Source of the DNA: Chitinophagaceae bacterium | GTDB lineage: Bacteria; Bacteroidota; Bacteroidia; Cytophagales; Cytophagaceae | Length of the DNA stretch: 64,000 nt | Reading direction: 5' to 3' | NCBI GenBank assembly: GCA_028288365.1 | Contig: JAQBNU010000027.1 | Location: forward strand, 62,001 to 126,000 | Shown here: piece after piece, positions 1 to 64,000 of the stretch | How positions within the stretch are numbered: position 1 is the stretch's first letter | Layout of the letters: every line of letters begins with the position of its first letter | The notes under the pieces: model-generated | What the model saw: only the letters and a program-made list of their open reading frames with translations | Told to the model about the DNA's origin: nothing | Database searches by the model: none | Position numbers and translations under genes: made by a program

Positions 1-578
1 TGTATTTTAGTCAGTCCGGCAAGTGTAGTGAAAAATAAACTGAGAAAAAGGAGGTAATGCTTTTTACTTTCATTCCATACAAAGAAATAGTAGAGCCCCG
101 CGATGGAAGTTGATAAAGAAACAATATCCGGAATGGCGGTGACAGAGTGATAATATAAAATCGGACTGAAGGTAAATGCCCATGTTCCGCAGAAGGCGAC
201 TAAATAATCTTTAAAGAAAAAAAACGACAAGGCATAAAAATACCAGATGCCAAGTGCAAAATATAAAAAAGCAACCAGCCTGTTAATTCCGTCACTGTAA
301 CCGAAGACTTTGCTAATGAGTGCAGCAGTATATTCAAAAGAAGGAAATTGCATGCCTGTCACGCCGTTAGTTCTTCCACGGTTATCGATACGTGGTTTGA
401 AAAGATTCATACTTTCTTCTACATAGTTACGTGCTACAGTAGACGTATGACACTGCCTCCAGACATGTCCTCCCTTGGGTGGAAGGTTGAGGAAGAAAAT
501 GTGTGAAAGGATATAAAACGAAAAAATAACAATGAGCCCCTGTTTCTTGTTAGAGAATATGTTGAATAGGTAGTTCAT
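1..578 (-). CDS. GT-C / glycosyltransferase family 39-like membrane protein, N-terminal part
   Basis: An open frame of 192 codons starts at the ATG complementary to 576-578 and runs off the left edge without a stop, so the gene is cut by the window. The start MNYLFNIFSNKK is followed by a hydrophobic segment, then a loop with VWRQCHTSTVARNY near residue 40. A WRQ loop of this kind is familiar from Bacteroidota GT39-like (dolichyl-phosphate-mannose-type) membrane glycosyltransferases. At least three more membrane segments follow (LVAFLYFALGIWYFYAL, LVAFCGTWAFTFSPILYY and a third near the edge). The family transfers sugars from polyprenyl-phosphate donors on the periplasmic face. The acceptor cannot be inferred. 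The family call rests on topology and one motif. Confidence 0.6.
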   Translation of the reverse strand, partial: MNYLFNIFSNKKQGLIVIFSFYILSHIFFLNLPPKGGHVWRQCHTSTVARNYVEESMNLFKPRIDNRGRTNGVTGMQFPSFEYTAALISKVFGYSDGINRLVAFLYFALGIWYFYALSFFFFKDYLVAFCGTWAFTFSPILYYHSVTAIPDIVSLSTSIAGLYYFFVWNESKKHYLLFLSLFFTTLAGLTKI

Positions 579-660
579 TTATACGAATAGATGACTGTTA
601 TAATCTATAAACTTAACACCATTAAGTAGATTATTAAACTATTTTGAGTTAAAACTTAAG

Positions 661-790
661 GATAAGACCTGTGGAAAGTTCTACCCCATTGCCTTGAAAA
701 GTAATTTGCTCCCGTCTACTTTAACCGTTCTTCCTGGACTGTGGTGTCGATCTGCTTGAAAGCCATAAGTGGTAGAGACGAGGTCTGCGG
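661..790. ncRNA. Candidate structured RNA or leader element (strand uncertain)
   Basis: This 130-bp stretch between the GT-C gene and a terminator has no convincing gene but nested complementary segments: AGACCT (665-670) with AGGTCT (781-786), TCTACC (680-685) with GGTAGA (771-776), and a local hairpin AAAGTA (698-703) with TACTTT (717-722). Read on the minus strand it would lie in the leader of the gene starting at 578. Read on the plus strand it would be a free RNA of about 130 nt. A start-less minus-strand open frame of about 50 codons also crosses it. No known RNA family was recognised. Confidence 0.3.
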
Positions 791-800
791 AAAAACAAGC

Positions 801-835
801 AATAAAAAAGCCACACTGTTTCGCAATGTGGCTTT
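801..835 (-). terminator. Intrinsic terminator of the beta-barrel gene
   Basis: The 9-bp perfect stem AAAGCCACA (807-815) / TGTGGCTTT (827-835) is followed on the minus strand by a run of T. It lies about 20 bp past the stop of the gene at 855-1556. Confidence 0.8.
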
Positions 836-854
836 CTACAGAAAAGAAGTATGT

Positions 855-1556
855 TTAGAATTTTACAGCTAAACCGGTTGTCAATTCAAAATTGACCATG
901 ACAAGGTGCATCGGTTTACCTGGTAAATCATAAGTACCGGTGTTGGTTTCTACCTGGCTTGTTTTCAAAGAATAAATTCCAAATCCTGCGTCAGCAAAGA
1001 AACCTATATGCTGTGTGAAGTACAAGCGCATACCAAAAGAAGGTTTTACATAACCGCCTTTAAGTGCGTACTGAAAGGAGCCGTCTGTTGACGTGATGTT
1101 ATTGTAAGTCGAACTATAGTAAATGTAATCGCTATTGTCTTCTACATAATTCAGAAAACTTAATCCAACACTTAAGCGAGTATACAATTCGAGTTTTTCT
1201 TTGCGTGCAAAGTGAAAGGCTCCAAATAATCCAAAGCTGTTGGCTGTTGACTTGTTAGCATTGGTATTGATATAAGATCCATGTTGAAAGGAACCACCGA
1301 TTCCAAACTTATTAGAGATCGCATACTCTGCAGATACAGGAAAAAGAACACCTGCGGAATAGTTCAGGTCAATGTCGTAAATATCTCCACTGGTGTGATT
1401 CAAATTAGCCGCGGTAAAATTGCGGTAACCGTAACCCACACCAATACCTACACCTCCGTTGAGGATGAAATTGTTTCTTTTAAAAGCCTGTGCAAAAACA
1501 GCAGTACTATTGATGCCGGTTAATAATACGGCAGCAAACAGAATGATTTTTTTCAT
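855..1556 (-). CDS. Outer-membrane beta-barrel family protein
   Basis: A 233-residue exported protein. The signal peptide MKKIILFAAVLLTGINSTAVFAQA ends in an AQA-type cleavage site. The rest alternates short aromatic and hydrophobic strands with glycine-rich turns (GVGIGVGYGYRNF, GLFGAFHFARKEKLELYTRLSVGLSF) and ends in VMVNFELTTGLAVKF, whose terminal Phe is typical of outer-membrane barrels. It resembles the small OmpA-like or OMP_b-brl barrels that are abundant in Bacteroidota. The role is unknown. It is a single-gene unit closed by its own terminator. Confidence 0.75.
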   Translation of the reverse strand: MKKIILFAAVLLTGINSTAVFAQAFKRNNFILNGGVGIGVGYGYRNFTAANLNHTSGDIYDIDLNYSAGVLFPVSAEYAISNKFGIGGSFQHGSYINTNANKSTANSFGLFGAFHFARKEKLELYTRLSVGLSFLNYVEDNSDYIYYSSTYNNITSTDGSFQYALKGGYVKPSFGMRLYFTQHIGFFADAGFGIYSLKTSQVETNTGTYDLPGKPMHLVMVNFELTTGLAVKF

Positions 1557-1604
1557 GTGAGAAAATAAGATGTTAAGATGTAAAAAAGTAAATCAGAAAA
1601 TTTT

Positions 1605-1640
1605 AAAAAACAGTGAGCTGGTCTTATACGGCTCACTGTT
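1605..1640 (-). terminator. Intrinsic terminator downstream of the SlyD-like gene
   Basis: The 10-bp perfect stem AACAGTGAGC (1609-1618) / GCTCACTGTT (1631-1640) is followed by a T-rich run on the minus strand (complement of 1601-1610). It lies about 50 bp past the isomerase stop codon. Confidence 0.75.
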
Positions 1641-1660
1641 AAAACAAAATGTTTTTGCAT

Positions 1661-1686
1661 CACTCGGTTACGAGCGGTGTTTTTTA
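1661..1686 (+). terminator. Plus-oriented hairpin with T-run, back to back with the previous one
   Basis: CACTCG (1661-1666) pairs with bulged CGAGCGGTG (1671-1679), and TTTTTT follows on the plus strand. No plus-strand gene precedes it. It may end antisense or short-RNA transcription from about 1560-1680. Confidence 0.35.
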
Positions 1687-2193
1687 TTAATGATGATGTC
1701 CATGAGGACCGTGTACATGACCGTGGTCCAGCTCTTCAGCCGTTGCTTCTCTTACATCAGCAATGGTGCCGGAGAAGAATAAATTTTTACCAGCTAATGG
1801 ATGATTGAAGTCCATAACAACCACATCGGATTTCACTTCGACTACCGTGCCATTCATCGCATGACCGTCCTGATCGCGCATAGGAAGCACGTTACCGGCT
1901 TTCACCATGTTTTCATCAATTTTGCCTTCGAATTCAAAAATGTTTTTTGGCAATTCAACAATGGCTTCTTCATCGTATTCACCGTATCCATTTTCTGAAG
2001 TGATCGAAAACGAAAATTTATCACCGGCTTTCAAACCGTTAAGGTGTGTTTCAAAATCAGGAAGTACGTTGTTTGAACCAAATAAAAACACAAATGGGTT
2101 TTCAGGTGTTGTTGTTTCAAATGCATCGCTGCTTGCGCTGTCAAGGCGAAGTTCGTAAAGTAACTCAACTACTTTGTTGGGAGATATTTGCAT
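1687..2193 (-). CDS. FKBP-type peptidyl-prolyl isomerase, SlyD-like
   Basis: A 168-residue cytoplasmic protein with the SlyD arrangement. An N-terminal FKBP segment (VVELLYELRLDSASSDAFE) and PFVFLFGSNNVLPDFETHL lead into the insert-in-flap domain (DKFSFSITSENGYGEYDEEA). The FKBP part resumes at VVVMDFNHPLAGKNLFFSG, the hallmark DxNHPLAG segment of SlyD. The tail HGHVHGPHGHHH is a metal-binding histidine cluster like the one through which E. coli SlyD binds nickel. The expected activity is proline isomerisation and chaperoning. It is divergent from the thioredoxin-like gene at 2333 and has its own terminator. Confidence 0.9.
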   Translation of the reverse strand: MQISPNKVVELLYELRLDSASSDAFETTTPENPFVFLFGSNNVLPDFETHLNGLKAGDKFSFSITSENGYGEYDEEAIVELPKNIFEFEGKIDENMVKAGNVLPMRDQDGHAMNGTVVEVKSDVVVMDFNHPLAGKNLFFSGTIADVREATAEELDHGHVHGPHGHHH

Positions 2194-2332
2194 GATATAA
2201 TCTGTTATTTTGGAAAGACCGTAAAGGTAGATCTATTTGTTTTTAAATCCTTCTTTTCTATACAAAATAGAGGCTGTTGGGTCAAAAAAAGGATAAAGGG
2301 GAATTATATACTTTCTGGTGGTGTTTAGAGGC

Positions 2333-2950
2333 ATGGAAAAAATGCAAGAACATCTTATTCCGGTAAGCGAACTTTCAGGAACGTATACCTATACGCAATA
2401 CCGTCAACTGATTGATCAGTTATTGGCAAAAAATAATACAACAGGAACCAACCAGTCTGCTTTTTATATTGATTACACGCGCCAGAATGTGGAGCGCATG
2501 AAGCAGGCAGAACAACTAATAAATATTCCGATGGATGCCATATCAAAAATTACAAAACCTCTCGAATTTTTGGTCATCTCAGAAGGTTGGTGTGGAGATG
2601 CTTCTTATGTAGTACCTGTTATTGCTGCCTTGGCAAAAGCATTACCGGCAATAGATTTGAAGATTATTTTAAGAGACGAACACCTTGACATCATGGATAA
2701 GTTCTTAACCAATGGTGGCCGATCCATTGCTAAATTGATTGTAATAGATCCCATGACGCATCAGGTGTTGGCCGACTGGGGACCACGTCCTATAGGGGCA
2801 CAAGAGATTGTGACAGAAATGAAACAAAGACCGGATTTCAATCAAAGAGAAATGGCTACAGCCTTGTTCAAATGGTATGCAGCAGACAAAGGTGAAAGCA
2901 CCTTAAATGAATTGATAAATGTTTTATTGCCGTTGGAAGAATTGCAATAA
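2333..2950 (+). CDS. Thioredoxin-like family protein with single-cysteine WCGDA motif
   Basis: A 205-residue cytoplasmic protein. I chose ATG 2333 (MEKMQEHLIPV) over an upstream GTG because it gives a conventional start. The thioredoxin-fold part begins around residue 75 (LEFLVISEGWCGDASYVVPV). The usual WCGDC redox motif is WCGDA here, so only C87 remains and the second position is Ala90. Later segments (LKIILRDEHLDIMDKFL, GGRSIAKLIVIDP) match the thioredoxin-like family that is widespread in Bacteroidota. Dithiol oxidoreductase activity by the normal mechanism is unlikely; a monothiol or binding role is possible. It converges on the MEKHLA gene with 14 bp between stop codons. Confidence 0.75.
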   Translation: MEKMQEHLIPVSELSGTYTYTQYRQLIDQLLAKNNTTGTNQSAFYIDYTRQNVERMKQAEQLINIPMDAISKITKPLEFLVISEGWCGDASYVVPVIAALAKALPAIDLKIILRDEHLDIMDKFLTNGGRSIAKLIVIDPMTHQVLADWGPRPIGAQEIVTEMKQRPDFNQREMATALFKWYAADKGESTLNELINVLLPLEELQ

Positions 2951-2964
2951 GTCTGAAGGTGCTG

Positions 2965-3444
2965 TCATGACAAGTATTCCCAGGTGTTAAAGATCGCTGC
3001 CTGACCTTGTTGTACACCTGCTGCATCCGCGATGTTCCATAAAGTAACGTTACGTATGTAAAATTCTTTACCTGTTGCATCGATGCGTATGCCTTCGTAG
3101 CCAGAAATGTATCCTTTGCGGAAAGCCTCTTTTAGAGCGGCGTCCCGCTTTTCTACTTTGTCTTCGCGTGCAGATGAACGAGAAGGTAATTGGGTAAATG
3201 TTTCCCAATTCATTCCCCAAAGTCGCTGAGCCGCTTGATTGGCGTAGTTAAAAACAGGATCATTTTCTATTCCATGTGATACGATAACATACTCACTGGT
3301 GTACAAAGCCTCTGGTAGAGAGGTTATCAGATTGTTAAGCGGAAATTTTTTTCCACAGATGCGCTGATAACTTTCAACTAATAAATGGCTGTGTTTTATA
3401 GTAGACGGCTCCTGCCAAATGCTGTTAGAACTCATTTTTTTCAA
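2965..3444 (-). CDS. MEKHLA domain-containing protein
   Basis: A 159-residue soluble protein. Residues about 50-155 carry the PAS-like MEKHLA domain seen at the C-terminus of plant HD-ZIP III proteins and as a stand-alone protein in bacteria. Visible signature segments are VIVSHGIENDPVFNYANQAA, LWGMNWETFTQLPSRSS, ISGYEGIRIDATGKEFYI and QGQAAIFNTWEYL. Stand-alone bacterial members have no firmly known role; small-molecule or redox sensing is inferred from the PAS fold. No effector gene is adjacent. Confidence 0.85.
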   Translation of the reverse strand: MKKMSSNSIWQEPSTIKHSHLLVESYQRICGKKFPLNNLITSLPEALYTSEYVIVSHGIENDPVFNYANQAAQRLWGMNWETFTQLPSRSSAREDKVEKRDAALKEAFRKGYISGYEGIRIDATGKEFYIRNVTLWNIADAAGVQQGQAAIFNTWEYLS

Positions 3445-3592
3445 TTATTTTATCGAAATGGAAAATCAAAACTAAACAAAAACCAATGTTATCGTAATGC
3501 TAACCTCTTGAAAACAAGGCTAGAACTTATCCACAGTACGCACCAAATGGCATGGTTTAGCGTATATAGAATAGTGAATCAAACCTTTAAAA

Positions 3593-3599
3593 AAGGAGG
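3593..3599 (+). promoter_or_regulatory. Strong Shine-Dalgarno AAGGAGG
   Basis: AAGGAGG lies 5 bp before ATG 3605 and fixes the start of the 137-residue protein. Such a complete anti-16S match is uncommon among Bacteroidota genes, including the other genes in this window. Confidence 0.6.
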
Positions 3600-3604
3600 C
3601 TATT

Positions 3605-4018
3605 ATGGCAATGAAGATTCGTACCTATGCGCTATTGCAATTCCTTCACCCGATTGCAAAAAAGCCAATGCAGCAATTGCACCGTCAATACTGCAGAATA
3701 AAAGGGAAGCTCTACTTCTCTTCTACTTCCATCCCTTTAATGAAAGCCAAAGTCTGGATCGAGACCGGTCATGGCGCGAAGTTCCCGATTGCTTATTCTT
3801 CGGAAGAAGGCGCCTTCATTATGGATATGCTTACAGGGAGAGGTTCATCCTCTTTGAAGGTAAGTTATTTTGGTAAAGAATATTCTTTTGATAACATCGG
3901 TAATTCTCTGGGCTCCGTATTTCATCCTGGTTTCATGACGACAGATGACTTGGCGTTGGTGTTGGATGTAGAAAAAAATTCGGTGCCGTTTATCCGTCTC
4001 ACCGAAGAAGAAAATTAA
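3605..4018 (+). CDS. Hypothetical protein, 137 residues
   Basis: I do not recognise the family. The first 45 residues are basic (MAMKIRTYALLQFLHPIAKK, then QLHRQYCRIKGKLYFSS), with no signal peptide or membrane segment. The remainder (AKVWIETGHGAKFPIAYSS, GSSSLKVSYFGKEYSFDNIG, DDLALVLDVEKNSVPFIRL) looks like a small alpha/beta or beta-rich domain. The start is fixed by the strong ribosome-binding site. An overlapping longer frame at 3385-3876 has no comparable signal and was not chosen. It converges on the DUF3127 gene across a family D inverted repeat. Confidence 0.55.
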   Translation: MAMKIRTYALLQFLHPIAKKPMQQLHRQYCRIKGKLYFSSTSIPLMKAKVWIETGHGAKFPIAYSSEEGAFIMDMLTGRGSSSLKVSYFGKEYSFDNIGNSLGSVFHPGFMTTDDLALVLDVEKNSVPFIRLTEEEN

Positions 4019-4023
4019 AATTG

Positions 4024-4079
4024 GACAGTTGTCAATGATCGGCAAAGTATACGTTGACTTTGTATCACAGACAACTGTC
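4024..4079. repeat. Family D inverted repeat
   Basis: The 10-bp perfect arms GACAGTTGTC (4024-4033) and GACAACTGTC (4070-4079) flank a 36-bp centre between convergent genes. The right arm also occurs at 45110-45121 and the left arm is its reverse complement, which makes this a member of the dispersed family D. Confidence 0.7.
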
Positions 4080-4092
4080 TATTGATGATTAG

Positions 4093-4458
4093 TTAGAAAG
4101 GTAAATCGTTTAATTCATCCGCACCTCCTGCGCTGAACGATTCACCTGCTGGATAGGAGTCATCGGAGCTTCCTCCTCTCGAAGGAGAAGATCCATTGTC
4201 GGCTTCTACTTTCCAGGCTTTAGCATCTGTATACCATTTGCCGTTATACTCTCTGCTCTCCACATCGAAAGACACTTTTACTGCAGTACCCTCTGACAGG
4301 GGACTCTGATCTATTTTATCTCCCCACAAACTGAAACAAACTTTTTTAGGGTAGTTGCCTGAAGTTTCAATGACAAACTCCTGTTTTTTCCAACCTCCGT
4401 TTTTTCCGTCACCTTTTTGCAACGCAAGCAACTGTACAATTTTTCCTGATAGTTCCAT
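4093..4458 (-). CDS. DUF3127 domain protein (OB-fold-like, SSB-type tail)
   Basis: A 121-residue cytoplasmic protein. Residues 1-85 are the DUF3127 domain (MELSGKIVQLLALQKGDGKN, GWKKQEFVIETSGNYPKK, VKVSFDVESREYNGKWYTDA), a Bacteroidota family thought to adopt an OB fold. A low-complexity Ser/Gly linker follows and the protein ends in ADELNDLPF. That layout, OB fold plus flexible linker plus acidic tip ending in LPF, mirrors single-stranded DNA-binding protein, whose tip is DDDIPF and recruits repair enzymes. DNA binding is inferred, not shown. It is divergent from the permease at 4528. Confidence 0.85.
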   Translation of the reverse strand: MELSGKIVQLLALQKGDGKNGGWKKQEFVIETSGNYPKKVCFSLWGDKIDQSPLSEGTAVKVSFDVESREYNGKWYTDAKAWKVEADNGSSPSRGGSSDDSYPAGESFSAGGADELNDLPF

Positions 4459-4527
4459 TCTTAATCGTTTGCTAACAAATTATTTTTTAATATTAACCGT
4501 CTTATTGCGGGTTACAAAAATACAAAA

Positions 4528-5565
4528 ATGAGTGTAAGAAAACTATTAAATACACCTCTTCAATTCTGGACTTTTGTCTTGTTGAGTAGTTTCGCTGCAT
4601 TCATTATTTATGAACTAAGAGAATACGCCAATGCCATTTTAGGCACGATTATCTTCTATGTACTTTTCAAACCCATCATGCGCAAATGGCACGAAAAAAA
4701 AGGTTACAACAAACACCTGATCGCAACAGCCATTGTCTTTAGCATTTTGCTTATTCTCGTATTGCCATGTGCAGCTATGGCCGGTTTTTTTGTTCCGAAA
4801 TTGAGCTTGTTTTTGAGCGACTCATCTTTTTTAATACAGTCTTTTTATGAACTCGAGGCAAAAGTAGTCAAGCTTACCGGCTACAAAATCGTTACACCCG
4901 ACAACCTGGATAAGCTTCGTGTATACATGGCCGAATGGGCCAATGTGTTGGTAGGTGGTACCATCAGTCTGCTTGCTAATCTGCTGCTCATGTTTTTTAT
5001 GGTTTATTTTGCGCTAATCAATACGGGTAAAATAGAAAGCTACCTGGAAGAATTTCTTCCGTTCAAACCTCAAACCCTGAACCGCTTTGCGGTAGAGCTG
5101 AGAACCATGACCTATACCAATGTCATCTTGGCACCGGTACTGGCTTTGATCCAGGGCTTTTGTTCTTTCATTGCCTATTGGTTTTTAGGATTGGACCAAC
5201 CCTTGTTCTGGGGAATTATGACAGCTGTCTTTTCTTTTTTACCTGTCGTCGGATCGGCTATCATTTGGATACCTGCAGCCATTTACCTTTATACTTCAGG
5301 CATGCACTGGCAAGCATATGCTATGGTCGCCTATGGCATAGCTATCATCGGCGTTTCAGATAATCTGTTCCGATTTATTTTTGCCAGTAAAATAGGAGAT
5401 GTTCACCCGATGATTACTATATTGGGCATATTGTTGGGAGTTAATTTGTTTGGCATAGCAGGATTTATTTTTGGTCCACTATTGTTGTCCTACTTCTTTT
5501 TGATGTTAGACATTTATAAGCAAACCTATTTAAGCGAGCAACACGAGATCGTCAGCAACAAGTAG
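4528..5565 (+). CDS. AI-2E family transporter (PerM/YdiK-like permease)
   Basis: A 345-residue inner-membrane protein with about eight membrane segments: two near the N-terminus (FWTFVLLSSFAAFIIYEL, AILGTIIFYVLFKPIMR), a soluble stretch at residues 95-140, and a C-terminal bundle with FLPVVGSAIIWIPAAIYLY and GILLGVNLFGIAGFIFGPLL. This is the signature layout of the AI-2E/UPF0118 family. Members include the quorum-signal exporter TqsA and Na+/H+ antiporters, so the substrate is open. It stands alone between DUF3127 and the fatty-acid operon. Confidence 0.9.
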   Translation: MSVRKLLNTPLQFWTFVLLSSFAAFIIYELREYANAILGTIIFYVLFKPIMRKWHEKKGYNKHLIATAIVFSILLILVLPCAAMAGFFVPKLSLFLSDSSFLIQSFYELEAKVVKLTGYKIVTPDNLDKLRVYMAEWANVLVGGTISLLANLLLMFFMVYFALINTGKIESYLEEFLPFKPQTLNRFAVELRTMTYTNVILAPVLALIQGFCSFIAYWFLGLDQPLFWGIMTAVFSFLPVVGSAIIWIPAAIYLYTSGMHWQAYAMVAYGIAIIGVSDNLFRFIFASKIGDVHPMITILGILLGVNLFGIAGFIFGPLLLSYFFLMLDIYKQTYLSEQHEIVSNK

Positions 5566-5637
5566 AAAATGGTGAAATTTAAAGATGAACTCACTTGTAT
5601 AACATTTTACATGCACGCATCGTTTAATTAAATAAAG

Positions 5638-6072
5638 ATGAAACCAAGAGAAACAGTTGACTTCCATATCAAGTCGGCGTGGCATCACATTTCAAAAGCT
5701 TACAACGAACAAGGGGCTCCTTACGGAGCCACGGCAGCCACTGGTTTTGTGCTACTTAACATCGACGCAGTAGAAGGCTCTCCGGTCACTACGATTGGTC
5801 CTGCCTTAGGAATGGAGCCCGGAAGTTTATCCCGTATCTTAAAAAAATTAGAGAAAGAAGGTATCATACAACGGATTCAGGACCCTAGCGACAAACGGTT
5901 GGTCAGGGTTTTTTTGACAGAAAAGGGAAAGCTATTCAGGGAAGTGGCGCGTAAAACGGTGAAAGCATTCAATGTAAAAGTGAGGGAAGAAATTCCGGAA
6001 CAAAAACTGGCAGTGTTTTTCGAAGTCATGGACAAGATCCATGAGATCATTCACAAGAAGAATATTTACTAA
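5638..6072 (+). CDS. MarR family transcriptional regulator
   Basis: A 144-residue winged-helix regulator. The N-terminal helix (TVDFHIKSAWHHISKAYNEQ) serves dimerisation. VTTIGPALGMEPGSLSRILKKL is the recognition helix-turn-helix, and GIIQRIQDPSDKRLVRVFLT is the classic MarR wing with the DxRD-like DPSDKR. The gene ends 27 bp before the FadN-type gene and points the same way, so it is probably the first gene and local repressor of the beta-oxidation operon, perhaps released by acyl-CoA. The ligand is an inference from position. Confidence 0.88.
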   Translation: MKPRETVDFHIKSAWHHISKAYNEQGAPYGATAATGFVLLNIDAVEGSPVTTIGPALGMEPGSLSRILKKLEKEGIIQRIQDPSDKRLVRVFLTEKGKLFREVARKTVKAFNVKVREEIPEQKLAVFFEVMDKIHEIIHKKNIY

Positions 6073-6099
6073 TTAATAATTCAATCCGCTGTATTTATT

Positions 6100-8499
6100 A
6101 TGAAGAGGAGAATAGCAAAGGTGGTTGTGTTGGGATCAGGCGTCATGGGCTCGCGCATCGCCTGTCATTTTGCCAACATCGGTGTTCAGGTATTGTTGCT
6201 GGACATTGTACCAAAGGAACCCAACGACCAGGAAAAAGCCAAAGGCCTTACTCTGGAAAGCAAAGCAGTCAGAAACCGTATTGTCAATGATGCATTATTG
6301 GCTGCTGTCAAATCCAATCCTTCTCCACTTTATGATCCTGCTTTTGCGCAACGCGTAGAGACGGGTAACTTCGACGATGACATGTCTCGCATCGCTGATT
6401 ACGATTGGGTGTTGGAAGCAGTAGTAGAAAACCTGGACATCAAGAAAAAAGTTTTTGAACAAGTAGAAAAATACAGAAAAGCAGGAACACTCATTACTTC
6501 GAATACATCAGGTATTCCGATGCATGACATGAGTGAAGGACGCAGCGAAGATTTTCGCAAGCATTTCTGCGGCACACACTTTTTCAATCCTCCACGTTAT
6601 TTACAATTGCTGGAGATCATCCCCAATCCTTCTACAGATCCCGAAGTCATTGACTTCTTAATGCATTACGGCGATCGTTTCTTAGGAAAGACTACTGTGT
6701 TGTGTAAAGACACACCGGCGTTCATCGCCAACCGTGTCGGTATTTACAGCATGATGGAGGGTTTGAGTGTCATGACTCAATTGGGTTTGACGGTAGAAGA
6801 AATCGATAAGTTAACAGGCCCTGTAATTGGAAGACCAAAGTCTGCGACCTTCCGTACTATCGACGTGGTAGGTCTTGACACTTTGACGAAAGTCGCTCGC
6901 AATTTGTCAAATCTTCCAAACGATGAAAAGAAAGATTTATTCATTGTTCCGGAATTGCTCAATAAAATGGAAGCCAACAAATGGCTGGGAGACAAGACCG
7001 GACAAGGCTTCTATAAAAAAACAAAAGATGCGAGCGGCAAGACGGATATATTAGTTCTGGATCTGCAAACATTAGAATACAAACAACAAGGCAGACCGAA
7101 GTTTGCGGCGCTTGAAGCAACAAAGACGATTGACGGATTGAAAGATCGCTTCAAAGTATTGTTATCAGGCTCTGACAAAGCCGCTGACTTTTACCGCAAA
7201 ACATTTTTGGGATTGTTTGAATACGTTTCCAAACGCATTCCTGAAATCTCAGATGAATTGTACCGCATAGACGACGCAATGAAAACAGGTTTCGGCTGGG
7301 AACTTGGTCCTTTCGAAACGTGGGATGCTATTGGTTTGGAGCGCAGCATGAAGCTGTTTGAAAAGGAGGGTAAAAAGCCTGCGGCTTGGGTAGAAGAAAT
7401 GATTGCCGCCGGCAACAAATCTTTTTATAAAGCAGAGAATGGATTGAGAAGTTATTACGATGTGGCTTCCAAATCTTATAAAGTCATTCCTGGAACAGAG
7501 TCATTCATCATACTTGACAACTACAGAGAACGCAAACCGGTATTTAAAAATTCTGGTGTAACACTGCACGACATCGGCGACGGTATCTTATGTCTGGAGT
7601 TTCACACGAAAATGAATACACTGGGTGGAGAAGTAGTAGACGGAATCAACAAAGCCATTTCCATTGCAGAAAAAGATTACAGGGGATTAGTGATCGGAAA
7701 CCAGGGACCGAATTTCTCTGCCGGCGCCAACCTCGCGCTGGTACTGATGTACGCGGTGGAACAGGAGTACGATGAAATCGATTTCATGATCCGTTCTTTC
7801 CAGAACACGATGATGAGAGCACGTTATTCTTCTATTCCGGTGGTGGTTGCACCTCATCACCTGACATTGGGTGGTGGTTGCGAAATGACATTACACGCCG
7901 ATCATGTACAGGCTTTATCTGAAACGTATATTGGACTGGTTGAATTTGGAGTCGGCTTGATTCCTGCAGGTGGAGGAACGAAAGAACTGACCTTGAGAGT
8001 ATCCGATTCATTCGAAGACGGAGACATACAACTTAACAATTTGAAAAACGCCTACATGAACATCGCGATGGCTAAAGTAGCGACATCAGCCTACGAAGCC
8101 AAAGCCATGAACATCCTGCGTGACCGCGATACCATTTCTGTTGGTCCACGCATGCAACTGACAGATGCCAAGAATGCAGCAATTGCTTTAGCGGATGCTG
8201 GTTATACGCAACCGAAACAACGCAAAGACATTAAAGTGCTGGGCCGTCAGGCGCTGGGCATGTTCCATGCCGGGGCACACACGATGGTGTCAGGTAAATA
8301 CATCAGCGAACACGATCGTAAAATATCTGAGAAGTTGGCCTACATCATGTGTGGTGGAGATTTGTCTTCTCCGACGTTGGTTTCAGAACAGTATTTGCTG
8401 GATCTGGAAAGAGAAGCTTTCTTGTCACTAACCGGTGAGAAGAAAACCTTGGAGCGCATTCAAAGTATATTAACCAGTGGCAAACCTTTACGCAATTAA
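6100..8499 (+). CDS. fadN: 3-hydroxyacyl-CoA dehydrogenase / enoyl-CoA hydratase, FadN type
   Basis: A 799-residue bifunctional beta-oxidation enzyme. The dehydrogenase half comes first: the Rossmann motif VVLGSGVMGSRIACHFANIG at residues 9-28, HFFNPPRYLQLLEIIP near 165 (catalytic His region), and DTPAFIANRVGIY. The hydratase half follows from about residue 480, with GNQGPNFSAGANL (oxyanion loop), LGGGCEMTLHAD and YIGLVEFGVGLIPAGGGTKE. This order is opposite to E. coli FadB/FadJ and matches Bacillus FadN in layout and length. It forms an operon with the thiolase at 8511 and acyl-CoA dehydrogenase at 9786. Confidence 0.93.
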   Translation: MKRRIAKVVVLGSGVMGSRIACHFANIGVQVLLLDIVPKEPNDQEKAKGLTLESKAVRNRIVNDALLAAVKSNPSPLYDPAFAQRVETGNFDDDMSRIADYDWVLEAVVENLDIKKKVFEQVEKYRKAGTLITSNTSGIPMHDMSEGRSEDFRKHFCGTHFFNPPRYLQLLEIIPNPSTDPEVIDFLMHYGDRFLGKTTVLCKDTPAFIANRVGIYSMMEGLSVMTQLGLTVEEIDKLTGPVIGRPKSATFRTIDVVGLDTLTKVARNLSNLPNDEKKDLFIVPELLNKMEANKWLGDKTGQGFYKKTKDASGKTDILVLDLQTLEYKQQGRPKFAALEATKTIDGLKDRFKVLLSGSDKAADFYRKTFLGLFEYVSKRIPEISDELYRIDDAMKTGFGWELGPFETWDAIGLERSMKLFEKEGKKPAAWVEEMIAAGNKSFYKAENGLRSYYDVASKSYKVIPGTESFIILDNYRERKPVFKNSGVTLHDIGDGILCLEFHTKMNTLGGEVVDGINKAISIAEKDYRGLVIGNQGPNFSAGANLALVLMYAVEQEYDEIDFMIRSFQNTMMRARYSSIPVVVAPHHLTLGGGCEMTLHADHVQALSETYIGLVEFGVGLIPAGGGTKELTLRVSDSFEDGDIQLNNLKNAYMNIAMAKVATSAYEAKAMNILRDRDTISVGPRMQLTDAKNAAIALADAGYTQPKQRKDIKVLGRQALGMFHAGAHTMVSGKYISEHDRKISEKLAYIMCGGDLSSPTLVSEQYLLDLEREAFLSLTGEKKTLERIQSILTSGKPLRN

Positions 8500-8510
8500 T
8501 TTTGACGATC

Positions 8511-9695
8511 ATGGCAAATAGAGAAGTATACATTGTAGCAGGATATAGATCAGCTGTGGGTAAGGCACCGAGAGGAGCATTTCGTTTTTTCAGACCGGAT
8601 GATCTGGGCGCAGCAGTCATTAAGCATTTAGTCGCTTCTGTTCCTCAATTGGACAAAGAGCAAATAGACGATGTCCTTGTTGGCAACGCTACACCCGAAG
8701 CAGAGCAAGGATTGAACATCGGTCGTATGATCGCATTGATGGGTTTGGATACGGTGAAGGTTCCGGGCATGACAGTAAACCGTTATTGCTCTTCCGGATT
8801 GGAAACCATCGCCATCGCCGACGCCAAGATTCGCGCGGGAATGGCGGAGTGCATCATTGCCGGGGGAGTAGAGTGCATGTCTCCGATTCCTTTTGGTGGT
8901 TGGAAGATTGTTCCGAATTATGACGTGACCAAATCAAACCCCGATTACTACTGGGGTATGGGATTGACGGCAGAAGCCGTTGCCAACGATTATAACATTT
9001 CAAGAGAAGATCAGGATGTCTTTTCTTACCAATCACACCTGAAAGCGGCGAAAGCCATCAAAGAAGGAAAATTCAAAGACGATATCGTGCCGATCAAAGT
9101 CACCGAAGTGTATTTGGATGATAAGGAAAAAAGAAAAACACGTGAGTATATTGTAGACACAGACGAGGGACCGAGAGCAGATACATCTACAGAAGCATTG
9201 GCCAAATTGAAACCGGTATTTGCCAATGGCGGTTCAGTAACAGCGGGCAACTCTTCGCAAACATCAGACGGCGCAGCGTTTGTGTTGTTGATGTCTGCTG
9301 ATATGGTAAAAAAATTAAATGTAAAACCCATTGCCCGCTTGGTCTCGTATGCAGTAGCTGGAGTAGAGCCACGCATCATGGGCATTGGTCCGATCGAAGC
9401 CATTCCGAAAGCATTGAAACAAGCCAACTTGACATTAGATCAAATGGATCTGATCGAATTGAACGAAGCGTTTGCTTCTCAATCATTGGCCATCATTCGT
9501 ACATTGGGTCTCAATGAAGAAAAACTGAATGTCAATGGAGGGGCGATTTCACTGGGACACCCGCTGGGATGTACCGGTGCAAAGTTATCGGTACAATTGT
9601 TCAACGAACTCCGCAGGCGCAAGGGCAAGTATGGCATGGTAACCATGTGTGTGGGAACAGGACAGGGTGCAGCCGGAATATTTGAACTACTATAA
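8511..9695 (+). CDS. fadA: Acetyl-CoA acyltransferase (3-ketoacyl-CoA thiolase)
   Basis: A 394-residue thiolase catalysing the last step of beta-oxidation. ATG 8511 (MANREVYIVAG) was chosen over an in-frame TTG at 8502. The nucleophile is C93 in VNRYCSSGLETI. The active-site histidine is in NGGAISLGHPLGCTGAK and the second cysteine in MVTMCVGTGQGAAG near the C-terminus. Eleven bases separate it from the FadN stop. A 90-bp gap to the next gene carries a family B repeat, which may attenuate downstream expression. Confidence 0.95.
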   Translation: MANREVYIVAGYRSAVGKAPRGAFRFFRPDDLGAAVIKHLVASVPQLDKEQIDDVLVGNATPEAEQGLNIGRMIALMGLDTVKVPGMTVNRYCSSGLETIAIADAKIRAGMAECIIAGGVECMSPIPFGGWKIVPNYDVTKSNPDYYWGMGLTAEAVANDYNISREDQDVFSYQSHLKAAKAIKEGKFKDDIVPIKVTEVYLDDKEKRKTREYIVDTDEGPRADTSTEALAKLKPVFANGGSVTAGNSSQTSDGAAFVLLMSADMVKKLNVKPIARLVSYAVAGVEPRIMGIGPIEAIPKALKQANLTLDQMDLIELNEAFASQSLAIIRTLGLNEEKLNVNGGAISLGHPLGCTGAKLSVQLFNELRRRKGKYGMVTMCVGTGQGAAGIFELL

Positions 9696-9715
9696 AAAGA
9701 AAGCGAATATCCTTT

Positions 9716-9740
9716 TCCGCTCTTTCTGTTTCTCCGCTCT
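9716..9740. repeat. Family B repeat (half copy)
   Basis: TTCCGCTCTTTCTG followed by TTTCTCCGCTCT matches the right arm of the family B palindromes at 39035-39058, 36602-36624 and 61092-61104. GAAAGCG at 9709-9715 can pair with CGCTCTTTC. It sits between two genes of the fad operon. Confidence 0.6.
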
Positions 9741-9785
9741 AAACGAAGAATATTACTAATAAACAACACTATAAAACTTACAATT

Positions 9786-11573
9786 ATGGCAGCAACTACT
9801 GATACCAAAAGAACTAAAGGCGGGGAATTCGCCATCCGTCAGTTGGGTTTCAACGATGTATTTATTCCGGAGCAATTTGACGAAGAACAAAAAATGATTG
9901 CTGGCATGGCGAAGGATTTCCTGGCTGCGGAAGTGATTCCAAACTTGGATCGTATCGATGCACAGGAAGCAGGTCTCATGGAATCATTGGTTGAGAAAGC
10001 CGGTGCTTTGGGTTTGTTGGGAACATCTATTCCTGAAAGCTATGGTGGTTTTGGTAAAGACTTTAACACGTCTTTGTTGATGACGGAAACGGTAGGTGCC
10101 GGACACTCCTTCGCTGTAGCGCTTGCGGCACATACAGGGATTGGAACATTACCGATTTTATATTTTGGTAACGATGCACAAAAACAAAAATACCTTCCTA
10201 AGCTGGCGACAGGTGAATGGAAAGCCAGTTATTGTTTGACAGAACCAGGATCTGGTTCGGATGCCTTGGCTGCTAAAACCAAAGCAGTTTTGTCACCGGA
10301 TGGTAACAGCTATATTTTGAACGGTCAGAAAATGTGGATTACCAATGCAGGTTTTGCCAACATCTTCATTGTGTTTGCACAAATTGACGGTGATAAATTT
10401 ACGGGCTTCATTGTTGAAAAAGGTGAAGGATTGACACTCGGAAACGAAGAACATAAAATGGGGATCAAAGGATCTTCTACACGTCAGGTATTTCTAAGTG
10501 ATTGCAAAGTACCGAAAGAAAATGTGTTGGGAGAAATTGGGAAAGGTCACTTGATCGCTTTCAACATTTTGAACATCGGTCGTATTAAGTTGGCTGCAGC
10601 TGCGATTGGCGCCAGCAAGCAGACGAGTACGTTATCTATTCGTTACGCGAAAGAAAGAATTCAATTCAAGCAACCGATCGCTAACTTTGGCGCGATACAA
10701 TATAAATTAGCAGAACAAGCCATTCGTATCTTTGCTTCTGAATCGGCGATGTATCGCGCGGGCATGGACATTCACCATGAAGAGCAACGGTTGGTAGCAG
10801 AAGGAAAATCGGATGAACAAGCGTTGTTGGGTGCCGCACAGGAGTTCGCTATTGAATGTGCGATTTTAAAAGTGGCTGGTTCTGAAACATTAGATTATGT
10901 AGCCGATGAAGGCGTACAAATATTAGGAGGATACGGTTTCTCTGCCGACTATCCAATGGATAGAGCATACCGTGATTCACGTATCAACAGAATCTTTGAA
11001 GGAACAAACGAAATCAACCGCATGCTGATCATGGACATGTTCCTGAAGAAAGCAATGAAAGGTGAGTTGGATCTGATGACTCCGGCCATGGCCATTCAAA
11101 AAGAATTGATGGCTATTCCTGATTTTGGTGAAGAAATGGAAGGCTTGTTTGCAGAAGAACACAAAGCATTGAAAAACTTCAAAAAAGCCTTGTTGATGAT
11201 TGCCGGTTCTGCTGCGCAGAAGTTCATGGATAAACTGGCTACCGAACAAGAAATTTTAATGAACCTGGCTGACATTGCCATCAACATCTACATAGCAGAA
11301 TCTGCGGTATTGCGTGCAGAAAAAGTAGCGAGCATCAAAGGAGAAGAAGCCGCTAAGATTATGGTTCAGATGGCGAAAGTATATGTGTTCGACATGGCAG
11401 ATCAAATCAACATTGCTGGTAAAAACGCGATCAACTCTATGTCTGACGGTGACATGCAACGCATGTTGCTCATGGGCTTGAAACGTTTCACTAAAGTAGC
11501 ACCACTCAACACGAGAGATGCACGCAGAGCGATCGCAGCAAAGTTGATCGACGCGAATCAGTACAGTTTCTAG
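9786..11573 (+). CDS. fadE: Acyl-CoA dehydrogenase, FadE (VLCAD-like) type
   Basis: A 595-residue FAD enzyme that introduces the 2,3 double bond of fatty acyl-CoA. Visible ACAD signatures are YCLTEPGSGSDALAAKT (FAD/substrate loop), LNGQKMWITNAGFANIFIVF, QFKQPIANFGAIQ and LGGYGFSADYPMDRAYRDSR. The catalytic base is E405 in IFEGTNEINRMLI. A further C-terminal domain of about 170 residues makes it longer than the usual 380-residue ACADs and matches the size of Bacillus FadE and mitochondrial VLCAD. A strong terminator at 11603 closes the operon. Confidence 0.93.
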   Translation: MAATTDTKRTKGGEFAIRQLGFNDVFIPEQFDEEQKMIAGMAKDFLAAEVIPNLDRIDAQEAGLMESLVEKAGALGLLGTSIPESYGGFGKDFNTSLLMTETVGAGHSFAVALAAHTGIGTLPILYFGNDAQKQKYLPKLATGEWKASYCLTEPGSGSDALAAKTKAVLSPDGNSYILNGQKMWITNAGFANIFIVFAQIDGDKFTGFIVEKGEGLTLGNEEHKMGIKGSSTRQVFLSDCKVPKENVLGEIGKGHLIAFNILNIGRIKLAAAAIGASKQTSTLSIRYAKERIQFKQPIANFGAIQYKLAEQAIRIFASESAMYRAGMDIHHEEQRLVAEGKSDEQALLGAAQEFAIECAILKVAGSETLDYVADEGVQILGGYGFSADYPMDRAYRDSRINRIFEGTNEINRMLIMDMFLKKAMKGELDLMTPAMAIQKELMAIPDFGEEMEGLFAEEHKALKNFKKALLMIAGSAAQKFMDKLATEQEILMNLADIAINIYIAESAVLRAEKVASIKGEEAAKIMVQMAKVYVFDMADQINIAGKNAINSMSDGDMQRMLLMGLKRFTKVAPLNTRDARRAIAAKLIDANQYSF

Positions 11574-11602
11574 TGTTTTATTCACTGCAATAACATAATG
11601 AA

Positions 11603-11633
11603 GGGCCTCGCTTGTTAGCGGGGCCTTTTTTGT
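11603..11633 (+). terminator. Terminator of the fad operon
   Basis: GGCCTCGC and GCGGGGCC form an 8-bp stem (one G-T pair) around a TTGTTA loop, followed by TTTTTT. It lies 30 bp after the acyl-CoA dehydrogenase stop. Confidence 0.85.
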
Positions 11634-11634
11634 T

Positions 11635-11689
11635 AAGGGACGAGGAACGTAACAAATTGTTGTTCCTCATCCCTCTTAACTCGTCCCTT
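11635..11689. repeat. Family A palindromic repeat
   Basis: AGGGACGAGGAAC (11636-11648) is complementary, with one mismatch, to GTTCCTCATCCCT (11662-11674). A further CTCGTCCCTT ends the element at 11689. It follows directly after a conventional terminator, so it is not needed for that function here. Confidence 0.75.
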
Positions 11690-11838
11690 GCATTACGAAG
11701 AACACAGATTGCTATTATACTGAACCTTTACTTCCATACAAATTCACAACCATTTCTTTTGTAGGGCAGTAAGAAAAAATAATGATAAGAATCACTCGAA
11801 AAAAAGAAGCAATTATACCATTTACCATACAATAGCGT

Positions 11839-11846
11839 TAACTTTG
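11839..11846 (+). promoter_or_regulatory. Bacteroidota-type -7 box TAACTTTG
   Basis: TAACTTTG fits the TAnnTTTG -7 consensus of Bacteroidota and lies 44 bp before the desaturase ATG. No clear TTTG -33 element was found, so the call is tentative. Confidence 0.45.
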
Positions 11847-11889
11847 CAATCCGGTGTGCGTATGCTCATGCGAAATTAAATCTGACCAC

Positions 11890-13002
11890 ATGTCATTTGT
11901 TAAATTAAGATTCATTGATAAAAACCGCTCACAGTTTTTCAATACGGTAAGAACAAGAGTAGATCAATATTTCGAAGAAAAAGGAATTTCAAAAAAGGCC
12001 AATGCCCTGATGATCTTTAAATCGATCTTTTACCTGGGCACTTTCTTTACTTTATACGGCCTTATTCTCTCCAATCAATTCAGTCCGCTTGCGATGTTAT
12101 TCATGGCTTTGGCCATGGGCGCTTTTGCTGCCTTTATAGGATTTAACGTAGCGCATGATGCCATTCACGGTGCCTATAGCTCAAGCGACAGAGTGAACAA
12201 TGTCATGGCAACGTTTTTCAACCTGTTGGGGGCAAATGTTTATGTCTGGAAAGTCACTCATAACGTAGTACACCATACGTACACTAATATTCCCGGTCAT
12301 GACGAAGACCTGGAAATCGCACCGGGCCTGATTCGCGTCACGGAACAGGATCAGTTGAAAGGCATTCACAGGTACCAGCATTATTACGGTTTTTTGCTAT
12401 ACTGCCTGGCTAGCTTATCCTGGGTGTTGCGTAAGGACTACATGAAATTCTTTAAAGAAAAAATTGGTCAGACAGATAACGCCCTGCCTCCTAAAAGTGA
12501 AATCTTCAAACTGTTCTTCTATAAATTTGTGTATTACATCATGTTTATTGTTGTTCCTTTGATTGTACTAGATGTGACCTGGTGGCAGTTTATCATTGGT
12601 TTCTTCGGCATGCATTTCGTAGAAGGATTGGTCCTTGGTCTGGTGTTTCAATTGGCGCATTTGGTAGAAGGCACAGAATTGATCGAAGCCAATGAGGAAG
12701 GAAACATCGAAGAAGCCTGGGCCATCCATCAGATGCAAACGACGGCTAATTTTGCCTCACATAGTTTTATGGCCACCTGGTTATGTGGTGGATTGAACAT
12801 GCAGGTAGAACACCACTTGTTCCCTAAAATTTGTCACATACATTATCCTAAAATCTCAGCCATTGTGAAAGAAACGGCATTGGAGTTTGGTGTACCGTAT
12901 CACGAAAACAGAACCTTCTTAAAAGCCCTTCATTCGCATTATAAAGTGTTGAAGCATTATGGAGCTGATGCTTTAGCACAGAGAAAGTTTATACAGGCTT
13001 AA
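11890..13002 (+). CDS. Membrane fatty acid desaturase (front-end / acyl-lipid type)
   Basis: A 370-residue integral membrane di-iron desaturase. ATG 11890 (MSFVKLRFIDKNRSQFF) is preferred; an upstream in-frame start would place 12 unlikely residues before it and lie too close to the promoter box. All three histidine boxes are present: HDAIH at 89-93, HNVVHH at 124-129 and QVEHH with H308/H309. The leading Q in place of the first H of box three is typical of front-end (delta-5/delta-6-like) and linoleoyl-CoA desaturases. It introduces double bonds into acyl chains, probably for membrane fluidity. Regioselectivity is not predictable. It is monocistronic with its own terminator. Confidence 0.9.
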   Translation: MSFVKLRFIDKNRSQFFNTVRTRVDQYFEEKGISKKANALMIFKSIFYLGTFFTLYGLILSNQFSPLAMLFMALAMGAFAAFIGFNVAHDAIHGAYSSSDRVNNVMATFFNLLGANVYVWKVTHNVVHHTYTNIPGHDEDLEIAPGLIRVTEQDQLKGIHRYQHYYGFLLYCLASLSWVLRKDYMKFFKEKIGQTDNALPPKSEIFKLFFYKFVYYIMFIVVPLIVLDVTWWQFIIGFFGMHFVEGLVLGLVFQLAHLVEGTELIEANEEGNIEEAWAIHQMQTTANFASHSFMATWLCGGLNMQVEHHLFPKICHIHYPKISAIVKETALEFGVPYHENRTFLKALHSHYKVLKHYGADALAQRKFIQA

Positions 13003-13025
13003 TATTTACTAGGCTTCAACCTTCA

Positions 13026-13055
13026 AAAGACCCCGGACTTCGGGGTCTTTTTTTT
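13026..13055 (+). terminator. Terminator of the desaturase gene
   Basis: The 10-bp perfect stem AAAGACCCCG (13026-13035) / CGGGGTCTTT (13041-13050) runs into eight T residues. Confidence 0.92.
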
Positions 13056-13084
13056 GTCGCTTTAACATCAATGGCAAGAAAAAA

Positions 13085-13278
13085 AACACGCTGTTATTTA
13101 AAATGCGGATCTATTTTGGCAGGATTTTAAATTGGAGCATAAGCCTATTTTTTATGATTCTTAAGTGTAACAATTGCCTCTTTTGATCAACAAAATTGTT
13201 CCTGGCATTTAAAAAAGGCAGATTCTCGCTCTGCAACGAACAAGCCCCCTTTATCTTCTATGAAAGGGCTTTTTTTTT
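13085..13278 (+). ncRNA. Candidate small RNA ending at an orphan terminator
   Basis: A 350-bp gap after the desaturase terminator has no open frame but ends in a second strong terminator (13242-13278) with no gene of its own. Upstream lie complementary stretches: AACAATT and AATTGTT bracketing about 20 nt near 13170-13200, and GCGGATCT near 13104 facing AGATTCTCGC near 13221. This suggests an independent transcript of about 150-190 nt. No family was recognised. The rest of the gap, 13279-13409, shows nothing clear. Confidence 0.35.
13242..13278 (+). terminator. Orphan terminator
   Basis: AAGCCC(C)CTTT (13242-13252) pairs with AAAGGGCTT (13263-13271) and is followed by a run of T. No coding gene lies between it and the previous terminator 190 bp upstream. 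Confidence 0.8.
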
Positions 13279-13409
13279 CGGTAAGATCTGATTTGGACGA
13301 TACAATCATTTTTTGACAGATCAGCAGATCATTAACTTTTACAAAACCCACACCGTAGAATTCCAATGCTTTAACTTTTTTAGAAATACGCTTTTAACCA
13401 GAACGGAAA

Positions 13410-16400
13410 ATGAAAACAGTTTTTTATTGGATGAGCCTGTGGCTTTTGCTGTACGCTACTCCTTCGCAAGCTTTGACTTTTGTAGTGGATAACCTACTGA
13501 ATGCGGACCCTGGTGGGGTTTATGTCGTTGGAGACGGAACCAACACCCTTCGTAAATGTATTCGTTTGGCAAATGCGAATGCGGGTCTTGACAACATCAA
13601 CTTTAATATAGCAACAGGACCGTTTATTATTTTAAGCGCTTCGACTTTAACTGTTACTGATCCTGTAAACATCAACGGTTACTCGCAACCGGGTGCTGCA
13701 GCTGGTAGCTTATTGATCCAACTCGTGGCGTCGGCTAACGGCATCCAGCTACTTTCGCTCAATGCCGGTTCGGACGGTAGCACCATCCGAGGTCTGGTGA
13801 TGTATACCAACAATACGGGAACCGTCGCCATACAGGCTAATAGCAGCAATAATCATGTTATTTCAGGAAACTATATAGGTACTGATATTACAGGAGCTTC
13901 AAGAGGTGGTACCACGTCTTTACAAAATGGTATAGATCTTAATGGAGCTACAGGATGCACCATCGGAGGGACTTCCGGTGCCATTACACGTAATATTGTT
14001 TCCTGTTGTTCCAGCATCGCAGTACGTATTCGTTCTACCTCAACAAATACTACCGTTCAGGGGAATTATATCGGCACTACAGTTACAGGTAATGCGATTC
14101 CTGCGGTAGCCAATGGCAACAATGCCATTGACATCAATAGCAGTAACAATCAATTGATCGGGGGAAGTGTATATGCTGCCCGCAATGTTATTGGGGGAAG
14201 TACGATTGGCATCAATGTACAAACCTGTGCGACTCTAACAATCAAAGGCAACATGATTGGCATCGGTGCAAATGGTACTACCGCGTTGGCAAATACTGCT
14301 CAAGGTATACGTGTACAGAGTACCTGTTCCGCGGTAACGATCGGTGGAGGCTTGCGTCCTGAACGAAACGTGATTTCGTCCAATGGCAACGACGGCATTA
14401 ACATGAGCGGAACAATTACCGGCCTTACCATTCAAAACAACTACATCGGCTTTGACTCTTTGGGTGTACTAGCGAGAGGCAACAACGGTGATGGGATAGA
14501 TGTCAGCAATGCAAGTACCATACTCGTGGGAGGATCAACGTATAATTTGCGCAACGTCATAGGAAACAATACCGCAGTTGGTTTGAAGTTAACAACCAGT
14601 ACCGTTTCTACCGTGATCAAAGGAAACTTCATTGGATTGGGTGCTGACGGCAGTACATCTGCTGGAAATACTAGTCAGGGCATGAACATTAGTACCGCTG
14701 TAGCAGTCGTCGTTGGTGGTCCCTTAACTGCTGAACGAAATGTAGTGGGAGCAAATGGCAACGATGGTATACAAGTCAATCCAGCGACTGGCCTTACCAT
14801 TCAAAACAACTACATCGGCTTCGACTCCACAGGTATCTTATCAAGACCTAATGCTGGCGACGGTATGGAGCTCGACAACAGTTCTAGCGTATTGATAGGA
14901 GGCACCGCTTATAACTTGCGCAATGTCATCGGCAACAATACACAAGATGGAATTAGGATGTCAAACAGTACTGTTTCTGTCACTATCAAAGCCAATTTCA
15001 TTGGGCTTACTGCCAAAGGAGCGGCGGCCGGTAATGGAAGTGTAGGTATTCAAGTCTCCACGGCTACAGCAGTCACGATTGGTGGTCCGACCGTTTACGA
15101 AAGAAATGTCATCGGTTCCAACAACGGCGATGGAATGACATTAAATATCATCACCGGACTAACGATACAAAACAATTACATCGGTTTTGACACTCTCGGT
15201 TTGGCAGCCAGGGGGAATGCCGGCGATGGTATTGAAGTCTCGGGAAGCAGCAGCAGTACGGTCCTCATAGGTGGAAGTACGTACAACCTGCGCAACGTCA
15301 TCGGTAACAATACACAGGATGGTCTTCGTCTCAACAATATATTAGTATCTCTGATAGTTAAAGGAAATTTCATTGGACTCTCTCTCAATGGCACGGCTGC
15401 ACCCAATGCAAACAACGGTGTAGACGTTAACACCGCTGTCAATGTATCAATTGGAGGATTGTTGGTACAGGAGCGAAACATTGTTTCTTCCAATACACAA
15501 CGAGGCATCACGATCAATACAGCTAGTCCTGTTACGATACAAAATAATTATGTAGGTACTGATTCCACCGGTATGATAAATAGGGGCAATGGTCAGCGGG
15601 GCATTAGTGTTTCTCAATGTGCCAGTAACTTGGTGATTGGAGGTACAGTGTTTGCTGCGCGAAACATCTCTTCTAGTAACGGACAAATTGGCGTTGCTTA
15701 CGATAACAGCCCCGGAGCATTATTGAAAGGGAATTTCATCGGAGTCGCGAAAGACGGAATTACAGCAATGGGTAATGGTCAGCAAGGTGTATTAGTTTCC
15801 AATTGCAACAGCACCATCATCGGTGGATCTACACTGGCTGAACGCAACATCGTGTCTTCCAATACCGGCCGGGGTATAGAGATCACCAATAGCAATTCCA
15901 TTACCGTCGTTAATAATTACATTGGTGTGGACTCTACTGGTATGGCGGCCAGAGGCAATAACAACAATGGTCTTACGGTCTCCAATTGTTTAGATCCTGT
16001 CATTGGTGGAATAGCTCAGGGAAATTTGATCAGCAATAACATGGGACATGGCATCTCTATCCAGGGAACCTCTTCACGCGCCATTGTTAAAGGAAACATC
16101 ATTGGTTTTGCGGTGAATGGAAATACGGCGATGGGGAATACCGCCGGTCATGGATTGGAAATAAACGCCAGTATCAACGCCGTCGTCGGAGGTACTGCAG
16201 TGGCAGAACGCAACCTGATCGGTAATAATTTTAACCACGGTATTCGTGTCAATGCTTCCAGTGGAGTAACGATTCAAGGAAACTACATCGGTGTAGATGT
16301 GACAGGATTATTGGCGCGTGGCAACGGAATGACCAACAGCAACAACGGCATCGATGCCGATCAGTCGGCTAACTTAGTGATTGGTGGTACTACATACAGT

Positions 16401-17945
16401 GCAAGAAATATTGTATCGGGAAATGGTGGCGATGGCATTTACCTCCACAACGGTTGTGCAGGTTCTCTCATCAAAGCCAATTTTGCAGGATTGGGTAGAG
16501 ACGGATCAACGCTGATTTCAAATACCAATAGTGGTATCAGGGTATGGGGAGACGCTACGTCTAACGGCATCACATTCGGAGGTTCTACGCATGCAGAACG
16601 AAATGTGTGTTCAGGTAATGGTCTTACGTCAGCGGGCCTTTCAAGAGACGGGATACGAATAGAAGGAAATGCGAGTAACCATACGATCAAAGGGAATTAT
16701 TGTGGTACCGATTCAACAGGAACCATCGCTATTGGAAACATGTGGGCCGGTATTTCTGTCAACGAAGTAAGTAACGGTATCATAGGAGGGACGGGTACTT
16801 ACGAAGGGAACATCAGTGCGGGCAATCACCACGAAGGGATCTACATGAGAAACACGGTAAACTGCGTAGTGGTCAATAACCGCGTAGGTACAGATAATAC
16901 AGGAACGATCAACCTGGGTAACGGAGAGTTCGGCATCAACATGGTACAAGTCAGTACCAACAACACCATTGGTGGAAGCCTGGCAGAAGCTAACTACATC
17001 GCCAACACAGGAGCGGATGCTACACAGTATTCAGGTTCGGGAATATTTGTGGATAGCGTTTCGCAGTACAATAAAATTGTCCGTAATAAGATTTATTGCA
17101 ATGCCGGTTTGGGTATCTATGTGAAGACGACCGGTAACGAAGGCATTGCTCCTCCTGTCATCACTGCCGCTGATCCCAATACGGTAAGTGGAACAGGCAG
17201 CATCAACGGAGATTCCATTCATGTGTACCACACGAATGTATCTGGCGGTGCCTGCGATTGCGAGGGAGAGACCTTCATCGGTGCTACTGTTGTATCCGGT
17301 GGTACATGGTCTATTACGCATAACCTGAATTACACGCTTCCTACTGCTTACAACGTTACTGCCACAGAAACAACAGCCAATAAAAGTACGTCACAATTTT
17401 CTCCCTGCAACAGTGCACTGCCGGTGGAGTTTGTTGCTTTCACTTTAAGTAAAACCGGACAGCGCTCGGTAGACCTGGTCTGGAGCACGGCATGGGAAGA
17501 GAACAATAGCCATTTTGTGGTAGAACGCAGTTCTGATGGAAAACAGTTTGAAGCCCTGAGTTCTGTAAATGGCAAAGGAAGTTTTCAGGGTTTGTCGCAG
17601 TATGCAGCAATAGATGATGAGCCGTTGATGGGCATCAATTACTACCGCATTCGTCAGGTAGATGTAGACGGCCATTCCACGACGACGGCCATCAAAGCAA
17701 TCGAATGGGATGGAGACGGCTTGCAGATCATCATTACCACAAGTAACGTGGGTATTCTTTCTCCAGAAAACACCACAGCGAGCTACGGTGTTTACACAGA
17801 GTTGGGTCAACAGTTATTGAGCGGACAAGTGCAATTGGCAACCAACGTTTACAAGCCTTTATCACTGGGGCTTCCCGAAGGGATTTATTTGTTTTATGTG
17901 ACTACGCCTACGAAAAGTATTTGGAAAAAGATACCAATAAGGTAA
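13410..17945 (+). CDS. Giant right-handed beta-helix surface protein with T9SS sorting domain
   Basis: A 1511-residue secreted protein. The signal peptide MKTVFYWMSLWLLLYATPSQA precedes a region (residues about 22-1260) of parallel beta-helix repeats rich in Asn and Gly. The recurring lines are (T)IQNNYIGFDSTG, RGNNGDGI, VLIGGSTYNLRNVIGNN and IKGNFIGL, in a super-repeat of about 122-123 residues. A fibronectin-like segment follows (ALPVEFVAFTLSK through NYYRIRQVDVDG). A C-terminal domain, SYGVYTELGQQLLSG through IPIR, looks like a degenerate type A T9SS sorting domain. The fold is shared by polysaccharide-binding or -degrading proteins and adhesins. No catalytic residues could be picked out, so a cell-surface adhesin or glycan-binding role is inferred. 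Confidence 0.85.
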   Translation: MKTVFYWMSLWLLLYATPSQALTFVVDNLLNADPGGVYVVGDGTNTLRKCIRLANANAGLDNINFNIATGPFIILSASTLTVTDPVNINGYSQPGAAAGSLLIQLVASANGIQLLSLNAGSDGSTIRGLVMYTNNTGTVAIQANSSNNHVISGNYIGTDITGASRGGTTSLQNGIDLNGATGCTIGGTSGAITRNIVSCCSSIAVRIRSTSTNTTVQGNYIGTTVTGNAIPAVANGNNAIDINSSNNQLIGGSVYAARNVIGGSTIGINVQTCATLTIKGNMIGIGANGTTALANTAQGIRVQSTCSAVTIGGGLRPERNVISSNGNDGINMSGTITGLTIQNNYIGFDSLGVLARGNNGDGIDVSNASTILVGGSTYNLRNVIGNNTAVGLKLTTSTVSTVIKGNFIGLGADGSTSAGNTSQGMNISTAVAVVVGGPLTAERNVVGANGNDGIQVNPATGLTIQNNYIGFDSTGILSRPNAGDGMELDNSSSVLIGGTAYNLRNVIGNNTQDGIRMSNSTVSVTIKANFIGLTAKGAAAGNGSVGIQVSTATAVTIGGPTVYERNVIGSNNGDGMTLNIITGLTIQNNYIGFDTLGLAARGNAGDGIEVSGSSSSTVLIGGSTYNLRNVIGNNTQDGLRLNNILVSLIVKGNFIGLSLNGTAAPNANNGVDVNTAVNVSIGGLLVQERNIVSSNTQRGITINTASPVTIQNNYVGTDSTGMINRGNGQRGISVSQCASNLVIGGTVFAARNISSSNGQIGVAYDNSPGALLKGNFIGVAKDGITAMGNGQQGVLVSNCNSTIIGGSTLAERNIVSSNTGRGIEITNSNSITVVNNYIGVDSTGMAARGNNNNGLTVSNCLDPVIGGIAQGNLISNNMGHGISIQGTSSRAIVKGNIIGFAVNGNTAMGNTAGHGLEINASINAVVGGTAVAERNLIGNNFNHGIRVNASSGVTIQGNYIGVDVTGLLARGNGMTNSNNGIDADQSANLVIGGTTYSARNIVSGNGGDGIYLHNGCAGSLIKANFAGLGRDGSTLISNTNSGIRVWGDATSNGITFGGSTHAERNVCSGNGLTSAGLSRDGIRIEGNASNHTIKGNYCGTDSTGTIAIGNMWAGISVNEVSNGIIGGTGTYEGNISAGNHHEGIYMRNTVNCVVVNNRVGTDNTGTINLGNGEFGINMVQVSTNNTIGGSLAEANYIANTGADATQYSGSGIFVDSVSQYNKIVRNKIYCNAGLGIYVKTTGNEGIAPPVITAADPNTVSGTGSINGDSIHVYHTNVSGGACDCEGETFIGATVVSGGTWSITHNLNYTLPTAYNVTATETTANKSTSQFSPCNSALPVEFVAFTLSKTGQRSVDLVWSTAWEENNSHFVVERSSDGKQFEALSSVNGKGSFQGLSQYAAIDDEPLMGINYYRIRQVDVDGHSTTTAIKAIEWDGDGLQIIITTSNVGILSPENTTASYGVYTELGQQLLSGQVQLATNVYKPLSLGLPEGIYLFYVTTPTKSIWKKIPIR
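14421..15560 (+). repeat. DNA-level repeats within the beta-helix gene
   Basis: A 31-bp stretch beginning GGCCTTACCATTC is identical at 14421-14451 and 14790-14820, 369 bp apart. Diverged copies start near 15156 and 15528. The spacing is 366-369 bp, a 122-123-codon super-repeat built from two half-units of about 61 codons. Confidence 0.75.
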
Positions 17946-17972
17946 TGCGATAAGTTAGTTATAGGTCATGTA

Positions 17973-18004
17973 AAAAGCCATCATATATGCGATGGCTTTT
18001 TTAT
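17973..18004 (+). terminator. Terminator of the beta-helix gene
   Basis: The 10-bp perfect stem AAAAGCCATC (17973-17982) / GATGGCTTTT (17991-18000) continues into TTTTTT, 28 bp after the stop codon. Confidence 0.9.
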
Positions 18005-18020
18005 TGAATAAGGACTTCGG

Positions 18021-18272
18021 AAGTGCTAAAGATCAGTTCAGAGGTCATCTAGTTTACCTCTGAACTGATCCGGATGAGTATAGAAGTGAACTAGATTACT
18101 TCTGAAGTAATCTAGTTCACTAAAGAGGTTATATTGTTTACTTCGGAGGTGATCTGGTTTAGCAAAGAAGTCTTCCGGATTACCTCCGAGGTCATCTGGT
18201 TTAGTAAAAAGGTAATCGCGTTTACTTCGGAGGTGATCTAGTTTACCTCCGAAGTAAACTTTAATGACCGGA
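18021..18272. repeat. Twelve-unit array with exact 21-bp period and embedded long palindromes
   Basis: Units start at 18021, 18042, 18063, 18084, 18105, 18126, 18147, 18168, 18189, 18210, 18231 and 18252. No unit gains or loses a base although the units differ from one another by up to about half their positions. Most begin AAGT or AGGT, and the common core is AGGTNATCTGGTTTA. Three long perfect inverted repeats lie inside: a 15-bp arm pair (18031-18045 / 18056-18070), 17-bp arms (18085-18101 / 18105-18121) and 14-bp arms (18221-18234 / 18245-18258). It lies between the beta-helix terminator and the delta-60 operon. There are no spacers of CRISPR type. The rest of the gap, 18273-18440, shows nothing clear. 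Confidence 0.9.
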
Positions 18273-18447
18273 ATTTTTAAAAAGAGTGAAATTTTAAATT
18301 GAATTATAAGCTAAACAAACAGTACGATTTTGTGTCTAAGTGCTGGTTTCTCCCTCTAAAAAGCCATGTCCTTATGAATTAGCTTAAAACCCGCTAAAAT
18401 CCGTAAGAATTTCTTCCAAAATTGACAATAAAGTTACACCACTCTCT

Positions 18448-18455
18448 TATCTTTA
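18448..18455 (+). promoter_or_regulatory. Possible -7 box TATCTTTA for the delta-60 operon
   Basis: TATCTTTA is one base from the TAnnTTTG consensus and lies 23 bp before ATG 18479. A TTG at 18422-18424 is a possible -33 element but its spacing (23 bp) is longer than usual. This is weak evidence. Confidence 0.3.
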
Positions 18456-18478
18456 CACCTTACACGAGACGACACTAT

Positions 18479-21400
18479 ATGACGACACGTAAACTCATCT
18501 TCACCCTTTTCCTGATCAGTTGTTTTTTCAATTGCTTTGCACAACCCGGTACACTGGATGCGAGTTTCAATAGCACAGGTATTAATACCTTTTCTTTCAA
18601 ACAAAATACTTCGGCTGAACATGTAGCAGGTTCTGCTGCTGATACCTTAGGAAACATTTACATCACAGGATCGGAAACGACTACTTTTACTATTCCTTTT
18701 GTGATTAAAGTTCTTCCCAACGGTAAATTGGATCGTACATTTGGAACAAACGGGAAAGTGACACTGGATTTTCTAGAACCTAATTCCTTTGTTCCGGCGG
18801 CTATTGTTATACACCCTGATGGAGGAATTGTATTAGCAGGTTATCACACTTCCTCTTCGCTTGAATTACCATGTATTGTTAAGTTATTGCCTAATGGATC
18901 ATTAGATCCTAGCTTCAATTATACAGGCACAGGTTATACGGATTTTCCTTCTTCTTATGCAGCATCTGGTTCGGGTGCGACCTTTACTGCGGTGCATGTA
19001 AGTTCTACAGATATCATAGCGAGCGGTTCAACGGCAGGCGTTGGCAATGCAGGAAGTAACTTTTTAGTGGTTAGAGTGAATGGAACAAACGGTACTCCCT
19101 TAGATGGCTGGGGTAATGGAAATGGAGAACAACCCATTGATTTTGGTGCTACACCGGATTACTCCACTTGCTCTGCTTTGCTTGGAAATATTTTGTACAT
19201 GGCGGGTAGCACTGGAACTAGTAATGATATGGCTATTGCTGCCATTGACGTTACTTCGGGAAGTTTGTCAACTAGTTATGCTGCGGGCTTCGGATATGAA
19301 ACTCTTCCTTTGATAGGAGGTACAAGTCTCAACTCTTGTAATGCCATTCAGGTGGCATCTGACGGGAGTGTGGTGCTGGGAGGTTATGCAACAGATGGAT
19401 CAGGAAATAATAATTTTATGATTTATCAATTGTTATCAGACGGTTCTTTCGGCTATAGTCAAATGTATACCATCGGCTCTTCTACCGACAGTAAAGCATA
19501 TTCTCTTTCACTCGATGAACCTAACAATGGTCTTTTGATAGGAGGCAGCATTAAGAATCCTGTCAGCGGCATTTACAGTTGGACACTTATTCGTACCAAC
19601 TACGCTACCGGGGCGCAGGACAATATATTTGGCGTTCAAAATTATACGTCTGTTACATCCAGCGCTTTTGACGGGATTGCGGACATCATCCATTTGAAAG
19701 ACAACAATTATATATTGGGCGGCAGCATCCGTTACCCGATAACAGGTACTACAGATATCAAAGTTAAAAAAGTCGATCCAAGTGGTGTGGCAGTGGCTGC
19801 TTACGGCAGTGCTTCGGAAGGTACGTTCTGGGTCATAGACCAAAGCTCTTATGTCACAGACATGGCAAAACGCAGCGATGGTAAGTTGTGGGTCTGCGGA
19901 AATTACAAAGACGCTAGTAGCGGCATTGAAATTCCTGTGATAGCACTGATGAACCCCGACGGAAGTTTTGATACCGGCTTCGGAGGCACGTCTGGTGCCG
20001 ATGCCGGAGTGCTGGAATTGCACAATATCGCACCTTCTACCATTGTCAATGGAATAAGAGTAGGCTCATTTGCATTACAAGGCAGTGACCTTATCGTAGC
20101 AGGAACTTATTTAGACACCAACCTCTTTGTCATTCGTGTAAAAAGCGATGGTACGCTGGACAATAGTTTCAACGGAAATCTAAAATTCAATGACCTCCCA
20201 GGACCTAATGGAAAAGGAGCTTATGCGCATCAGGTGTTGGTTCAGCCGGACAATAAAATTCTGGTATACGGATACCTTGGAGGAAGTCTTGTCATAGGTC
20301 GCTACAACAGTGATGGAACACAAGATGCAGGTTTTGGTGGTGGCACAGGATATTATGTACAAGACAGCACAGACATTGGTGATTACGATGTACTGGGTGT
20401 TCAGCTTGCATTGCAGGCGGATGGCAAAATAGTAGCAGTCGGTACACATGTTACACCTTTTACCAGTTCAGAAGATCTATTGGTCTTTCGCCTCAACACC
20501 AATGGTACACGCGATTATACCTTTGCTTCCTCAACACTGGGCTTATTCACTTATAACACAACTGGTCCAAATGGAGTACAGTCCGCTACCAGTGTATGCA
20601 TCAATTCCAAAGGCAAAATCATTGTAGGAGGATTGGTTCAAACAAGTGGAAGTCCAGTAGCGCGTACAGAGCAGACGGCCAGCAGCACGTACAATTATCT
20701 TTTACTACAGGTGAATCCTAACGGTACATTGGATACCACATTTGCTTTACATGGTGCAGCTTCTATCAACGCAGGCTATTCGGTACAAGGCATCCTGGGA
20801 TTGCAATTGGAAAATGACAACGCCATAGTAGCCACAGGTGTGGCTACGGATATTAATAATAAAGACTACGCAACGGCTTTGCGTTTTAATGCGTCAGGAT
20901 CATTGGACAATACCTTCAACGGCCAGGGTCATTATGCGATCAGCCGAGGTTATCCGAAGAAAGCATTGATCCTTGGGGGCAGTTTATACGTGCTGGGAGG
21001 AGATGATAAATTAGACAACAGTCCCTACGGATATATTGCCAAATTAAAACTGGGCAGTGGTCCGGTCATTAAAACGACTTATCTCGCTTTGCCCAATTAC
21101 ATCAACAAATATTACGGAGACAAACCCTTCCAGGTGAAGCCAGTGACCAATAGTCCGGCGCCTATTCAATACTCGGTAAGTGGTTCTGGTTGTGCAACGA
21201 TAGACGCAGCTACTGGTTTGGTGACAATGACTTGCGCGACCATCAATCCTCCGGTTACCATTATGGTAGTTCAACCCGCTATATCCGGCTACACGGCTGA
21301 TACAGCGTATACCTATTTGAACATTCAAAGAGGCACACCTACTATTGTGTTTGATGAACAAGGGGGGATAATCGGAGAGAAATTTCAACTGGCGTTTCAA

Positions 21401-22207
21401 ACGAATTATAACGATCCTACTTTAACGTATTACACACAGCTTAATCCTTACTACTCTCCCTATTTATCTTTGTACAATAATGACAGTATAGAAGTATTAG
21501 CAGAAGGAACAGCAAGCGTGACGATCTACTTTTCTGGTACCAATAATTTTGAAGCGGCTAATGTGACGGCAATTATTCACGGATATACACAACTTGTGGC
21601 ACCTGTTGCATCGGACGATGCCGCGGTATTGACGAGTGGATTGGACAACGATGCGGTCATTCAAGTGCTGGCTAATGACCAGGCCTTTTCTGGACAAATT
21701 CAAAAACAAAGCATTGACCTTGATCCGAGCACACCTCTTATCATAGACACTGTTTATGTATCGCCTTCTTTGGGATTATTTTTTACAGATACGACAGGTG
21801 CCGTACATTATGTGCATTTCGTAGGCTTCATCGGTTCGGGATCTATTAACTATACCATAAGAGATAACCACAATCAGGTATCAGCAGCAGCAAAGATCAG
21901 TGTAGCGGTACAAGTCCAAGGAGAAAAACCGGCGCTCAAAGCAACGGAGTTGTTTACACCCAATAACGATGGGCTAAACGATGCGTTTGTGATCGGTTTT
22001 GTAGATCTGGAGAAAACCAACATTCTAAAAATATACGATCGCAATGGCGAAGAACTATTTACATTCAGCGATTATAAAAACGACTGGGCAGGTGACATGC
22101 CGAACGGGAACAAGGCAGAGAACGGAATTTATTATTACCTCTTCACAGAAGGAGCTGATGGTGGCGACCAGCGTGAACTGAAAGGGGTAGTGGAATTGAG
22201 AAGATAA
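18479..22207 (+). CDS. Secreted delta-60 repeat protein with type B T9SS (gliding-motility) sorting domain, copy 1
   Basis: A 1242-residue protein. ATG 18479 (MTTRKLIFTLFLISCFFNCFA) gives a clean signal peptide; the in-frame TTG at 18422 would add 19 polar residues. Residues about 25-850 are delta-60 repeats, seen as GTLDASFNSTG, LPNGKLDRTFGTNG, QPDNKILVYGY, LQADGKIVAVGTH and GTLDTTFA. These probably form beta-propeller-like blades. Ig/cadherin-like domains follow (about 870-1150, including VASDDAAVLTSGLDNDA and INYTIRDNHNQVSAA). The end, ATELFTPNNDGLNDAFVIGF through ELKGVVELRR, is the gliding-motility-associated (CHU_C, type B) sorting domain. It is the first gene of a probable operon with a paralogue, PorP/SprF and a CHAT protein. 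Confidence 0.88.
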   Translation: MTTRKLIFTLFLISCFFNCFAQPGTLDASFNSTGINTFSFKQNTSAEHVAGSAADTLGNIYITGSETTTFTIPFVIKVLPNGKLDRTFGTNGKVTLDFLEPNSFVPAAIVIHPDGGIVLAGYHTSSSLELPCIVKLLPNGSLDPSFNYTGTGYTDFPSSYAASGSGATFTAVHVSSTDIIASGSTAGVGNAGSNFLVVRVNGTNGTPLDGWGNGNGEQPIDFGATPDYSTCSALLGNILYMAGSTGTSNDMAIAAIDVTSGSLSTSYAAGFGYETLPLIGGTSLNSCNAIQVASDGSVVLGGYATDGSGNNNFMIYQLLSDGSFGYSQMYTIGSSTDSKAYSLSLDEPNNGLLIGGSIKNPVSGIYSWTLIRTNYATGAQDNIFGVQNYTSVTSSAFDGIADIIHLKDNNYILGGSIRYPITGTTDIKVKKVDPSGVAVAAYGSASEGTFWVIDQSSYVTDMAKRSDGKLWVCGNYKDASSGIEIPVIALMNPDGSFDTGFGGTSGADAGVLELHNIAPSTIVNGIRVGSFALQGSDLIVAGTYLDTNLFVIRVKSDGTLDNSFNGNLKFNDLPGPNGKGAYAHQVLVQPDNKILVYGYLGGSLVIGRYNSDGTQDAGFGGGTGYYVQDSTDIGDYDVLGVQLALQADGKIVAVGTHVTPFTSSEDLLVFRLNTNGTRDYTFASSTLGLFTYNTTGPNGVQSATSVCINSKGKIIVGGLVQTSGSPVARTEQTASSTYNYLLLQVNPNGTLDTTFALHGAASINAGYSVQGILGLQLENDNAIVATGVATDINNKDYATALRFNASGSLDNTFNGQGHYAISRGYPKKALILGGSLYVLGGDDKLDNSPYGYIAKLKLGSGPVIKTTYLALPNYINKYYGDKPFQVKPVTNSPAPIQYSVSGSGCATIDAATGLVTMTCATINPPVTIMVVQPAISGYTADTAYTYLNIQRGTPTIVFDEQGGIIGEKFQLAFQTNYNDPTLTYYTQLNPYYSPYLSLYNNDSIEVLAEGTASVTIYFSGTNNFEAANVTAIIHGYTQLVAPVASDDAAVLTSGLDNDAVIQVLANDQAFSGQIQKQSIDLDPSTPLIIDTVYVSPSLGLFFTDTTGAVHYVHFVGFIGSGSINYTIRDNHNQVSAAAKISVAVQVQGEKPALKATELFTPNNDGLNDAFVIGFVDLEKTNILKIYDRNGEELFTFSDYKNDWAGDMPNGNKAENGIYYYLFTEGADGGDQRELKGVVELRR

Positions 22208-22332
22208 CAAAGAGATATAGTCAGCTAGGAATTTGGGGAAGAATACATAGCATGTGTGGCAGTAGATTGTAAAAAATCGGCTGCTCAGAAAAAAATTAAA
22301 AGAATAAAACAAAAACAAACCGATTCATTTTT

Positions 22333-25300
22333 ATGATGAAACATTACTGCTTTGCACTACTTGCTTTTGCTGTTACGCTAAGCACTGCGTGGGCTCAACC
22401 AGGTGCACTCGACCCAGCCTTTGCTACTAAAGGGCTTAAGAAATTTTCCTTCCATCATAACCTGTCGAATGACCAGGCGCTTGCTTCTGTGCAGGATGCT
22501 TCGGGCAATTTGTACGTTGCGGGTTTTGAAACCAACAGCAGCGGAGGCCAGAATCCTTTTGTCGTAAAAATGCTTCCTTCCGGTAAGCTTGATCCAACGT
22601 TTGGAACAGAAGGCAAAAGCGTTTTCCCAATTGGCAGCAGTGGTGAATTCTTCTATCCCAATTCTATAACGCTACAAGCGAATGGGAAAATTGTAATGGC
22701 TGGATATTTCAACTATGTAGGAGATGGAAGCTCTCAATATGCCAGCGTGCTTCGATTGAACGCAGACGGATCACTGGATGAAAACTTTGGTCCAAATGGG
22801 GGCTATTATACTTACATCTCAATCTCAGCTTATACGTCTGTTGTCATCGCTAACAATATGATTTTTGCTACAGGCGGAACGTATACCCCGACCTATCAAT
22901 ATGCTGATTTTATTATTTCTGTGCTGGATACGACAGGTTCTCCTACATATCCTGCAAGCTTCGAGGGATACGCCGCTATGGACATTAACTTCTCTCCCTT
23001 ACAGATAGCAGATTATGCGACCTGTTCTGCACTGGATGGGAACATTCTTTATATAGGAGGAATGACGACGGATACAAATGGTTACACAGCGTTTGGTTAT
23101 TCAGCATTTGATATAACCACCATGGATACCGTAGCGGGTCGTGGAAATGTACTCTTGCCTATTGTGGGAGGCAGCACGGGGACGCTCAATACTTGTACGT
23201 CAATTAAAGTAACGGCTAATCATGAATTACTCTTTGGTGGTTATGTCGATTATTTTGACAGCAACAACATGCGTGATTTCTTATTGTATAAAATAGATGC
23301 CAGCGGTCAGCCTGATGTTACGTTTTCATCTACTGGTTCTCAAACGTATAAATTAGGAGCGAATCTTTACAACTCCATTACCACTATGTTGTTAGACGGC
23401 AGCAATGTGTTGTTGGCCGGTAGCAGCAACATTTCATATGCTGACTTACCAATGTGGGGTGCCATAAGGGTGAATACTTCCAATGGGGTTGTCGACGGTA
23501 GCTTCTCTTCCGCAAACATTTCCATTATTCAAGGTTCTGACGAATGCATCACCAGTGTTGCCAAGTCGATTGATGGCAGTTATTATTTAGTAGGAACATG
23601 GAGTTCGACAAATAATGAAGATGCACTCGTAAAGAAAATCACACTCAATGGTTCTAATGTAACAGGCTTTGGTAGCGGTTCGCAAGCGAACTTCTGGATT
23701 GAAGATTACGATGCAGTAATTACCGACCTGGCGAAAAGATCAGACGGAAAATTCTGGATCAGCGGTTACTATTTCGATCCAGTCAATGGTGGCTTCATCG
23801 GAGCGATTGCTTTGTTAAACAGTGATGGCAGTACAGATACGACAACTATTAAAGGCAATTCAGATGCTGGGGTGATTAACATCGATAGTTTGATGAAAGC
23901 CTACAATGGTTTTCAAAATGCACAGGCTACAACTATTATCTTGGAATCGTCAGGAACATTATTGGTAGCAGGAATTTATCTAAATGCTTTGGACAGTGCA
24001 GATGCTTTTATTCTTCGCTTAGGTACAGACGGAAAATTGCAAACCTCTTTTAACGGCGGTGCAGCTTATAATTCCTTTTCGATGGATAATTGTTATCCTC
24101 AGGAGATTGTTGTGCAACCGGACAATAACATACTGGTTTATGGTTACGCCCGCCAGATACTTGCTGTGGCACGCTTCAATAGCAATGGTACCCTGGATGC
24201 AACATTTGGTAATGGGAATGCTGGCATCTTCCTGTTCGGCGATCAGGTGAACGATGACATAGCACTCAACACGGTACAGATGCAATTGCAATCGGATAAT
24301 AAAATAGTCTGTTCAGGAACATATTATGGGAATGATACTTATGGAGATTTTTTGGTTTTCCGATTGACTACGGCGGGTGTTTTAGACAATACATTCGGTA
24401 CAGGCGGTTTCTATACGTATCCGTTCAATACGAGCGGAGGTGACATTGCTTCTGCACTTGCTATTAAATCCAACGGACAAATTCTGGCAGGAGGTCAAAT
24501 GCAACTTTCGGGCACCAGCTACCAGTATGCCATGCTGCAGCTCAACAACGACGGCACATTGGACAATACCTTCGGAAGCACAACACAGCCAGGAACATTT
24601 ACCTACAATGCCGGTTATGAGCAACACGGCATCAGAGGACTTCACATAGAAAGTGCCAACGCCATCGTAGCTTCGGGTATGGCAGGAGCCAGCAAGGGTT
24701 CTTTTTACATCACGGCTTTACGCGTCACAGGAACCGGACAACTGGATCAAACTTTTAACGGACAGGGTCACGAGACCATTGCTTTAGGATATGCCAGAAC
24801 CTCAAAATTATATAACGGGCAACTATATGTCATTGGAGCTACAGATAAACCAATCAATACGCCGAAGCTAGGGCAGATTGCCCGATTGAACCTGGGTACA
24901 GGGCCAGTCATTAAAACAACGAACTTACAGTTGCCGGATCACATCAACAAAACATTCGGCGACGATCCTTTCTTTATTAAACCCATTACCAATAGTTACG
25001 GTCCGATCACTTATAGTATAACTAATGGAGCTGACCAGGGAACAGTAGATCCAAAGACAGGTTTGGTGACGATAAAAATGGTTCCTGGTGATGAATATCC
25101 TCTTACGATACAAGCATACCAGGCCGCAGTATCAGGCTATACGGAAGCCTATGCTTCGGTTATAATCTATATTAGTCAGGCCCTTCCTACTATTGTATTT
25201 ACCGATCAGGGAGGTATAATAGGAGATACGATCAGGCTTTCGTTTCAAACAAATTCTGACACAACCTATGGTTATTATTATAATTTCAGTTCCCCCAATT

Positions 25301-26031
25301 TTCAAAGTTACACGCGAGACAGTGTGATCATTTTGGGAGAAGGTTCTACAGCAGTAACATTGAATCTGAATAGCACACAGAACTATACTAATGCTACCGC
25401 TACGGCTACCATTCATGGGTATACGAAACCGATAGCTCCAGTAGCATCAGACGATGATGTGGAGTTGATTCAGGGACTTAACAAAGAAGTCGACATTGCT
25501 GTACTGGCCAATGATCAGGCCTATACAGGCCGCATCGTACCGTACCTGATCGATCTTGATCCCAGCACAACAGCGATAGACAGTGTGTATTTCTCTTCTG
25601 CCCTTGGTGCCTTTAAGACAGACAGATCCGGTGTTGTACATTATATTCCTTTTCAGGGACTTGTTGGTTCAGGTGAAATCAATTATACCATTACCGATTC
25701 CAGAGGGGATGTGTCTGCACCGGCTAAAATTACAGTCACTGTAAAGTTACTAGGACAAAGACCTGCGCTGAAAGCGACGGAATTGGTAACACCCAATAAC
25801 GATGGATTGAACGATGCGTTTGTGATTGGCTACGTAGATTTTGAAAAAGAGAACATTCTTAAAATATACGATCGCAACGGAGAGGAATTACTTACGCTCA
25901 ACAACTACAGAAACGATTGGGAGGGCACTCTGTCAAACGGTAAGCAGGTAGAGAACGGTATCTATTATTACCTATTCACAGAAGGTGATGACGAGCGTCA
26001 AATAAAAGGCGCGGTAGAATTTAAAAAATAA
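22333..26031 (+). CDS. Secreted delta-60 repeat protein with type B T9SS sorting domain, copy 2
   Basis: A 1232-residue paralogue of the preceding gene, colinear over the whole length. The signal peptide MMKHYCFALLAFAVTLSTAWA is followed by delta-60 repeats (GALDPAFATKGLKKF, LPSGKLDPTFGTEG, VQPDNNILVYGYARQ, NSNGTLDATFGNG), Ig-like domains (YITQ-like strands, VASDDDVELIQGLNKEV) and a type B sorting domain (ATELVTPNNDGLNDAFVIGY, KIYDRNGEELLTL). The sorting domains of the two copies are nearly identical while the repeats have diverged. The gap of 125 bp to the previous gene has no terminator, which supports co-transcription. The role is probably a surface adhesin or gliding-related filament component. 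Confidence 0.88.
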   Translation: MMKHYCFALLAFAVTLSTAWAQPGALDPAFATKGLKKFSFHHNLSNDQALASVQDASGNLYVAGFETNSSGGQNPFVVKMLPSGKLDPTFGTEGKSVFPIGSSGEFFYPNSITLQANGKIVMAGYFNYVGDGSSQYASVLRLNADGSLDENFGPNGGYYTYISISAYTSVVIANNMIFATGGTYTPTYQYADFIISVLDTTGSPTYPASFEGYAAMDINFSPLQIADYATCSALDGNILYIGGMTTDTNGYTAFGYSAFDITTMDTVAGRGNVLLPIVGGSTGTLNTCTSIKVTANHELLFGGYVDYFDSNNMRDFLLYKIDASGQPDVTFSSTGSQTYKLGANLYNSITTMLLDGSNVLLAGSSNISYADLPMWGAIRVNTSNGVVDGSFSSANISIIQGSDECITSVAKSIDGSYYLVGTWSSTNNEDALVKKITLNGSNVTGFGSGSQANFWIEDYDAVITDLAKRSDGKFWISGYYFDPVNGGFIGAIALLNSDGSTDTTTIKGNSDAGVINIDSLMKAYNGFQNAQATTIILESSGTLLVAGIYLNALDSADAFILRLGTDGKLQTSFNGGAAYNSFSMDNCYPQEIVVQPDNNILVYGYARQILAVARFNSNGTLDATFGNGNAGIFLFGDQVNDDIALNTVQMQLQSDNKIVCSGTYYGNDTYGDFLVFRLTTAGVLDNTFGTGGFYTYPFNTSGGDIASALAIKSNGQILAGGQMQLSGTSYQYAMLQLNNDGTLDNTFGSTTQPGTFTYNAGYEQHGIRGLHIESANAIVASGMAGASKGSFYITALRVTGTGQLDQTFNGQGHETIALGYARTSKLYNGQLYVIGATDKPINTPKLGQIARLNLGTGPVIKTTNLQLPDHINKTFGDDPFFIKPITNSYGPITYSITNGADQGTVDPKTGLVTIKMVPGDEYPLTIQAYQAAVSGYTEAYASVIIYISQALPTIVFTDQGGIIGDTIRLSFQTNSDTTYGYYYNFSSPNFQSYTRDSVIILGEGSTAVTLNLNSTQNYTNATATATIHGYTKPIAPVASDDDVELIQGLNKEVDIAVLANDQAYTGRIVPYLIDLDPSTTAIDSVYFSSALGAFKTDRSGVVHYIPFQGLVGSGEINYTITDSRGDVSAPAKITVTVKLLGQRPALKATELVTPNNDGLNDAFVIGYVDFEKENILKIYDRNGEELLTLNNYRNDWEGTLSNGKQVENGIYYYLFTEGDDERQIKGAVEFKK

Positions 26032-26071
26032 TAAAAACAATATATCAATAAAACTTAAACTAAAAGATCGG

Positions 26072-26093
26072 TATCCGGACAACCTTATCCGGA
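26072..26093 (+). promoter_or_regulatory. Direct repeat TATCCGGA x2 upstream of porP/sprF
   Basis: TATCCGGA occurs at 26072-26079 and 26086-26093, a 14-bp period, 25 bp before the PorP/SprF start. Each copy contains the palindrome TCCGGA. It is a candidate regulator-binding or translational control site; no regulator is known. Confidence 0.35.
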
Positions 26094-26117
26094 ACTACTG
26101 GTCACACAATTAAAACA

Positions 26118-27008
26118 ATGAAAACAAGTTTACGTTATTTCCTTTGTGCTGCCGTTGCTGTTCTATCCTTGAATCAAGCCCATGCACAACAATATCCTTC
26201 GGTAGGATTTTTAACCAATACGCAATTGTTTTTCAACCCGGCTTATGCAGGATCAGGTGAAGGCGTTCGTGCTACAGGGCTCTACAGAGCCCAATGGACG
26301 GGCGTTCAAGGCGCTCCTCAAACTCAAATCGTAGCAGTTGATGCTCCGGTGGGAAGAGGAATTGGCTTGGGTGCTACCGTATCTCGTGATAAATATTATT
26401 CTTACAACCAGGTAGACATCATGCCAAGTATCTCTTACCGTGTCAATGTAGGTCCCGAGACTTACATACAGGCAGGGATCAGAGCAGGTGTGTCTGTTGT
26501 TAATTTTGGAAACGGCGCGTTCCAATGGGATGCCAACGATCCACTAAATAGTCAAAGCAGAAACGGAGTGGTACCAAGAATAGGCGCAGGTTTCTATTTG
26601 AAAGCACCTCGTTATTTTTTAGGACTTTCAGCACCAGATTTGGTAAACATCGATTCCAAAAAAATATTCTACGATCAGAGCACCAATAAATCAACGATTA
26701 AAACCAATTACTTCCTGACTGCCGGCGCGCGCATTGATGTAAGTGAATACATCACGTTTGTACCGAATGCCTTGGTAAGAGAATACGCAGATCGTCCATG
26801 GTACGCGAGTGTGAATGCGGGTTTTGAATTCAACCAAACGGTATTGTTCGGAGTGGGTTATATTTACTCTAACGGTATTGCTGCCTACACGACCATCGGT
26901 TTTACTCCGAAAATCAAAGCAGGTTATCGATTTGAATACAGTCCTTCCAATGGTAACATTGGTAAGTTCTCTACCAGTGAAATCATGATTTCATACGGCA
27001 TACAATAA
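26118..27008 (+). CDS. PorP/SprF family type IX secretion outer-membrane protein
   Basis: A 296-residue outer-membrane barrel. The signal peptide MKTSLRYFLCAAVAVLSLNQAHAQ is followed by the family signature FLTNTQLFFNPAYAGSGEG, and then RAQWTGVQGAPQTQIVAVDA, strands with alternating aromatics, and KAGYRFEYSPSNGNIGKF near the C-terminus. SprF in Flavobacterium johnsoniae is needed to export or attach SprB, and paralogues are usually encoded beside the type B cargo they serve. Position after two type B cargo genes suggests it anchors or exports the delta-60 proteins. The gap to the CHAT gene is 27 bp. Confidence 0.93.
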   Translation: MKTSLRYFLCAAVAVLSLNQAHAQQYPSVGFLTNTQLFFNPAYAGSGEGVRATGLYRAQWTGVQGAPQTQIVAVDAPVGRGIGLGATVSRDKYYSYNQVDIMPSISYRVNVGPETYIQAGIRAGVSVVNFGNGAFQWDANDPLNSQSRNGVVPRIGAGFYLKAPRYFLGLSAPDLVNIDSKKIFYDQSTNKSTIKTNYFLTAGARIDVSEYITFVPNALVREYADRPWYASVNAGFEFNQTVLFGVGYIYSNGIAAYTTIGFTPKIKAGYRFEYSPSNGNIGKFSTSEIMISYGIQ

Positions 27009-27035
27009 ACCTCTTTACCCTTTTGGGTCTACTAC

Positions 27036-30000
27036 ATGAAAAGAAAAATAACTTCTGTCCTTGTTCTCCTGCTGCTTGTTGCAGCGGGCGTGCAGGCTAA
27101 GCCTAATCCACAGGCGAAAGCTAAAGCAGACCAACAGAAAATTTTGGTGCTTGACCAATATTACCGTTCGGGTAATTATAAATTTGGTTTGAGCCGTGTC
27201 AAAGAATTTGCAAGAGCTGCCAAACGTTACGAAGAAACATCGATGTACCGCGTTTGTCTGAAATCTTATGAAGCATTGTTCAGCATGGCGATCTCAGATG
27301 TAGAAGAATACTACCGCTACCTGGGAGAAGCAGAAAAAGGATTTGCAACGGCAGATAAATCGGATTTGTCTATGTACATTCTTTCCACCAATGCCTTGGC
27401 AAATGCCTATGCCAGCGTTGGAAATTATGTGAAAGGACATCAACTCTATGACGAACTGTGGAAGAGCAGTGCATACGAGCAAGGCAAGAAAAGCAATCCT
27501 TATGTATTGGAAGCGGCTTATGGTAAAGTGAATATGCTGTACGAACAAGCTTATTATAATGAAGCACAGCGCGAAGCGGACAAATACCTGACGCAAGCGT
27601 TTTTGAGAACAGGCAATTACGATTCTATTCCGGACAAAGAAGGTGTCTTATATTATGGAAAAGTAAAAAAGAAAGACCTCCTGTTGCGTAGGAAACAATA
27701 CGCCAACTTATTATTGTTGAAAGCAGAAATCTATAAAGAGAATGGATTTATGGATTCTTCTCTGGCCATCGTCAATCAATCGGAAGAGTGGATCAGAAAA
27801 AATTTAAAATACGCAGAAGGCATATTACCTCGTGTATATTTTTTGAAAGCAGAATTGTACAACAGCAAAGACGACCTGAAAGAAGAAGAGAAATTCTTGA
27901 ACAAGGCGCTGGGTGCCTCTCAGAAATTTTACAAACAACATTCACCGCTTGCCATTACCATTCAACGCGAACAGATTCGTAACCTGGTAGAACAAGGAAG
28001 ACCGGAAGAAGCCACCATGAGAAACAATAACCTTGACGTGCAAGTGTTGGGTTATTATGGAAAGAACAGTCTTGCTTACGAAAACAATAAACTGATTGAT
28101 GTAGAACGTGAGATATACAACGGTGAGTGGAAGAGAGCATCAAAACATTTGGAAGACTATTTGAAGAGCGAAGAGATTCTTCCTCCCATTCATAAAAGTC
28201 GTGCAGATGCATTGATCCTGATGGCAGATGCTTATTTGAATGTCAATGAAGTTGATAAAGCGGAAGCTGCCATGTTGCATGCCGTAGACATATATGCTAC
28301 ATTGGATGGCAAGCAAGCACCGATATACCATTTGAATTTGTTAAAGTTAGCTGCGTTTTACACCGAGTATTCTGACAAATTCAAAGAAGCAGAAAATATT
28401 TACAAATACAGTTTCGACAGTGTATTGAACTATAGCATCTCTCATTACAGTAATTACTACAACCAACACAAATACGGTGAAGCGCATTTGATGGAAGTAA
28501 TTGAGAACTATGACAAGGCTGGCAAACTTTACGCAGACATTGCGGAAGATGCAAAAATTAAATTCGGTTCGACTTCTATTGCTTATGCTATCGCACTCGA
28601 TCGCTATGCGGATTTTGAAGTGACAGTAGGAAATTACCTGGAAGCCGATCAGAAAATCAGAGAAGCCAGATTGATCTTCGATAGAAATTTGCAAAGAAGA
28701 CACGTACAAGATCAGGCGCACTTGTTGCAAACATTGGGTCGATTCCTGATTGTACAAGGGTTGTATGAAGAAGCCAGTGTGATTTTCAACAAGGAAAGAC
28801 GCTTGCTAAAAAAATCATTCTTTGAAGAAACAGATATTTATGCCGCACAGGAAGATGTGTTCTTGTTAAACATCTACCTTGGTAAATACCAGAAGACAGA
28901 AGAAGCACTGAACGACATCATCGCCATGCGTCAGAAACGATTTGGTCCTGAACACAAGAGTTTGATCAATCCATTGTGTTACCTGGCTTATTTGAAAATT
29001 GTAACAGGTAATTATACAGAAGCGGAAATACACGTAGACAGAGCGCTTGCCATCAGTCAAAAATTATTTGGCGACAATTCGGTGAAATATGCTGAAGTAT
29101 TGGTGTACAAAAAAATGTTGTACACGGCCATCGGCGATTATGACCAGGCAGAGAAAGCAATCAAAAGAGTAGTAGACATCGACGTCGTACACTTTGGCGA
29201 GGGCCACATCAAAGTAGCAAAGTACATGCACGAATTGGCACTGGCCAAATACTACAGTCAGACCGATGCGAAGAAAGTCATGGTCAGCAACTTTACACAA
29301 GACGATGGCAAATCCAACACACGTAGTATCGGATCAGTAGCCACAAAGAAAGAAAGAAAAGCCGATGCACCGAAACTCAATACCAACGCTAATAGTGAGG
29401 AGTTGTTTAATACCTCATTGGAAATTCTGAGAGAAGAATTGGGAGAGAACAATCCTGAATATGCGATTGCTTTGGAAAATGCTGCAGTATTCTACCTCAA
29501 CACAGGCAAAGTAGAACTTGCTGTAGACTACATCAAGAAAGCGAAAACGATTTGGGTGAAAGTGTTGGGTGATAATAATTTTTACTCTGCCCGCATCGAT
29601 TACCTTACTGGAAACATTTTAGCAGTACAAGGCAATTATTCAGAAGCATTGAAATCATACGAACGTTCCAGAGATTCTTTCAAAGATTTGTTTGATGACA
29701 ACCATCCTGATTATTTGGAATCTCAAGGTAAGTGTGCACAGATGTACTACATCCAGGGCGATGTGAAGAGTTCGATAGAATCGTCTGAAGAAACAATTGA
29801 CAAGTCGCTGGTATATTTGGATAAGATATTCCCTTCTTTGAGTGAAAGAGGAAAAGCCAGTTACTGGGTAAAAGTAAAAAGCCATTTCGAGTTTTATAAA
29901 ACACTAGCTTTTACGCAAAACCAAAACAATCCGGACATGGTCGGAAGAGTGTATGACATTACGCTAAAAACAAAAGCCATTTTGTTGAGCTCTTCTTTGA

Positions 30001-31409
30001 AAATGAAACAACGCATTCAAAGCAGCGGAGATACGGTACTCATCAACAACTATGAGGAGTGGGTAGATTTGAAAGAAGATTTGGGTGTGGCAGTGTCTAT
30101 GTCGCCGGCACAACGCAAGGCGGATGGAATAGATATTTACAAACTGGAATTGCAAATTGAAAACTACGAAAAGAAACTGAGTAAGAGTTCAGATTTGTTT
30201 GCGAAAAACAACCAGAAGATCGAAGGGTGGGCTTCTTTGAAAAAAGTATTGAAGGCAAATGAAATGGCGATAGAAGTAGTGCCATTCAGAGTATTCGATA
30301 AAAAATTCAATGACACCACCATCTGGTATGCCGTGATGGCAGTTTCTACTACCACGAAAAAGAATCCTGAATTCATTGTGATGAAAGACGGTCAGCGCAT
30401 GAATACGAAAGGCATCAGTTACTATAGAAACTGTATCCGTTATGAAATCACGGACGAACGTTCTTACGACAACTATTGGAAGGCCATCAAGCCGTTGATC
30501 AAAGACGATAACATGACGGTTTATTTTTCTGGTGACGGTATTTACAACCAGTTGAATTTGGAAACACTGAAATCGCCGGAAGGGCAATACTTGCTGACGC
30601 AAAATAAAGTCGTATTGATCAGTAGTACACGCGATCTGGTAGAAGGAAGATCAAAAGTAGTGAAATCAAAAAACGCGGTGGTGAAAGAAGGCAAGGTGGA
30701 CAACATGGTCTTGTTGGGTAATCCGCAATACTATACATCAAGCGACATCAAAGTTCATCAGGTAGCACAATTGCCAGGTGCTGAAACAGAAGTGTTGAAA
30801 GTAGATGCGATCTTGAAAGAGGCTAACCGCAACGTAACCATGTACCTTGGTGCCGATGCTACAGAAGGACAATTGAAAAAGGTATTTAACCCTGGTGTGT
30901 TCCACATTGCAACGCACGGATTCTTCTTGCAAGATGAAGAAGGAGATGACGATGGGGCAGATGAATTCTCTGACAAAGCGGTAGAGAATCCATTGTTGCG
31001 TTCGGGCTTGTTGTTGAAGAACGGCGGACAGTTGTTGCAAAAGGAACACGTGTTTGCCTTCAACAAAGAAGAAGGAATCTTGACGGCATACGAAGCGATG
31101 AACCTCAACTTCGATCAAACAGAACTGGTTGTACTCAGCGCCTGTGAAACAGGATTAGGAGAAGTACAATTGGGAGAAGGAGTATTCGGATTGCAACGTT
31201 CCTTTTTAGTAGCAGGATCGAAATCAGTCGTGATGAGTTTGTTTAAAGTATCAGATGAAGTGACTGCAGAGTTGATGTCATCATTCTATAAAAAATGGAT
31301 GGAGACCGGCGACAAGCGTGGTTCCTTCATTGCAGCGAAAGTAGAAATCATGAACAAATACAATAACCCACACTTCTGGGGTTCGTTCATCATGATTGGT
31401 GCGAACTAA
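27036..31409 (+). CDS. Exported TPR-CHAT caspase-like protein
   Basis: A 1457-residue protein. The signal peptide MKRKITSVLVLLLLVAAGVQA precedes tetratricopeptide-type helical repeats from about residue 40 to 1000 (for example GNYTEAEIHVDRALAISQKL, GDYDQAEKAIKRVVDI, GNYSEALKSYERSRDSF). The C-terminal CHAT peptidase domain (about 1090-1457) keeps both dyad residues: H1294 in FHIATHGFF and C1370 in VVLSACETGLGE. The motifs GEGVFGLQRSFLVAGSKSVV and the terminal HFWGSFIMIGAN are typical. CHAT domains are caspase-like proteases regulated by their TPR or partner proteins. The signal peptide puts this one in the periplasm, next to T9SS components. Cargo processing or surveillance is inferred, not shown. 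Confidence 0.92.
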   Translation: MKRKITSVLVLLLLVAAGVQAKPNPQAKAKADQQKILVLDQYYRSGNYKFGLSRVKEFARAAKRYEETSMYRVCLKSYEALFSMAISDVEEYYRYLGEAEKGFATADKSDLSMYILSTNALANAYASVGNYVKGHQLYDELWKSSAYEQGKKSNPYVLEAAYGKVNMLYEQAYYNEAQREADKYLTQAFLRTGNYDSIPDKEGVLYYGKVKKKDLLLRRKQYANLLLLKAEIYKENGFMDSSLAIVNQSEEWIRKNLKYAEGILPRVYFLKAELYNSKDDLKEEEKFLNKALGASQKFYKQHSPLAITIQREQIRNLVEQGRPEEATMRNNNLDVQVLGYYGKNSLAYENNKLIDVEREIYNGEWKRASKHLEDYLKSEEILPPIHKSRADALILMADAYLNVNEVDKAEAAMLHAVDIYATLDGKQAPIYHLNLLKLAAFYTEYSDKFKEAENIYKYSFDSVLNYSISHYSNYYNQHKYGEAHLMEVIENYDKAGKLYADIAEDAKIKFGSTSIAYAIALDRYADFEVTVGNYLEADQKIREARLIFDRNLQRRHVQDQAHLLQTLGRFLIVQGLYEEASVIFNKERRLLKKSFFEETDIYAAQEDVFLLNIYLGKYQKTEEALNDIIAMRQKRFGPEHKSLINPLCYLAYLKIVTGNYTEAEIHVDRALAISQKLFGDNSVKYAEVLVYKKMLYTAIGDYDQAEKAIKRVVDIDVVHFGEGHIKVAKYMHELALAKYYSQTDAKKVMVSNFTQDDGKSNTRSIGSVATKKERKADAPKLNTNANSEELFNTSLEILREELGENNPEYAIALENAAVFYLNTGKVELAVDYIKKAKTIWVKVLGDNNFYSARIDYLTGNILAVQGNYSEALKSYERSRDSFKDLFDDNHPDYLESQGKCAQMYYIQGDVKSSIESSEETIDKSLVYLDKIFPSLSERGKASYWVKVKSHFEFYKTLAFTQNQNNPDMVGRVYDITLKTKAILLSSSLKMKQRIQSSGDTVLINNYEEWVDLKEDLGVAVSMSPAQRKADGIDIYKLELQIENYEKKLSKSSDLFAKNNQKIEGWASLKKVLKANEMAIEVVPFRVFDKKFNDTTIWYAVMAVSTTTKKNPEFIVMKDGQRMNTKGISYYRNCIRYEITDERSYDNYWKAIKPLIKDDNMTVYFSGDGIYNQLNLETLKSPEGQYLLTQNKVVLISSTRDLVEGRSKVVKSKNAVVKEGKVDNMVLLGNPQYYTSSDIKVHQVAQLPGAETEVLKVDAILKEANRNVTMYLGADATEGQLKKVFNPGVFHIATHGFFLQDEEGDDDGADEFSDKAVENPLLRSGLLLKNGGQLLQKEHVFAFNKEEGILTAYEAMNLNFDQTELVVLSACETGLGEVQLGEGVFGLQRSFLVAGSKSVVMSLFKVSDEVTAELMSSFYKKWMETGDKRGSFIAAKVEIMNKYNNPHFWGSFIMIGAN

Positions 31410-31431
31410 TTTACTAGTCTCAATAATTTTG

Positions 31432-31466
31432 AAAGAGTCGCAAGCGTAAGTTTGCGACTCTTTTTA
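31432..31466 (+). terminator. Terminator of the delta-60/PorP/CHAT operon
   Basis: The 12-bp perfect stem AAAGAGTCGCAA (31432-31443) / TTGCGACTCTTT (31452-31463) has a T-rich tail and lies 22 bp after the CHAT stop. It is the first clear terminator after 18004. Confidence 0.92.
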
Positions 31467-31488
31467 TATAATATAAAATCATATACTT

Positions 31489-32220
31489 ATGATCGAGTTG
31501 TTAAGCAGAGAAGAGGCTTTGGCCTGCAACAAAACGTTGGCTTCATATATTGTGGATTTGCAGAACCTCTTATACAACCCTTCTTTATCTGGTAATTTAT
31601 TGGAGCCGGGTGAAATCTATTCACAAGAAGAATGTGATGAATCAAACAAAGAAATGACGGAAGCATATGAAAAAAAGAAAGATCAGGTTTCTGTTATTCC
31701 AATCAAGGAAAATTTTAAAGGAAGAATAATTTATACGTTTTCAGAAAAAGAAGTCAATCGCTACCTCAACCACCTTGCGAGTACTTTCGCGATACTTGCA
31801 GACAAGCTTCAGTGGAGATCGGTAATTTTTCTATTGGATTATTCAACACCCTGGCTTAGCCAGAAGAATGATTGCGAACCTGTACAAAAGGCACTCGATT
31901 ACTTAACCAGACTAGGAGTTAATGAAGATTTCACGGGAGGATTTAAAGTAAACGGGAATGATCTAAAAGAATTTATTCAACAGTTATTTTGGATTATTCG
32001 ATGCAATGCGGCATTGCCTTACTGCTTTTTCTCCGGAGAGAACAGTGCATTTGTAGGAAGTATTTGTAAACAAGGGAATTTTCATTTCGAGTTTTATTCG
32101 GAAGAAGAAAAAATGAAATTAGAAAAGACCGCAAAAGATATTGGAATGATTGACACAAAAGTTTGTGATGATATCCTTTCTAATAACGGATCGATCGAAG
32201 GAAGACAAATCATTGTATAG
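31489..32220 (+). CDS. Hypothetical protein, 243 residues
   Basis: I do not recognise the family. The protein is soluble, mildly acidic, without signal peptide or membrane segment. The N-terminal half carries EEALACNKTLASYIVDLQNLL and EVNRYLNHLASTFAILADKL, which look helical. A central stretch WRSVIFLLDYSTPWLSQKND and a Cys-containing segment FWIIRCNAALPYCFFSGENS follow. It begins just after the operon terminator, so it is expressed separately. A role linked to the CHAT operon is not supported. Confidence 0.7.
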   Translation: MIELLSREEALACNKTLASYIVDLQNLLYNPSLSGNLLEPGEIYSQEECDESNKEMTEAYEKKKDQVSVIPIKENFKGRIIYTFSEKEVNRYLNHLASTFAILADKLQWRSVIFLLDYSTPWLSQKNDCEPVQKALDYLTRLGVNEDFTGGFKVNGNDLKEFIQQLFWIIRCNAALPYCFFSGENSAFVGSICKQGNFHFEFYSEEEKMKLEKTAKDIGMIDTKVCDDILSNNGSIEGRQIIV

Positions 32221-32277
32221 TAAAATAAACTGTCATAAGTCACGCTGCGATTAAGACTTGCGACAGGTATTGGTAAT

Positions 32278-32285
32278 CCCCCCCC
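32278..32285 (+). repeat. Homopolymeric C8 tract
   Basis: Eight consecutive C residues lie 44 bp upstream of the -7 box of the VOC gene in an AT-rich context. Such tracts can change length by slippage. Confidence 0.6.
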
Positions 32286-32328
32286 TGTTATTGACGCAAT
32301 GCGGATGTGTTTTTATAAAGCATCCTTT

Positions 32329-32336
32329 TATATTTG
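32329..32336 (+). promoter_or_regulatory. -7 box TATATTTG for the VOC gene
   Basis: TATATTTG is an exact TAnnTTTG match 37 bp before the ATG. A -33 TTTG was not found; TGTTTT near 32308 is a weak substitute. Confidence 0.45.
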
Positions 32337-32372
32337 GCTATCAAAAGAACTATTCATTAAAAACATAAAGCT

Positions 32373-32780
32373 ATGATCAACGACATCTGGATCAATCTAC
32401 CAGTTAAAAACGTACAACAATCAAAAGCATTTTTCAAACAATTGGGATTTGAATTCAACACACAATACGGAGACACCGATGTGTCTGCCGGTTTTGTGAT
32501 TGGAAAGAAAGTGGTGATGCTGTTTGAAGAAAGCATGTTCAAAGGATTTGCAGGCAACGAACTCTCCGATGTAAAAAAAGGGACAGAAGTGTTATTCTCT
32601 ATCGGCGCAGAAAGTAAAGCAGATGTAGATGAACTGGCGCAGAAAGTAGAAGCCGCTGGAGGCACGTTGTATAGCAAGCCAGCCATAAACCAGGGCTGGA
32701 TGTACGGTTGTGCATTTATTGATCTGGACGGCCACCGCTGGAATGCGTTGTACATGGACATGAGCAAGATGCCAAAATAA
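32373..32780 (+). CDS. VOC family protein (glyoxalase/bleomycin-resistance fold)
   Basis: A 135-residue cytoplasmic protein with two beta-alpha-beta-beta-beta modules. The first begins INDIWINLPVKNVQQSKAFFKQLGF; the second contains VDELAQKVEAAGGTLYSKPA and ends in GWMYGCAFIDLDGHRWNALYMD. The DLDGHRW strand is the usual C-terminal metal-site strand, though the conserved Glu is not obvious. Similar Bacteroidota proteins are annotated as glyoxalase or extradiol dioxygenase relatives with unknown substrates. It has its own promoter box. Confidence 0.88.
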   Translation: MINDIWINLPVKNVQQSKAFFKQLGFEFNTQYGDTDVSAGFVIGKKVVMLFEESMFKGFAGNELSDVKKGTEVLFSIGAESKADVDELAQKVEAAGGTLYSKPAINQGWMYGCAFIDLDGHRWNALYMDMSKMPK

Positions 32781-32879
32781 ATACCGATGGGGCAAGTCTT
32801 CTACAACCGGCTTGCGCTTTTAGTTGTACTTTACAGATACCACAGGTGCTATGTCTGTGTGCTAACGTGAAGTATCAAC

Positions 32880-33275
32880 ATGAGAAATAGTAAAAGATTC
32901 ATTCTTGTTATTTTTGTGCTCATGAACAGCATGAGTGTATACGGTCAGATTGCTGAAAGTAAAATGGTTGGTTACTGGAAACACGTTGACATGCTCAACA
33001 AGTCGGAGATAAACGTTACCATAGACATCAAACCTTTTGATCTGAAGCTATTCAAAGACCATCGTTTTGAAATGATTGGCAATCGTGTAAAAGTGAAAGG
33101 CACTTGGGCATTGGAAGACTCAACGTTGGTACTGATCGATCCAACAAAAGGAGAAAGAGAATTTACCATACAAAAACTTCACGTACTAAAAGCAGATGGG
33201 AAGACGTTAGAGTTTACTGTGAATAATTTTGATGTGACAGGAGGCTTGAAAATTCTTTTGAAGAAAATAGAATGA
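32880..33275 (+). CDS. Small secreted lipocalin-like protein
   Basis: A 131-residue protein. The signal peptide MRNSKRFILVIFVLMNSMSVYGQ precedes about 108 residues of predicted beta strands: MVGYWKHVD, KPFDLKLFKDHRFEMIG, KVKGTWALEDSTLVLIDPTKG, REFTIQKLHVLKADGKTLEF. The G-x-W start, KGTW and repeated hairpins resemble lipocalin-like small Bacteroidota proteins. The function is unknown. A terminator lies 43 bp downstream. Confidence 0.7.
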   Translation: MRNSKRFILVIFVLMNSMSVYGQIAESKMVGYWKHVDMLNKSEINVTIDIKPFDLKLFKDHRFEMIGNRVKVKGTWALEDSTLVLIDPTKGEREFTIQKLHVLKADGKTLEFTVNNFDVTGGLKILLKKIE

Positions 33276-33317
33276 GCTGTGCCATGAGAAATAAATTTCA
33301 TTTCAGTATATAACGCC

Positions 33318-33348
33318 AAAAAGCGAGTCGTGATAAGGCTCGCTTTTT
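33318..33348 (+). terminator. Terminator of the lipocalin-like gene
   Basis: The 10-bp perfect stem AAAAAGCGAG (33318-33327) / CTCGCTTTTT (33339-33348) has a T-rich 3' end. Confidence 0.85.
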
Positions 33349-33483
33349 ATATGATCATCATTGTCGACATTCCCCACAACTACCGCAAACCTTTCTACAT
33401 TTTTTAAGGGCATAGTGGATATAAGGCGTTGAAACCCTCCGGCACGATCTTCGCCTCTGGTAGTGAAATTAAAGTTCACTGTT

Positions 33484-33756
33484 ATGAAAACAGCTATAGG
33501 TTATTTATTTCTTTCTTTGGCGGCATCGCTGATTGGTGTCGTGTTGATTGTTGTCTGTTATGCCGTGACCGGTAATTTGCGTGCGCTGGATATGGAAGCG
33601 AACGATCAATACCATTTGCTGGCGCTTTGTATCTATAGCGTCATGCACGTGGGTGCCATTATTCCCTTGGCCTATTTTGGATTCAAGTGGATCAGGAAGG
33701 AAGAGAAGGTGAGTGAGAAAGATGCGAGAATCAGTGAAGAAAGAAGAGAAAAGTAA
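33484..33756 (+). CDS. Small two-helix membrane protein
   Basis: A 90-residue protein. ATG 33484 (MKTAIGYLFLSLAASLIG) is preferred to an in-frame GTG at 33463. It has two hydrophobic segments (about residues 5-26 and 46-66: LLALCIYSVMHVGAIIPLAYFG) and a charged tail EKVSEKDARISEERREK, which is probably cytoplasmic. No family was recognised. It stands alone between two terminator-bounded units. Confidence 0.6.
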   Translation: MKTAIGYLFLSLAASLIGVVLIVVCYAVTGNLRALDMEANDQYHLLALCIYSVMHVGAIIPLAYFGFKWIRKEEKVSEKDARISEERREK

Positions 33757-33828
33757 GCAGCAAACTGTGAACAGGAATGTTCAACCCTTTTGCTCATTAA
33801 TTGACTGTTCTATTCGTTAAACTTTTTG

Positions 33829-33836
33829 TAGATTTG
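33829..33836 (+). promoter_or_regulatory. -7 box TAGATTTG upstream of the broken barrel gene
   Basis: TAGATTTG is an exact TAnnTTTG match 14 bp before ATG 33850 and 38 bp before the alternative ATG at 33874. The short leader favours the later start. Confidence 0.4.
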
Positions 33837-33849
33837 ACCCTCTATACTG

Positions 33850-34554
33850 ATGTTCCTGTTCAAAGAAAATCTTATGGCATTTACTACACGTGATCTATGG
33901 TTTTTGTTTTTTCTGTTGATGTTTGGCTTTTCGTCTTACGCACAACAATCAGCCCCGGCTTTGCGCAATAACCAACTTAAATTTTCTCCGATCAAACTGA
34001 TCGATCCTATCAATCCCGGATTGGAACTGAGCTACGAGCGACGTTACGCGAAACAATTTTCCACACAACTGTCAGTAGCCTATCTGAAAGATTTTTTCAA
34101 TACAACACCATAATACCAAAACGAAGATTACAAAGGAATCAGAGTAGGGTTGGAAGAAAAATTATTCTTTCGCAAAGAGGGTGTGGTGCAGCCTTATGTG
34201 GCGCTGGATTTTGTGTATGCCCATACCGATTTCAAAGACATACAGGATTTCAGACACATCGATAACAACGGTTATGCCTCTTCCTACACAGATACGTTCT
34301 CTGTTGATAAAAGAACGATTGCTGTCAATGGAAAATTTGGTTTACAAATCGTCGTTAAACATTTTGTAGTAGAGACGACGGTAGGTGTAGGCGTCAAATA
34401 CCATGATGCCACGCACGGTGATCGCCTGGCACCAAAAGATTATTTTGACCATAGTGACAACATTATTCCAACGGCAGAAAAAGTGGCCGCGAGAGAAGGA
34501 CATTATTTTACGTTGAATGTGCCGTTTAATTTTAAGCTGGGGTTTGTGTTTTAA
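33850..34554 (+). pseudogene. Outer-membrane beta-barrel gene interrupted by an in-frame TAA
   Basis: One continuous frame of 235 codons is broken by a single TAA at 34111-34113. The first part has a signal peptide (MAFTTRDLWFLFFLLMFGFS, cleaved after SYAQ) and barrel strands (NPGLELSYERRYAKQFSTQL, SVAYLKDFFNTTP). The part after the stop continues in the same frame (YQNEDYKGIRVGLEEKLFFR, VQPYVALDFVYAH) and ends in NVPFNFKLGFVF with terminal Phe, as intact barrels do. The downstream half shows no other stops, so the nonsense change (CAA to TAA would do) looks recent. Sequencing error or readthrough are alternatives. Confidence 0.8.
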
Positions 34555-34578
34555 GTAAACGGTAAACAGTTAGTTTAC

Positions 34579-35145
34579 TCAACCCTCTTTATTTCCTTTT
34601 TGTTTTTCAATCGCCATCATCAGATGACCCAGCAAAAGCTGTAATTTTTTGTACGTGTCTTCATCGGTGATTTGTCCCTGTTCGTTTATTTTTTTCTTGA
34701 CGGTCGGAATGCTCAGCGAAGAGTTTTCATCTTTGATGGTACCCAATGCAGTCAACGTATGTAGCAATGACTCCAAGGCCTTGTCACCACCGGAGGTCAA
34801 GGGAGAGGCGCTGATGACCGCTACTGGTTTTTCATTGAACTCACCGGTAGATACTACCCAGTCCAGCGCATTCTTCAATACACCCGGTACACCAAATGCA
34901 TACTCTGGAGTGCAAATGATCACACCGTCGGCCGTGGCCAGTTGCCTGCGGAAAGAGGAAACAATGGGCACGTCTTCTGTCTTGTCAGGATGAAAAGGAG
35001 GAAGTTGTTCCAACTCTTCATAAAAATGAAAGGTGACAAGATGAGGAATCATTTCGGAAAGTGATCTTAGTATATGTGTGTTGAAAGACTGATGTCTAAG
35101 GCTTCCTGAGATGGCGAGTAGGTGTGATGCAGGAGTATCGGACAT
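34579..35145 (-). CDS. NADPH-dependent FMN reductase family protein
   Basis: A 188-residue flavodoxin-fold enzyme. ATG at 35145 (MSDTPASHLLAISGSLRHQS) is chosen over an in-frame GTG 33 bp upstream. LLAISGSLRHQSFNTHILR is the phosphate-binding loop for FMN. DGVIICTPEYAFGVPGVLKNALDWV holds the family motif PEYxxGxPGxLKNALDW. KPVAVISASPLTSGGDKALE follows. Family members reduce FMN, azo dyes, quinones or chromate; the physiological substrate is unknown. The C-terminal 40 residues are charged and helical. Confidence 0.92.
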   Translation of the reverse strand: MSDTPASHLLAISGSLRHQSFNTHILRSLSEMIPHLVTFHFYEELEQLPPFHPDKTEDVPIVSSFRRQLATADGVIICTPEYAFGVPGVLKNALDWVVSTGEFNEKPVAVISASPLTSGGDKALESLLHTLTALGTIKDENSSLSIPTVKKKINEQGQITDEDTYKKLQLLLGHLMMAIEKQKGNKEG

Positions 35146-35331
35146 AATGTAGGATTGTAAAGGATGATTGTATCGCACCTCAATTTGGGAAAAAAAAGCA
35201 CGCGAACAAATTCAAATAAAAAGTGTAAAGCCTGTTTTTTAATGGTTTGGCGCCAATTCAGACAATGGTATGATTCTGTCATTGCAGTTTGTACCAGTCA
35301 AAAAAATTAAAACAATTAAACGACTACAGCT

Positions 35332-35799
35332 ATGACAACGAATCAAAATACCATCGAAGTCTTGAACGACCTGATCCGCATCAACAACGACCGTGTAACA
35401 GGTTATACCAAAGCCATTGAAGAATTGAAAGACGAAGACAACGATCTGCGTGTCGTGTTTCAATCGTTTGTATTGACCAGCAAAAGAATCATTTCTGAAT
35501 TGACGGAAGCAATCCTTAACAAAGGGGGAGAACCGGCACACGATACAACGGCAGCAGGAAAAATTTACCGCGCGTGGATGGATGTGAAAGCAACATTCAC
35601 TGGTCACGATACCTTATCTATCCTAAGTGCTTGTGAATACGGAGAAGACGCAGCGCAAAAATCTTACAAGATCGCGATCGAAGACAGCATAGGCATTGAA
35701 GTTGACTCTTTACAATTGATCACAGCACAAAAAGCAGAATTGAAAAAAGAACACGATTCTGTAAAAGAATACAGAGACGCTGAAAAAGTAGCGAAGTAA
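35332..35799 (+). CDS. PA2169 family four-helix-bundle protein (DUF2383)
   Basis: A 155-residue cytoplasmic protein. The family start TIEVLNDLIRINNDRVTGYT is followed by KAIEELKDEDNDLRVVFQSF, the central AAGKIYRAWMDVKATFTGHD and ILSACEYGEDAAQKSYKIAI. It has ferritin-like four-helix architecture and no known reaction. Family members are usually found among stress-response genes. The next gene, a DUF4142 lipoprotein, is also a ferritin-like four-helix protein, which suggests a shared stress role. An 11-bp hairpin separates them. Confidence 0.9.
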   Translation: MTTNQNTIEVLNDLIRINNDRVTGYTKAIEELKDEDNDLRVVFQSFVLTSKRIISELTEAILNKGGEPAHDTTAAGKIYRAWMDVKATFTGHDTLSILSACEYGEDAAQKSYKIAIEDSIGIEVDSLQLITAQKAELKKEHDSVKEYRDAEKVAK

Positions 35800-35831
35800 T
35801 TCTTCCTTTATTTTCAACCAGCTATATATAT

Positions 35832-35866
35832 AATGCTGTACCTGGCGTCGTTGCCGGTACAGCATT
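35832..35866 (+). terminator. Hairpin between the two four-helix genes
   Basis: The 11-bp perfect stem AATGCTGTACC (35832-35842) / GGTACAGCATT (35856-35866) is followed by only a short T tract (TTTCC), so it may be a weak terminator or a processing/stability hairpin. Confidence 0.5.
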
Positions 35867-35903
35867 TCCTAAAATTTTATTCATCTTTAAATAGTTAACC
35901 CTT

Positions 35904-36485
35904 ATGAAAAATATTGTTTCTTTTCTAAGTGCAACCCTGATTGCACTGGCTTGTTCTCTATCCATTCAATCTTGTGAAGAGAAAAAAGCACACGACAGCG
36001 AAAAAGTGGCGGAAGACCTGAACGACAAAAAATTTGACACACACGAAAGTGAAAAAAATGCGGAGCTCGTGGAGCATTCTGTCGCTTGCAGTTATGCCGT
36101 GATTGGTTTGTCTGAACTTGCAGAACAAAAAGCAGAACACAAAAATGTGAAAGCATTGGCGAAAGACATCGTGAAAGAACATGACAGAATCTTGACCGAG
36201 TTGAAAGTAGTCGCGGAAAAAGAAGGCATCTCTATCGCTACTGGTCCTAGTAACAAAGCAGAAGATAAGATCGAAGGTTTATCTGAAAAAACGGGAAGCA
36301 AATTCGACAAAGCCTACTTAGGTAAGTTGATCGAAAAACATAAAAAAGTAATTTCAGAATTGGAAAGCGCTGTCAAAGACGACAAGATTCATGCACCTGA
36401 AAAAGAGTGGGCAGAGAAAACATTACCTGGCTTGCGCGCGCACCTGGACAAATTGAATGCGTTGGATAACGAAATCAAAGGCTAG
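35904..36485 (+). CDS. DUF4142 domain lipoprotein
   Basis: A 193-residue exported protein. MKNIVSFLSATLIALACSLS is followed by IQSC, a lipobox-like ending with Cys at about residue 24. A charged linker (EEKKAHDSEKVAEDLNDKK) precedes the DUF4142 domain, a ferritin-like bundle with SYAVIGLSELAEQKAEHKNV, VKALAKDIVKEHDRILTELK, DKAYLGKLIEKHKKVISELE and LPGLRAHLDKLNAL. DUF4142 proteins are periplasmic and of unknown activity. They are frequent in Bacteroidota, often in stress settings. A good terminator lies 32 bp downstream. Confidence 0.88.
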   Translation: MKNIVSFLSATLIALACSLSIQSCEEKKAHDSEKVAEDLNDKKFDTHESEKNAELVEHSVACSYAVIGLSELAEQKAEHKNVKALAKDIVKEHDRILTELKVVAEKEGISIATGPSNKAEDKIEGLSEKTGSKFDKAYLGKLIEKHKKVISELESAVKDDKIHAPEKEWAEKTLPGLRAHLDKLNALDNEIKG

Positions 36486-36517
36486 TCAAAGCCTGACAAG
36501 TTTAAACTGAAATCGAG

Positions 36518-36557
36518 AGCAAGGTCGCGGTGTGTAACACGGGCCTTGCTTTTTTTA
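36518..36557 (+). terminator. Terminator of the DUF4142 gene
   Basis: AGCAAGG (36518-36524) pairs with CCTTGCT (36544-36550) around an inner CGGTGTGTAACACG stem-loop, followed by eight T. Confidence 0.82.
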
Positions 36558-36564
36558 TAAACGA

Positions 36565-36624
36565 GAAACAGAAAGAGAGCGAAGAGCGATTAATTATTGC
36601 ACTCTTCGCACTCTTTCTGTTTTC
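36565..36624. repeat. Family B palindromic repeat
   Basis: The left arm GAAACAGAAAGAGAGCGAAG (36565-36584) is largely complementary to the right arm starting CTCTTCGCACTCTTTC (36602-36624). It lies between a plus-strand terminator and the end of the minus-strand DUF3050 gene, where it could terminate the latter. Confidence 0.75.
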
Positions 36625-36629
36625 TTAAT

Positions 36630-37409
36630 TTATACTTCCACTGTTTTCAATGCTTCGTAAACACCATCCCACAAATCAATGCGTCTTTGTAAAGAAAGCA
36701 ACGTAGCTTCTTCTGCTTCTTTCCAAAACAATTCGTTATCGCCGCATAAGTTGGCTGTCATTTGTAAAGCCAGGTGACTGTGGTGATCGCCGTCTACTTC
36801 GATGTGGCGTTCCAGGTAATATTTAAAAATAGAGACACTTTCAGGAAATTTTTGGTGGATGTCTCGCACCAGGGAAATGAACATACCAGGAATTAAATCT
36901 TCACGACCGAAGGTAAATATAGCAGCCTGTAAATAAGCTTTGTGGCTGTCGATGATTTGAAACGTAAAATCAACGAAACGCTGCACGACTTCCGGTGTTT
37001 GAGCCGCGTTGAAAGAAGCGTTGAAATCACCAGTAGATGTTAAGTGTGTGATGAAAGTTTCTATAGAAGTAGTATCTGCGCCCGACTGTTGCATGGCGTC
37101 GAGGTACAATTCAAAATGACTTGTTCTATTGCCTTCCAAATCTACATCGGATTCTTCACCAACCACAATCTCGTTGATGAGGTGTCTGGTATCGGCAGAG
37201 CCTTTTGGAAACCATGGCACTGTTGTGCAGGTCAAATTATTTTGTAAGGCTTTCAACAAAGACATGAAATCCCACACGGCAAATACGTGGTATTGCATGA
37301 AGACATTCAAATCATCAAGGTCATTGATGACGGAATAAACTTTGTGGTGTATAATTTGTTGTCTTAGTGGTTCAGCGGCTTTCTGGATACGTCGGATGTG
37401 AGGATTCAT
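36630..37409 (-). CDS. DUF3050 domain-containing protein
   Basis: A 259-residue soluble helical protein. Visible family segments are LRQQIIHHKVYSVINDLDDL, VFMQYHVFAVWDFMSLLKAL, CTTVPWFPKGSADTRHLINE, ESDVDLEGNRTSHFELYLDA and RHIEVDGDHHSHLALQM. The spaced His/Glu/Asp residues (HHKVYS, QYHVFAVWDFM, EIVVGEESD, HFELY, EVDGDHH) fit the heme-oxygenase-like fold of DUF3050, some relatives of which are di-iron oxidases. No substrate is known. It is followed by a family B palindrome. Confidence 0.87.
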   Translation of the reverse strand: MNPHIRRIQKAAEPLRQQIIHHKVYSVINDLDDLNVFMQYHVFAVWDFMSLLKALQNNLTCTTVPWFPKGSADTRHLINEIVVGEESDVDLEGNRTSHFELYLDAMQQSGADTTSIETFITHLTSTGDFNASFNAAQTPEVVQRFVDFTFQIIDSHKAYLQAAIFTFGREDLIPGMFISLVRDIHQKFPESVSIFKYYLERHIEVDGDHHSHLALQMTANLCGDNELFWKEAEEATLLSLQRRIDLWDGVYEALKTVEV

Positions 37410-37596
37410 GCAGTGTTAGGTTTGAAGGGCAAAGATAATAGGTTATGAGTTTAGTTTTATCATTAGAAAATTAATTTTCATACAAATCGTCTTGGCCTTT
37501 AGGGGCAACACAGATGAAATAACAAGAACACTAAATAAAATCAATATATTCAGTCATTGGCTGCATCAAAAAATATTCATTGTAAAATAGAAACCT

Positions 37597-38952
37597 ATGG
37601 CTCTCTTCTCCAACATCAAACAGGCGTACCGACTTTTCAAACAAATAGATTTGTCGGCGCTGAGTAAGTTGTCTGCTAAAGTCGACCTGGCGCAGGTCAT
37701 GCAAACGGTCAGTAAAATGGACGACAAACAACTCAATGGCCTGATGAAGATGTTGAGTCACTCGGAAAAGAAAAAAGAGTTGCCACCCATCGATGGAGAT
37801 TTTTATCACCTGGCACAAACGCTTTCGGAAGAAGACCGTGCGACGCAATTGAAAATGCGCGCCTTCATGGAACGTGAAATCAAACCCATTGCCAATCAGT
37901 ATTGGTTGAAAGGGGAATTTCCGTTTGATGTCATTCCGAAATTAGCGGAGCTTAACGTATGCGGTGTGACCTACAAAGGCTATGGTTGTCCGGGAAGATC
38001 GTCTCTGCTGGAAGGCATACTGGCCATGGAGATGGCGCGTGTCGATACGTCTATGGCAACCTTCTTTGGTGTGCAAAGCGGATTGGTGATGGGCAGCATT
38101 TATTTATTGGGTTCGAAAGAACAAAAACAGAAATGGTTACCGGATCTTCAGCAATTTAAAAAAATAGGCGCCTTCGGATTGACAGAACCGGAAGTGGGTT
38201 CGGCTGTAGCGGGTGGATTGACCATGGAAGCGAAACGTGTGGGTGACAAATGGGTATTGAACGGGCAAAAGAAATGGATCGGTAACGCCACCTTCGCCGA
38301 TGTCATCATCATCTGGGCGAGAGATGTAGACGATGACCAGGTGAAAGGGTTTTTATTGAAAAAAGGGACACCGGGATTTGCCGTAGAAAAAATGGAAGAT
38401 AAAATGGCGCTTCGTATTGTGCAAAACGGATTGATCACCTTAACGAATTGTGAAATTCTGGAAGAAGACCGTTTGCAAAAGGCCAACTCGTTCAAAGATA
38501 CAGCGCAGGTATTGCGCATGACACGTGCCGGAGTGGCCTGGCTGGCTGTGGGCTGCGCACGTGGAGCCTATGAAAGCGCGTTAATGTATACGCGCGAACG
38601 CAAGCAATTCGGCAAACCGATTGCTGCGTTTCAATTGATTCAAAATCATCTGGTAGAAATGTTATCCAATCTTACGGCTACACAAACATTGGTCTTTCGT
38701 TTGTCGCAATTGCAGGACGAAGGATTGCTAACGGATGAACATGCGTCACTGGCGAAAGTATTTTGCAGTTTACGTACCCGAGACATCGTGAGTCGCGCGC
38801 GGGAAGTGATGGGTGGTAATGGAATTTTATTGCAACATGATGTCGCGCGTTTTGTAGCCGATGCCGAAGCAATCTATTCGTACGAAGGAACGAAAGAAGT
38901 GAATTCGCTGATCGTGGGAAGAGCGATCACGGGGTTTAGTGCGTTTGTGTAG
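37597..38952 (+). CDS. Acyl-CoA dehydrogenase, glutaryl-CoA-dehydrogenase-like
   Basis: A 451-residue FAD enzyme. Residues about 75-451 are an ACAD domain: FGLTEPEVGSAVAGGLTMEA, VLNGQKKWIGNATFADVIII, YTRERKQFGKPIAAFQLIQN, REVMGGNGILLQHDVARF. The catalytic base is E430 in YSYEGTKEVNSLIVGRAITG, the C-terminal line typical of glutaryl-CoA dehydrogenase. The extra N-terminal 75 residues (helical, KQIDLSALSKLSAKVDLAQV) are not part of the canonical domain. The Arg that binds the glutaryl carboxylate could not be placed, so the substrate (glutaryl-CoA or a related short acyl-CoA) is uncertain. It is a single gene. Confidence 0.88.
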   Translation: MALFSNIKQAYRLFKQIDLSALSKLSAKVDLAQVMQTVSKMDDKQLNGLMKMLSHSEKKKELPPIDGDFYHLAQTLSEEDRATQLKMRAFMEREIKPIANQYWLKGEFPFDVIPKLAELNVCGVTYKGYGCPGRSSLLEGILAMEMARVDTSMATFFGVQSGLVMGSIYLLGSKEQKQKWLPDLQQFKKIGAFGLTEPEVGSAVAGGLTMEAKRVGDKWVLNGQKKWIGNATFADVIIIWARDVDDDQVKGFLLKKGTPGFAVEKMEDKMALRIVQNGLITLTNCEILEEDRLQKANSFKDTAQVLRMTRAGVAWLAVGCARGAYESALMYTRERKQFGKPIAAFQLIQNHLVEMLSNLTATQTLVFRLSQLQDEGLLTDEHASLAKVFCSLRTRDIVSRAREVMGGNGILLQHDVARFVADAEAIYSYEGTKEVNSLIVGRAITGFSAFV

Positions 38953-38959
38953 AAAGGGA

Positions 38960-38979
38960 GTGATCAGTTGTCAGTAAAT
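38960..38979. repeat. Family D repeat
   Basis: GTGATCAGTTGTCAGTAAAT resembles GTGATCAGTGATCAGT at 45043 and GTGATTAGCGATCAGT at 43602, each just after the end of a gene. Confidence 0.6.
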
Positions 38980-39002
38980 AAAAGAAAGACAAAAGAAGAA
39001 AC

Positions 39003-39050
39003 AGAAACAGAGCGGAGAATGAAAAAACACTCGCTCTCCGCTCTGTTTCT
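39003..39050. repeat. Family B palindromic repeat (bidirectional terminator-like)
   Basis: Perfect 16-bp arms AGAAACAGAGCGGAGA (39003-39018) and TCTCCGCTCTGTTTCT (39035-39050) flank a 16-nt loop between two convergent genes. No other terminator is visible there. Confidence 0.85.
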
Positions 39051-39058
39051 CCGCTCTT

Positions 39059-39499
39059 CTAATAAGGCCTTTGATTCAACAAAATCCAAAACATCCCCAT
39101 CGTTTTCATGGCTTCGGTGAAGCCCCCGAATTCAACGGGTTTTAGGATGTAAGCGTTGACGTGCAATTTGTAGGCTTCAATGATATCTTGTTCTTCCTTG
39201 GAGGTCGTTAATACAATCACAGGAATGTGCTTCACGCGATCGTCATCGCGAATCCTTCGCAACACTTCCAGTCCATCAATCTTGGGCATTTGTATATCGA
39301 GCAAAATCAATTTGGGTTTGTGATCAATTTGGCGATGACTGTAGCGTCCGTGAGCAAAAATATATTCCAGTGCTTCTTCTCCGTCTTTCACCCAGTCAAT
39401 GGTATTGATGAGGTTGTATTTCTTTAAACCCATCATGGCGAGTTCGGCATCTTCCAGTCGGTCTTCTACCAGGAGGATATCTACAATGTGTTCTGTCAT
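39059..39499 (-). CDS. Response regulator, stand-alone receiver domain
   Basis: A 146-residue single-domain CheY-like receiver. ATG at 39499 ([20 protein letters not shown]) is used; the frame opens further but overlaps the kinase gene. The acidic pocket is E12/D13, phospho-acceptor D68 in [14 protein letters not shown], Thr in [12 protein letters not shown] and Lys in AYILKPVEF. This subtype (RCP-like, with LKPV) typically partners phytochrome-like kinases. One base separates it from the kinase stop codon, so the two are surely co-expressed. With no output domain it acts by protein contact or in a phosphorelay. Confidence 0.92.
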
Positions 39500-39500
39500 A

Positions 39501-40979
39501 TCAATTATTTTTTTGAAGTGGTAAAGAAAAAGCAAATGTTGTGCCTTTGCCTAATTCGCTATTGACCTGGATGGAGCCGCTGTGTTTTTGTATGATGCGG
39601 TTGACAATGGCAAGGCCTACGCCGGTGCCTTCAAATTCTTCGGTGCGGTGCAGGCGTTGAAAGACACCAAACAATTTGTCTTTGTACTTTTCATCGAAAC
39701 CTACACCGTTATCCTGAATGCTATACTGTACCGTTTGTTGATCGGTTCGGCCATTAATTGTAACAATGATGAGTTCGTTTTTCGAAGAATACTTCAGAGC
39801 ATTGGAAATGAGATTTTGCCATACTTGTCCCAGCATGGTGGGATCGCCGTAGACGTCAGGTAAGTCAGAGAGGTGCAATTCGATGACTTTATTGGGATAA
39901 TTATTTTTCTCTAAGTCAAATAGTTTTTCAACAATTGGTTGCATGTGCACATGACTTTTATTGACGCTGCTTCTGCTGATGCGGGAAAAATTAAGGATGT
40001 CGTTGATGAGCACGCCCATGCGGTTGGCATTGCCCGCGATGAATTGCAGCCATCGATCGGCATCTTCATCGAACTTACCTTTGTAATTTTCAATGAGTAA
40101 TTTTGAAAAACCTTCGAGCGAACGCAGTGGTGCTTTCAAATCATGAGAGACAGAATAACTGAAGGTTTCTAATTCTTCATTGGCTTGCTTTAGTTGCTCG
40201 GCTTGTTGTTCCAATAAATTTTGTTGTTCTCTTTTATTGTTGATGTCTTGCATGGAAGCCAACAGGTATTTTTCACCGTTGATGTCAACCAATTCAAACG
40301 AACAGGAGATCCAGTGCAAGTCACCTTTGACAGTACGAATCTGTCCTTCCAAACCGCTGATGTGTTCACCTTTCTGTATTCTGGATACAATGTTACTACG
40401 GTCTTCCGGATTTATCAGCATGTTGAGTTCAGCTGATGTTTTGCCGATCACTTCTTCCTTGCTGGAGAATCCGAAAAGGTTAAGATGTGCTTGGTTGACA
40501 CTCATGATTCTTCCATCGCTGATGCGTGACAAGGCGATGCCAAAAGGATTGTGTTCGAAGATGGTACTGAATAATTTTTCTGATTTCGTTAGTTCAGAAA
40601 TATCCTGTACAGAGTGGATGATGTATTCGATTTCGTTTTTGCTGTTGAGTATAGGTTTGTCTTCCGAACTCCAGTACTTCTCTTCCAGCGTGCCGTCGGG
40701 TCTGCGCGTATCGTACTTGCGCATCGGAACAGACTGTGTTGTTTTCTCTGCCAGTACTTTGTTCATGGCTGCACGAATTAACGGCATTCCATTGCTGATC
40801 TGGTCCGCGGGACTATCAGGAAATACGTCAAAGAAATTGAGACCAATTAGTTCTTCTCTTTTTTTCATCGCCAGTTTTAAGTAAGCGTCACTGGCCGCTA
40901 CAATTGTGAATTCGGGAGAGAGAACAACGTACAGTCCTGGTGTGGCTTCAAATAATGATCGAAAATCTACTGCGCTCAT
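39501..40979 (-). CDS. PAS-domain sensor histidine kinase
   Basis: A 492-residue soluble kinase with no membrane segment. PAS domain 1 covers residues about 5-130 ([20 protein letters not shown], ending VQDISEL). PAS domain 2 covers about 135-250 ([20 protein letters not shown], ending MQDINNKR). A short coiled coil ([19 protein letters not shown]) leads to HisKA with H279 in [19 protein letters not shown]. HATPase_c has the N box ([12 protein letters not shown]), G1 (DNGVGFD), and G2 ([12 protein letters not shown]). The signal is cytoplasmic and unknown. It lies directly upstream of the receiver gene on the same strand. Confidence 0.93.
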
Positions 40980-41185
40980 ATAAAAATTAAACGGTGATCA
41001 ATCTTCAAAGTAGATGATCCTTTTGGTTAAAGCCAAGCAATCTAAATTTTTTTATCAAAGGAAGAAGCTTGATATCAAATGTTTAAACGAATAACAGGGT
41101 TGCCACGTAATGGCGTACCTAATCGTAGGTATATTTTTTTAATTGCTTTTACAAACACATGTTGCTTTCCACCAATATATCGTCC

Positions 41186-41212
41186 CTGCTCGCTCGTCCC
41201 TCGTTGCTTAAT
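41186..41212. repeat. Family A repeat (partial copies)
   Basis: CGTCCCTGCTCGCTCGTCCC carries two CGTCCCT motifs in one orientation, matching the right end of the element at 62197-62224. The 300-bp gap 40980-41279 otherwise holds only the palindrome at 41224 and AT-rich DNA. Confidence 0.6.
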
Positions 41213-41223
41213 TGGGTATTTTT

Positions 41224-41243
41224 ATCACAGTTGCAACTGTGAT
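41224..41243. promoter_or_regulatory. Perfect 20-bp palindrome upstream of PBP1A
   Basis: ATCACAGTTG and CAACTGTGAT form a perfect, spacer-less palindrome 36 bp before the PBP1A ATG. It has no T-run, so an operator for a dimeric regulator is more likely than a terminator. The TCACA/TGTGA half-sites are those of the CRP/FNR family but in inverted order. Confidence 0.5.
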
Positions 41244-41279
41244 CCGTGTTGCATACTTTAGCTAAACCCCAAAAGATTC

Positions 41280-43604
41280 ATGCCTCCATTCTTTCAGGAA
41301 AAGCTAAAACCATTTTTGAATCGTACCTGGATCAGACGCATGCTGTGGACGGCTGCGGTTCTTATGGTCTTGTTTGTTGCTGCATTGACAAGCTTGTATG
41401 GTTATGTAGCATCGAAAGTTCCTTCGGCTGAAGAGCTCAAAAAAATTAAGAACCATACTGCTTCTGAAGTATACTCGGCAGACGGTGTATTGCTTGGAAA
41501 GTACTTCATTTACGAACGCAGCAATGTGGCTTACCAAGAAATTTCTCCAGACCTCATCCATGCCTTGATTGCCACAGAAGACGCTCGCTTCTACGAACAT
41601 GGTGGCATCGATGCAGTTGGTATGTTGCGGGTATTGGTTAAAAGCATTTTGCTGAGAAAAGAAAATTCGGGTGGAGGAAGTACGATCAGTCAGCAATTGA
41701 TTAAAAATATTTTTCCGCGCAGGCGTTATGCTTTTTTTTCTTTGCCACTGAATAAATTACGCGAAGCCATCACAGCAAAAAAATTAGAAACAGTTTTTAA
41801 CAAGGAACAGATTCTTACTTTATATCTTAACACGGTTCCTTTCGGTGACAATGCGTATGGCATCAAGGTAGCGGCTAAAAGATTTTTTGATAAAACACCG
41901 GCTCAATTGAACATACAGGAAGCAGCTGTGCTGGTGGGTATGTTGAAAGCACCTACTTCCTATAATCCTCGTCAACATGCGGAACGGTCAAAAGGCCGAC
42001 GCAACGTGGTGTTGGAGCAGTTGTACAAAAGTGAATACCTCACACAAGAAAAGGCAGATTCGCTTAAGGCTTTACCCTTGATTGTACATTATACCGTAGA
42101 AAATCATCACGAAGGGCTTGCCCCCTATTTCAGGGAACAATTGCGGCAGGATTTAGTGACGTGGTGTACAGAACATCCCAAAGAAGACGGAACAGAATAC
42201 AACCTGTATACCGATGGATTAAAGGTATACACCACCATCGATTCACGCATGCAGCGTTATGCGGAAGAAGCAGTGAAAGAACACCTGACCATCTTGCAGC
42301 GCCAGTTCTTCGAACATTGGAAGGGACAAGTACCCTGGGGCAAAAACAAAGCGGTGATCAGCGATGCGATGAAACGTTCGGATCATTACAGAGCATTGAA
42401 AGAAGAGGGATTATCAGAAAAAGAAATTCTCGAAGTGTTCAACAAATCGGTGCCCATGAAATTGTTTTCCTGGTCCGGCGATAAAGAAGTGACGATTTCT
42501 CCAATTGATTCCATTAAATACTACCAATACTTTTTACAGGCAGGATTGCTGGCGCTCGCACCGGAAAGCGGCTACGTGAAAGCATGGGTAGGAGGTATAG
42601 AGCACGAGTATTTTCAATACGATCACGTGAACATACATACTAAGCGTCAGGTGGGCTCTACTTTCAAACCGATCGTGTATGCTTCCGCTTTGGAACAAGG
42701 CATTGCACCCTGCGAGCGATTTACCGATGAGAAAAAAACCTACGAAGAATTTGACGGCTGGTCGCCGGGAAATTCAGAAGAGGAATACGGCGGTACTTAT
42801 TCTATGGAAGGTGCGTTGACCAAATCGGTCAATACGGTTTCCGCAGAATTGATCATTCGTTCAGGCATTCAAAATACCATACGACTGGCTCGCAGAATGG
42901 GAATAGAAAGTGAACTTGAACCAATCCCTTCTCTGGCACTGGGTTCAGCGGATGTGTCGTTGATGGAAATGGTAGATGCCTATGCTGTGTTTGCCAATGA
43001 AGGCATGCGCAATGAACCGGTGTACTTGATGCGGATTACCGATAAGTACGACAAAGAAATTTTTCGCTACAAGCAACCCAAACCTAAACGTGCGTTGTCG
43101 GCAGAAAACAGTAAGTTACTCACACACATGTTGCAGAATGTAGTGAACGCAGGCACCGGTTCTTCGCTGCGTACCGTGTATGGTTTTCGAGGTGACATAG
43201 CCGGTAAAACGGGAACGACACAATCGCAGGCGGATGGTTGGTTCATCGGCTACACACCATATTTGGTGACCGGGGTGTGGGTAGGAGCGGAAGATCGTCG
43301 GGTGCATTTTCGTTCGCTGGCTTTGGGTAAAGGCGCAGCCACTGCGTTGCCGGTATGGGCGAAGTTCATAGCGAAGGTGAATAAAGATCCGGCGTTCCAA
43401 TCCATGCGCAACAATTCATTTGCTCCGCTTTCAGCGGCGGCATTAGCTTCACTGGATTGTGCTTCGTATGAAGAACCTAAGCGAAGCGTATGGGATAAAC
43501 TGTTTGGCCGAAACAAAAAAGAAGAAAAAAACAATAAAGACACCGGAGATAAAAAAGAAAAACCAAGGAGAGGATTACGCGGATTGTTTAGAAGAAGAGA
43601 GTGA
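41280..43604 (+). CDS. Penicillin-binding protein 1A (bifunctional transglycosylase/transpeptidase)
   Basis: A 774-residue class A PBP that polymerises and crosslinks peptidoglycan. An N-terminal cytoplasmic/TM anchor (MLWTAAVLMVLFVAALTSLY) is followed by the GT51 domain with catalytic E100 in IATEDARFYEHGGID and GGGSTISQQLIKNIF. The transpeptidase domain has S460 in GSTFKP, S516 in KSVNT and K643 in GKTGTTQ, so all three penicillin-binding motifs are intact. A Lys/Glu-rich tail (NKKEEKNNKDTGDKKEKPRR) ends the protein, presumably a flexible periplasmic extension. A perfect palindrome precedes it. Confidence 0.95.
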   Translation: MPPFFQEKLKPFLNRTWIRRMLWTAAVLMVLFVAALTSLYGYVASKVPSAEELKKIKNHTASEVYSADGVLLGKYFIYERSNVAYQEISPDLIHALIATEDARFYEHGGIDAVGMLRVLVKSILLRKENSGGGSTISQQLIKNIFPRRRYAFFSLPLNKLREAITAKKLETVFNKEQILTLYLNTVPFGDNAYGIKVAAKRFFDKTPAQLNIQEAAVLVGMLKAPTSYNPRQHAERSKGRRNVVLEQLYKSEYLTQEKADSLKALPLIVHYTVENHHEGLAPYFREQLRQDLVTWCTEHPKEDGTEYNLYTDGLKVYTTIDSRMQRYAEEAVKEHLTILQRQFFEHWKGQVPWGKNKAVISDAMKRSDHYRALKEEGLSEKEILEVFNKSVPMKLFSWSGDKEVTISPIDSIKYYQYFLQAGLLALAPESGYVKAWVGGIEHEYFQYDHVNIHTKRQVGSTFKPIVYASALEQGIAPCERFTDEKKTYEEFDGWSPGNSEEEYGGTYSMEGALTKSVNTVSAELIIRSGIQNTIRLARRMGIESELEPIPSLALGSADVSLMEMVDAYAVFANEGMRNEPVYLMRITDKYDKEIFRYKQPKPKRALSAENSKLLTHMLQNVVNAGTGSSLRTVYGFRGDIAGKTGTTQSQADGWFIGYTPYLVTGVWVGAEDRRVHFRSLALGKGAATALPVWAKFIAKVNKDPAFQSMRNNSFAPLSAAALASLDCASYEEPKRSVWDKLFGRNKKEEKNNKDTGDKKEKPRRGLRGLFRRRE

Positions 43605-43848
43605 TTAGCGATCAGTAAAAATAAAATAAATCTTAAATGACTATTCACTTATTACACCTCCGCTGAATTAATGACTTCTTGTTGGCGTCTCGCCAACAAG
43701 TGATGGATTAACAACGTGCTTAATCTCTTGTTATAGGGTTGCCTTATCGTTTAACCCGAACAGATGTTGGCGAGACGCCAACATCGAGCATTGCCTGATC
43801 TAGGTGTTGCAGGTGAATAGTCATTAAATCTTATTTATAAACTGACAA
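43602..43848. repeat. Nested palindromic element: family D/outer inverted repeat around two family C hairpins
   Basis: Outer arms AATGACTATTCAC (from 43636) and GGTGAATAGTCATT (43812-43825) are complementary, and flanking CAGT-AAATAAA-like bases extend the pairing on both sides. Inside lie hairpins CTTGTTGGCG/CGCCAACAAG (43678-43700) and GATGTTGGCG/CGCCAACATC (43763-43785). It fills the gap between convergent genes PBP1A and DUF418, codes for nothing, and looks like a MITE or a composite of mobile palindromes. Confidence 0.75.
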
Positions 43849-43849
43849 C

Positions 43850-45019
43850 TTATTTTCCCCAGTTGGTCAATTGCCTCCATCCCTTTTCCAGCGGGCCTTG
43901 CGTGTGATGCTTTAACCACCAGGAAGAAAAGGACAATTGAAAGGAAAGGAAAAGCAATCCAAAGAGAAAACTGTAGGTGATGCCGAAGTAAGCGTACATC
44001 CCCAATCCAAAGCCATAGAAGAAAGGTACACCAATCAGCGGTTGCATGACGTAATTGGTTAGGCTCATCTTACCGTAAGAAGAAAGCCAGGTCGGTTTAT
44101 TTTCTATGTTCCATTCTATGCTGATGAGAATGAATAAACTCATCAGCAACAGTGTGAAAAATAAATTGCTGTACGATTCGCACAAAGCCTTGATGAGTAT
44201 GGCTTGAGAAGGAGTGAATGATTTGTCAATAAAAAAAGAAGCCACATATAAAGAGATAAATAGCAGCCCACTGAAGAGGACAGTTTTTTTTGTAAAAGAC
44301 ACATGCTGTTTCAGGTTTTCAAAATACTTCATGCGTCCAAGCAATAGGCCGATGGTGAACAAACCGATCAACTGCAAGTAACGACCAGCATTGTAGAAGT
44401 ATTGCCATTTCGCAAGATGACCTTTCCAACTGTTCAAACGGATCACATCCAGGAAGGAACCTTTGGAAAAAGTACTAAACACATCCTGCCAGGCGCTCCA
44501 GTCTTGCTGATAGGTGAAGTCAGGAATGGTAAAAGATAATCGGACGATAAACAAAGTTGGAAATTGAATCAGGAATAAAAACGAAATAATAATCAGCCAT
44601 TTATTGGAAAGACGATTCAATGCGAGAAGCAAAAGTCCAAGCATAGCGAAAGCGGTCAGGATTTCACCGATGTATAAGAGCGATAAGAGATAACCCATGA
44701 CAAATAAAATCAGTAGACGCCAACTGAAGCGCCGCCATTGATAGTCTACTCCACGTGCCGCTTGATTTTTCATTTGCAGGTAAAAACTTAGACCAAACAG
44801 GATAGAAAAAATGGAATAGGCTTTCCCTGCAAAAATAAAAAGGACGATATCAGAAACGATGGAATCTAGCTTCGCTAAAAAGGCCGTACTTTTTTCCGGA
44901 TAAAGCAACAGGTCAAAATGTTCGATGGCATGCAATAGTATAATACCAACAAGTGCAAAGCCTCGGAGGGCATCGACGATGGGTATTCTGGGAGTAATGG
45001 TTGGTGTGGCAATTTTCAT
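43850..45019 (-). CDS. DUF418 family membrane protein (acyltransferase-3-like)
   Basis: A 389-residue integral membrane protein with about ten hydrophobic segments. It begins PRIPIVDALRGFALVGIILL, the family N-terminal R-G-x-A line, followed by HAIEHFDLL, which holds the conserved His. The C-terminal DUF418 domain contains SYGKMSLTNYVMQPLIGVPF. The family is related to acyltransferases that modify cell-envelope sugars, but no reaction is established for it. It faces PBP1A across the nested repeat. Confidence 0.88.
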   Translation of the reverse strand: MKIATPTITPRIPIVDALRGFALVGIILLHAIEHFDLLLYPEKSTAFLAKLDSIVSDIVLFIFAGKAYSIFSILFGLSFYLQMKNQAARGVDYQWRRFSWRLLILFVMGYLLSLLYIGEILTAFAMLGLLLLALNRLSNKWLIIISFLFLIQFPTLFIVRLSFTIPDFTYQQDWSAWQDVFSTFSKGSFLDVIRLNSWKGHLAKWQYFYNAGRYLQLIGLFTIGLLLGRMKYFENLKQHVSFTKKTVLFSGLLFISLYVASFFIDKSFTPSQAILIKALCESYSNLFFTLLLMSLFILISIEWNIENKPTWLSSYGKMSLTNYVMQPLIGVPFFYGFGLGMYAYFGITYSFLFGLLFLSFQLSFSSWWLKHHTQGPLEKGWRQLTNWGK

Positions 45020-45042
45020 CGGATAAAGATAAATAATATTTG

Positions 45043-45134
45043 GTGATCAGTGATCAGTATAATTTTTATTTATTCATAACGAGAAGGAAGTTTCTTTGAC
45101 CTTCTGATCATTGACAACTGTCTACTGACCACTC
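45043..45134. repeat. Family D element
   Basis: Left copy GTGATCAGTGATCAGT (45043-45058) and right copy, inverted, GACAACTGTCTACTGACC (45114-45131) flank a small AGAAGG/CCTTCT hairpin. The right arm shares GACAACTGTCTA with 4070-4081. Confidence 0.6.
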
Positions 45135-45215
45135 TTTTTCTACCGCTTACCGATTTTATATTTCAATCGGAAAATCGTTTGCCTAAGTTTGAATCAGCAT
45201 TAAACATATACACGC

Positions 45216-45929
45216 ATGAGCGCACAATTTTCAGGCAAACGAATATGGGCAGGTACGCTGCTGCTGTTCACAGGAATATTTTATTTATTGTATAACCTTA
45301 ACGCACTTCCTTTTGATGCACCACCGTATGTCTTCAGTTGGCAAATGGTCGTGGTACTGATCGGTATATACTACTTCTACCGTTCATGGTTCTGGGGATT
45401 AGCCTTTATAGGAATGGGCATTTATTTCATGTTGCCGATCATGGGTGTGCTTCCTGTGTTTGATATTCATAAGATCTGGCCGGCATTGTTGATCCTACTG
45501 GGCTTGATGGTATTGTTGGGATCAGGATTTAAAAAGAAATCTAAAAAAAAAATTATGTCTAAAAATAACATCAACGAAATCAACGACGGAACCTTTGACA
45601 TCACAGCCATCATGGGCGGAGACAGCCGGCAGATCAGTGCTTACGATTTCAAAGGAGGAACGATCACAGCGGTGATGGGTGGTATCGAACTCGATCTGAC
45701 CAATTGTTATTTGTCCAAAGAAGGTGCCATCATTGACTTGTCGGTGGTGATGGGTGGTGTGAGTTTGAAAGTGTCCAGAGAGTGGAACATACAATCAGAA
45801 ATTTCTCCCATCCTAAGTGGCATAGAAGACGCGGACATTCATACCATGGGTGTGCACATTGATCCTGCGGCGCTGGTTATCCTTAGAGGTACAGTTGTCA
45901 TGGGAGGTATTGAAATCAAACGGGCCTGA
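45216..45929 (+). CDS. LiaF-like membrane protein (DUF5668 plus cell-wall-active-antibiotics response domain)
   Basis: A 237-residue protein. Four membrane segments occupy residues about 8-115 (IWAGTLLLFTGIFYLLYNL, MVVVLIGIYYFYRSWFWG, LAFIGMGIYFMLPIMGV, LLILLGLMVLLGSGF). A basic linker KKKSKKKIMSKN follows, then a soluble beta-rich domain with repeating strands GTITAVMGGIELDLTN, IIDLSVVMGGVSLKVS and GTVVMGGIEIKRA, typical of the LiaF C-terminal domain. In Firmicutes LiaF restrains an envelope-stress sensor kinase. Here it overlaps a LytS-type kinase by 1 bp (TGATG), so a comparable role is likely by context. Confidence 0.88.
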   Translation: MSAQFSGKRIWAGTLLLFTGIFYLLYNLNALPFDAPPYVFSWQMVVVLIGIYYFYRSWFWGLAFIGMGIYFMLPIMGVLPVFDIHKIWPALLILLGLMVLLGSGFKKKSKKKIMSKNNINEINDGTFDITAIMGGDSRQISAYDFKGGTITAVMGGIELDLTNCYLSKEGAIIDLSVVMGGVSLKVSREWNIQSEISPILSGIEDADIHTMGVHIDPAALVILRGTVVMGGIEIKRA

Positions 45930-46975
45930 TGCGTCATCCGCTTTTATATAGAAAAAGTAATTTGTACCAGTACCTGATGGTGTTTACTGCCATGAGTTGT
46001 ATACATCTTTTTGTGCTGCACGAGATCTGTCAACTTTCTTTGAAAGAAGCACTGCTGGATGCATTGGTGAGCAATGGGTTGTTTGCAATGTTGGGTTTGT
46101 CCAGTTGGTATGTCGTGCGCTACATTAGTATGGATCATGGATCTAGCGCGTTGATCTGGTTCAATCAATGGATCGCAGCTATGCTTTTTCTATCGATCTG
46201 GCAAGGCCTGAGTTATTTGATATTGGTCAATGCGTTGCCTTCAGGAAAGTATACCGCCTTTCTCGACGCATCTATTTTATTGCGTTTGCTTTTCGGGTTG
46301 TTTTTGTATGGGTTCCTGTCACTTTCGTATTATTTGTATAAATATTATTACTCTTTCAAAGCCCGTCTTCAGCGAGAAGCAGATTGGAACACGTTAGTCA
46401 AAGAAAGTGAACTGGCTTTATTGAAGTCTCAACTGCAGCCACATTTTATTTTCAACAGTTTAAATTCCATTCATGCGCTCATGCTGTCGGATGCAGAACG
46501 TGCGCAGGACATGCTGGTGAAGCTGGCTGCTTTCTTACGCTTGTCGATGAACAACTCCTCAGAAAAATCGGTGACGCTGAAAGAAGAACTTGAAAACATT
46601 TCTTTGTACAGCAGCATAGAAAAAATACGTTTCGGAGATCGTCTGATGATGGAGCTGCAAATAGAAGAAGAAGCGTTGACTGCAGCCGTTCCTCATCTCC
46701 TCCTGCAACCGCTCATGGAGAACGCCATCCGTCATGGCTTACATCAATTCGTCGGCACTGTAACCGTGACTTTGCGTGCGGTGTGTGAAGAAAAAGGCCT
46801 GAGAATTTTATTGTTCAACAATCACGATCCGGAAGAAAAAAAACAAAAGGGTACGGGTTTGGGATTGAAACATGTACGACAAAGACTTTCTTTATTGTTT
46901 GGCAGGAAAGACCTGGTAAAAATAAAAGATGAAAATGGTATATTTCAAATAGAATTATTTATTCCCCAGTATTAA
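45929..46975 (+). CDS. LytS/YehU-type sensor histidine kinase
   Basis: A 348-residue kinase. Four membrane segments lie at about 14-135 (YQYLMVFTAMSCIHLFVL and three more), then a short linker. The His_kinase domain has H172 in QLQPHFIFNSLNSIHALM, and an HATPase has LLQPLMENAIRHGLHQFVG and GTGLGLKHVRQRLSLLFG. The ATG overlaps the stop of the LiaF-like gene, and the response regulator follows after 1 bp, so the three genes form a translationally linked operon. The membrane helices suggest sensing of the envelope, together with the LiaF-like partner. Confidence 0.92.
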   Translation: MRHPLLYRKSNLYQYLMVFTAMSCIHLFVLHEICQLSLKEALLDALVSNGLFAMLGLSSWYVVRYISMDHGSSALIWFNQWIAAMLFLSIWQGLSYLILVNALPSGKYTAFLDASILLRLLFGLFLYGFLSLSYYLYKYYYSFKARLQREADWNTLVKESELALLKSQLQPHFIFNSLNSIHALMLSDAERAQDMLVKLAAFLRLSMNNSSEKSVTLKEELENISLYSSIEKIRFGDRLMMELQIEEEALTAAVPHLLLQPLMENAIRHGLHQFVGTVTVTLRAVCEEKGLRILLFNNHDPEEKKQKGTGLGLKHVRQRLSLLFGRKDLVKIKDENGIFQIELFIPQY

Positions 46976-46976
46976 T

Positions 46977-47732
46977 ATGTTTGTTTTGCTGCGCATTTTG
47001 ATCATCGATGACGAGCCTCTTGCACGAGAATTGATTCGTTCTTTTCTGTCTGCTTATCCACAGATGGAAGTGATCGGAGAATGCGTAAACGGATTCGATG
47101 GACTCAAAGCCATACAGGAATTGAAACCCGATGTTATTTTTCTCGATGTGGAAATGCCGAAAGTCAACGGACTGGAAATGCTGGAACTTGTGGAAGAGCT
47201 GCCACTGGTGATTTTCACGACGGCCTATCAGGAACATGCCATTAAGGCTTTTGAGTTGAACGCGTTGGATTATTTATTAAAACCATTTACAAAAGAACGA
47301 TTTAAAAAATCCATCGATAAAATCGAAGAGCGACAAAAACATAAACCAGAAGAAAATGCACGGTTGAAAAAATTAGCAGAGGAAACGATACAGCCTGCTC
47401 ATACGCTGGAAAGGGTGGTTGTGAAAACTGTGACCTCTATGAAAGTGATTCCTGTAGCTGACATTGTATACATCGAAGCACAGGACGATTATGCGATGAT
47501 CCATACATCTGAAGGAAAATTTTTGAAACAACAAACGATGAAGCATTTTGAACAGGCGTTGCCTGCCGGTCAGTTCATTCGCATTCATCGTTCCTACATC
47601 ATCAATGTACAAGAGATGATGCGCATTGAACCGTATGAAAAAAACGGGTATCAAATTATCCTGAAAGGAAACATCGCGTTACCTGTCAGTAGAAACGGGT
47701 ATAGTTTGTTGAAGGAGAAGTTGAATTTTTAA
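46977..47732 (+). CDS. LytTR-family response regulator
   Basis: A 251-residue regulator. The receiver domain has D11/D12 in ILIIDDEPLAR, phospho-acceptor D57 in VIFLDVEMPKVNG, T in VIFTTAYQEHAIKAF, and K in LDYLLKPFTKERF. A charged linker leads to the LytTR DNA-binding domain (about 145-251): VVVKTVTSMKVIPVADIVYI, EAQDDYAMIHTSEGKFLKQQ, FIRIHRSYIINVQEMMRIEP. It is the output partner of the kinase just upstream. Its targets are unknown. Confidence 0.94.
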   Translation: MFVLLRILIIDDEPLARELIRSFLSAYPQMEVIGECVNGFDGLKAIQELKPDVIFLDVEMPKVNGLEMLELVEELPLVIFTTAYQEHAIKAFELNALDYLLKPFTKERFKKSIDKIEERQKHKPEENARLKKLAEETIQPAHTLERVVVKTVTSMKVIPVADIVYIEAQDDYAMIHTSEGKFLKQQTMKHFEQALPAGQFIRIHRSYIINVQEMMRIEPYEKNGYQIILKGNIALPVSRNGYSLLKEKLNF

Positions 47733-47897
47733 TTCATCCTTAAGTATGTTCTATCATTTCCCGATCTATCATTTCTGCCGGGTTTTCTGTCGGCACAGGT
47801 TTTTCCTGTTTTAAAAACTTCAGTTTGTTTTTATTGTCGAACTTATCTGTAATTATTTTGTAGATCTCCAATCATTTTTCAATGGATAAAATTCCTC

Positions 47898-49082
47898 TTA
47901 AAGAAAAGCTAATTTTCCCAAATTTTTATTTACAATCAAGCCACTTTCTACTTGCAGCCAATTATTGAGTAAGGTATTGTAGATCGATCTGAAATCAACG
48001 GTGTATTTTAAATCACCGTCATCGAGGTTGCGCAAGTCAGGCATGTTATTGTACAAGCCTTGTTTTTTTAAGGAAGGAGCGATGACAAAGACATTGTTCG
48101 CTGTGCCATGATCTGTGCCGCCGCTGGCGTTTTGTTCTACTCTTCTTCCAAACTCGGAAAAGATCAGTACTGCTGTATCGTTAAATTGATCGACGCTCTT
48201 GAGGTTGCGGACAAAGGCGGTTACACTTTCCGATAATTCTGTCAGTAAATTTTCCTGCCTGTTGAGTTGGTTGACATGTGTGTCAAAGCCTCCCATAGAA
48301 GCGTAGTACACACGTGTCTTTAATCCCGAAGCAATGAACGTAGCCACTTGTTGAAGCTGCTTGGCCAACTTGTGATTGGGATATGGAAATACATTGGTAT
48401 AAGTCTTACTTGTTTCGTAGATGTACTTTGCAGAAGCAGAGGTTTCTGCCACTGTTTTGTACAAGTAGGAAACATTTTCATTGGCATGTTCTTCGGCATG
48501 TTTATTCAGTTCCTGAAAGAAAGGTTCGCGTGTCTGATTGTACAACTGTTTGGGATTATTAACAGCAATTCCTTTTTTGGAGGAACCTTTCAATGCGAGC
48601 GATAAAGGTTCGCTGAGATCCAGTGCCAAGTAAGGGTTGTTGCATTCCTCGCACGAAGAGTCCAGGTACCTGCCGATCCATCCGGTGTTGAGGTATTCAT
48701 TGGCACCAGAAGCCGTTTCCCAAATGTCCATGGATCGAAAGTGAGAACGATTGGGTTCGGGATAACCTACGTTGTTGATGATACTCAGTAACCCTTCGTC
48801 GTACAATTCTTTAAAGCCTTGCATCACCGGATGAAAGCCGGCCTGGTCTGTAAGTCTCAGCACATTGTTTTGTGGAATGGCGATATTTTTTCTTGCTTTG
48901 TAATACAAGTCGTTGGAGAAAGGAATTACGGTATTCAATCCGTCGTTTGCTCCGGAAAGTTGTATGATCACGATGTTGCGGTATCCTTCCGGAGCCATGA
49001 ATTGAAAGGGCTTTAGAAAGTCAGGTACCATAAACGCCATGCTGGCGAGCGAACTGCTTTTTATAAAATCTCTTCTGTTCAT
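47898..49082 (-). CDS. DUF1501 family protein with Tat-like signal
   Basis: A 394-residue protein. The N-terminus MNRRDFIKSSSLASMAFMVP has the RRDFIK pattern of a twin-arginine signal. The DUF1501 domain follows: NIVIIQLSGANDGLNTVIPF, HPVMQGFKELYDEGLLSIIN, FDTHVNQLNRQENLLTELSE, VLIFSEFGRRVEQNASGGTD, HGTANNVFVIAP. This is a sulfatase/alkaline-phosphatase-like fold of unknown reaction. It is encoded 5 bp after a DUF1800 gene, a pairing common in Bacteroidota and Planctomycetota, which points to a shared periplasmic complex. Confidence 0.9.
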   Translation of the reverse strand: MNRRDFIKSSSLASMAFMVPDFLKPFQFMAPEGYRNIVIIQLSGANDGLNTVIPFSNDLYYKARKNIAIPQNNVLRLTDQAGFHPVMQGFKELYDEGLLSIINNVGYPEPNRSHFRSMDIWETASGANEYLNTGWIGRYLDSSCEECNNPYLALDLSEPLSLALKGSSKKGIAVNNPKQLYNQTREPFFQELNKHAEEHANENVSYLYKTVAETSASAKYIYETSKTYTNVFPYPNHKLAKQLQQVATFIASGLKTRVYYASMGGFDTHVNQLNRQENLLTELSESVTAFVRNLKSVDQFNDTAVLIFSEFGRRVEQNASGGTDHGTANNVFVIAPSLKKQGLYNNMPDLRNLDDGDLKYTVDFRSIYNTLLNNWLQVESGLIVNKNLGKLAFL

Positions 49083-49087
49083 GGCGC

Positions 49088-50434
49088 TTAGTACAATTGA
49101 TATTCAGGCATGGAGACAATTTTTAATACCAGTTGTCTGGGTTCGCCGGCTACGGCTAGAAGCATACGTCTGTTGTCAGGACTGGGTTCCGCGCGCAGCA
49201 GGGCCTCTATGATTTCTTCTGTGCTGTGATGAAGCAAGGCAGGTGTTGCGCTGCCGGAAGTTTGAATGGTGTCTGGGAGATTGAAATTGTCTTCGGGCAT
49301 GTTGTCTTTTTCTACAAACGTAATTTTGCCTCCGTTCAATAGTGTGGATGGAATTTTTAAACGAAACATCAAGGTCGTACTGTCGATCCAGTCCTTACCG
49401 CCAGGCCAGCCGGCGACATTAGGTGGATAAAACAAAATCTGATCCATGGATTTTTGTAATTTCAACAAGAGTTCATCGGAAGGGATGATGTCAAATGTTT
49501 TGGAAAATCCCACGATAAAATCTACCGGTGATTTGATGTTCGTGCCCATGTTTCCATCCGAATAAAACCAATCCGAAGTAAATATTTTGCGAAGTAGTTT
49601 ACCCGTATCGTATTGATTGGCATAATAAAAAGTAGTCAGTTCTTCCAGGATCGTTTCATCTACTTTTTCATTCACAAAGAAGGCGTACATTTTTCTACAG
49701 AGAAAGCGAGCGGTTTCTTTTTTTTGTAGCAGTATATCAATGATGTCTTCTCCTGTAAAACTGCCTGTTTGATGCATGAATGTTTTTGAATCGACATCGT
49801 GTGTCTTTTGATTGAATCGAAATTCAAACACATTGTTATCAAAGGTCCAACCCGTGAAAGCCCGTGCAGACTCTTTAATGTCTTGTTCGGTATAATTTCC
49901 TTTGCCGATGGTAAACAGTTCCATGAGTTCACGCGCAAAGTTTTCGTTGGGATGTGCTTTTTTATTTTGTCTGTTGTTTAAGAATTGCAACATGGCGGGA
50001 GATTGTGATACCGCCATCAACAAGTCTTTGAAAGGAGCAAAAGCGTAAGTCCGTTGAATATTGTTCAGTTGTTGTGCCATGTAAGGGTGTTCTACGCGAC
50101 AGGCAAAATGCCCATGCCAGAACAGCGTTGTTTTTTCCAGCAAAAAGTTGGGAGACTGAATGAGTTGTTTCATCCACAGCGTATTCAACTCTTTCACCTG
50201 ATCCCTTAACAGTTTTCTCTGATCACGTTTCTCCACTGGAGAAAGAGTATCGTTGTTGTCTTTGTTAGGAAGATCGTTGAGCGTTACAAGGGTCAATTGT
50301 CCGGCCGTTGCGTTTGTTTTTAATTGATCATTGATTAATTGTTCGGCGGATTTACTTTCCAGTTGCCGGGCTTCGTCTATCGTGATGCCAAACCCTATGC
50401 GGCTGTAGAGATGATAAATGTGTTTCAGTTTCAT
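49088..50434 (-). CDS. DUF1800 family protein
   Basis: A 448-residue protein whose N-terminus KLKHIYHLYSRIGFGITIDE lacks a signal peptide. The DUF1800 core is seen in LIQSPNFLLEKTTLFWHGHF, AVSQSPAMLQFLNNRQNKKA, NENFARELMELFTIGKGNYT, EQDIKESARAFTGWTFDN and FYPPNVAGWPGGKDWIDSTT. The function is unknown. The family co-occurs with DUF1501, which follows 5 bp downstream on the same strand. Export without a visible signal is an open point; the partner may carry it by Tat hitch-hiking (inference). Confidence 0.9.
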   Translation of the reverse strand: MKLKHIYHLYSRIGFGITIDEARQLESKSAEQLINDQLKTNATAGQLTLVTLNDLPNKDNNDTLSPVEKRDQRKLLRDQVKELNTLWMKQLIQSPNFLLEKTTLFWHGHFACRVEHPYMAQQLNNIQRTYAFAPFKDLLMAVSQSPAMLQFLNNRQNKKAHPNENFARELMELFTIGKGNYTEQDIKESARAFTGWTFDNNVFEFRFNQKTHDVDSKTFMHQTGSFTGEDIIDILLQKKETARFLCRKMYAFFVNEKVDETILEELTTFYYANQYDTGKLLRKIFTSDWFYSDGNMGTNIKSPVDFIVGFSKTFDIIPSDELLLKLQKSMDQILFYPPNVAGWPGGKDWIDSTTLMFRLKIPSTLLNGGKITFVEKDNMPEDNFNLPDTIQTSGSATPALLHHSTEEIIEALLRAEPSPDNRRMLLAVAGEPRQLVLKIVSMPEYQLY

Positions 50435-50549
50435 AAATTATTTTTACAGCAAGAGAGGAAGAAAACGGATGCTATAAAGTAGTAAGTTTTCTCGTGTACG
50501 AGATTAAATTCAGATTAAAATTCAAACTCTTTTTTATGGCGTGGCTTGA

Positions 50550-51623
50550 CTAAAGGAACAAAACCTTCTTGGATAAAAAATGTCCCAGGACCTCCGCTTC
50601 TTTCGCCAACAATTTATGTGTGGTAGAGTTGACCGGTTTGAAAAAAGTAGTTTCTAGTTGAATCTGATCTTTTTTGTTCGTGCGGTTCCAGATACCTATA
50701 CCTTGTCCGTTGACAAGGATAACGGGTCTGAAAATACCATTGCTGGAGAATGCGACCTTCTGGTGCTCCAGTGCCAGTGTGGCGCTGCGGTCTTTGTAAC
50801 TGATGATGAACTCATCAAAAGCAGGGAGAAAATGAGCGGAAGGTTTGGCAAGTGATGTCGTTTTCAGATGAGAAGGAAGCCAATAGATTTCATCGCCTAT
50901 TTTTTCCGTGATAAATTTTTCTTTGATTCCCTCCATCGCTTTTTTGGAATCGGTGAGTGAAAGACCTGACCACCAGGAAAAATCTTTTACCGTTGCCGGC
51001 GCGTGACTGGAAAAATAAATCGTGGCCAGTTTTACCAAGGCTTCGTCACGGTGCAGTTTTTTTGTGTGGGCGACTCGTTCATCCAGCAAGGCATAGGTTT
51101 GTTTTTTTTGTTTCACCCAACCACTGCAGGCAATGCCTTCCAGTTCGGCGCGCAACATGAAGTGTACGGCACGTTGCGGATCGACGATCATTTTATGTTG
51201 CTCCAGCACTGTCATCAATTCTTCCCGTGTCAGGTGGTGATTACCCGACAACGCTTTTTCAATCAAGCCGTTGCTTTTGGTATATGTTTTTTCCGTCAAC
51301 TCCAATGCCTTATCTCTGGATCGGGCAGAAGCTTTGATGTGAGGAGCGGTGAGCTCCAGCATCCAGCGGATGTTGTCAGCGGCCACCAAGTGCCAGGTTG
51401 GGCGTAGCACATGCGTGCGAAGGATGGAACCTTTGTGCAATGCTTTTTCTATTTCTTCTTCTGTGGTGTGCGGCAAACGTATACCGATCGCCCATTTGGA
51501 CATGGCGTAATCCTGTGCCTGTAGCGCGCCCATCCATTGAACAAGTGCTGTCGGCTTATTCAATGAACTTCTGCTAAGTTGCTGATTGCTGAGACGAAGG
51601 GAGGCGATGTCCTTAAGATTCAT
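50550..51623 (-). CDS. Winged-helix DNA-binding protein (HTH_42 / YcaQ-AlkZ related)
   Basis: A 357-residue cytoplasmic protein. ASLRLSNQQLSRSSLNKPTA and LVQWMGALQAQDYAMSKWAI begin the winged-helix module. GSILRTHVLRPTWHLVAADN carries the R-T-x-x-x-R-x-T-W-H line of the family. LTREELMTVLEQHKMI and DFSWWSGLSLTDSKKAMEGI are further winged helices, and FLPAFDEFIISYKDRSATL is a conserved C-terminal segment. Relatives AlkZ/YcaQ are DNA glycosylases for crosslinks with a catalytic QxQ. The QAQ at GALQAQDY fits that motif, so a repair role is plausible for this member. Confidence 0.85.
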   Translation of the reverse strand: MNLKDIASLRLSNQQLSRSSLNKPTALVQWMGALQAQDYAMSKWAIGIRLPHTTEEEIEKALHKGSILRTHVLRPTWHLVAADNIRWMLELTAPHIKASARSRDKALELTEKTYTKSNGLIEKALSGNHHLTREELMTVLEQHKMIVDPQRAVHFMLRAELEGIACSGWVKQKKQTYALLDERVAHTKKLHRDEALVKLATIYFSSHAPATVKDFSWWSGLSLTDSKKAMEGIKEKFITEKIGDEIYWLPSHLKTTSLAKPSAHFLPAFDEFIISYKDRSATLALEHQKVAFSSNGIFRPVILVNGQGIGIWNRTNKKDQIQLETTFFKPVNSTTHKLLAKEAEVLGHFLSKKVLFL

Positions 51624-51713
51624 AAGTTAGGGGTTGTTCCGGCTAAACGAAATGCGTTACTTTGTAATCCGGTTACTAGTATAATTGTATTTTAATTAAG
51701 ACGCTCCACTCTT

Positions 51714-53027
51714 ATGATGAAAAATTTCTCTTCCCGTTATACTTACTTTTTTCTTCTCGGTCTCTTTGCACTGAGTTTTACGACAAAGGTTTCAGCACAA
51801 TTGTGCAATAACCGAGTAGTAGCAGGATACCTGCCAGATTATAGAGATCCAAACACAGTTGATTTCACCAAACTCACCCATGCATACTTTGCGTTCCTTA
51901 CGGCAACAACAACGGGTGGTATCACGGCTCAACAATCGGCTCAAATAACAACAATGAATTCCTTTCTGACCAATGCCAATGCAGCAGGGACAAAAAAATT
52001 GGTCACGGTGGGATCTAGCAATATGTCTGGCATGACAGCCAATGTAACGCGTACACGTTTGTTTGCCGACTCTTTGAGAAAGTATTGTCAGCACCACGGC
52101 TTTGACGGTGCCGATATCGATTGGGAAGGTATTTCAAATGCGACAGACAGCACGCGCTACGCCTCTTTGGTGAAGGTGCTACACGATACGTTAACGAAAT
52201 ATAATTTAGAGTTGGTCCTCACGATTGGCTTTGGTGATTACTGGATGCAGTGGGTTTCGAATACCACTGTAAAACGGGCAAGCTTTATACAAATCATGGT
52301 ATATGATCAGACAGGTACCTGGGCACAGAGTCCTTTTGGAAATCCATCTACCTTTCAACATTTTCTGGACGCAGAAACCTATTGGGTCAACCGTGGCATT
52401 ACAAGAGATTTTATCGTAATGGGTTTACCCTTTTATGGCTATCAATTTGCGTCTACGGCTGGAGGCAATGCTACACCTTATACGTATGAGGCGATTCTCG
52501 AACGATTCCCGGACATGGACAGTTGCAGCAACGAAACAGCATGTAATGATTATACTTTTTTTGATGGACCAAATCTAATCCGTAAAAAAGTAAACTATGC
52601 CATTGCACAAGGATTCAAAGGGGTGTTCATTTGGGAAATGGGTCAGGATGCCAGCACTTGGGAAAAATCTTTGCACAGAAGAGTATGGGAAGAATACCAA
52701 CGTGCCTGTGCAGGTTTGTCTTACGACGACATCTGTACGACAGACCAGGAGCCTTGTGTAGCAACTTCAACGACAGATGCTCAGTCAACGGAACAAACGG
52801 TATGGTGTGAAACGAACGTAGGCATTTTACATTTTGCAGCTGATATTATTTCGCAAGGATCTTACCATCTTACCGTCACAGATGAGATGGGACGTGTGGT
52901 GTATAGTGACAATAACCTTCAGCAGCCTACTCTTACGCTACCGGGCAATTTACCAAACGCTGTATATGTAGTATACCTGACCAACGACAAACAAAAATAT
53001 ACCAGCAAGGTTTTGATTACACGTTAA
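51714..53027 (+). CDS. Secreted GH18 chitinase-like glycosidase with T9SS sorting domain
   Basis: A 437-residue protein. The signal peptide (MKNFSSRYTYFFLLGLFALS, cleaved after VSAQ) precedes a GH18 TIM barrel (about 28-340): NRVVAGYLPDYRDPNTVDF, the catalytic line FDGADIDWEGI with D131, D134, D136 and acid E138, FIQIMVYDQTG, VMGLPFYGYQF and GVFIWEMGQDAS. The DxxDxDxE motif is complete, so hydrolysis of chitin or related GlcNAc polymers is expected. The C-terminal 75 residues (TEQTVWCETNVGILHF through SKVLITR) are a type A sorting domain for surface attachment or secretion. A 29-bp palindrome follows the stop. Confidence 0.92.
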   Translation: MMKNFSSRYTYFFLLGLFALSFTTKVSAQLCNNRVVAGYLPDYRDPNTVDFTKLTHAYFAFLTATTTGGITAQQSAQITTMNSFLTNANAAGTKKLVTVGSSNMSGMTANVTRTRLFADSLRKYCQHHGFDGADIDWEGISNATDSTRYASLVKVLHDTLTKYNLELVLTIGFGDYWMQWVSNTTVKRASFIQIMVYDQTGTWAQSPFGNPSTFQHFLDAETYWVNRGITRDFIVMGLPFYGYQFASTAGGNATPYTYEAILERFPDMDSCSNETACNDYTFFDGPNLIRKKVNYAIAQGFKGVFIWEMGQDASTWEKSLHRRVWEEYQRACAGLSYDDICTTDQEPCVATSTTDAQSTEQTVWCETNVGILHFAADIISQGSYHLTVTDEMGRVVYSDNNLQQPTLTLPGNLPNAVYVVYLTNDKQKYTSKVLITR

Positions 53028-53030
53028 AAT

Positions 53031-53100
53031 AAAAGGGACGAGCCAGGAGGTACGAGTAACGTTATGTTTCATTACTCGTACCTCCTGGCTCGTCCCTTTT
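53031..53100. repeat. Family A palindrome with 29-bp perfect arms (bidirectional terminator-like)
   Basis: Arms at 53031-53059 (AAAAGGGACGAG.. start) and 53072-53100 (..CTCGTCCCTTTT end) are exact reverse complements around a 12-nt loop. It begins 4 bp after the chitinase stop and ends 4 bp before the GAPDH stop, so it is placed to end both transcripts; the outer A4/T4 tracts give a T tail either way. Confidence 0.92.
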
Positions 53101-53104
53101 ATCG

Positions 53105-54100
<996 letters not shown>

Positions 54101-54355
54101 CTAATTAAAATTAAAGGTGTGAAAAATGAATGATTTGGTTTTATAACAGAAGGAATGTCTTTTTAATTCAAATGGCGTTTGTTTTTAGGAGGTTGCTTTT
54201 TCATTGATTTGAAAATGATGAAGTTGAAGGTACTTCCAATGGGCTTATCCATGCGCTGTTTACAAATGAGTTTCTATTTTGTCTTGATAGAGAAATAGAC
54301 TATCCTTGAAAATTCCTGTTTTAGTTTTATCTTCATACTCTATCAGACTACTCTC

Positions 54356-55614
54356 ATGAAAAAAGAAAGATACATTTTCCTATTATTCATTTTTCTTTCA
54401 TTCACAACGCATGCACAAACAGTCAATGTAAGCACCGCGACACAACTGCAAACGGCCATCAATGCGGCTACACCAGGACAGACCATTGTATTGGCAGATG
54501 GCGTTTACATTCGTTCCGGTGGATTTTATGTGAATGCAGGTATCAACGGTACAGCGGCACAGCGGCACAGCCTATTACGCTGGTAGGAAATGCCAACACC
54601 ATTATTTCGTCGGCTAACTTAAACACGGGTTATGGTTTTGCTTTGAAGGGAAACAACTATTGGGTGTTGAATGGCTTCGCCATTTACAATTCTAAAAAAG
54701 GATTGGTGCTGGATAACAGTCACCACAATGACATCAAAAATATCAACGTCAATAAAATTGGAGATGAAGGCATTCACCTGCGCACCTACAGCTCATTCAA
54801 TACCGTAGAAAATTGTTATGTCGATTCAACTGGCATCGTATCTACTGGTACGGGAGAAGGTATGTACGTGGGTTCCGCGACCAGCAACTGGGCCACGTAT
54901 ACCGGAGGAGATCCTGATACGTGCAATTATAATGTATTGACAGGAAATTCATTTGGTGCACACATCGTATCTGAAAATATAGACATTAAAGAAGGCACAT
55001 CACACGGTACGATTTCTTATAATACCTTCAATGGTGCAGGACTAAACGGGCAGAACTATGCAGACTCCTGGTTGGACATGAAAGGAAGTTATTATAGCAT
55101 AGCTTGCAACACAGGCGCCAATACGATTGCAGACGGTTTACAATCGCACATCAATTACACAGGTTTCGGAGATTACAATATTTTTTCAGGCAATGACTTA
55201 ACTGTGGGCTCAACAGGTTACGGTATCAATGTTGCCACCTCTTCCAGCAACGGTACAGCGACACATAATGTGGTATGCTCCAACAATACGGTGAGTGCGG
55301 GTGCTGTAGGTTTAACGAATGTGACCACTCAAACATGTTCCGGTGCTTCTTGTCTGGTGACAAGTGTTGCTTCTCCTGCTGAAACTTCTTTGTACAACCT
55401 TTCTCCCAATCCCGCCAACGATCACATCACGGTGAACTTGTCAAAAGAGAATACAGCTACGTCTTATGTGATCACCGATGTATTAGGGCAAGTAAAAAAA
55501 TCAGGAAACTTCGATTCCTTTTCTGTACATATTGACATTCAGGAATTGGTGCATGGCATGTATATCTTTACGCTTTCGAATACCAATAGTAGCGTACGTT
55601 TTATTAAACAATAA
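54356..55614 (+). pseudogene. Beta-helix (pectate/polysaccharide-lyase-like) protein with T9SS domain, split by an 8-bp tandem duplication
   Basis: The first frame (MKKERYIFLLFIFLSFTTHA signal, then VNVSTATQLQTAINAATPGQ) ends at 54586. ACAGCGGC occurs twice in tandem (54551-54558, 54559-54566). Removing one copy restores a single frame: GINGTAAQPITLVGNANT joined to GYGFALKGNNYWVLNGFAIY and on to 55614, about 416 residues in all. The body is a right-handed beta helix (NNYWVLNGFAIYNSKKGLVL, GDEGIHLRTYSSFNTVENCY) like chondroitinase-B or pectate lyases. It ends in a type A sorting domain (LYNLSPNPANDHITVNLSKE). The allele is out of frame here; slippage could restore it. Confidence 0.85.
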
Positions 55615-55616
55615 AA

Positions 55617-56366
55617 TTACCCAATAAACCGCTGCATCAGCGCTTCTTTTTTATTCGGAGATACATCCACATAAGACTGATCGCTCATGATGAGCTGACC
55701 TCCTTTGCCTTTGAGGTATTTGGTGACGTGTTGAATGTTGATGAGATGCGATTTGTGTACGCGCACGAAGTTGTAATCTTCCAACATGGTTTCGTAATGT
55801 TTCAGCGTACGACAGATCATGATTTTGCGATTGCCGGTGAGAATGAAATCCGTAAAATTATCGTTGGCTTCGCAACGAATGATTTCTTTGACCTGGATCA
55901 CTTCAAATCCATCCAATAGAGGGAGCACAATTTTTTGCGACTGTTTATTTTCTGCATGGATATTTTCCACTAAAATTTTCGTATGCAAAATTTCCTGGTG
56001 ATCGTCTTTCTGTTTTTTTATTTTTTCAACTGCGGCAATCAACTCGTCGATTTCAATCGGTTTTAAAATATAATAAGCAGCACTCAGGTTCAGCGCTTTC
56101 AGCGCGTAGTTACTGAAGGCGGTTACGAACACCGTTTCAAAAGAAATGTCGGGCACTTGTTCCAGCAAATCAAAGGCATTGCCGTAAGGCATTTCTACAT
56201 CGAGAAATACAATGTCAGGATGGTGCTGACGAATGGCTTCAATGCCCTGCTTCACCGAATTGGCCTGCGCCATCAACTCTACATCGGGACAGTAGCGCGA
56301 TAAGTAGTTCTTCAGCGTGTCTCGGCTGGCTTCTTCGTCATCGACTATAATGGCTCTAAGCTTCAT
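55617..56366 (-). CDS. LytTR-family response regulator
   Basis: A 249-residue regulator. ATG at 56366 (MKLRAIIVDDEEASRDTLKN) is preferred to an upstream ATG that would add 22 residues inside the kinase gene. The receiver has D9/D10 and phospho-acceptor D56 in IVFLDVEMPYGNAFD, T in VFVTAFSNYALKAL and K in AYYILKPIEIDEL. LytTR domain: IVLPLLDGFEVIQVKEIIRC, EANDNFTDFILTGNRKIMIC, FVRVHKSHLINIQHVTKYLK. Its start overlaps the kinase stop by 11 bp. It ends 2 bp from the stop of the convergent beta-helix pseudogene. Confidence 0.94.
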   Translation of the reverse strand: MKLRAIIVDDEEASRDTLKNYLSRYCPDVELMAQANSVKQGIEAIRQHHPDIVFLDVEMPYGNAFDLLEQVPDISFETVFVTAFSNYALKALNLSAAYYILKPIEIDELIAAVEKIKKQKDDHQEILHTKILVENIHAENKQSQKIVLPLLDGFEVIQVKEIIRCEANDNFTDFILTGNRKIMICRTLKHYETMLEDYNFVRVHKSHLINIQHVTKYLKGKGGQLIMSDQSYVDVSPNKKEALMQRFIG

Positions 56367-58305
56367 GCAGGAGGTGTGGGGTTTGTGTGATGTGTACCGT
56401 AACTTTTGTTCCGCTGCCATTGATTGGATCAAGGTCTTCTATGCTGACGCGCATCCTGGTCTTGTACAATTCATTGATGATGGCAATGCGAGCTGCTGTA
56501 TTTTTTAATCCGATAGAATCTTTGTCTTTCTGATTAGGCGTTTTCAATTCCTGTGATTTTTTTCTGCCGATGCCGTTGTCAGAGATAATCACGACTAGCT
56601 CTTCCCCTAAAGGCTGTATGTTTACCTGCAATTGTCCTTTCTCTTCTTTGTAGCGCAAGCCGTGCCAAATGGCGTTTTCAATATAAGGCTGAATAAGCAT
56701 GGGTGGTATGTGTATTTGCTCCATCGATAAATCTTCGGACACCGTCAAGGTATAATCAAATTTATCTTTAAAGCGTGCATGTTCAAGCGAAAGGTACAAT
56801 TGCAGAATGCTCAATTCAGTAGACAAACTGATGAATTCGTATCTGGAGTTTTCCATCACGGTGCGCATCAGTTTGGAGAAATCCGATAGGTATTTGTTGG
56901 CGGAACGTTCGTCGCTTTTAGAAATAAAATTATTGACAGAGTTTAAGGCATTGAAAATAAAATGCGGATTCATCTGACCGCGCAACGAACGCAGTACCAG
57001 CGATTGACTGGCCACTCTTCTTTTTTTAGAATTGAGGTATACGATCCAGGAACTGACCATCACAATCAACAAACCAAGAATCAAGGCATAGATGACCAGA
57101 CGAAAAAACTTCTTTTCTTCTTTGAGCAATTGAATGGTGGCATCATTCAATTGCATGTCTTTTTCCAATAGATCTATTTGTTTTTGTTTCAGAGAAAGCT
57201 CCTCGTTGAAGCTTAAGATGGTGTTGATTTTTTCTTCTCTGGAACTCAACAGGGAGTCTTTCGCCTCCACATACAATTGATAATGTTCCAGTGCTTTGGA
57301 AAAATTTTGTTTTTGTTTATATACAGAAGAAAGCGCTTCCTGCGATTTGGCCTCGACTTCCAGCTGTCCACTTTGTTTGGAAAGGGAAGCACTTTTTTCT
57401 AAATAGGTCAACGCTTGCTCTGGTTTTTTCTGTGTCAGGTACAACTGTCCGATTTCTAAATAATCTTCTGCGAGGGCTTCTTTGTCGTTGCGCTTATCGT
57501 TGACGTCTGCTTTCTTTTTTCTCAACTCCAATTCATCAGCCGTTTTTCCTTCCAGCTTCAACGTATTGATCATGTTTTTGTAAGAGATATCTAGTTCTTT
57601 TTCGTCCTGGTGTTCGATGGCAATGTCTTGCGAACTTTGGTAGGCTTCCTTCGCGGCTTCTGCTTTGTTTTGCTGGATGTAGACATCACCAATGTTGTTG
57701 TGCGCCTCCATTTCACCGGACTTGTTTTGTTTTTTTCTTTCTTTGCGGAGTACGTCTTTATAAATGGTTAAGGCTTCTTCTGTCTTGCCTTGTAATTTGT
57801 ATACGTTAGCAATATGATTTTTCATGTTCAATACCTGATCCGGATTTTTTTGATCTTCGGCTTCCAGGTGTCCGTTTGTATATTGATTTAAAGCTTCGTC
57901 GTAGTTCTTGTTTTTTTCATACGCTTCTCCCAATTGCTCGCGTAAGCTTAAGGCTTGTGCACGCTTATTTTCTTTTTGAAAAATCAACAGCGCTTTCGTG
58001 TAAAAATTAATGGCTTGCACATAAAGTGTTTGATTGACATTTAAATTTCCCAATACCACATAGGTGTTAGCTTCTCCTATTTTATCACCTTCTTTTAAAC
58101 TGATGTTTAATGCTTCTTCTAAGTAATCTAGTGCGGCATTAGGATCTTTGGGAGATATACTTTCCGCTTTTTGCAATAAGGAAGGCACACTGTTTTGTTC
58201 GCGCTTTGAGGAAGGAGCGACAGAGGATTTCATCCGTTTCTGCTGGCTGTAGGCAAAGAGTGGAAGGAGTAGGCAAAGAAGAAAACAGATGCGTTTCGAA
58301 AGCAT
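56356..58305 (-). CDS. TPR-containing LytS-type sensor histidine kinase
   Basis: A 649-residue kinase. ATG at 58305 (MLSKRICFLLCLLLPLFAYS) gives a signal peptide. Residues about 45-370 are TPRs (GNLNVNQTLYVQAINFYTKA, QGKTEEALTIYKDVLRKERK, AEAAKEAYQSSQDIA) forming a periplasmic sensor. A coiled coil (SLKQKQIDLLEKDMQLNDAT) and one membrane helix (LVIYALILGLLIVMVSSWIV) follow. The kinase core has H448 in QMNPHFIFNALNSVNNFIS and an HATPase with MLIQPYIENAIWHGLRYKEE and ISDNGIGRKKSQELK. It is paired with the LytTR regulator by overlap. TPR-type LytS kinases are a Bacteroidota speciality; the signal is unknown. Confidence 0.93.
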   Translation of the reverse strand: MLSKRICFLLCLLLPLFAYSQQKRMKSSVAPSSKREQNSVPSLLQKAESISPKDPNAALDYLEEALNISLKEGDKIGEANTYVVLGNLNVNQTLYVQAINFYTKALLIFQKENKRAQALSLREQLGEAYEKNKNYDEALNQYTNGHLEAEDQKNPDQVLNMKNHIANVYKLQGKTEEALTIYKDVLRKERKKQNKSGEMEAHNNIGDVYIQQNKAEAAKEAYQSSQDIAIEHQDEKELDISYKNMINTLKLEGKTADELELRKKKADVNDKRNDKEALAEDYLEIGQLYLTQKKPEQALTYLEKSASLSKQSGQLEVEAKSQEALSSVYKQKQNFSKALEHYQLYVEAKDSLLSSREEKINTILSFNEELSLKQKQIDLLEKDMQLNDATIQLLKEEKKFFRLVIYALILGLLIVMVSSWIVYLNSKKRRVASQSLVLRSLRGQMNPHFIFNALNSVNNFISKSDERSANKYLSDFSKLMRTVMENSRYEFISLSTELSILQLYLSLEHARFKDKFDYTLTVSEDLSMEQIHIPPMLIQPYIENAIWHGLRYKEEKGQLQVNIQPLGEELVVIISDNGIGRKKSQELKTPNQKDKDSIGLKNTAARIAIINELYKTRMRVSIEDLDPINGSGTKVTVHITQTPHLLHEA

Positions 58306-58489
58306 GTGATAGGGTTCTATTACCAACAAATGTACTGGATAATCAGTTATTTAGATGCGCAAAAGCGGATAAAAATTTCCCTCAGTGAGAAGAGCCTTTC
58401 GCGGAGTGAAAGCTGTAGTTGCCTAAGTCTGCGTTTTCGAATATCAGTGGACTGCGTAAGTTCAATTCATAAACCAAAACGAAGGTCCC

Positions 58490-59689
58490 ATGAAAAAGCC
58501 CATTCATTTCAAATCATACCTGTTGCTTGCTGCTGCTTTAACAGGCGCTATGGTGTTGTTCTATGCAGGAAACGGAACAGCCAAATCTCAACGGGAAAAA
58601 ACGTTTGTGCTGTGTCACAAACCTGCACAACCGGTGGATCACACGCAAACGGCAGCGACAAAAAAAATAAAACTGGCGTTGCTGCTCGATACGAGCAACA
58701 GCATGGATGGCTTGATCAATCAGGCCAAGTCGCAACTGTGGACGATTGTCAATGAATTGGCTACTGCTAAATGTGACGAAGCGAAACCGGAGGTACAAAT
58801 CGCTTTGTACGAATACGGAAACGATCGTTTGCCTGCGAGCGAAGGATACATTCGCTTGGTGACACCATTAACCAATGACCTCGATAAAATTTCTCAGGAC
58901 TTGTTTGCTTTGCAAACCAACGGTGGCAGCGAGTTTTGCGGACAGGTCATTCAAACGGCCTGCAAGCAATTGGATTGGTCCACAGACGGAGGTGATTTAC
59001 AAATCATTTTCATTGCAGGCAACGAACCCTTTACACAAGGTTCTATCAATTACCAAACCTCCTGCTCTGATGCGAAGCGTAAAAACATTGTGGTGAATAC
59101 CATCTTCTGCGGAGACTTTCAGGAAGGCATCAATATCTCTTGGAAAAATGGAGCAGACCTCACGCAAGGTACCTATGCGAGTATAGAACAAAATTCTAAA
59201 ACGGTTTTCATTCCTTCTCCTTACGACGATAAAATTGATCAGTTGAATACACAGTTGAACAATACCTACATCGAATACGGAAGAGAAGGCAGACAGAAAA
59301 AAGCAGAACAGGAAATACAAGATGTGAATGCAGAAAGTTATGGCAATGCCAATAAAGTGAACCGTGCCGTTTCTAAATCGACACACGTTTATAAAAACAA
59401 ATCGTGGGACATGGTAGATGCCTCAGAAGACAAAGAGTTTGATGTGACGAAGGTGACGAAAGACCAATTGCCGGAAGCGATGAAAAACATGACAGACGAT
59501 CAGAAGAAAGATTATGTCAAACAAAAAACAGTGGAGCGCGAAAAAATAAAAACAGAAATTCAGGACCTCAACAAAAAGCGTTCTGAATACATTGCCAGCA
59601 AACAAAAAACAGAAGATACTAACATGCTGGATAAGTCCATGATCAATGCTATCAAGACACAGGCGGAGAAAAAGAATTTCAAATTTTAA
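58490..59689 (+). CDS. Exported von Willebrand factor A domain protein
   Basis: A 399-residue protein. The N-terminal hydrophobic stretch SYLLLAAALTGAMVLFYAG is a signal anchor or signal peptide. The vWA domain starts at about residue 60 (IKLALLLDTSNSMDGLINQA) with an intact MIDAS start D67-x-S69-x-S71, plus Thr (LVTPLTNDLDKIS) and Asp (WSTDGGDLQIIFIAGNEPF) candidates for the rest of the metal site. The C-terminal 140 residues are charged and helical (KDQLPEAMKNMTDDQKKDYV, VEREKIKTEIQDLNKKRSEY) and probably form a coiled coil. Metal-dependent protein binding in the periplasm is inferred. A shared terminator follows. Confidence 0.85.
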   Translation: MKKPIHFKSYLLLAAALTGAMVLFYAGNGTAKSQREKTFVLCHKPAQPVDHTQTAATKKIKLALLLDTSNSMDGLINQAKSQLWTIVNELATAKCDEAKPEVQIALYEYGNDRLPASEGYIRLVTPLTNDLDKISQDLFALQTNGGSEFCGQVIQTACKQLDWSTDGGDLQIIFIAGNEPFTQGSINYQTSCSDAKRKNIVVNTIFCGDFQEGINISWKNGADLTQGTYASIEQNSKTVFIPSPYDDKIDQLNTQLNNTYIEYGREGRQKKAEQEIQDVNAESYGNANKVNRAVSKSTHVYKNKSWDMVDASEDKEFDVTKVTKDQLPEAMKNMTDDQKKDYVKQKTVEREKIKTEIQDLNKKRSEYIASKQKTEDTNMLDKSMINAIKTQAEKKNFKF

Positions 59690-59705
59690 TAATTGAATGA
59701 TAAAG

Positions 59706-59733
59706 CAAGAAAACGCTGGCAGGCGTTTTCTTG
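59706..59733. terminator. Bidirectional terminator between vWA and CDF genes
   Basis: The 11-bp perfect stem CAAGAAAACGC (59706-59716) / GCGTTTTCTTG (59723-59733) has a 6-nt loop between convergent genes, with T-rich DNA on the plus side. Confidence 0.8.
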
Positions 59734-60627
59734 TTATTCAGAATAATGATAACTCAATTTATTTTTAGGCGCTACCTGATCCATTATGCCCTGGCATGTA
59801 TCAGCGGCTGCTATCAGGGTTTCTATGCTTAGGGGCTGATGGATTTTATCTTCTATTTCAAAATTCACCCACAACACACCGGCTACATTAACGATGGTGA
59901 AATGTGTAGCATACAAAGAAAAAATAGGAACAGCGGCAATGAATTGTTCAATCAATTGCTGCTGTGTTTTTTTATCGACAGAGGAGACAGAAAGCAATTG
60001 CATGTTTTCAACAAATAACCTCACCGGATTCACACACATATAAATGGAAAAGAAAATGCAAACCACCGGATCAACATAACTCGAGAACAGCCCATAACCG
60101 TTGCGTTGGAGTGCATAAGAGAAAGCAAAAGCACCGATGATGGAAATGTTGGAGATGGTATCTATCCTCCATTCGAGCGCATCTGTTTTTAGCAGAGAAG
60201 AATTTAATTTAACAGAGACTCTTTGCAAATAAATCGAACAAAAAGAATTTAAAATAAGTGTAACGCCGGAGTATAAAAATAAAATACCGTGTTCCGCAGC
60301 AGGAGGACCAGAGAAGATAGATCCCACAGACTCTCCGATGGCTTTGATACAAATCAAAATGATCATCAGGTTGCGGATCAAATTGAGAATGGGAATGAAC
60401 CCGGAATAACCCAGTGGATGTGTTTCAGATCCAGGCCTCTCTTGCAAGCGCGATACGTAGATCGTCACAAGACCAATGATACCGCTGATGACGTACGAAC
60501 TGGCATCCAGTTCTACGATGTTGGAGTTGGTCAGCTCGTTAAACACCAATCCCCAAATCATTAAGAGGACAACAAAGGTTAAAGAAAGTTTTAAGTTTTT
60601 ACGTTCGTAAAGGTAAGTATTCACCAT
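59734..60627 (-). CDS. Cation diffusion facilitator (CDF) family transporter, atypical metal site
   Basis: A 297-residue inner-membrane protein with about six membrane segments (LKLSLTFVVLLMIWGLVF, SSYVISGIIGLVTIYVSRL, ILNLIRNLMIILICIKAIG and more), then a cytoplasmic ferredoxin-like domain (SIETLIAAADTCQGIMDQVA). THPLGYSGFIPILN matches the HP-x-G-Y loop after TM2 of CDF proteins. In TM2 the usual DxxxD is LDASSYVI, with only the first Asp; in TM5 the usual HxxxD is EWRID. These changes suggest a substrate other than zinc or altered transport. A 19-bp perfect palindrome lies 10 bp upstream of the start. Confidence 0.85.
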   Translation of the reverse strand: MVNTYLYERKNLKLSLTFVVLLMIWGLVFNELTNSNIVELDASSYVISGIIGLVTIYVSRLQERPGSETHPLGYSGFIPILNLIRNLMIILICIKAIGESVGSIFSGPPAAEHGILFLYSGVTLILNSFCSIYLQRVSVKLNSSLLKTDALEWRIDTISNISIIGAFAFSYALQRNGYGLFSSYVDPVVCIFFSIYMCVNPVRLFVENMQLLSVSSVDKKTQQQLIEQFIAAVPIFSLYATHFTIVNVAGVLWVNFEIEDKIHQPLSIETLIAAADTCQGIMDQVAPKNKLSYHYSE

Positions 60628-60636
60628 CGCATAGTG

Positions 60637-60655
60637 TGGTCAAATTATTTGACCA
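60637..60655. promoter_or_regulatory. Perfect 19-bp palindrome upstream of the CDF gene
   Basis: Arms TGGTCAAAT and ATTTGACCA around a central T sit 10 bp upstream of the CDF start codon, inside its promoter or leader. The short symmetric form is typical of a TetR- or MarR-type operator rather than a terminator. No regulator gene is adjacent. Confidence 0.6.
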
Positions 60656-60673
60656 AATTAGAAAAATAAAACG

Positions 60674-60958
60674 TTACCATAGCACATCTTGTATCTCTTT
60701 CATTTTATCAAAGAGTGATTTGGCGAAAGGACAAATCGGAATGATCTTCACTTTCTTTTCTCTGGCCATTTTTACGGCTTCCATGACCAGTTGTTTGCCG
60801 ATACCCTTACCTCCAAAGGCAGCGTCTACTTCTGTATGGTCGATGGTAAATTTAGTTTCACCTGCCCAGCTGTAGGCAAGACTTCCAGCTTCTTTACTGC
60901 CTTCCACGGCTTTGAACAAACCGTGTTTTCCGTCGTCTTCGTGTTCTATCGTGATCAT
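60674..60958 (-). CDS. Small GNAT-family N-acetyltransferase (NATD1-like)
   Basis: A 94-residue protein of the short YjdJ/NATD1 branch of the GNAT superfamily. EDDGKHGLFKAVEGSKEAGS and LAYSWAGETKFTIDHTEVDA give the first strands. FGGKGIGKQLVMEAVKMARE is the acetyl-CoA pyrophosphate loop (Q/RxxGxG form, GKGIGK). VKIIPICPFAKSLFDKMKE is the C-terminal element with the conserved Cys/Pro-x-x-K line. The acceptor is unknown. It is on the same strand as the CDF gene, 46 bp upstream of it. Confidence 0.9.
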   Translation of the reverse strand: MITIEHEDDGKHGLFKAVEGSKEAGSLAYSWAGETKFTIDHTEVDAAFGGKGIGKQLVMEAVKMAREKKVKIIPICPFAKSLFDKMKEIQDVLW

Positions 60959-61026
60959 GAGGTGTACTTATATTTTTTGTACTCTGATAAATAATGCGGT
61001 AAAGTAATTCATATTTCACGAACAGG

Positions 61027-61104
61027 CTGTCTTGCCCCTAAATCCCCTGAAGGGAACTTGATGAGAGCGAAGAAACAGAGAGAGAACGAAAGTTTCTCCG
61101 CTCT
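61027..61104. repeat. Family B repeat plus CCCCTAAATCCCC-type dispersed motif
   Basis: AGAGCGAAGAAAC (61064-61076) is complementary, with one mismatch, to GTTTCTCCGCTCT (61092-61104). Just upstream, CCCCTAAATCCCCTGAAGGG (61035-61054) resembles a short sequence often scattered in Bacteroidota genomes (from memory). It lies at the 3' end of the pirin gene and may terminate it. Confidence 0.6.
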
Positions 61105-61106
61105 TC

Positions 61107-61982
61107 TTATTCCAGGTAACCGAATTTCCCCATGTTATAATCATCGATGGCTTCTACCAGTTCCGCTCTGGTATTCATGACAAAGGGACCTTGCGTGGCG
61201 ATGGGTTCATGGATAGGCTCACCGCTCAAGACCAATACAATGGCATTGTCCAGCGCTTCGATCGTAAACTCTTCTCCATCATTTTGAAACAACACAAATT
61301 GATCGGTTGTTGCGGTTTCCGCACCGTTTACTTTTACATTTCCTTCTACGATCAGCAACGCGGTATTGTATGTAGCTGGAAAAGAAAACGCAGCTTTACC
61401 ACCTTTGTTTAATTTAGCATTTTGTAAATGTACAGGAGTAAAAGTAAAGGCGGCACCTTTCACGCCCTGGTATTGTCCGGCGATGATTTCAATCGTACCA
61501 GCATTGTCAGAAAGTTGAACCACTGGAATATTTTCTTTGGTGAGTCCCTGGTATTTCGGTTTAGATAGTTTGTCTTTCGCTGGCAGGTTTACCCACAACT
61601 GTACCATTTGAAAATCACCACCTGTTTTACTGAATTCTTCTTCGTGGTATTCTTTATGTAAAATACCGGAAGCAGCAGTCATCCATTGTACTTCTCCTTC
61701 TCCGATGACACCACTGTTGCCGGCGCTGTCATGGTGTGCGACTTTTCCTTTGTAAGCAATCGTTACTGTTTCAAATCCTCGGTGCGGATGTACACCTACA
61801 CCTTTGGGTTTTGCAGATGGAGGGAAATTAAATTTAGAATTATAATCCATCAGGATAAACGGACTCATCCGTCTCATGCTGAGGTGAGCGGCACTTGGAA
61901 TAAAATTATGTACGCGAAATCCATCTCCTACGTAGTGAGGTGCTGGCGGTGCAATAACGGCTTCTATATGTTTTGTGCTCAT
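61107..61982 (-). CDS. Pirin family protein
   Basis: A 291-residue bicupin. The N-terminal cupin has the metal-binding line VGVHPHRGFETVTIAYKGKV followed by AHHDSAGNSGVIGEGEVQWM and TAASGILHKEYH, matching His-x-His, His and Glu ligands of pirins. QMVQLWVNLPAKDKLSKPKY links to the second cupin (SFPATYNTALLIVEGNVKVN), which ends in PIATQGPFVMNTRAELVEAI. Pirins include quercetinases and redox-responsive cofactors; the substrate here is unknown. It is a single gene. Confidence 0.95.
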   Translation of the reverse strand: MSTKHIEAVIAPPAPHYVGDGFRVHNFIPSAAHLSMRRMSPFILMDYNSKFNFPPSAKPKGVGVHPHRGFETVTIAYKGKVAHHDSAGNSGVIGEGEVQWMTAASGILHKEYHEEEFSKTGGDFQMVQLWVNLPAKDKLSKPKYQGLTKENIPVVQLSDNAGTIEIIAGQYQGVKGAAFTFTPVHLQNAKLNKGGKAAFSFPATYNTALLIVEGNVKVNGAETATTDQFVLFQNDGEEFTIEALDNAIVLVLSGEPIHEPIATQGPFVMNTRAELVEAIDDYNMGKFGYLE

Positions 61983-62051
61983 ACGTTTTGCGTTTTAGTA
62001 TGATACAAAGATACAGTAGTGTGGATGGCGTTACATTGACCTAGGATAAGA

Positions 62052-62224
62052 AAGGAGGAACGGGAGATCAGGGACGAGGAACGAATTAACACGTTGTTGG
62101 CGTCTCGCCAACAACCAGGCTGAATAAACCTGTTTCATACCAACACTTGTTGGTGGGACGCTAACAAGAAGTAAAAGAAATGAAAACAAATAATATGGTT
62201 CCTCGTCCCTGCTCTCTCGTCCCT
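62052..62224. repeat. MITE-like composite: family A terminal inverted repeats around two family C hairpins
   Basis: The left end (about 62056-62082, ending AGGGACGAGGAAC) and right end (62198-62224, starting GTTCCTCGTCCCT) are imperfect 27-bp inverted repeats. Inside are GTTGTTGGCG/CGCCAACAAC (62093-62115, perfect) and CTTGTTGGTG/CGCTAACAAG (62146-62168, diverged). It lies between the pirin start and the Crp/Fnr stop and encodes nothing. Confidence 0.75.
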
Positions 62225-62225
62225 A

Positions 62226-62810
62226 TTAAAGGTGATTCTTCGCTAGCTCCTTCCTCACGCGGCTCAAGCTTTCAGGTGTGATGCCCAGATAAGAAGCGAT
62301 CATCCATTGTGGTACACGCAAGGTAAGATCAGGATAGAGGCGAATAAAATCGAGGTAACGTTTTTCTGCGGTGGCGCTAAGAAGCAGGTTGATTCTTTTT
62401 TGCAAATGACGGATGTGATTTTGCAAAGCCATTTCATTGAATTGAGTAAAGGCACTGTTGATTTCCGAAGCGCGCAGCATGAAGTCTGCATCCAGCAATA
62501 CGACCGCGGTGTCTTCCACTGCTTCAATAGAAAAATCGGAAGCTTCGTGAAAGTAGGCGCTGCTGCGGTCGCTGACGAACCAGTTCTCTGGCCCGAATTG
62601 TATGACATGTTCTTTGCCCGCGTCATCTGTTGTAAAAGAACGCAGCAATCCTTTCTCCACAAAAAAAGTATAATGACAAATTTCTCCGGCATGCAAGAGA
62701 AATTCTCCTTTGCGAAATTTTCTGGATGTTAACGTGGCGGTCAAAGAAAGAACTTCTGCTTCGGACAGTTTTGCTTTTTCTTTTAAGTAGGCTTGGAAGT
62801 TTTCTAACAT
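62226..62810 (-). CDS. Crp/Fnr family transcriptional regulator
   Basis: A 194-residue regulator. The cyclic-nucleotide-binding-like beta roll covers residues about 10-110 (RKFRKGEFLLHAGEICHYTF, FVEKGLLRSFTTDDAGKEHV, QFGPENWFVSDRSSAYFHEA). The C-terminal part (YPDLTLRVPQWMIASYLGIT, PESLSRVRKEL) is a helix-turn-helix of the short Bacteroidota type. The cAMP-binding RxS motif is not evident, so the effector may differ. It is followed by the MITE-like element. Its targets are unknown. Confidence 0.92.
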   Translation of the reverse strand: MLENFQAYLKEKAKLSEAEVLSLTATLTSRKFRKGEFLLHAGEICHYTFFVEKGLLRSFTTDDAGKEHVIQFGPENWFVSDRSSAYFHEASDFSIEAVEDTAVVLLDADFMLRASEINSAFTQFNEMALQNHIRHLQKRINLLLSATAEKRYLDFIRLYPDLTLRVPQWMIASYLGITPESLSRVRKELAKNHL

Positions 62811-62848
62811 AGGAAAACGCAGTTGAATTTTATGATCATGAGGTTCAG

Positions 62849-62888
62849 GGGACGAGCGAGGGACAAGATCTTCCTAGCTTGTCCCGCC
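62849..62888. repeat. Family A repeat
   Basis: GGGACGAGCG (62849-62858) precedes GGGACAAG (62860-62867), which pairs with CTTGTCCC (62878-62885). It overlaps the end of the Cdd1-like gene and may serve as its terminator. Confidence 0.6.
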
Positions 62889-63203
62889 AAATTTTTTCTT
62901 CCTGATTTCTGCGTCTTTTGTTTTGCTATCGACTTTTACTTTATCCATCCAGTGCCACCATTTTAATTTTTGGGCTTCTCGTTTTTCATTGGGTGTCTCC
63001 GCATAATAAACGGCGCATCGAAACGTATACAACATGCAAATATCTTGTACTTCACCACGCAGATTGTTGTGTAAAACATACAATTTTTCAGGATCTTGTT
63101 TTTTCAAATCCGCGATGGTTCGAAATCCCAATTCGTACAAGTCTCGTGCAACGGCTTTGCCCACGCCAGGTATTTGTTGAAATTCTTTTAGTGAAGTATT
63201 CAT
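62874..63203 (-). CDS. Helix-hairpin-helix protein, pathogenicity-locus Cdd1 family
   Basis: A 109-residue basic protein. QQIPGVGKAVARDLYELGFR is a helix-hairpin-helix DNA-binding motif (IPGVGKA). TIADLKKQDPEKLYVLHNN and CMLYTFRCAVYYAETPNEKR complete the Cdd1 domain (PF11731 type), followed by QKLKWWHWMD. The tail is lysine-rich. Nonspecific DNA binding is expected; no process is established. The stop lies inside a family A repeat. Confidence 0.88.
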   Translation of the reverse strand: MNTSLKEFQQIPGVGKAVARDLYELGFRTIADLKKQDPEKLYVLHNNLRGEVQDICMLYTFRCAVYYAETPNEKREAQKLKWWHWMDKVKVDSKTKDAEIRKKKFGGTS

Positions 63204-63296
63204 GGCATCAATGAATAGTTGTGGTATCTGATTCTAGTAGGAGGAAGAAAAATATTTCCAGCGTTTTTGTTTAGTTTATTCCTCTCCGCTCGGTGC

Positions 63297-64000
63297 TTAT
63301 TTTGCTAACGGAAGCGTCACCATAAACCGGCTTCCCTTTCCAACGGTGCTTTCCACGTCTAAGGTGCCTTGGTGTTTTTCAACAAATTCTTTGCAAAGAA
63401 TTAATCCCAATCCTGTACCAGTTTCATCTTTTGTTCCTATGGCTATTGTTTTTTTATCTAACCTAAACAAATCATTTAAAAAGGAGACGGGCATCCCAAT
63501 GCCGTTGTCAGATACAGTTAGTTTCACCCACTGATGGGCTGTTCCATCAAGGAGTAATTCCGCAGAAATTTCTACCGTACCATGTTCATGCGTAAACTTA
63601 ATGGCATTGGCCAATAGGTTGCGAAATATGGTATGTATCATATGCGGATCGGCAAATAGAAGATGGTCTTCCTTCAAGTGATTGATCAGCAATATTTTTT
63701 TATGACTGGCCATCGGACGCAATAACTGAATGTTTTCTTCTACCAATTCATTTAACGACACACGAACAGGGTTAAAACTGATGTTCCCCGTTTGGCTATT
63801 GGCCCATAGCAGTACATTATTGATGAGTCGAGATATGTTTTCCAGACTGGAACGAAACAGTTGGGTGACTTCTTTGCGTTCTTGTTCATCCATCAGATCT
63901 TCGTCCATCAATTCAGTCAGCAACAAAGAAGAAGCAACCGGACCTTTCAGGTCATGAGAAAGGATAGAGAAAAACTTGTCTTTGCTGACGTTGGCTTCTT
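63297..64000 (-). CDS. Sensor histidine kinase, C-terminal part
   Basis: The frame continues to the right edge of the window, so the N-terminal sensor is missing. The visible part, about 234 residues, holds HisKA with DKFFSILSHDLKGPVASSLL (phospho-acceptor His near the edge, around 63955) and HATPase_c: IFRNLLANAIKFTHEHGTVE (N box), TVSDNGIGMPVSFLNDLF (G1), GTGLGLILCKEFVEKHQGTL (G2) and GKGSRFMVTLPLAK. All ATP-binding boxes are intact. No response regulator is present on the visible side. Confidence 0.93.
   Translation of the reverse strand, partial: EANVSKDKFFSILSHDLKGPVASSLLLTELMDEDLMDEQERKEVTQLFRSSLENISRLINNVLLWANSQTGNISFNPVRVSLNELVEENIQLLRPMASHKKILLINHLKEDHLLFADPHMIHTIFRNLLANAIKFTHEHGTVEISAELLLDGTAHQWVKLTVSDNGIGMPVSFLNDLFRLDKKTIAIGTKDETGTGLGLILCKEFVEKHQGTLDVESTVGKGSRFMVTLPLAK

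Follow-up and report, generated by a model that had tools for sequence, protein, structure and literature searches.

We analyze a 190-bp non-coding element that lies between a PBP1A gene and a DUF418 gene in the window, a 64,000-nucleotide stretch of DNA corresponding to positions 62001-126000 of contig C112 in genome G000 (3.8 Mb, 180 contigs, 92% complete), which appears, to judge by its genus mates, to belong to the Bacteroidota. The element is probably a MITE of the DDE type in which a REPIN-like hairpin doublet travels as a passenger. Each of these components is familiar, and it is the stacking of two small kinds of mobile DNA in one unit that appears unusual. In the literature that we searched, whose coverage was incomplete, we met no description of a REP doublet lodged inside a MITE and no occurrence of the 17-base hairpin core.

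The window had already been described in a preliminary way from its letters alone, as containing a nested palindromic element at 43602-43848 that was either a MITE or a hairpin family inserting into itself. In the present manuscript, we re-examine this element together with related loci in G000 and in three further members of the genus (G001, G002, and G003), all four genomes being incomplete MAGs.

Structure of the element

The neighboring genes converge on the element, as the preliminary description had placed them: a PBP1A-type protein with Transgly and Transpeptidase domains is encoded on the left (gene end at 43604), and DUF418 on the right (stop side at 43850). The element between them is smaller than first described, spanning 43636-43825 rather than 43602-43848, and its boundaries are fixed by terminal inverted repeats that match exactly over 13 bp (AATGACTATTCAC at 43636-43648 on the plus strand and GTGAATAGTCATT at 43813-43825 on the minus strand). 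Directly outside these repeats stands an exact 8-bp target-site duplication, AAATCTTA, at 43628-43635 and 43826-43833 (no strand assigned), which is an addition to the earlier account. With the flanking duplication included, the 38-nt arms are 74% complementary. Coding capacity is absent; the one listed open reading frame (at least 60 aa) that overlaps the element does so by 13 bases, antisense into PBP1A.

Within the terminal repeats lies a REPIN-like doublet of the long subfamily (43663-43789, plus strand), whose outer ends are related to TTGAATCAACAACTTC and ATCGAGC (boundaries by eye) and to which related sequence is found elsewhere in G000 without the outer repeats. Hairpin 1 (CTTGTTGGCG-TCT-CGCCAACAAG, 43678-43700, plus strand) and hairpin 2 (GATGTTGGCG-AGA-CGCCAACATC, 43763-43785, minus strand) each have a 10-bp stem and stand in opposite orientation. 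Their cores are 17-nt palindromes at 43681-43697 (loop TCT) and 43766-43782 (loop AGA), 85 bases apart core to core, and the 19-nt versions of the two cores are 100% complementary to each other. The outer stem of hairpin 2 has A-T where most short doublets (see below) have T-A; across 33 short doublets, this position is U-A in 30, A-U in 2, and G-C in 1.

The segment from 43628 to 43833 folds far better than shuffled sequence, with z = -9.1 as DNA and z = -9.5 as RNA (200 shuffles each). Together with the exact outer arms, the two opposed cores, and a hairpin pattern found 46 times in G000, where the reversed pattern is absent, these scores bear out the nested palindrome. The predicted lowest-energy fold of the element involves long-range pairing from hairpin to hairpin. 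This pairing has no covariation support in the 34 short doublets used as the covariation set (out of 45, the 11 with a spacing of 57 or more being left out), since shuffled data pair at least as well in 485 of 500 cases. The local stems of the same doublets are 95.3% paired, and their paired cells and covariation score are reached by none of 500 shuffles; even so, the support for local stems is weak, with 5 double-changed cells and a count of double-changed pairs that 49 of 500 shuffles reach; moreover, displacing the stems by -3 columns yields a score nearly as high (0.066 versus 0.069). A scan of the whole window against Rfam at gathering scores returned no matches.

Copies and target-site duplications

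The preliminary description had suggested searching for the outer arms elsewhere, and they are indeed present at three other loci of G000 (on contigs C27, C62, and C100), so that four loci share the terminal repeats with up to 2 mismatches. The C27 copy (83664-83860), found by a DNA search of G000, is 94% identical to the window copy over 197 bases, approximately from terminal repeat to terminal repeat, and the sequence beyond the repeats is unrelated between the two. The C62 copy (105 bp, with the same kind of ends) and the C100 copy (94 bp, 2 mismatches per end) each contain a single hairpin. Alignment with long-type doublets that lack the outer repeats places a hairpin unit at the corresponding internal position in all four copies, two of them double and two single.

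Exact 8-bp duplications occur at the repeat-fixed boundary in three of the four copies (AAATCTTA in the window, TAATAAAA at C62, and TTGTTTGA at C100), while no clear target-site duplication was found outside the terminal repeats of the C27 copy. Identical 8-mers at the spacing of the window element are rare, occurring at 4 of 63,792 positions in the window (the element itself counted) and at 109 of 640,975 positions in the loci collected (N runs excluded, redundant loci included). Given this low chance rate and the position of the duplications at a boundary set by the repeats, they are not accidental. The presence of inverted ends together with a duplication of 8 bp implicates a DDE transposase in the outer layer, because IS200/IS605-type elements leave no larger target duplications (PMC2817692).

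The 23-base end, allowing up to 3 mismatches, has 10 matches in G000, of which 7 belong to the four MITE copies; two of the other three, on C146, are a different repeat, and one resembles coding DNA. In G001-G003, the same search gave 8 matches, all at 3 mismatches, with no pair bordered by a duplication, and paired ends with a duplication were thus recognized only in G000 among the four genus members. Seven end-like matches with one mismatch (L145, L147, L148, L150, L153, L168, and L172; C139:4295 left out) have no paired end within 300 bases and lie mostly in DNA that looks coding by eye.

The C146 repeat is a separate observation. At L102 (C146 near 43983-44197), an interior repeat, GTCCACGAAAAGAGCG ... 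GAAAAGAAAAAGGAT, which differs from the MITE interior, is bounded by ends that resemble those of the MITE (AATGTCTATCC / GGATAGTCATT), with no duplication. L100 (C146:754-776) is listed with it as the second C146 site of the different interior repeat.

Empty sites in related genomes

An empty site was recognized for the C100 copy. When the G000 flanks are joined with one duplication kept, they align through the junction with G002, apart from a single gap of 3 bases slightly to the left, beside a T-run hairpin, and small gaps further off. The terminal repeats and the hairpin are absent together from this G002 site. The orthologous region in G001 and G003 is longer and holds other sequence, apparently including another repeat; an interior like that of L102 is present there.

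At C62, G001 and G003 keep the neighboring genes without the element, but their intergenic DNA has diverged too far to be joined base by base; G002 has another gene next to this site. For the window copy there is no base-exact empty site, because the distance between PBP1A and DUF418 is 3.4 kb in G002 and 5.5 kb in G003; in G001, no DUF418 match was listed. The empty sites for which the preliminary description had asked are therefore available for one copy, in part for a second, and not for the window copy itself. Conservation across genera with no empty sites, which that description had named as the outcome speaking against its reading, is not what we observe. At two PBP1A loci of the relatives (L043 in G002 and L044 in G001), a gene that looks secreted by eye lies directly downstream of PBP1A, the position that in G000 is taken by the element and then DUF418.

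The inner hairpin family

Perfect palindromes of the pattern TTGGCGNNNCGCCAA number 46 in G000, against 0 for the reversed-pattern control, and 10, 7, and 20 in G001, G002, and G003 (reversed control 1, 0, and 0). Of 15 other genomes from the family, two contain the pattern, one of them twice and the other once. An exact 21-base version was found in 15 stretches from four MAGs of a species-genome collection that possibly does not include the window's own genome; three of these MAGs match G001-G003, and the fourth has a single hairpin in another context. The hairpin family is essentially restricted to the genus.

With no more than 3 mismatches allowed in each core, the loci collected contain 45 distinct doublets, of which 28 come from G000; an opposed pair is the form that the family usually takes. 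A short subfamily, with core spacing up to 54 and mostly 52-54, accounts for 34 of the 45 and is present in all four genus members. The spacing is 57-76 in 5 doublets and 83-85 in 6, the latter forming the long subfamily that includes the window and C27 copies. Long-type relatives without outer repeats occur at C27:35473, C103:10622, C156:14009, C27:17180, and C157:237. The window itself contains a second doublet (L063, 62097-62164, minus strand, cores at 62097-62111 and 62150-62164), which belongs to the short subfamily and also lacks the outer repeats. Doublets stand at the same place in two species in three cases (L055/L022, L072/L019, and L010/L016), and the L041 doublet is absent from its G003 ortholog. 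The hairpin family does not depend on the outer repeats and probably predates the recognized MITE insertions. An element within an element, as the preliminary description put it, is accordingly what the separately repeated inner unit represents. The MITE of that description is supported by the terminal repeats, the duplications, and the empty site. Its self-inserting hairpin family is not supported: hairpins and outer arms share no sequence relationship, and the opposed pair is the usual inverted doublet rather than the result of one copy inserting into another.

Target duplications at the doublets themselves are a subtler matter. Among the 45 doublets (two of which are MITE copies), with offsets restricted, an exact 8-mer repeat is seen at 3 (3 of 300 shuffles give as many) and a repeat of 5 or more bases at 12 (16 of 300 give as many); with any offset allowed, exact 8-mers are seen at 5, compared with 2.5 on average, and 6 of 100 shuffles give as many. 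These tests tilt weakly toward some duplications. We do not take these repeats as marking one boundary, because their offsets from the hairpins differ and one of them is a T run.

Interpretation and alternative explanations

The following history would account for these observations. A DDE-type transposase acting in trans would have used the terminal repeats of the MITE, which, as the sequence shows, inserted into AT-rich intergenic DNA and made the 8-bp duplication. In the most economical version, a long-type doublet would have entered an ancestor of the MITE once and been carried since, with a few transpositions of the combined unit after the capture. The two single-hairpin copies apparently arose by deletion between the near-identical palindromes. 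Between convergent genes, the main effect of the element, if it has any, would likely be on the 3' ends of their transcripts. We infer the enzyme in trans, the order of events, and the mechanism of this collapse from the arrangement of the copies. Likewise, we infer the capture, since no hairpin-free copy with these ends was recognized, unless the C146 element (similar ends, other interior, no duplication) is counted as one. Points against this explanation are that the outer repeats are on four copies only, one of which (C27) is without a clear duplication, and that the search for an autonomous element with such ends, described below, gave none.

In a rival reading, the doublet is the sole mobile unit, and the outer inverted repeats arose by chance or represent decayed flank. 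Doublets far outnumber the outer repeats and occur without them, one of the four outer copies lacks a duplication, and a handful of bare doublets give faint hints of adjoining 8-mer repeats. However, the outer repeats are shared by four loci, three of them with exact 8-bp duplications at the same boundary, and repeats and hairpin are jointly missing from G002 at C100; the duplications and this joint absence largely refute the reading already, and we consider it highly improbable. It is also unlikely, though less so, that the direction was reversed, with the hairpin unit original to the MITE and the bare long-type doublets being MITE copies that have lost their ends. This would explain why every one of the four MITE copies has a hairpin unit and why the bare doublet at C27:35473 still agrees with the MITE for a few bases past the boundary that the two have in common. 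It fits poorly with the prevalence of the short subfamily across all four genus members, at some places shared by two species, whereas paired ends with a duplication were recognized only in G000 and the single-end matches of G001-G003 showed no pairing of this kind.

A functional role as a bidirectional transcription terminator, or as an mRNA 3' end structure for PBP1A and DUF418, would suit the position between two convergent genes and the strong predicted RNA fold (-81.1 kcal/mol). We regard this role as very unlikely, as no terminator-like site with a T run was found in 43400-44100 (1.0 expected from shuffles), the MITE unit adjoins genes unrelated to PBP1A and DUF418 at C27, C62, and C100, and in G002 and G001 a different hairpin, recognized by eye and trailed by T-rich sequence, comes directly after PBP1A.

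Under the preferred explanation of a MITE with a passenger doublet, the one- and two-hairpin copies form a small natural series in which to follow how doublets may give rise to single hairpins. A MITE-borne doublet would also be a second route of spread, which could help explain how the hairpin family persists in genomes where no cognate RAYT is recognized. A bolder proposal, to which we give only a small chance, is that a REPIN-type doublet fixed inside a DDE-type MITE makes a hybrid unit that spreads by two unrelated mechanisms and seeds hairpins. If true, the hybrid would combine a single-strand route through an HUH enzyme with the DDE route and would deposit new hairpin copies wherever the MITE lands.

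Comparison with known systems and search for transposases

The outer layer resembles bacterial MITEs such as MITEAba12 (PMC6382973), which is likewise short and non-coding and has inverted repeats at its ends and AT-rich duplications of its target sites. MITEAba12 is given as 113 bp, compared with 94-190 bp here, and that report lists 9-bp duplications for two related insertion sequences, compared with 8 bp here. The differences from MITEAba12 as described there (PMC6382973) are that the interior of our element is a separately repeated hairpin doublet, that 4 copies were recognized, and that a candidate parent insertion sequence was not found. The transposase search covered the IS1595 and DDE_Tnp_1 families in incomplete MAGs and yielded no autonomous element that shares the ends: the one IS1595-type transposase matched in G000 is without these ends, and DDE_Tnp_1 had no match in any of the four genomes. 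The 16-nt end, at up to 2 mismatches, occurs 36 times in G000 versus 41 in the control, i.e., without excess.

The inner layer resembles REPINs/BIMEs, which PMC3116915 describes as palindromes paired in inverted orientation around a spacer that is less conserved, the doublets being common, extragenic, and present in many copies; single palindromes are read there as doublet remnants. In contrast to REPINs/BIMEs as presented there (PMC3116915), some doublets here ride inside a MITE, and no cognate RAYT was recognized in the four incomplete MAGs. As a rule, a REP doublet goes with a RAYT of its own (PMC6006769). Since no RAYT was recognized and the duplication tests at the doublets tilt only weakly, we call them REPIN-like rather than REPINs. 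The GT[AG]G tetranucleotide, described as the hairpin foot of REPINs/BIMEs (PMC3116915), is absent 5' of our hairpins, where the consensus is nnTTnAnTTCTTG. This absence alone does not exclude a REPIN type, because the TnpA-REP genes of subclass 2.6, from Bacteroidetes, are reported to have atypical secondary structures (PMC6006769). The likeness to subclass 2.6 (PMC6006769) consists of the shared phylum, hairpins without a canonical foot, and, in our genus, many Y1-transposase genes with palindromes adjoining.

We found 30 Y1-transposase loci in the four MAGs (3, 11, 8, and 8; L024-L026 and L103-L129), 28 of them above the Pfam cut-off. None was recognized as flanked by the GTTGGCG hairpin in a search of up to 1,500 bases on either side (some flanks being cut by contig ends) for TTGGCGNNNCGCCAA with up to 2 mismatches, a difference from subclass 2.6 (PMC6006769). 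The only two matches at Y1 loci, at L118 (inside a broken Y1 frame) and L121 (~700 bases off), form no hairpin by eye and were rejected as family members. One pair of Y1 genes had seemed a promising source of the RAYT because their genomes, G000 and G003, hold the most hairpins: the 185-aa gene at G000:C154:89973 (L026) and its 69%-identical relative on G003:C143 (L123), the next best of the 30 loci being 32% identical. A different palindrome, GCAGGGTC..GACCCTGC, adjoins both genes, and we rejected them as the cognate RAYT.

At least 6 different palindromes stand beside Y1 loci, including GTGTCAGGTC..GACCTGACAC, GGCGCAAGAT..ATCTTGTGCC, GGCGCCAAT..ATTGGTGCC, and CGGATGTTCC..GGAACATCCG, and the genus apparently harbors diverse RAYT/REP systems. 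At one further locus (L129, G001:C57), hairpins of the TTGTTTCGTGTCTCACGAAACAA type adjoin a Y1 match that is too weak to pass the Pfam cut-off; their center, GTCTC, resembles the center of the hairpin family and provides a weak lead.

Follow-up and report, generated by a model that had tools for sequence, protein, structure and literature searches.

Gene-end hairpins with arms of tandem seven-base words carry different words in sister species of Bacteroidota

What is a perfect palindrome that takes up almost all of the space between two convergent stop codons? Dispersed palindromes in bacteria are usually explained as REP elements, with a conserved sequence and a transposase, as DNA uptake signals (DUS) or as unrelated transcription terminators. 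We examined this question for an element in a contiguous 64-kb stretch of a genome from an uncultured Bacteroidota genus (JAQBNU010000027.1; hereafter the window). A first-pass annotation had assigned the element to a family of dispersed palindromes, 'family A', used at gene ends. The counts reported here come from pattern scans together with about 0.86 Mb (864 kb) of sequence from the species of the window (G000) and about 0.73 Mb from two of its three sister species (G002 and G003; the third is G001).

The element at 53029-53102 consists of two 31-nt arms (53029-53059 and 53072-53102) that are 100% complementary and enclose a 12-nt loop (53060-53071). The arms are thus as perfect as had been described, and slightly longer than the 29 bp given. 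Both convergent stop codons adjoin the hairpin, that of the GH18 gene on the plus strand at 1 nt and that of the GAPDH gene (minus strand, 53105) at 2 nt, rather than at the 4 bp first reported. A/T tracts flank both outer ends, the RNA fold has an energy of −59.4 kcal/mol (z = −13.9), and the stem has CCC followed by UUUUAU on the plus strand and CCC followed by UUUUAUUUU on the minus strand; this is the stable stem with a U-rich tract that characterizes an intrinsic terminator. A simple terminator scan missed the site owing to the 12-nt loop and long stem, and no Rfam family matched within 50000-64000. Because the stem is strong, both strands are U-rich and no space is left for another signal, the hairpin is likely to serve both genes, GH18 and GAPDH, as an intrinsic terminator acting in both directions, a prediction that agrees with the earlier proposal. 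The GAPDH gene of the window is an additional, diverged copy (53% identity to the orthologues of the genus and to the gene on contig C121, and 58% to that on C2), so no orthologous comparison is possible at this particular gene end.

Sequences related to these arms are dispersed. The octamer GGGACGAG has 9 matches in the window compared with 0.71 expected (a number reached by none of 100 shuffles) and 114 in the 3.8-Mb genome compared with 61 for a reversed-pattern control. Of the four genomes of the genus, only G000 and G002 have more matches to the octamer than to its control, and comparing genomic copies side by side shows it to be only part of the element. Palindromes at 11635, 41186, 53031, 62056/62198 and 62849 had been said to share both GGGACGAG and AGGGACGAGGAAC; the former is present in all of them, but the latter is common only to the copies at 11635 and 62056/62198. 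Likewise, the family is dispersed, but not every named copy is a palindrome: that at 41186 is one-sided and separates divergent genes for a histidine kinase and a PBP, and that at 62849 has only a short hairpin. The copy at 11632-11688, flanked by genes for an acyl-CoA dehydrogenase and a desaturase, lies directly 3′ of an ordinary intrinsic terminator (11602-11630), and the 62056-62224 element reaches the stop codon of a Crp-like gene. Hairpins made of other words also occur in the window (Table 1), one of them (36566-36622) with 7 nt between it and the stop of the gene at 36630-37409(-).

The outer arms of the 62056-62224 element enclose a palindrome pair, TTGTTGGCG(TCTC)GCCAACAA. This is a second palindrome family, mostly paired, which was seen in the window at 43680-43783 and 62093-62170, the latter nested within the family A arms, and also in sister species.

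Table 1. Repeat elements and flanking genes in the 64-kb window (language A is the word set of family A)
Feature	Position	Strand	Words or remarks
GGGACGAG matches	11637, 11680, 41193, 53035, 53089, 62071, 62202, 62216, 62849	+, -, -, +, -, +, -, -, +
Decayed hairpin, AGTTGTC-type words	4013..4090	.	GGACAGTTGTCA; convergent gene end
Imperfect language A hairpin	11632..11688	.	GGGACGAGGAAC ... GTTCCTCATCCCTCTTAACTCGTCCC
Heptad hairpin, other language	36566..36622	.	AGAGCGA/AGAAAGA words; convergent spacer
Heptad/hexad hairpin	39003..39050	.	AGAAACAGAGCGGAGA; convergent spacer
One-sided language A array without inverted partner	41180..41200	-	GGGACGA-GCGAGCA-GGGACGA
Secreted GH18 (chitinase-like) protein carrying a T9SS type A sorting domain	51714..53027	+	
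Perfect heptad hairpin, language A	53029..53102	.	GGGACGA-GCCAGGA-GGTACGA at 53035-53055
Type I GAPDH, diverged extra copy	53105..54097	-	
Imperfect language A outer arms	62056..62224	.	GAGATCA-GGGACGA-GGAACGA / GGGACGA-GAGAGCA-GGGACGA-GGAAC
Language A fragment, short hairpin or remnant	62849..62885	.	GGGACGAGCGAGGGACAAG..CTTGTCCC; between two minus-strand genes

The arms are in-phase chains of seven-base words (GGNACGA, GCNAGGA, GAGATCA and similar). Heptamers found seven positions to either side of GGNACGA are overwhelmingly GGNACGA, GCNAGGA, GAGATCA, GAGAGCA, GTGAAGA and similar, and the chain in the left arm of the 53029-53102 hairpin recurs as its reverse complement at 53076-53096. In 864 kb of G000, autocorrelation peaks at lags of 7, 14 and 21 appear in intergenic DNA and are absent from coding sequence, and runs of three GNNANNA units number 42 in intergenic DNA, compared with 2-14 for control patterns. 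A motif-free test that covered all intergenic hairpins with arms of at least 18 nt gave a lag-7 identity within arms of 0.39 in G000, 0.58 in G002 and 0.56 in G003, exceeding every neighbouring lag. The arms are therefore heptameric tandem repeats in the sense of in-phase, intergenic seven-base units; they are not arrays of one identical unit in direct orientation only, given that a single arm mixes different words and the arrays form inverted pairs. Among 42 language A hairpins from three species, in-phase identity between arms was 96.7% within a hairpin and 77.1% between hairpins (P ~ 2 × 10−20) and the left arms were distinct in 38 of 42, so the two arms of a hairpin vary together. Some copies are one-sided or imperfect. 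Perfect arms had been taken to suggest recent arrival, which is not specifically supported: homogenization of the arms or selection for pairing would account for them equally well.

Several heptad word sets exist, of which family A represents one; we refer to them as languages, and they are largely species-specific. Besides language A, we distinguish C (AGTGATC/AGTGGAC/AGTTGTC words), T (TTAGTNG), E (CTGARAA), D (AGAGCGG/AGAAAGA words, mixed with six-base AGAAAC units), M (GAGATCA/GAGATGA) and S (GAGTATG). Exact patterns matched in G000, G001, G002 and G003, respectively, 22, 2, 14 and 5 times for A, 0, 54, 295 and 371 times for T, 0, 2, 0 and 151 times for E, and 45, 0, 0 and 0 times for C (AGTGATCAGTGGACAG), these being counts of matches and not of loci, as long arrays yield overlapping matches. 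AGTGATC is found only in the species of the window, TTAGTNG in its three sisters and CTGARAA almost only in one sister. Language A was absent from all 144 other relatives outside the genus, and an exact 19-base scan of 84,980 species, which may leave out the window's own genome, found clear matches only in three sister MAGs of the genus; a wide host range for language A is thereby rejected. Isolated matches in Rhodobacter, a haloarchaeon, a Pirellulaceae MAG and one unassigned MAG had no inverted partner in the flanks examined. T arrays occur in 20 of the 103 genera of the order and E arrays in 8, and several of the T and E examples fetched from outside the genus (L205, L209, L219, L221 and L222) are again inverted pairs.

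Inverted heptad arrays of other genera include L222:2613-2736 (G061), with CAGTTTT arms around a GC-rich hairpin, L205:2780-2946 (G009) and L221:2509-2797 (G092). A long direct CTGARAA array at G003:C5:7874-7996, with overlapping matches over at least 120 nt, suggests that heptad words grow by slippage.

Comparison of orthologous spacers shows that the hairpin can often stay at the same gene end while both of its arms acquire other words. At 51 conserved non-divergent junctions compared between G000 and its sisters, inverted heptads were present in both species in 13 cases, in the sister only in 9 and in G000 only in 4; the association between orthologues (length-stratified permutation P of about 0.001) is indicative, as many G000 loci and sister contigs were picked for containing language A, so that densities are biased and the association may be inflated. 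None of 1,020 shuffled spacers passed the detector. The two species had no word set in common at 8 of the 13 junctions with heptads in both. At the hisB-hisH junction, where the flanking proteins are 93-97% identical, three species have three word sets: 31-nt arms of AGTGATC words in G000, 31-nt arms of TTAGTCG words in G002 and 22-nt arms of CTGARAA words in G003. Another junction (L016:2667-2732, L156:7562-7614 and L161:12176-12230) has language A in three species in a different word order, with both arms changed together. The orthologous spacer of the 62056-62224 element has no language A element in G001 and G002, and measures 73 nt compared with 243 nt. The first-pass annotation missed the organization of the arms into seven-base words, the additional word families and this rewriting between species at the same gene end.

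The use at gene ends that it proposed is borne out. Convergent spacers hold 19 of the 41 placed intergenic language A copies, compared with 20% expected (P = 1.3 × 10−4), and divergent spacers hold 4; 15 of 18 codirectional copies are closer to the upstream stop than to the downstream start. The median distance to a stop codon is 2 nt for convergent and 4 nt for codirectional language A copies. For heptad hairpins of all languages it is 4 nt, with 32 of 38 nearer a stop, compared with 23 nt for non-heptad hairpins; as gene calling simply took the longest ORF, stops are exact and starts are not.

We consider it probable that the 53029-53102 element belongs to a class of fast-evolving hairpins that sit at gene ends and have tandem-heptamer arms. 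Arm complementarity would be kept by arm-to-arm copying, by selection for pairing or by both, and the copying might proceed via template switching or quasi-palindrome correction during replication. Copying between loci would homogenize the words within a species and give rise to dialects, and gene ends may be the places where such inserts are tolerated or useful. The most economical inference combines arm-to-arm copying (or selection for pairing) within a site with copying of words between sites. It is possible, if unlikely, that a trans-acting system (a nuclease/polymerase or a recombination pathway) writes and rewrites inverted heptad arrays at gene ends. If so, the gene-end 'language' of an entire genome would switch from one sister species to another with the hairpins staying put, and bacterial non-coding DNA would show a novel form of concerted evolution. 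We found no agent responsible for spreading the words, given that the Y1 transposases carry other repeats and that an RVT_1 search returned no reverse transcriptase in G000, G002 and G003, three of the four genomes of the genus; a reverse-transcriptase writer common to the genus is unlikely for the latter reason.

Could the hairpins simply be ordinary intrinsic terminators that share GC-rich words by chance, with termination as the conserved feature? We regard this as improbable. It would fit the gene-end position, the strong stem and the U-rich flanks on both sides, and language A hairpins are T-rich at both arm ends (mean at the poorer end of 4.2 compared with 2.3 per 10 nt), but neither a heptad vocabulary common across loci nor a species-by-species swap would be expected of such terminators. 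Moreover, an ordinary terminator was detected in 36 of 53 convergent spacers with heptads, an upper bound for separate terminators because the detector can score the heptad hairpin itself (as at 53028-53104), and in 57 of 95 without (P = 0.38). Heptad hairpins as substitutes for ordinary terminators are rejected, as this is no negative association. The ordinary terminator often lies inside the loop of the heptad hairpin (L025, L029, L087 and L169:5690-5792), and the hisB-hisH site lies within an operon, a position at which strong termination would carry a cost. Termination therefore appears to be the role of some copies and not the defining function of the class.

A purely mutational origin, by heptamer slippage and hairpin template switching without selection or a dispersal agent, and with rare ectopic copies of founder arrays, also seems rather improbable. 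SbcD is a component of a palindrome nuclease. No SbcD above the family cut-off was found in G000-G003 (L225-L228), whereas 56 of 98 genomes of surveyed relatives have it, and its loss could let long palindromes, including perfect 31-bp arms, persist. The loss is at most permissive, because SbcD-positive genera (G009, G061 and G089) also have inverted heptads. Direct arrays without an inverted partner do occur, and heptameric tandem repeats are over-represented in bacteria (PMC4692102, PMC4679880), as this origin would have it, but neither the preference for gene ends nor the recurrence of a hairpin at the same gene end in another word set is easily explained in this way.

Very unlikely is the reading of the words as uptake-like signals, recognized by an uptake or recombination receptor and spread by biased transformation as inverted pairs at gene ends, with dialects following changes of receptor. 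The Neisseriaceae DUS offer a parallel in species-specific words and inverted gene-end pairs (PMC3630211), but they number thousands, compared with tens to a few hundred matches here. The words described here are also degenerate, tandem in a phase of seven and drawn from several sets per genome, and the language A arrays counted in G000 are almost all intergenic (3 of 24 in ORFs).

That the hairpins are REP/REPIN elements mobilized by a TnpA-REP (RAYT) tyrosine transposase, which the first-pass annotation had raised, is hardly credible: they are dispersed, extragenic and palindromic, and the genome has three Y1_Tnp genes, but none of these is flanked by a language A array, two of the three have other palindromic repeats (GCTACCGAGATGAGGTCCCTGACGGGACTGAA beside L001 and CGCAGGGTCCTCTGCGAGAGACCCTGCGGGGACA beside L003), and the arms are variable heptad chains and not a single conserved palindrome, with GTAG/GTGG within 8 nt of an arm in only 4 of 42 hairpins, so that both the head and the repeats flanking a Y1 gene, two defining features, are missing.

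Separately, Y1 (IS200/TnpA-REP-like) genes at L102 (7564-7908 and 8052-8138) and L103 (9632-10408) have inverted REP-like repeats of their own (CTACCGAGATGAGGTCCCTGACGGGACTGAA; CGCAGGGTCCTCTGCGAGAGACCCTGCGGGGACA), forming small RAYT-like units unrelated to family A. G000, G002 and G003 also contain abundant REPIN-like inverted pairs of CTGTCTTGCCCCTAAATCCCCTGAAGGGGACTTT, 50-100 nt apart and often at convergent gene ends (L079:661-819, L069:4592-4731, L091:18268-18429, L147:6858-6993 and L175:5870-6000); their loops differ and sometimes contain a terminator.

Under our preferred reading of a fast-evolving class of heptad hairpins, pairing at the gene end appears to be conserved while each species replaces the whole of its sequence with different seven-base words. 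Two questions become testable: the source of seven-base periodicity in bacterial intergenic DNA, previously reported only in direct repeats, and how short dispersed sequences are homogenized across a genome without an obvious transposon. Terminator or REP annotation of single genomes in Bacteroidota may in places be describing heptad arrays.

The known systems each resemble these hairpins in part. REP/BIME elements with RAYT (Nunvar 2010, PMC2817692) are likewise dispersed extragenic palindromes at gene ends, and orthologous REPs also keep their palindromicity while changing; however, they have a fixed GTAG/GTGG head, one palindrome per family and a linked rayt gene, in contrast to heptad chains with no head and no linked transposase. 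The TAACTGA repeats of Beggiatoaceae, cyanobacteria and some Bacteroidetes (MacGregor 2015, PMC4679880) are seven-base, intergenic and tandem, occur in Bacteroidetes alongside other heptamer repeats and, read in another phase as CTGATAA, come close to the CTGARAA words. They are direct (169 direct sets and one indirect), of a fixed word and mostly just upstream of start codons, whereas the hairpins described here are inverted pairs of variable words at stop codons. The GGGNATC repeats of Xanthomonas and Nostoc (Rehm 2015, PMC4692102) are also heptameric, intergenic, dispersed and near stop codons on the sense strand, but are direct and G-rich, with proposed G-quadruplexes and no inverted arms. 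Inverted DUS at terminators (Frye 2013, PMC3630211) share the species-specific dispersed word and the inverted pairs, but consist of a single 10-12-mer that has a known receptor and occurs thousands of times, coding DNA included; their dialects are the closest parallel to species-specific words that form inverted pairs at terminators. The open-licence literature searched contained no account of inverted heptad arrays at gene ends. Published heptamer repeats are direct arrays of a fixed word, and inverted arrays of variable words at gene ends would be what is new here.
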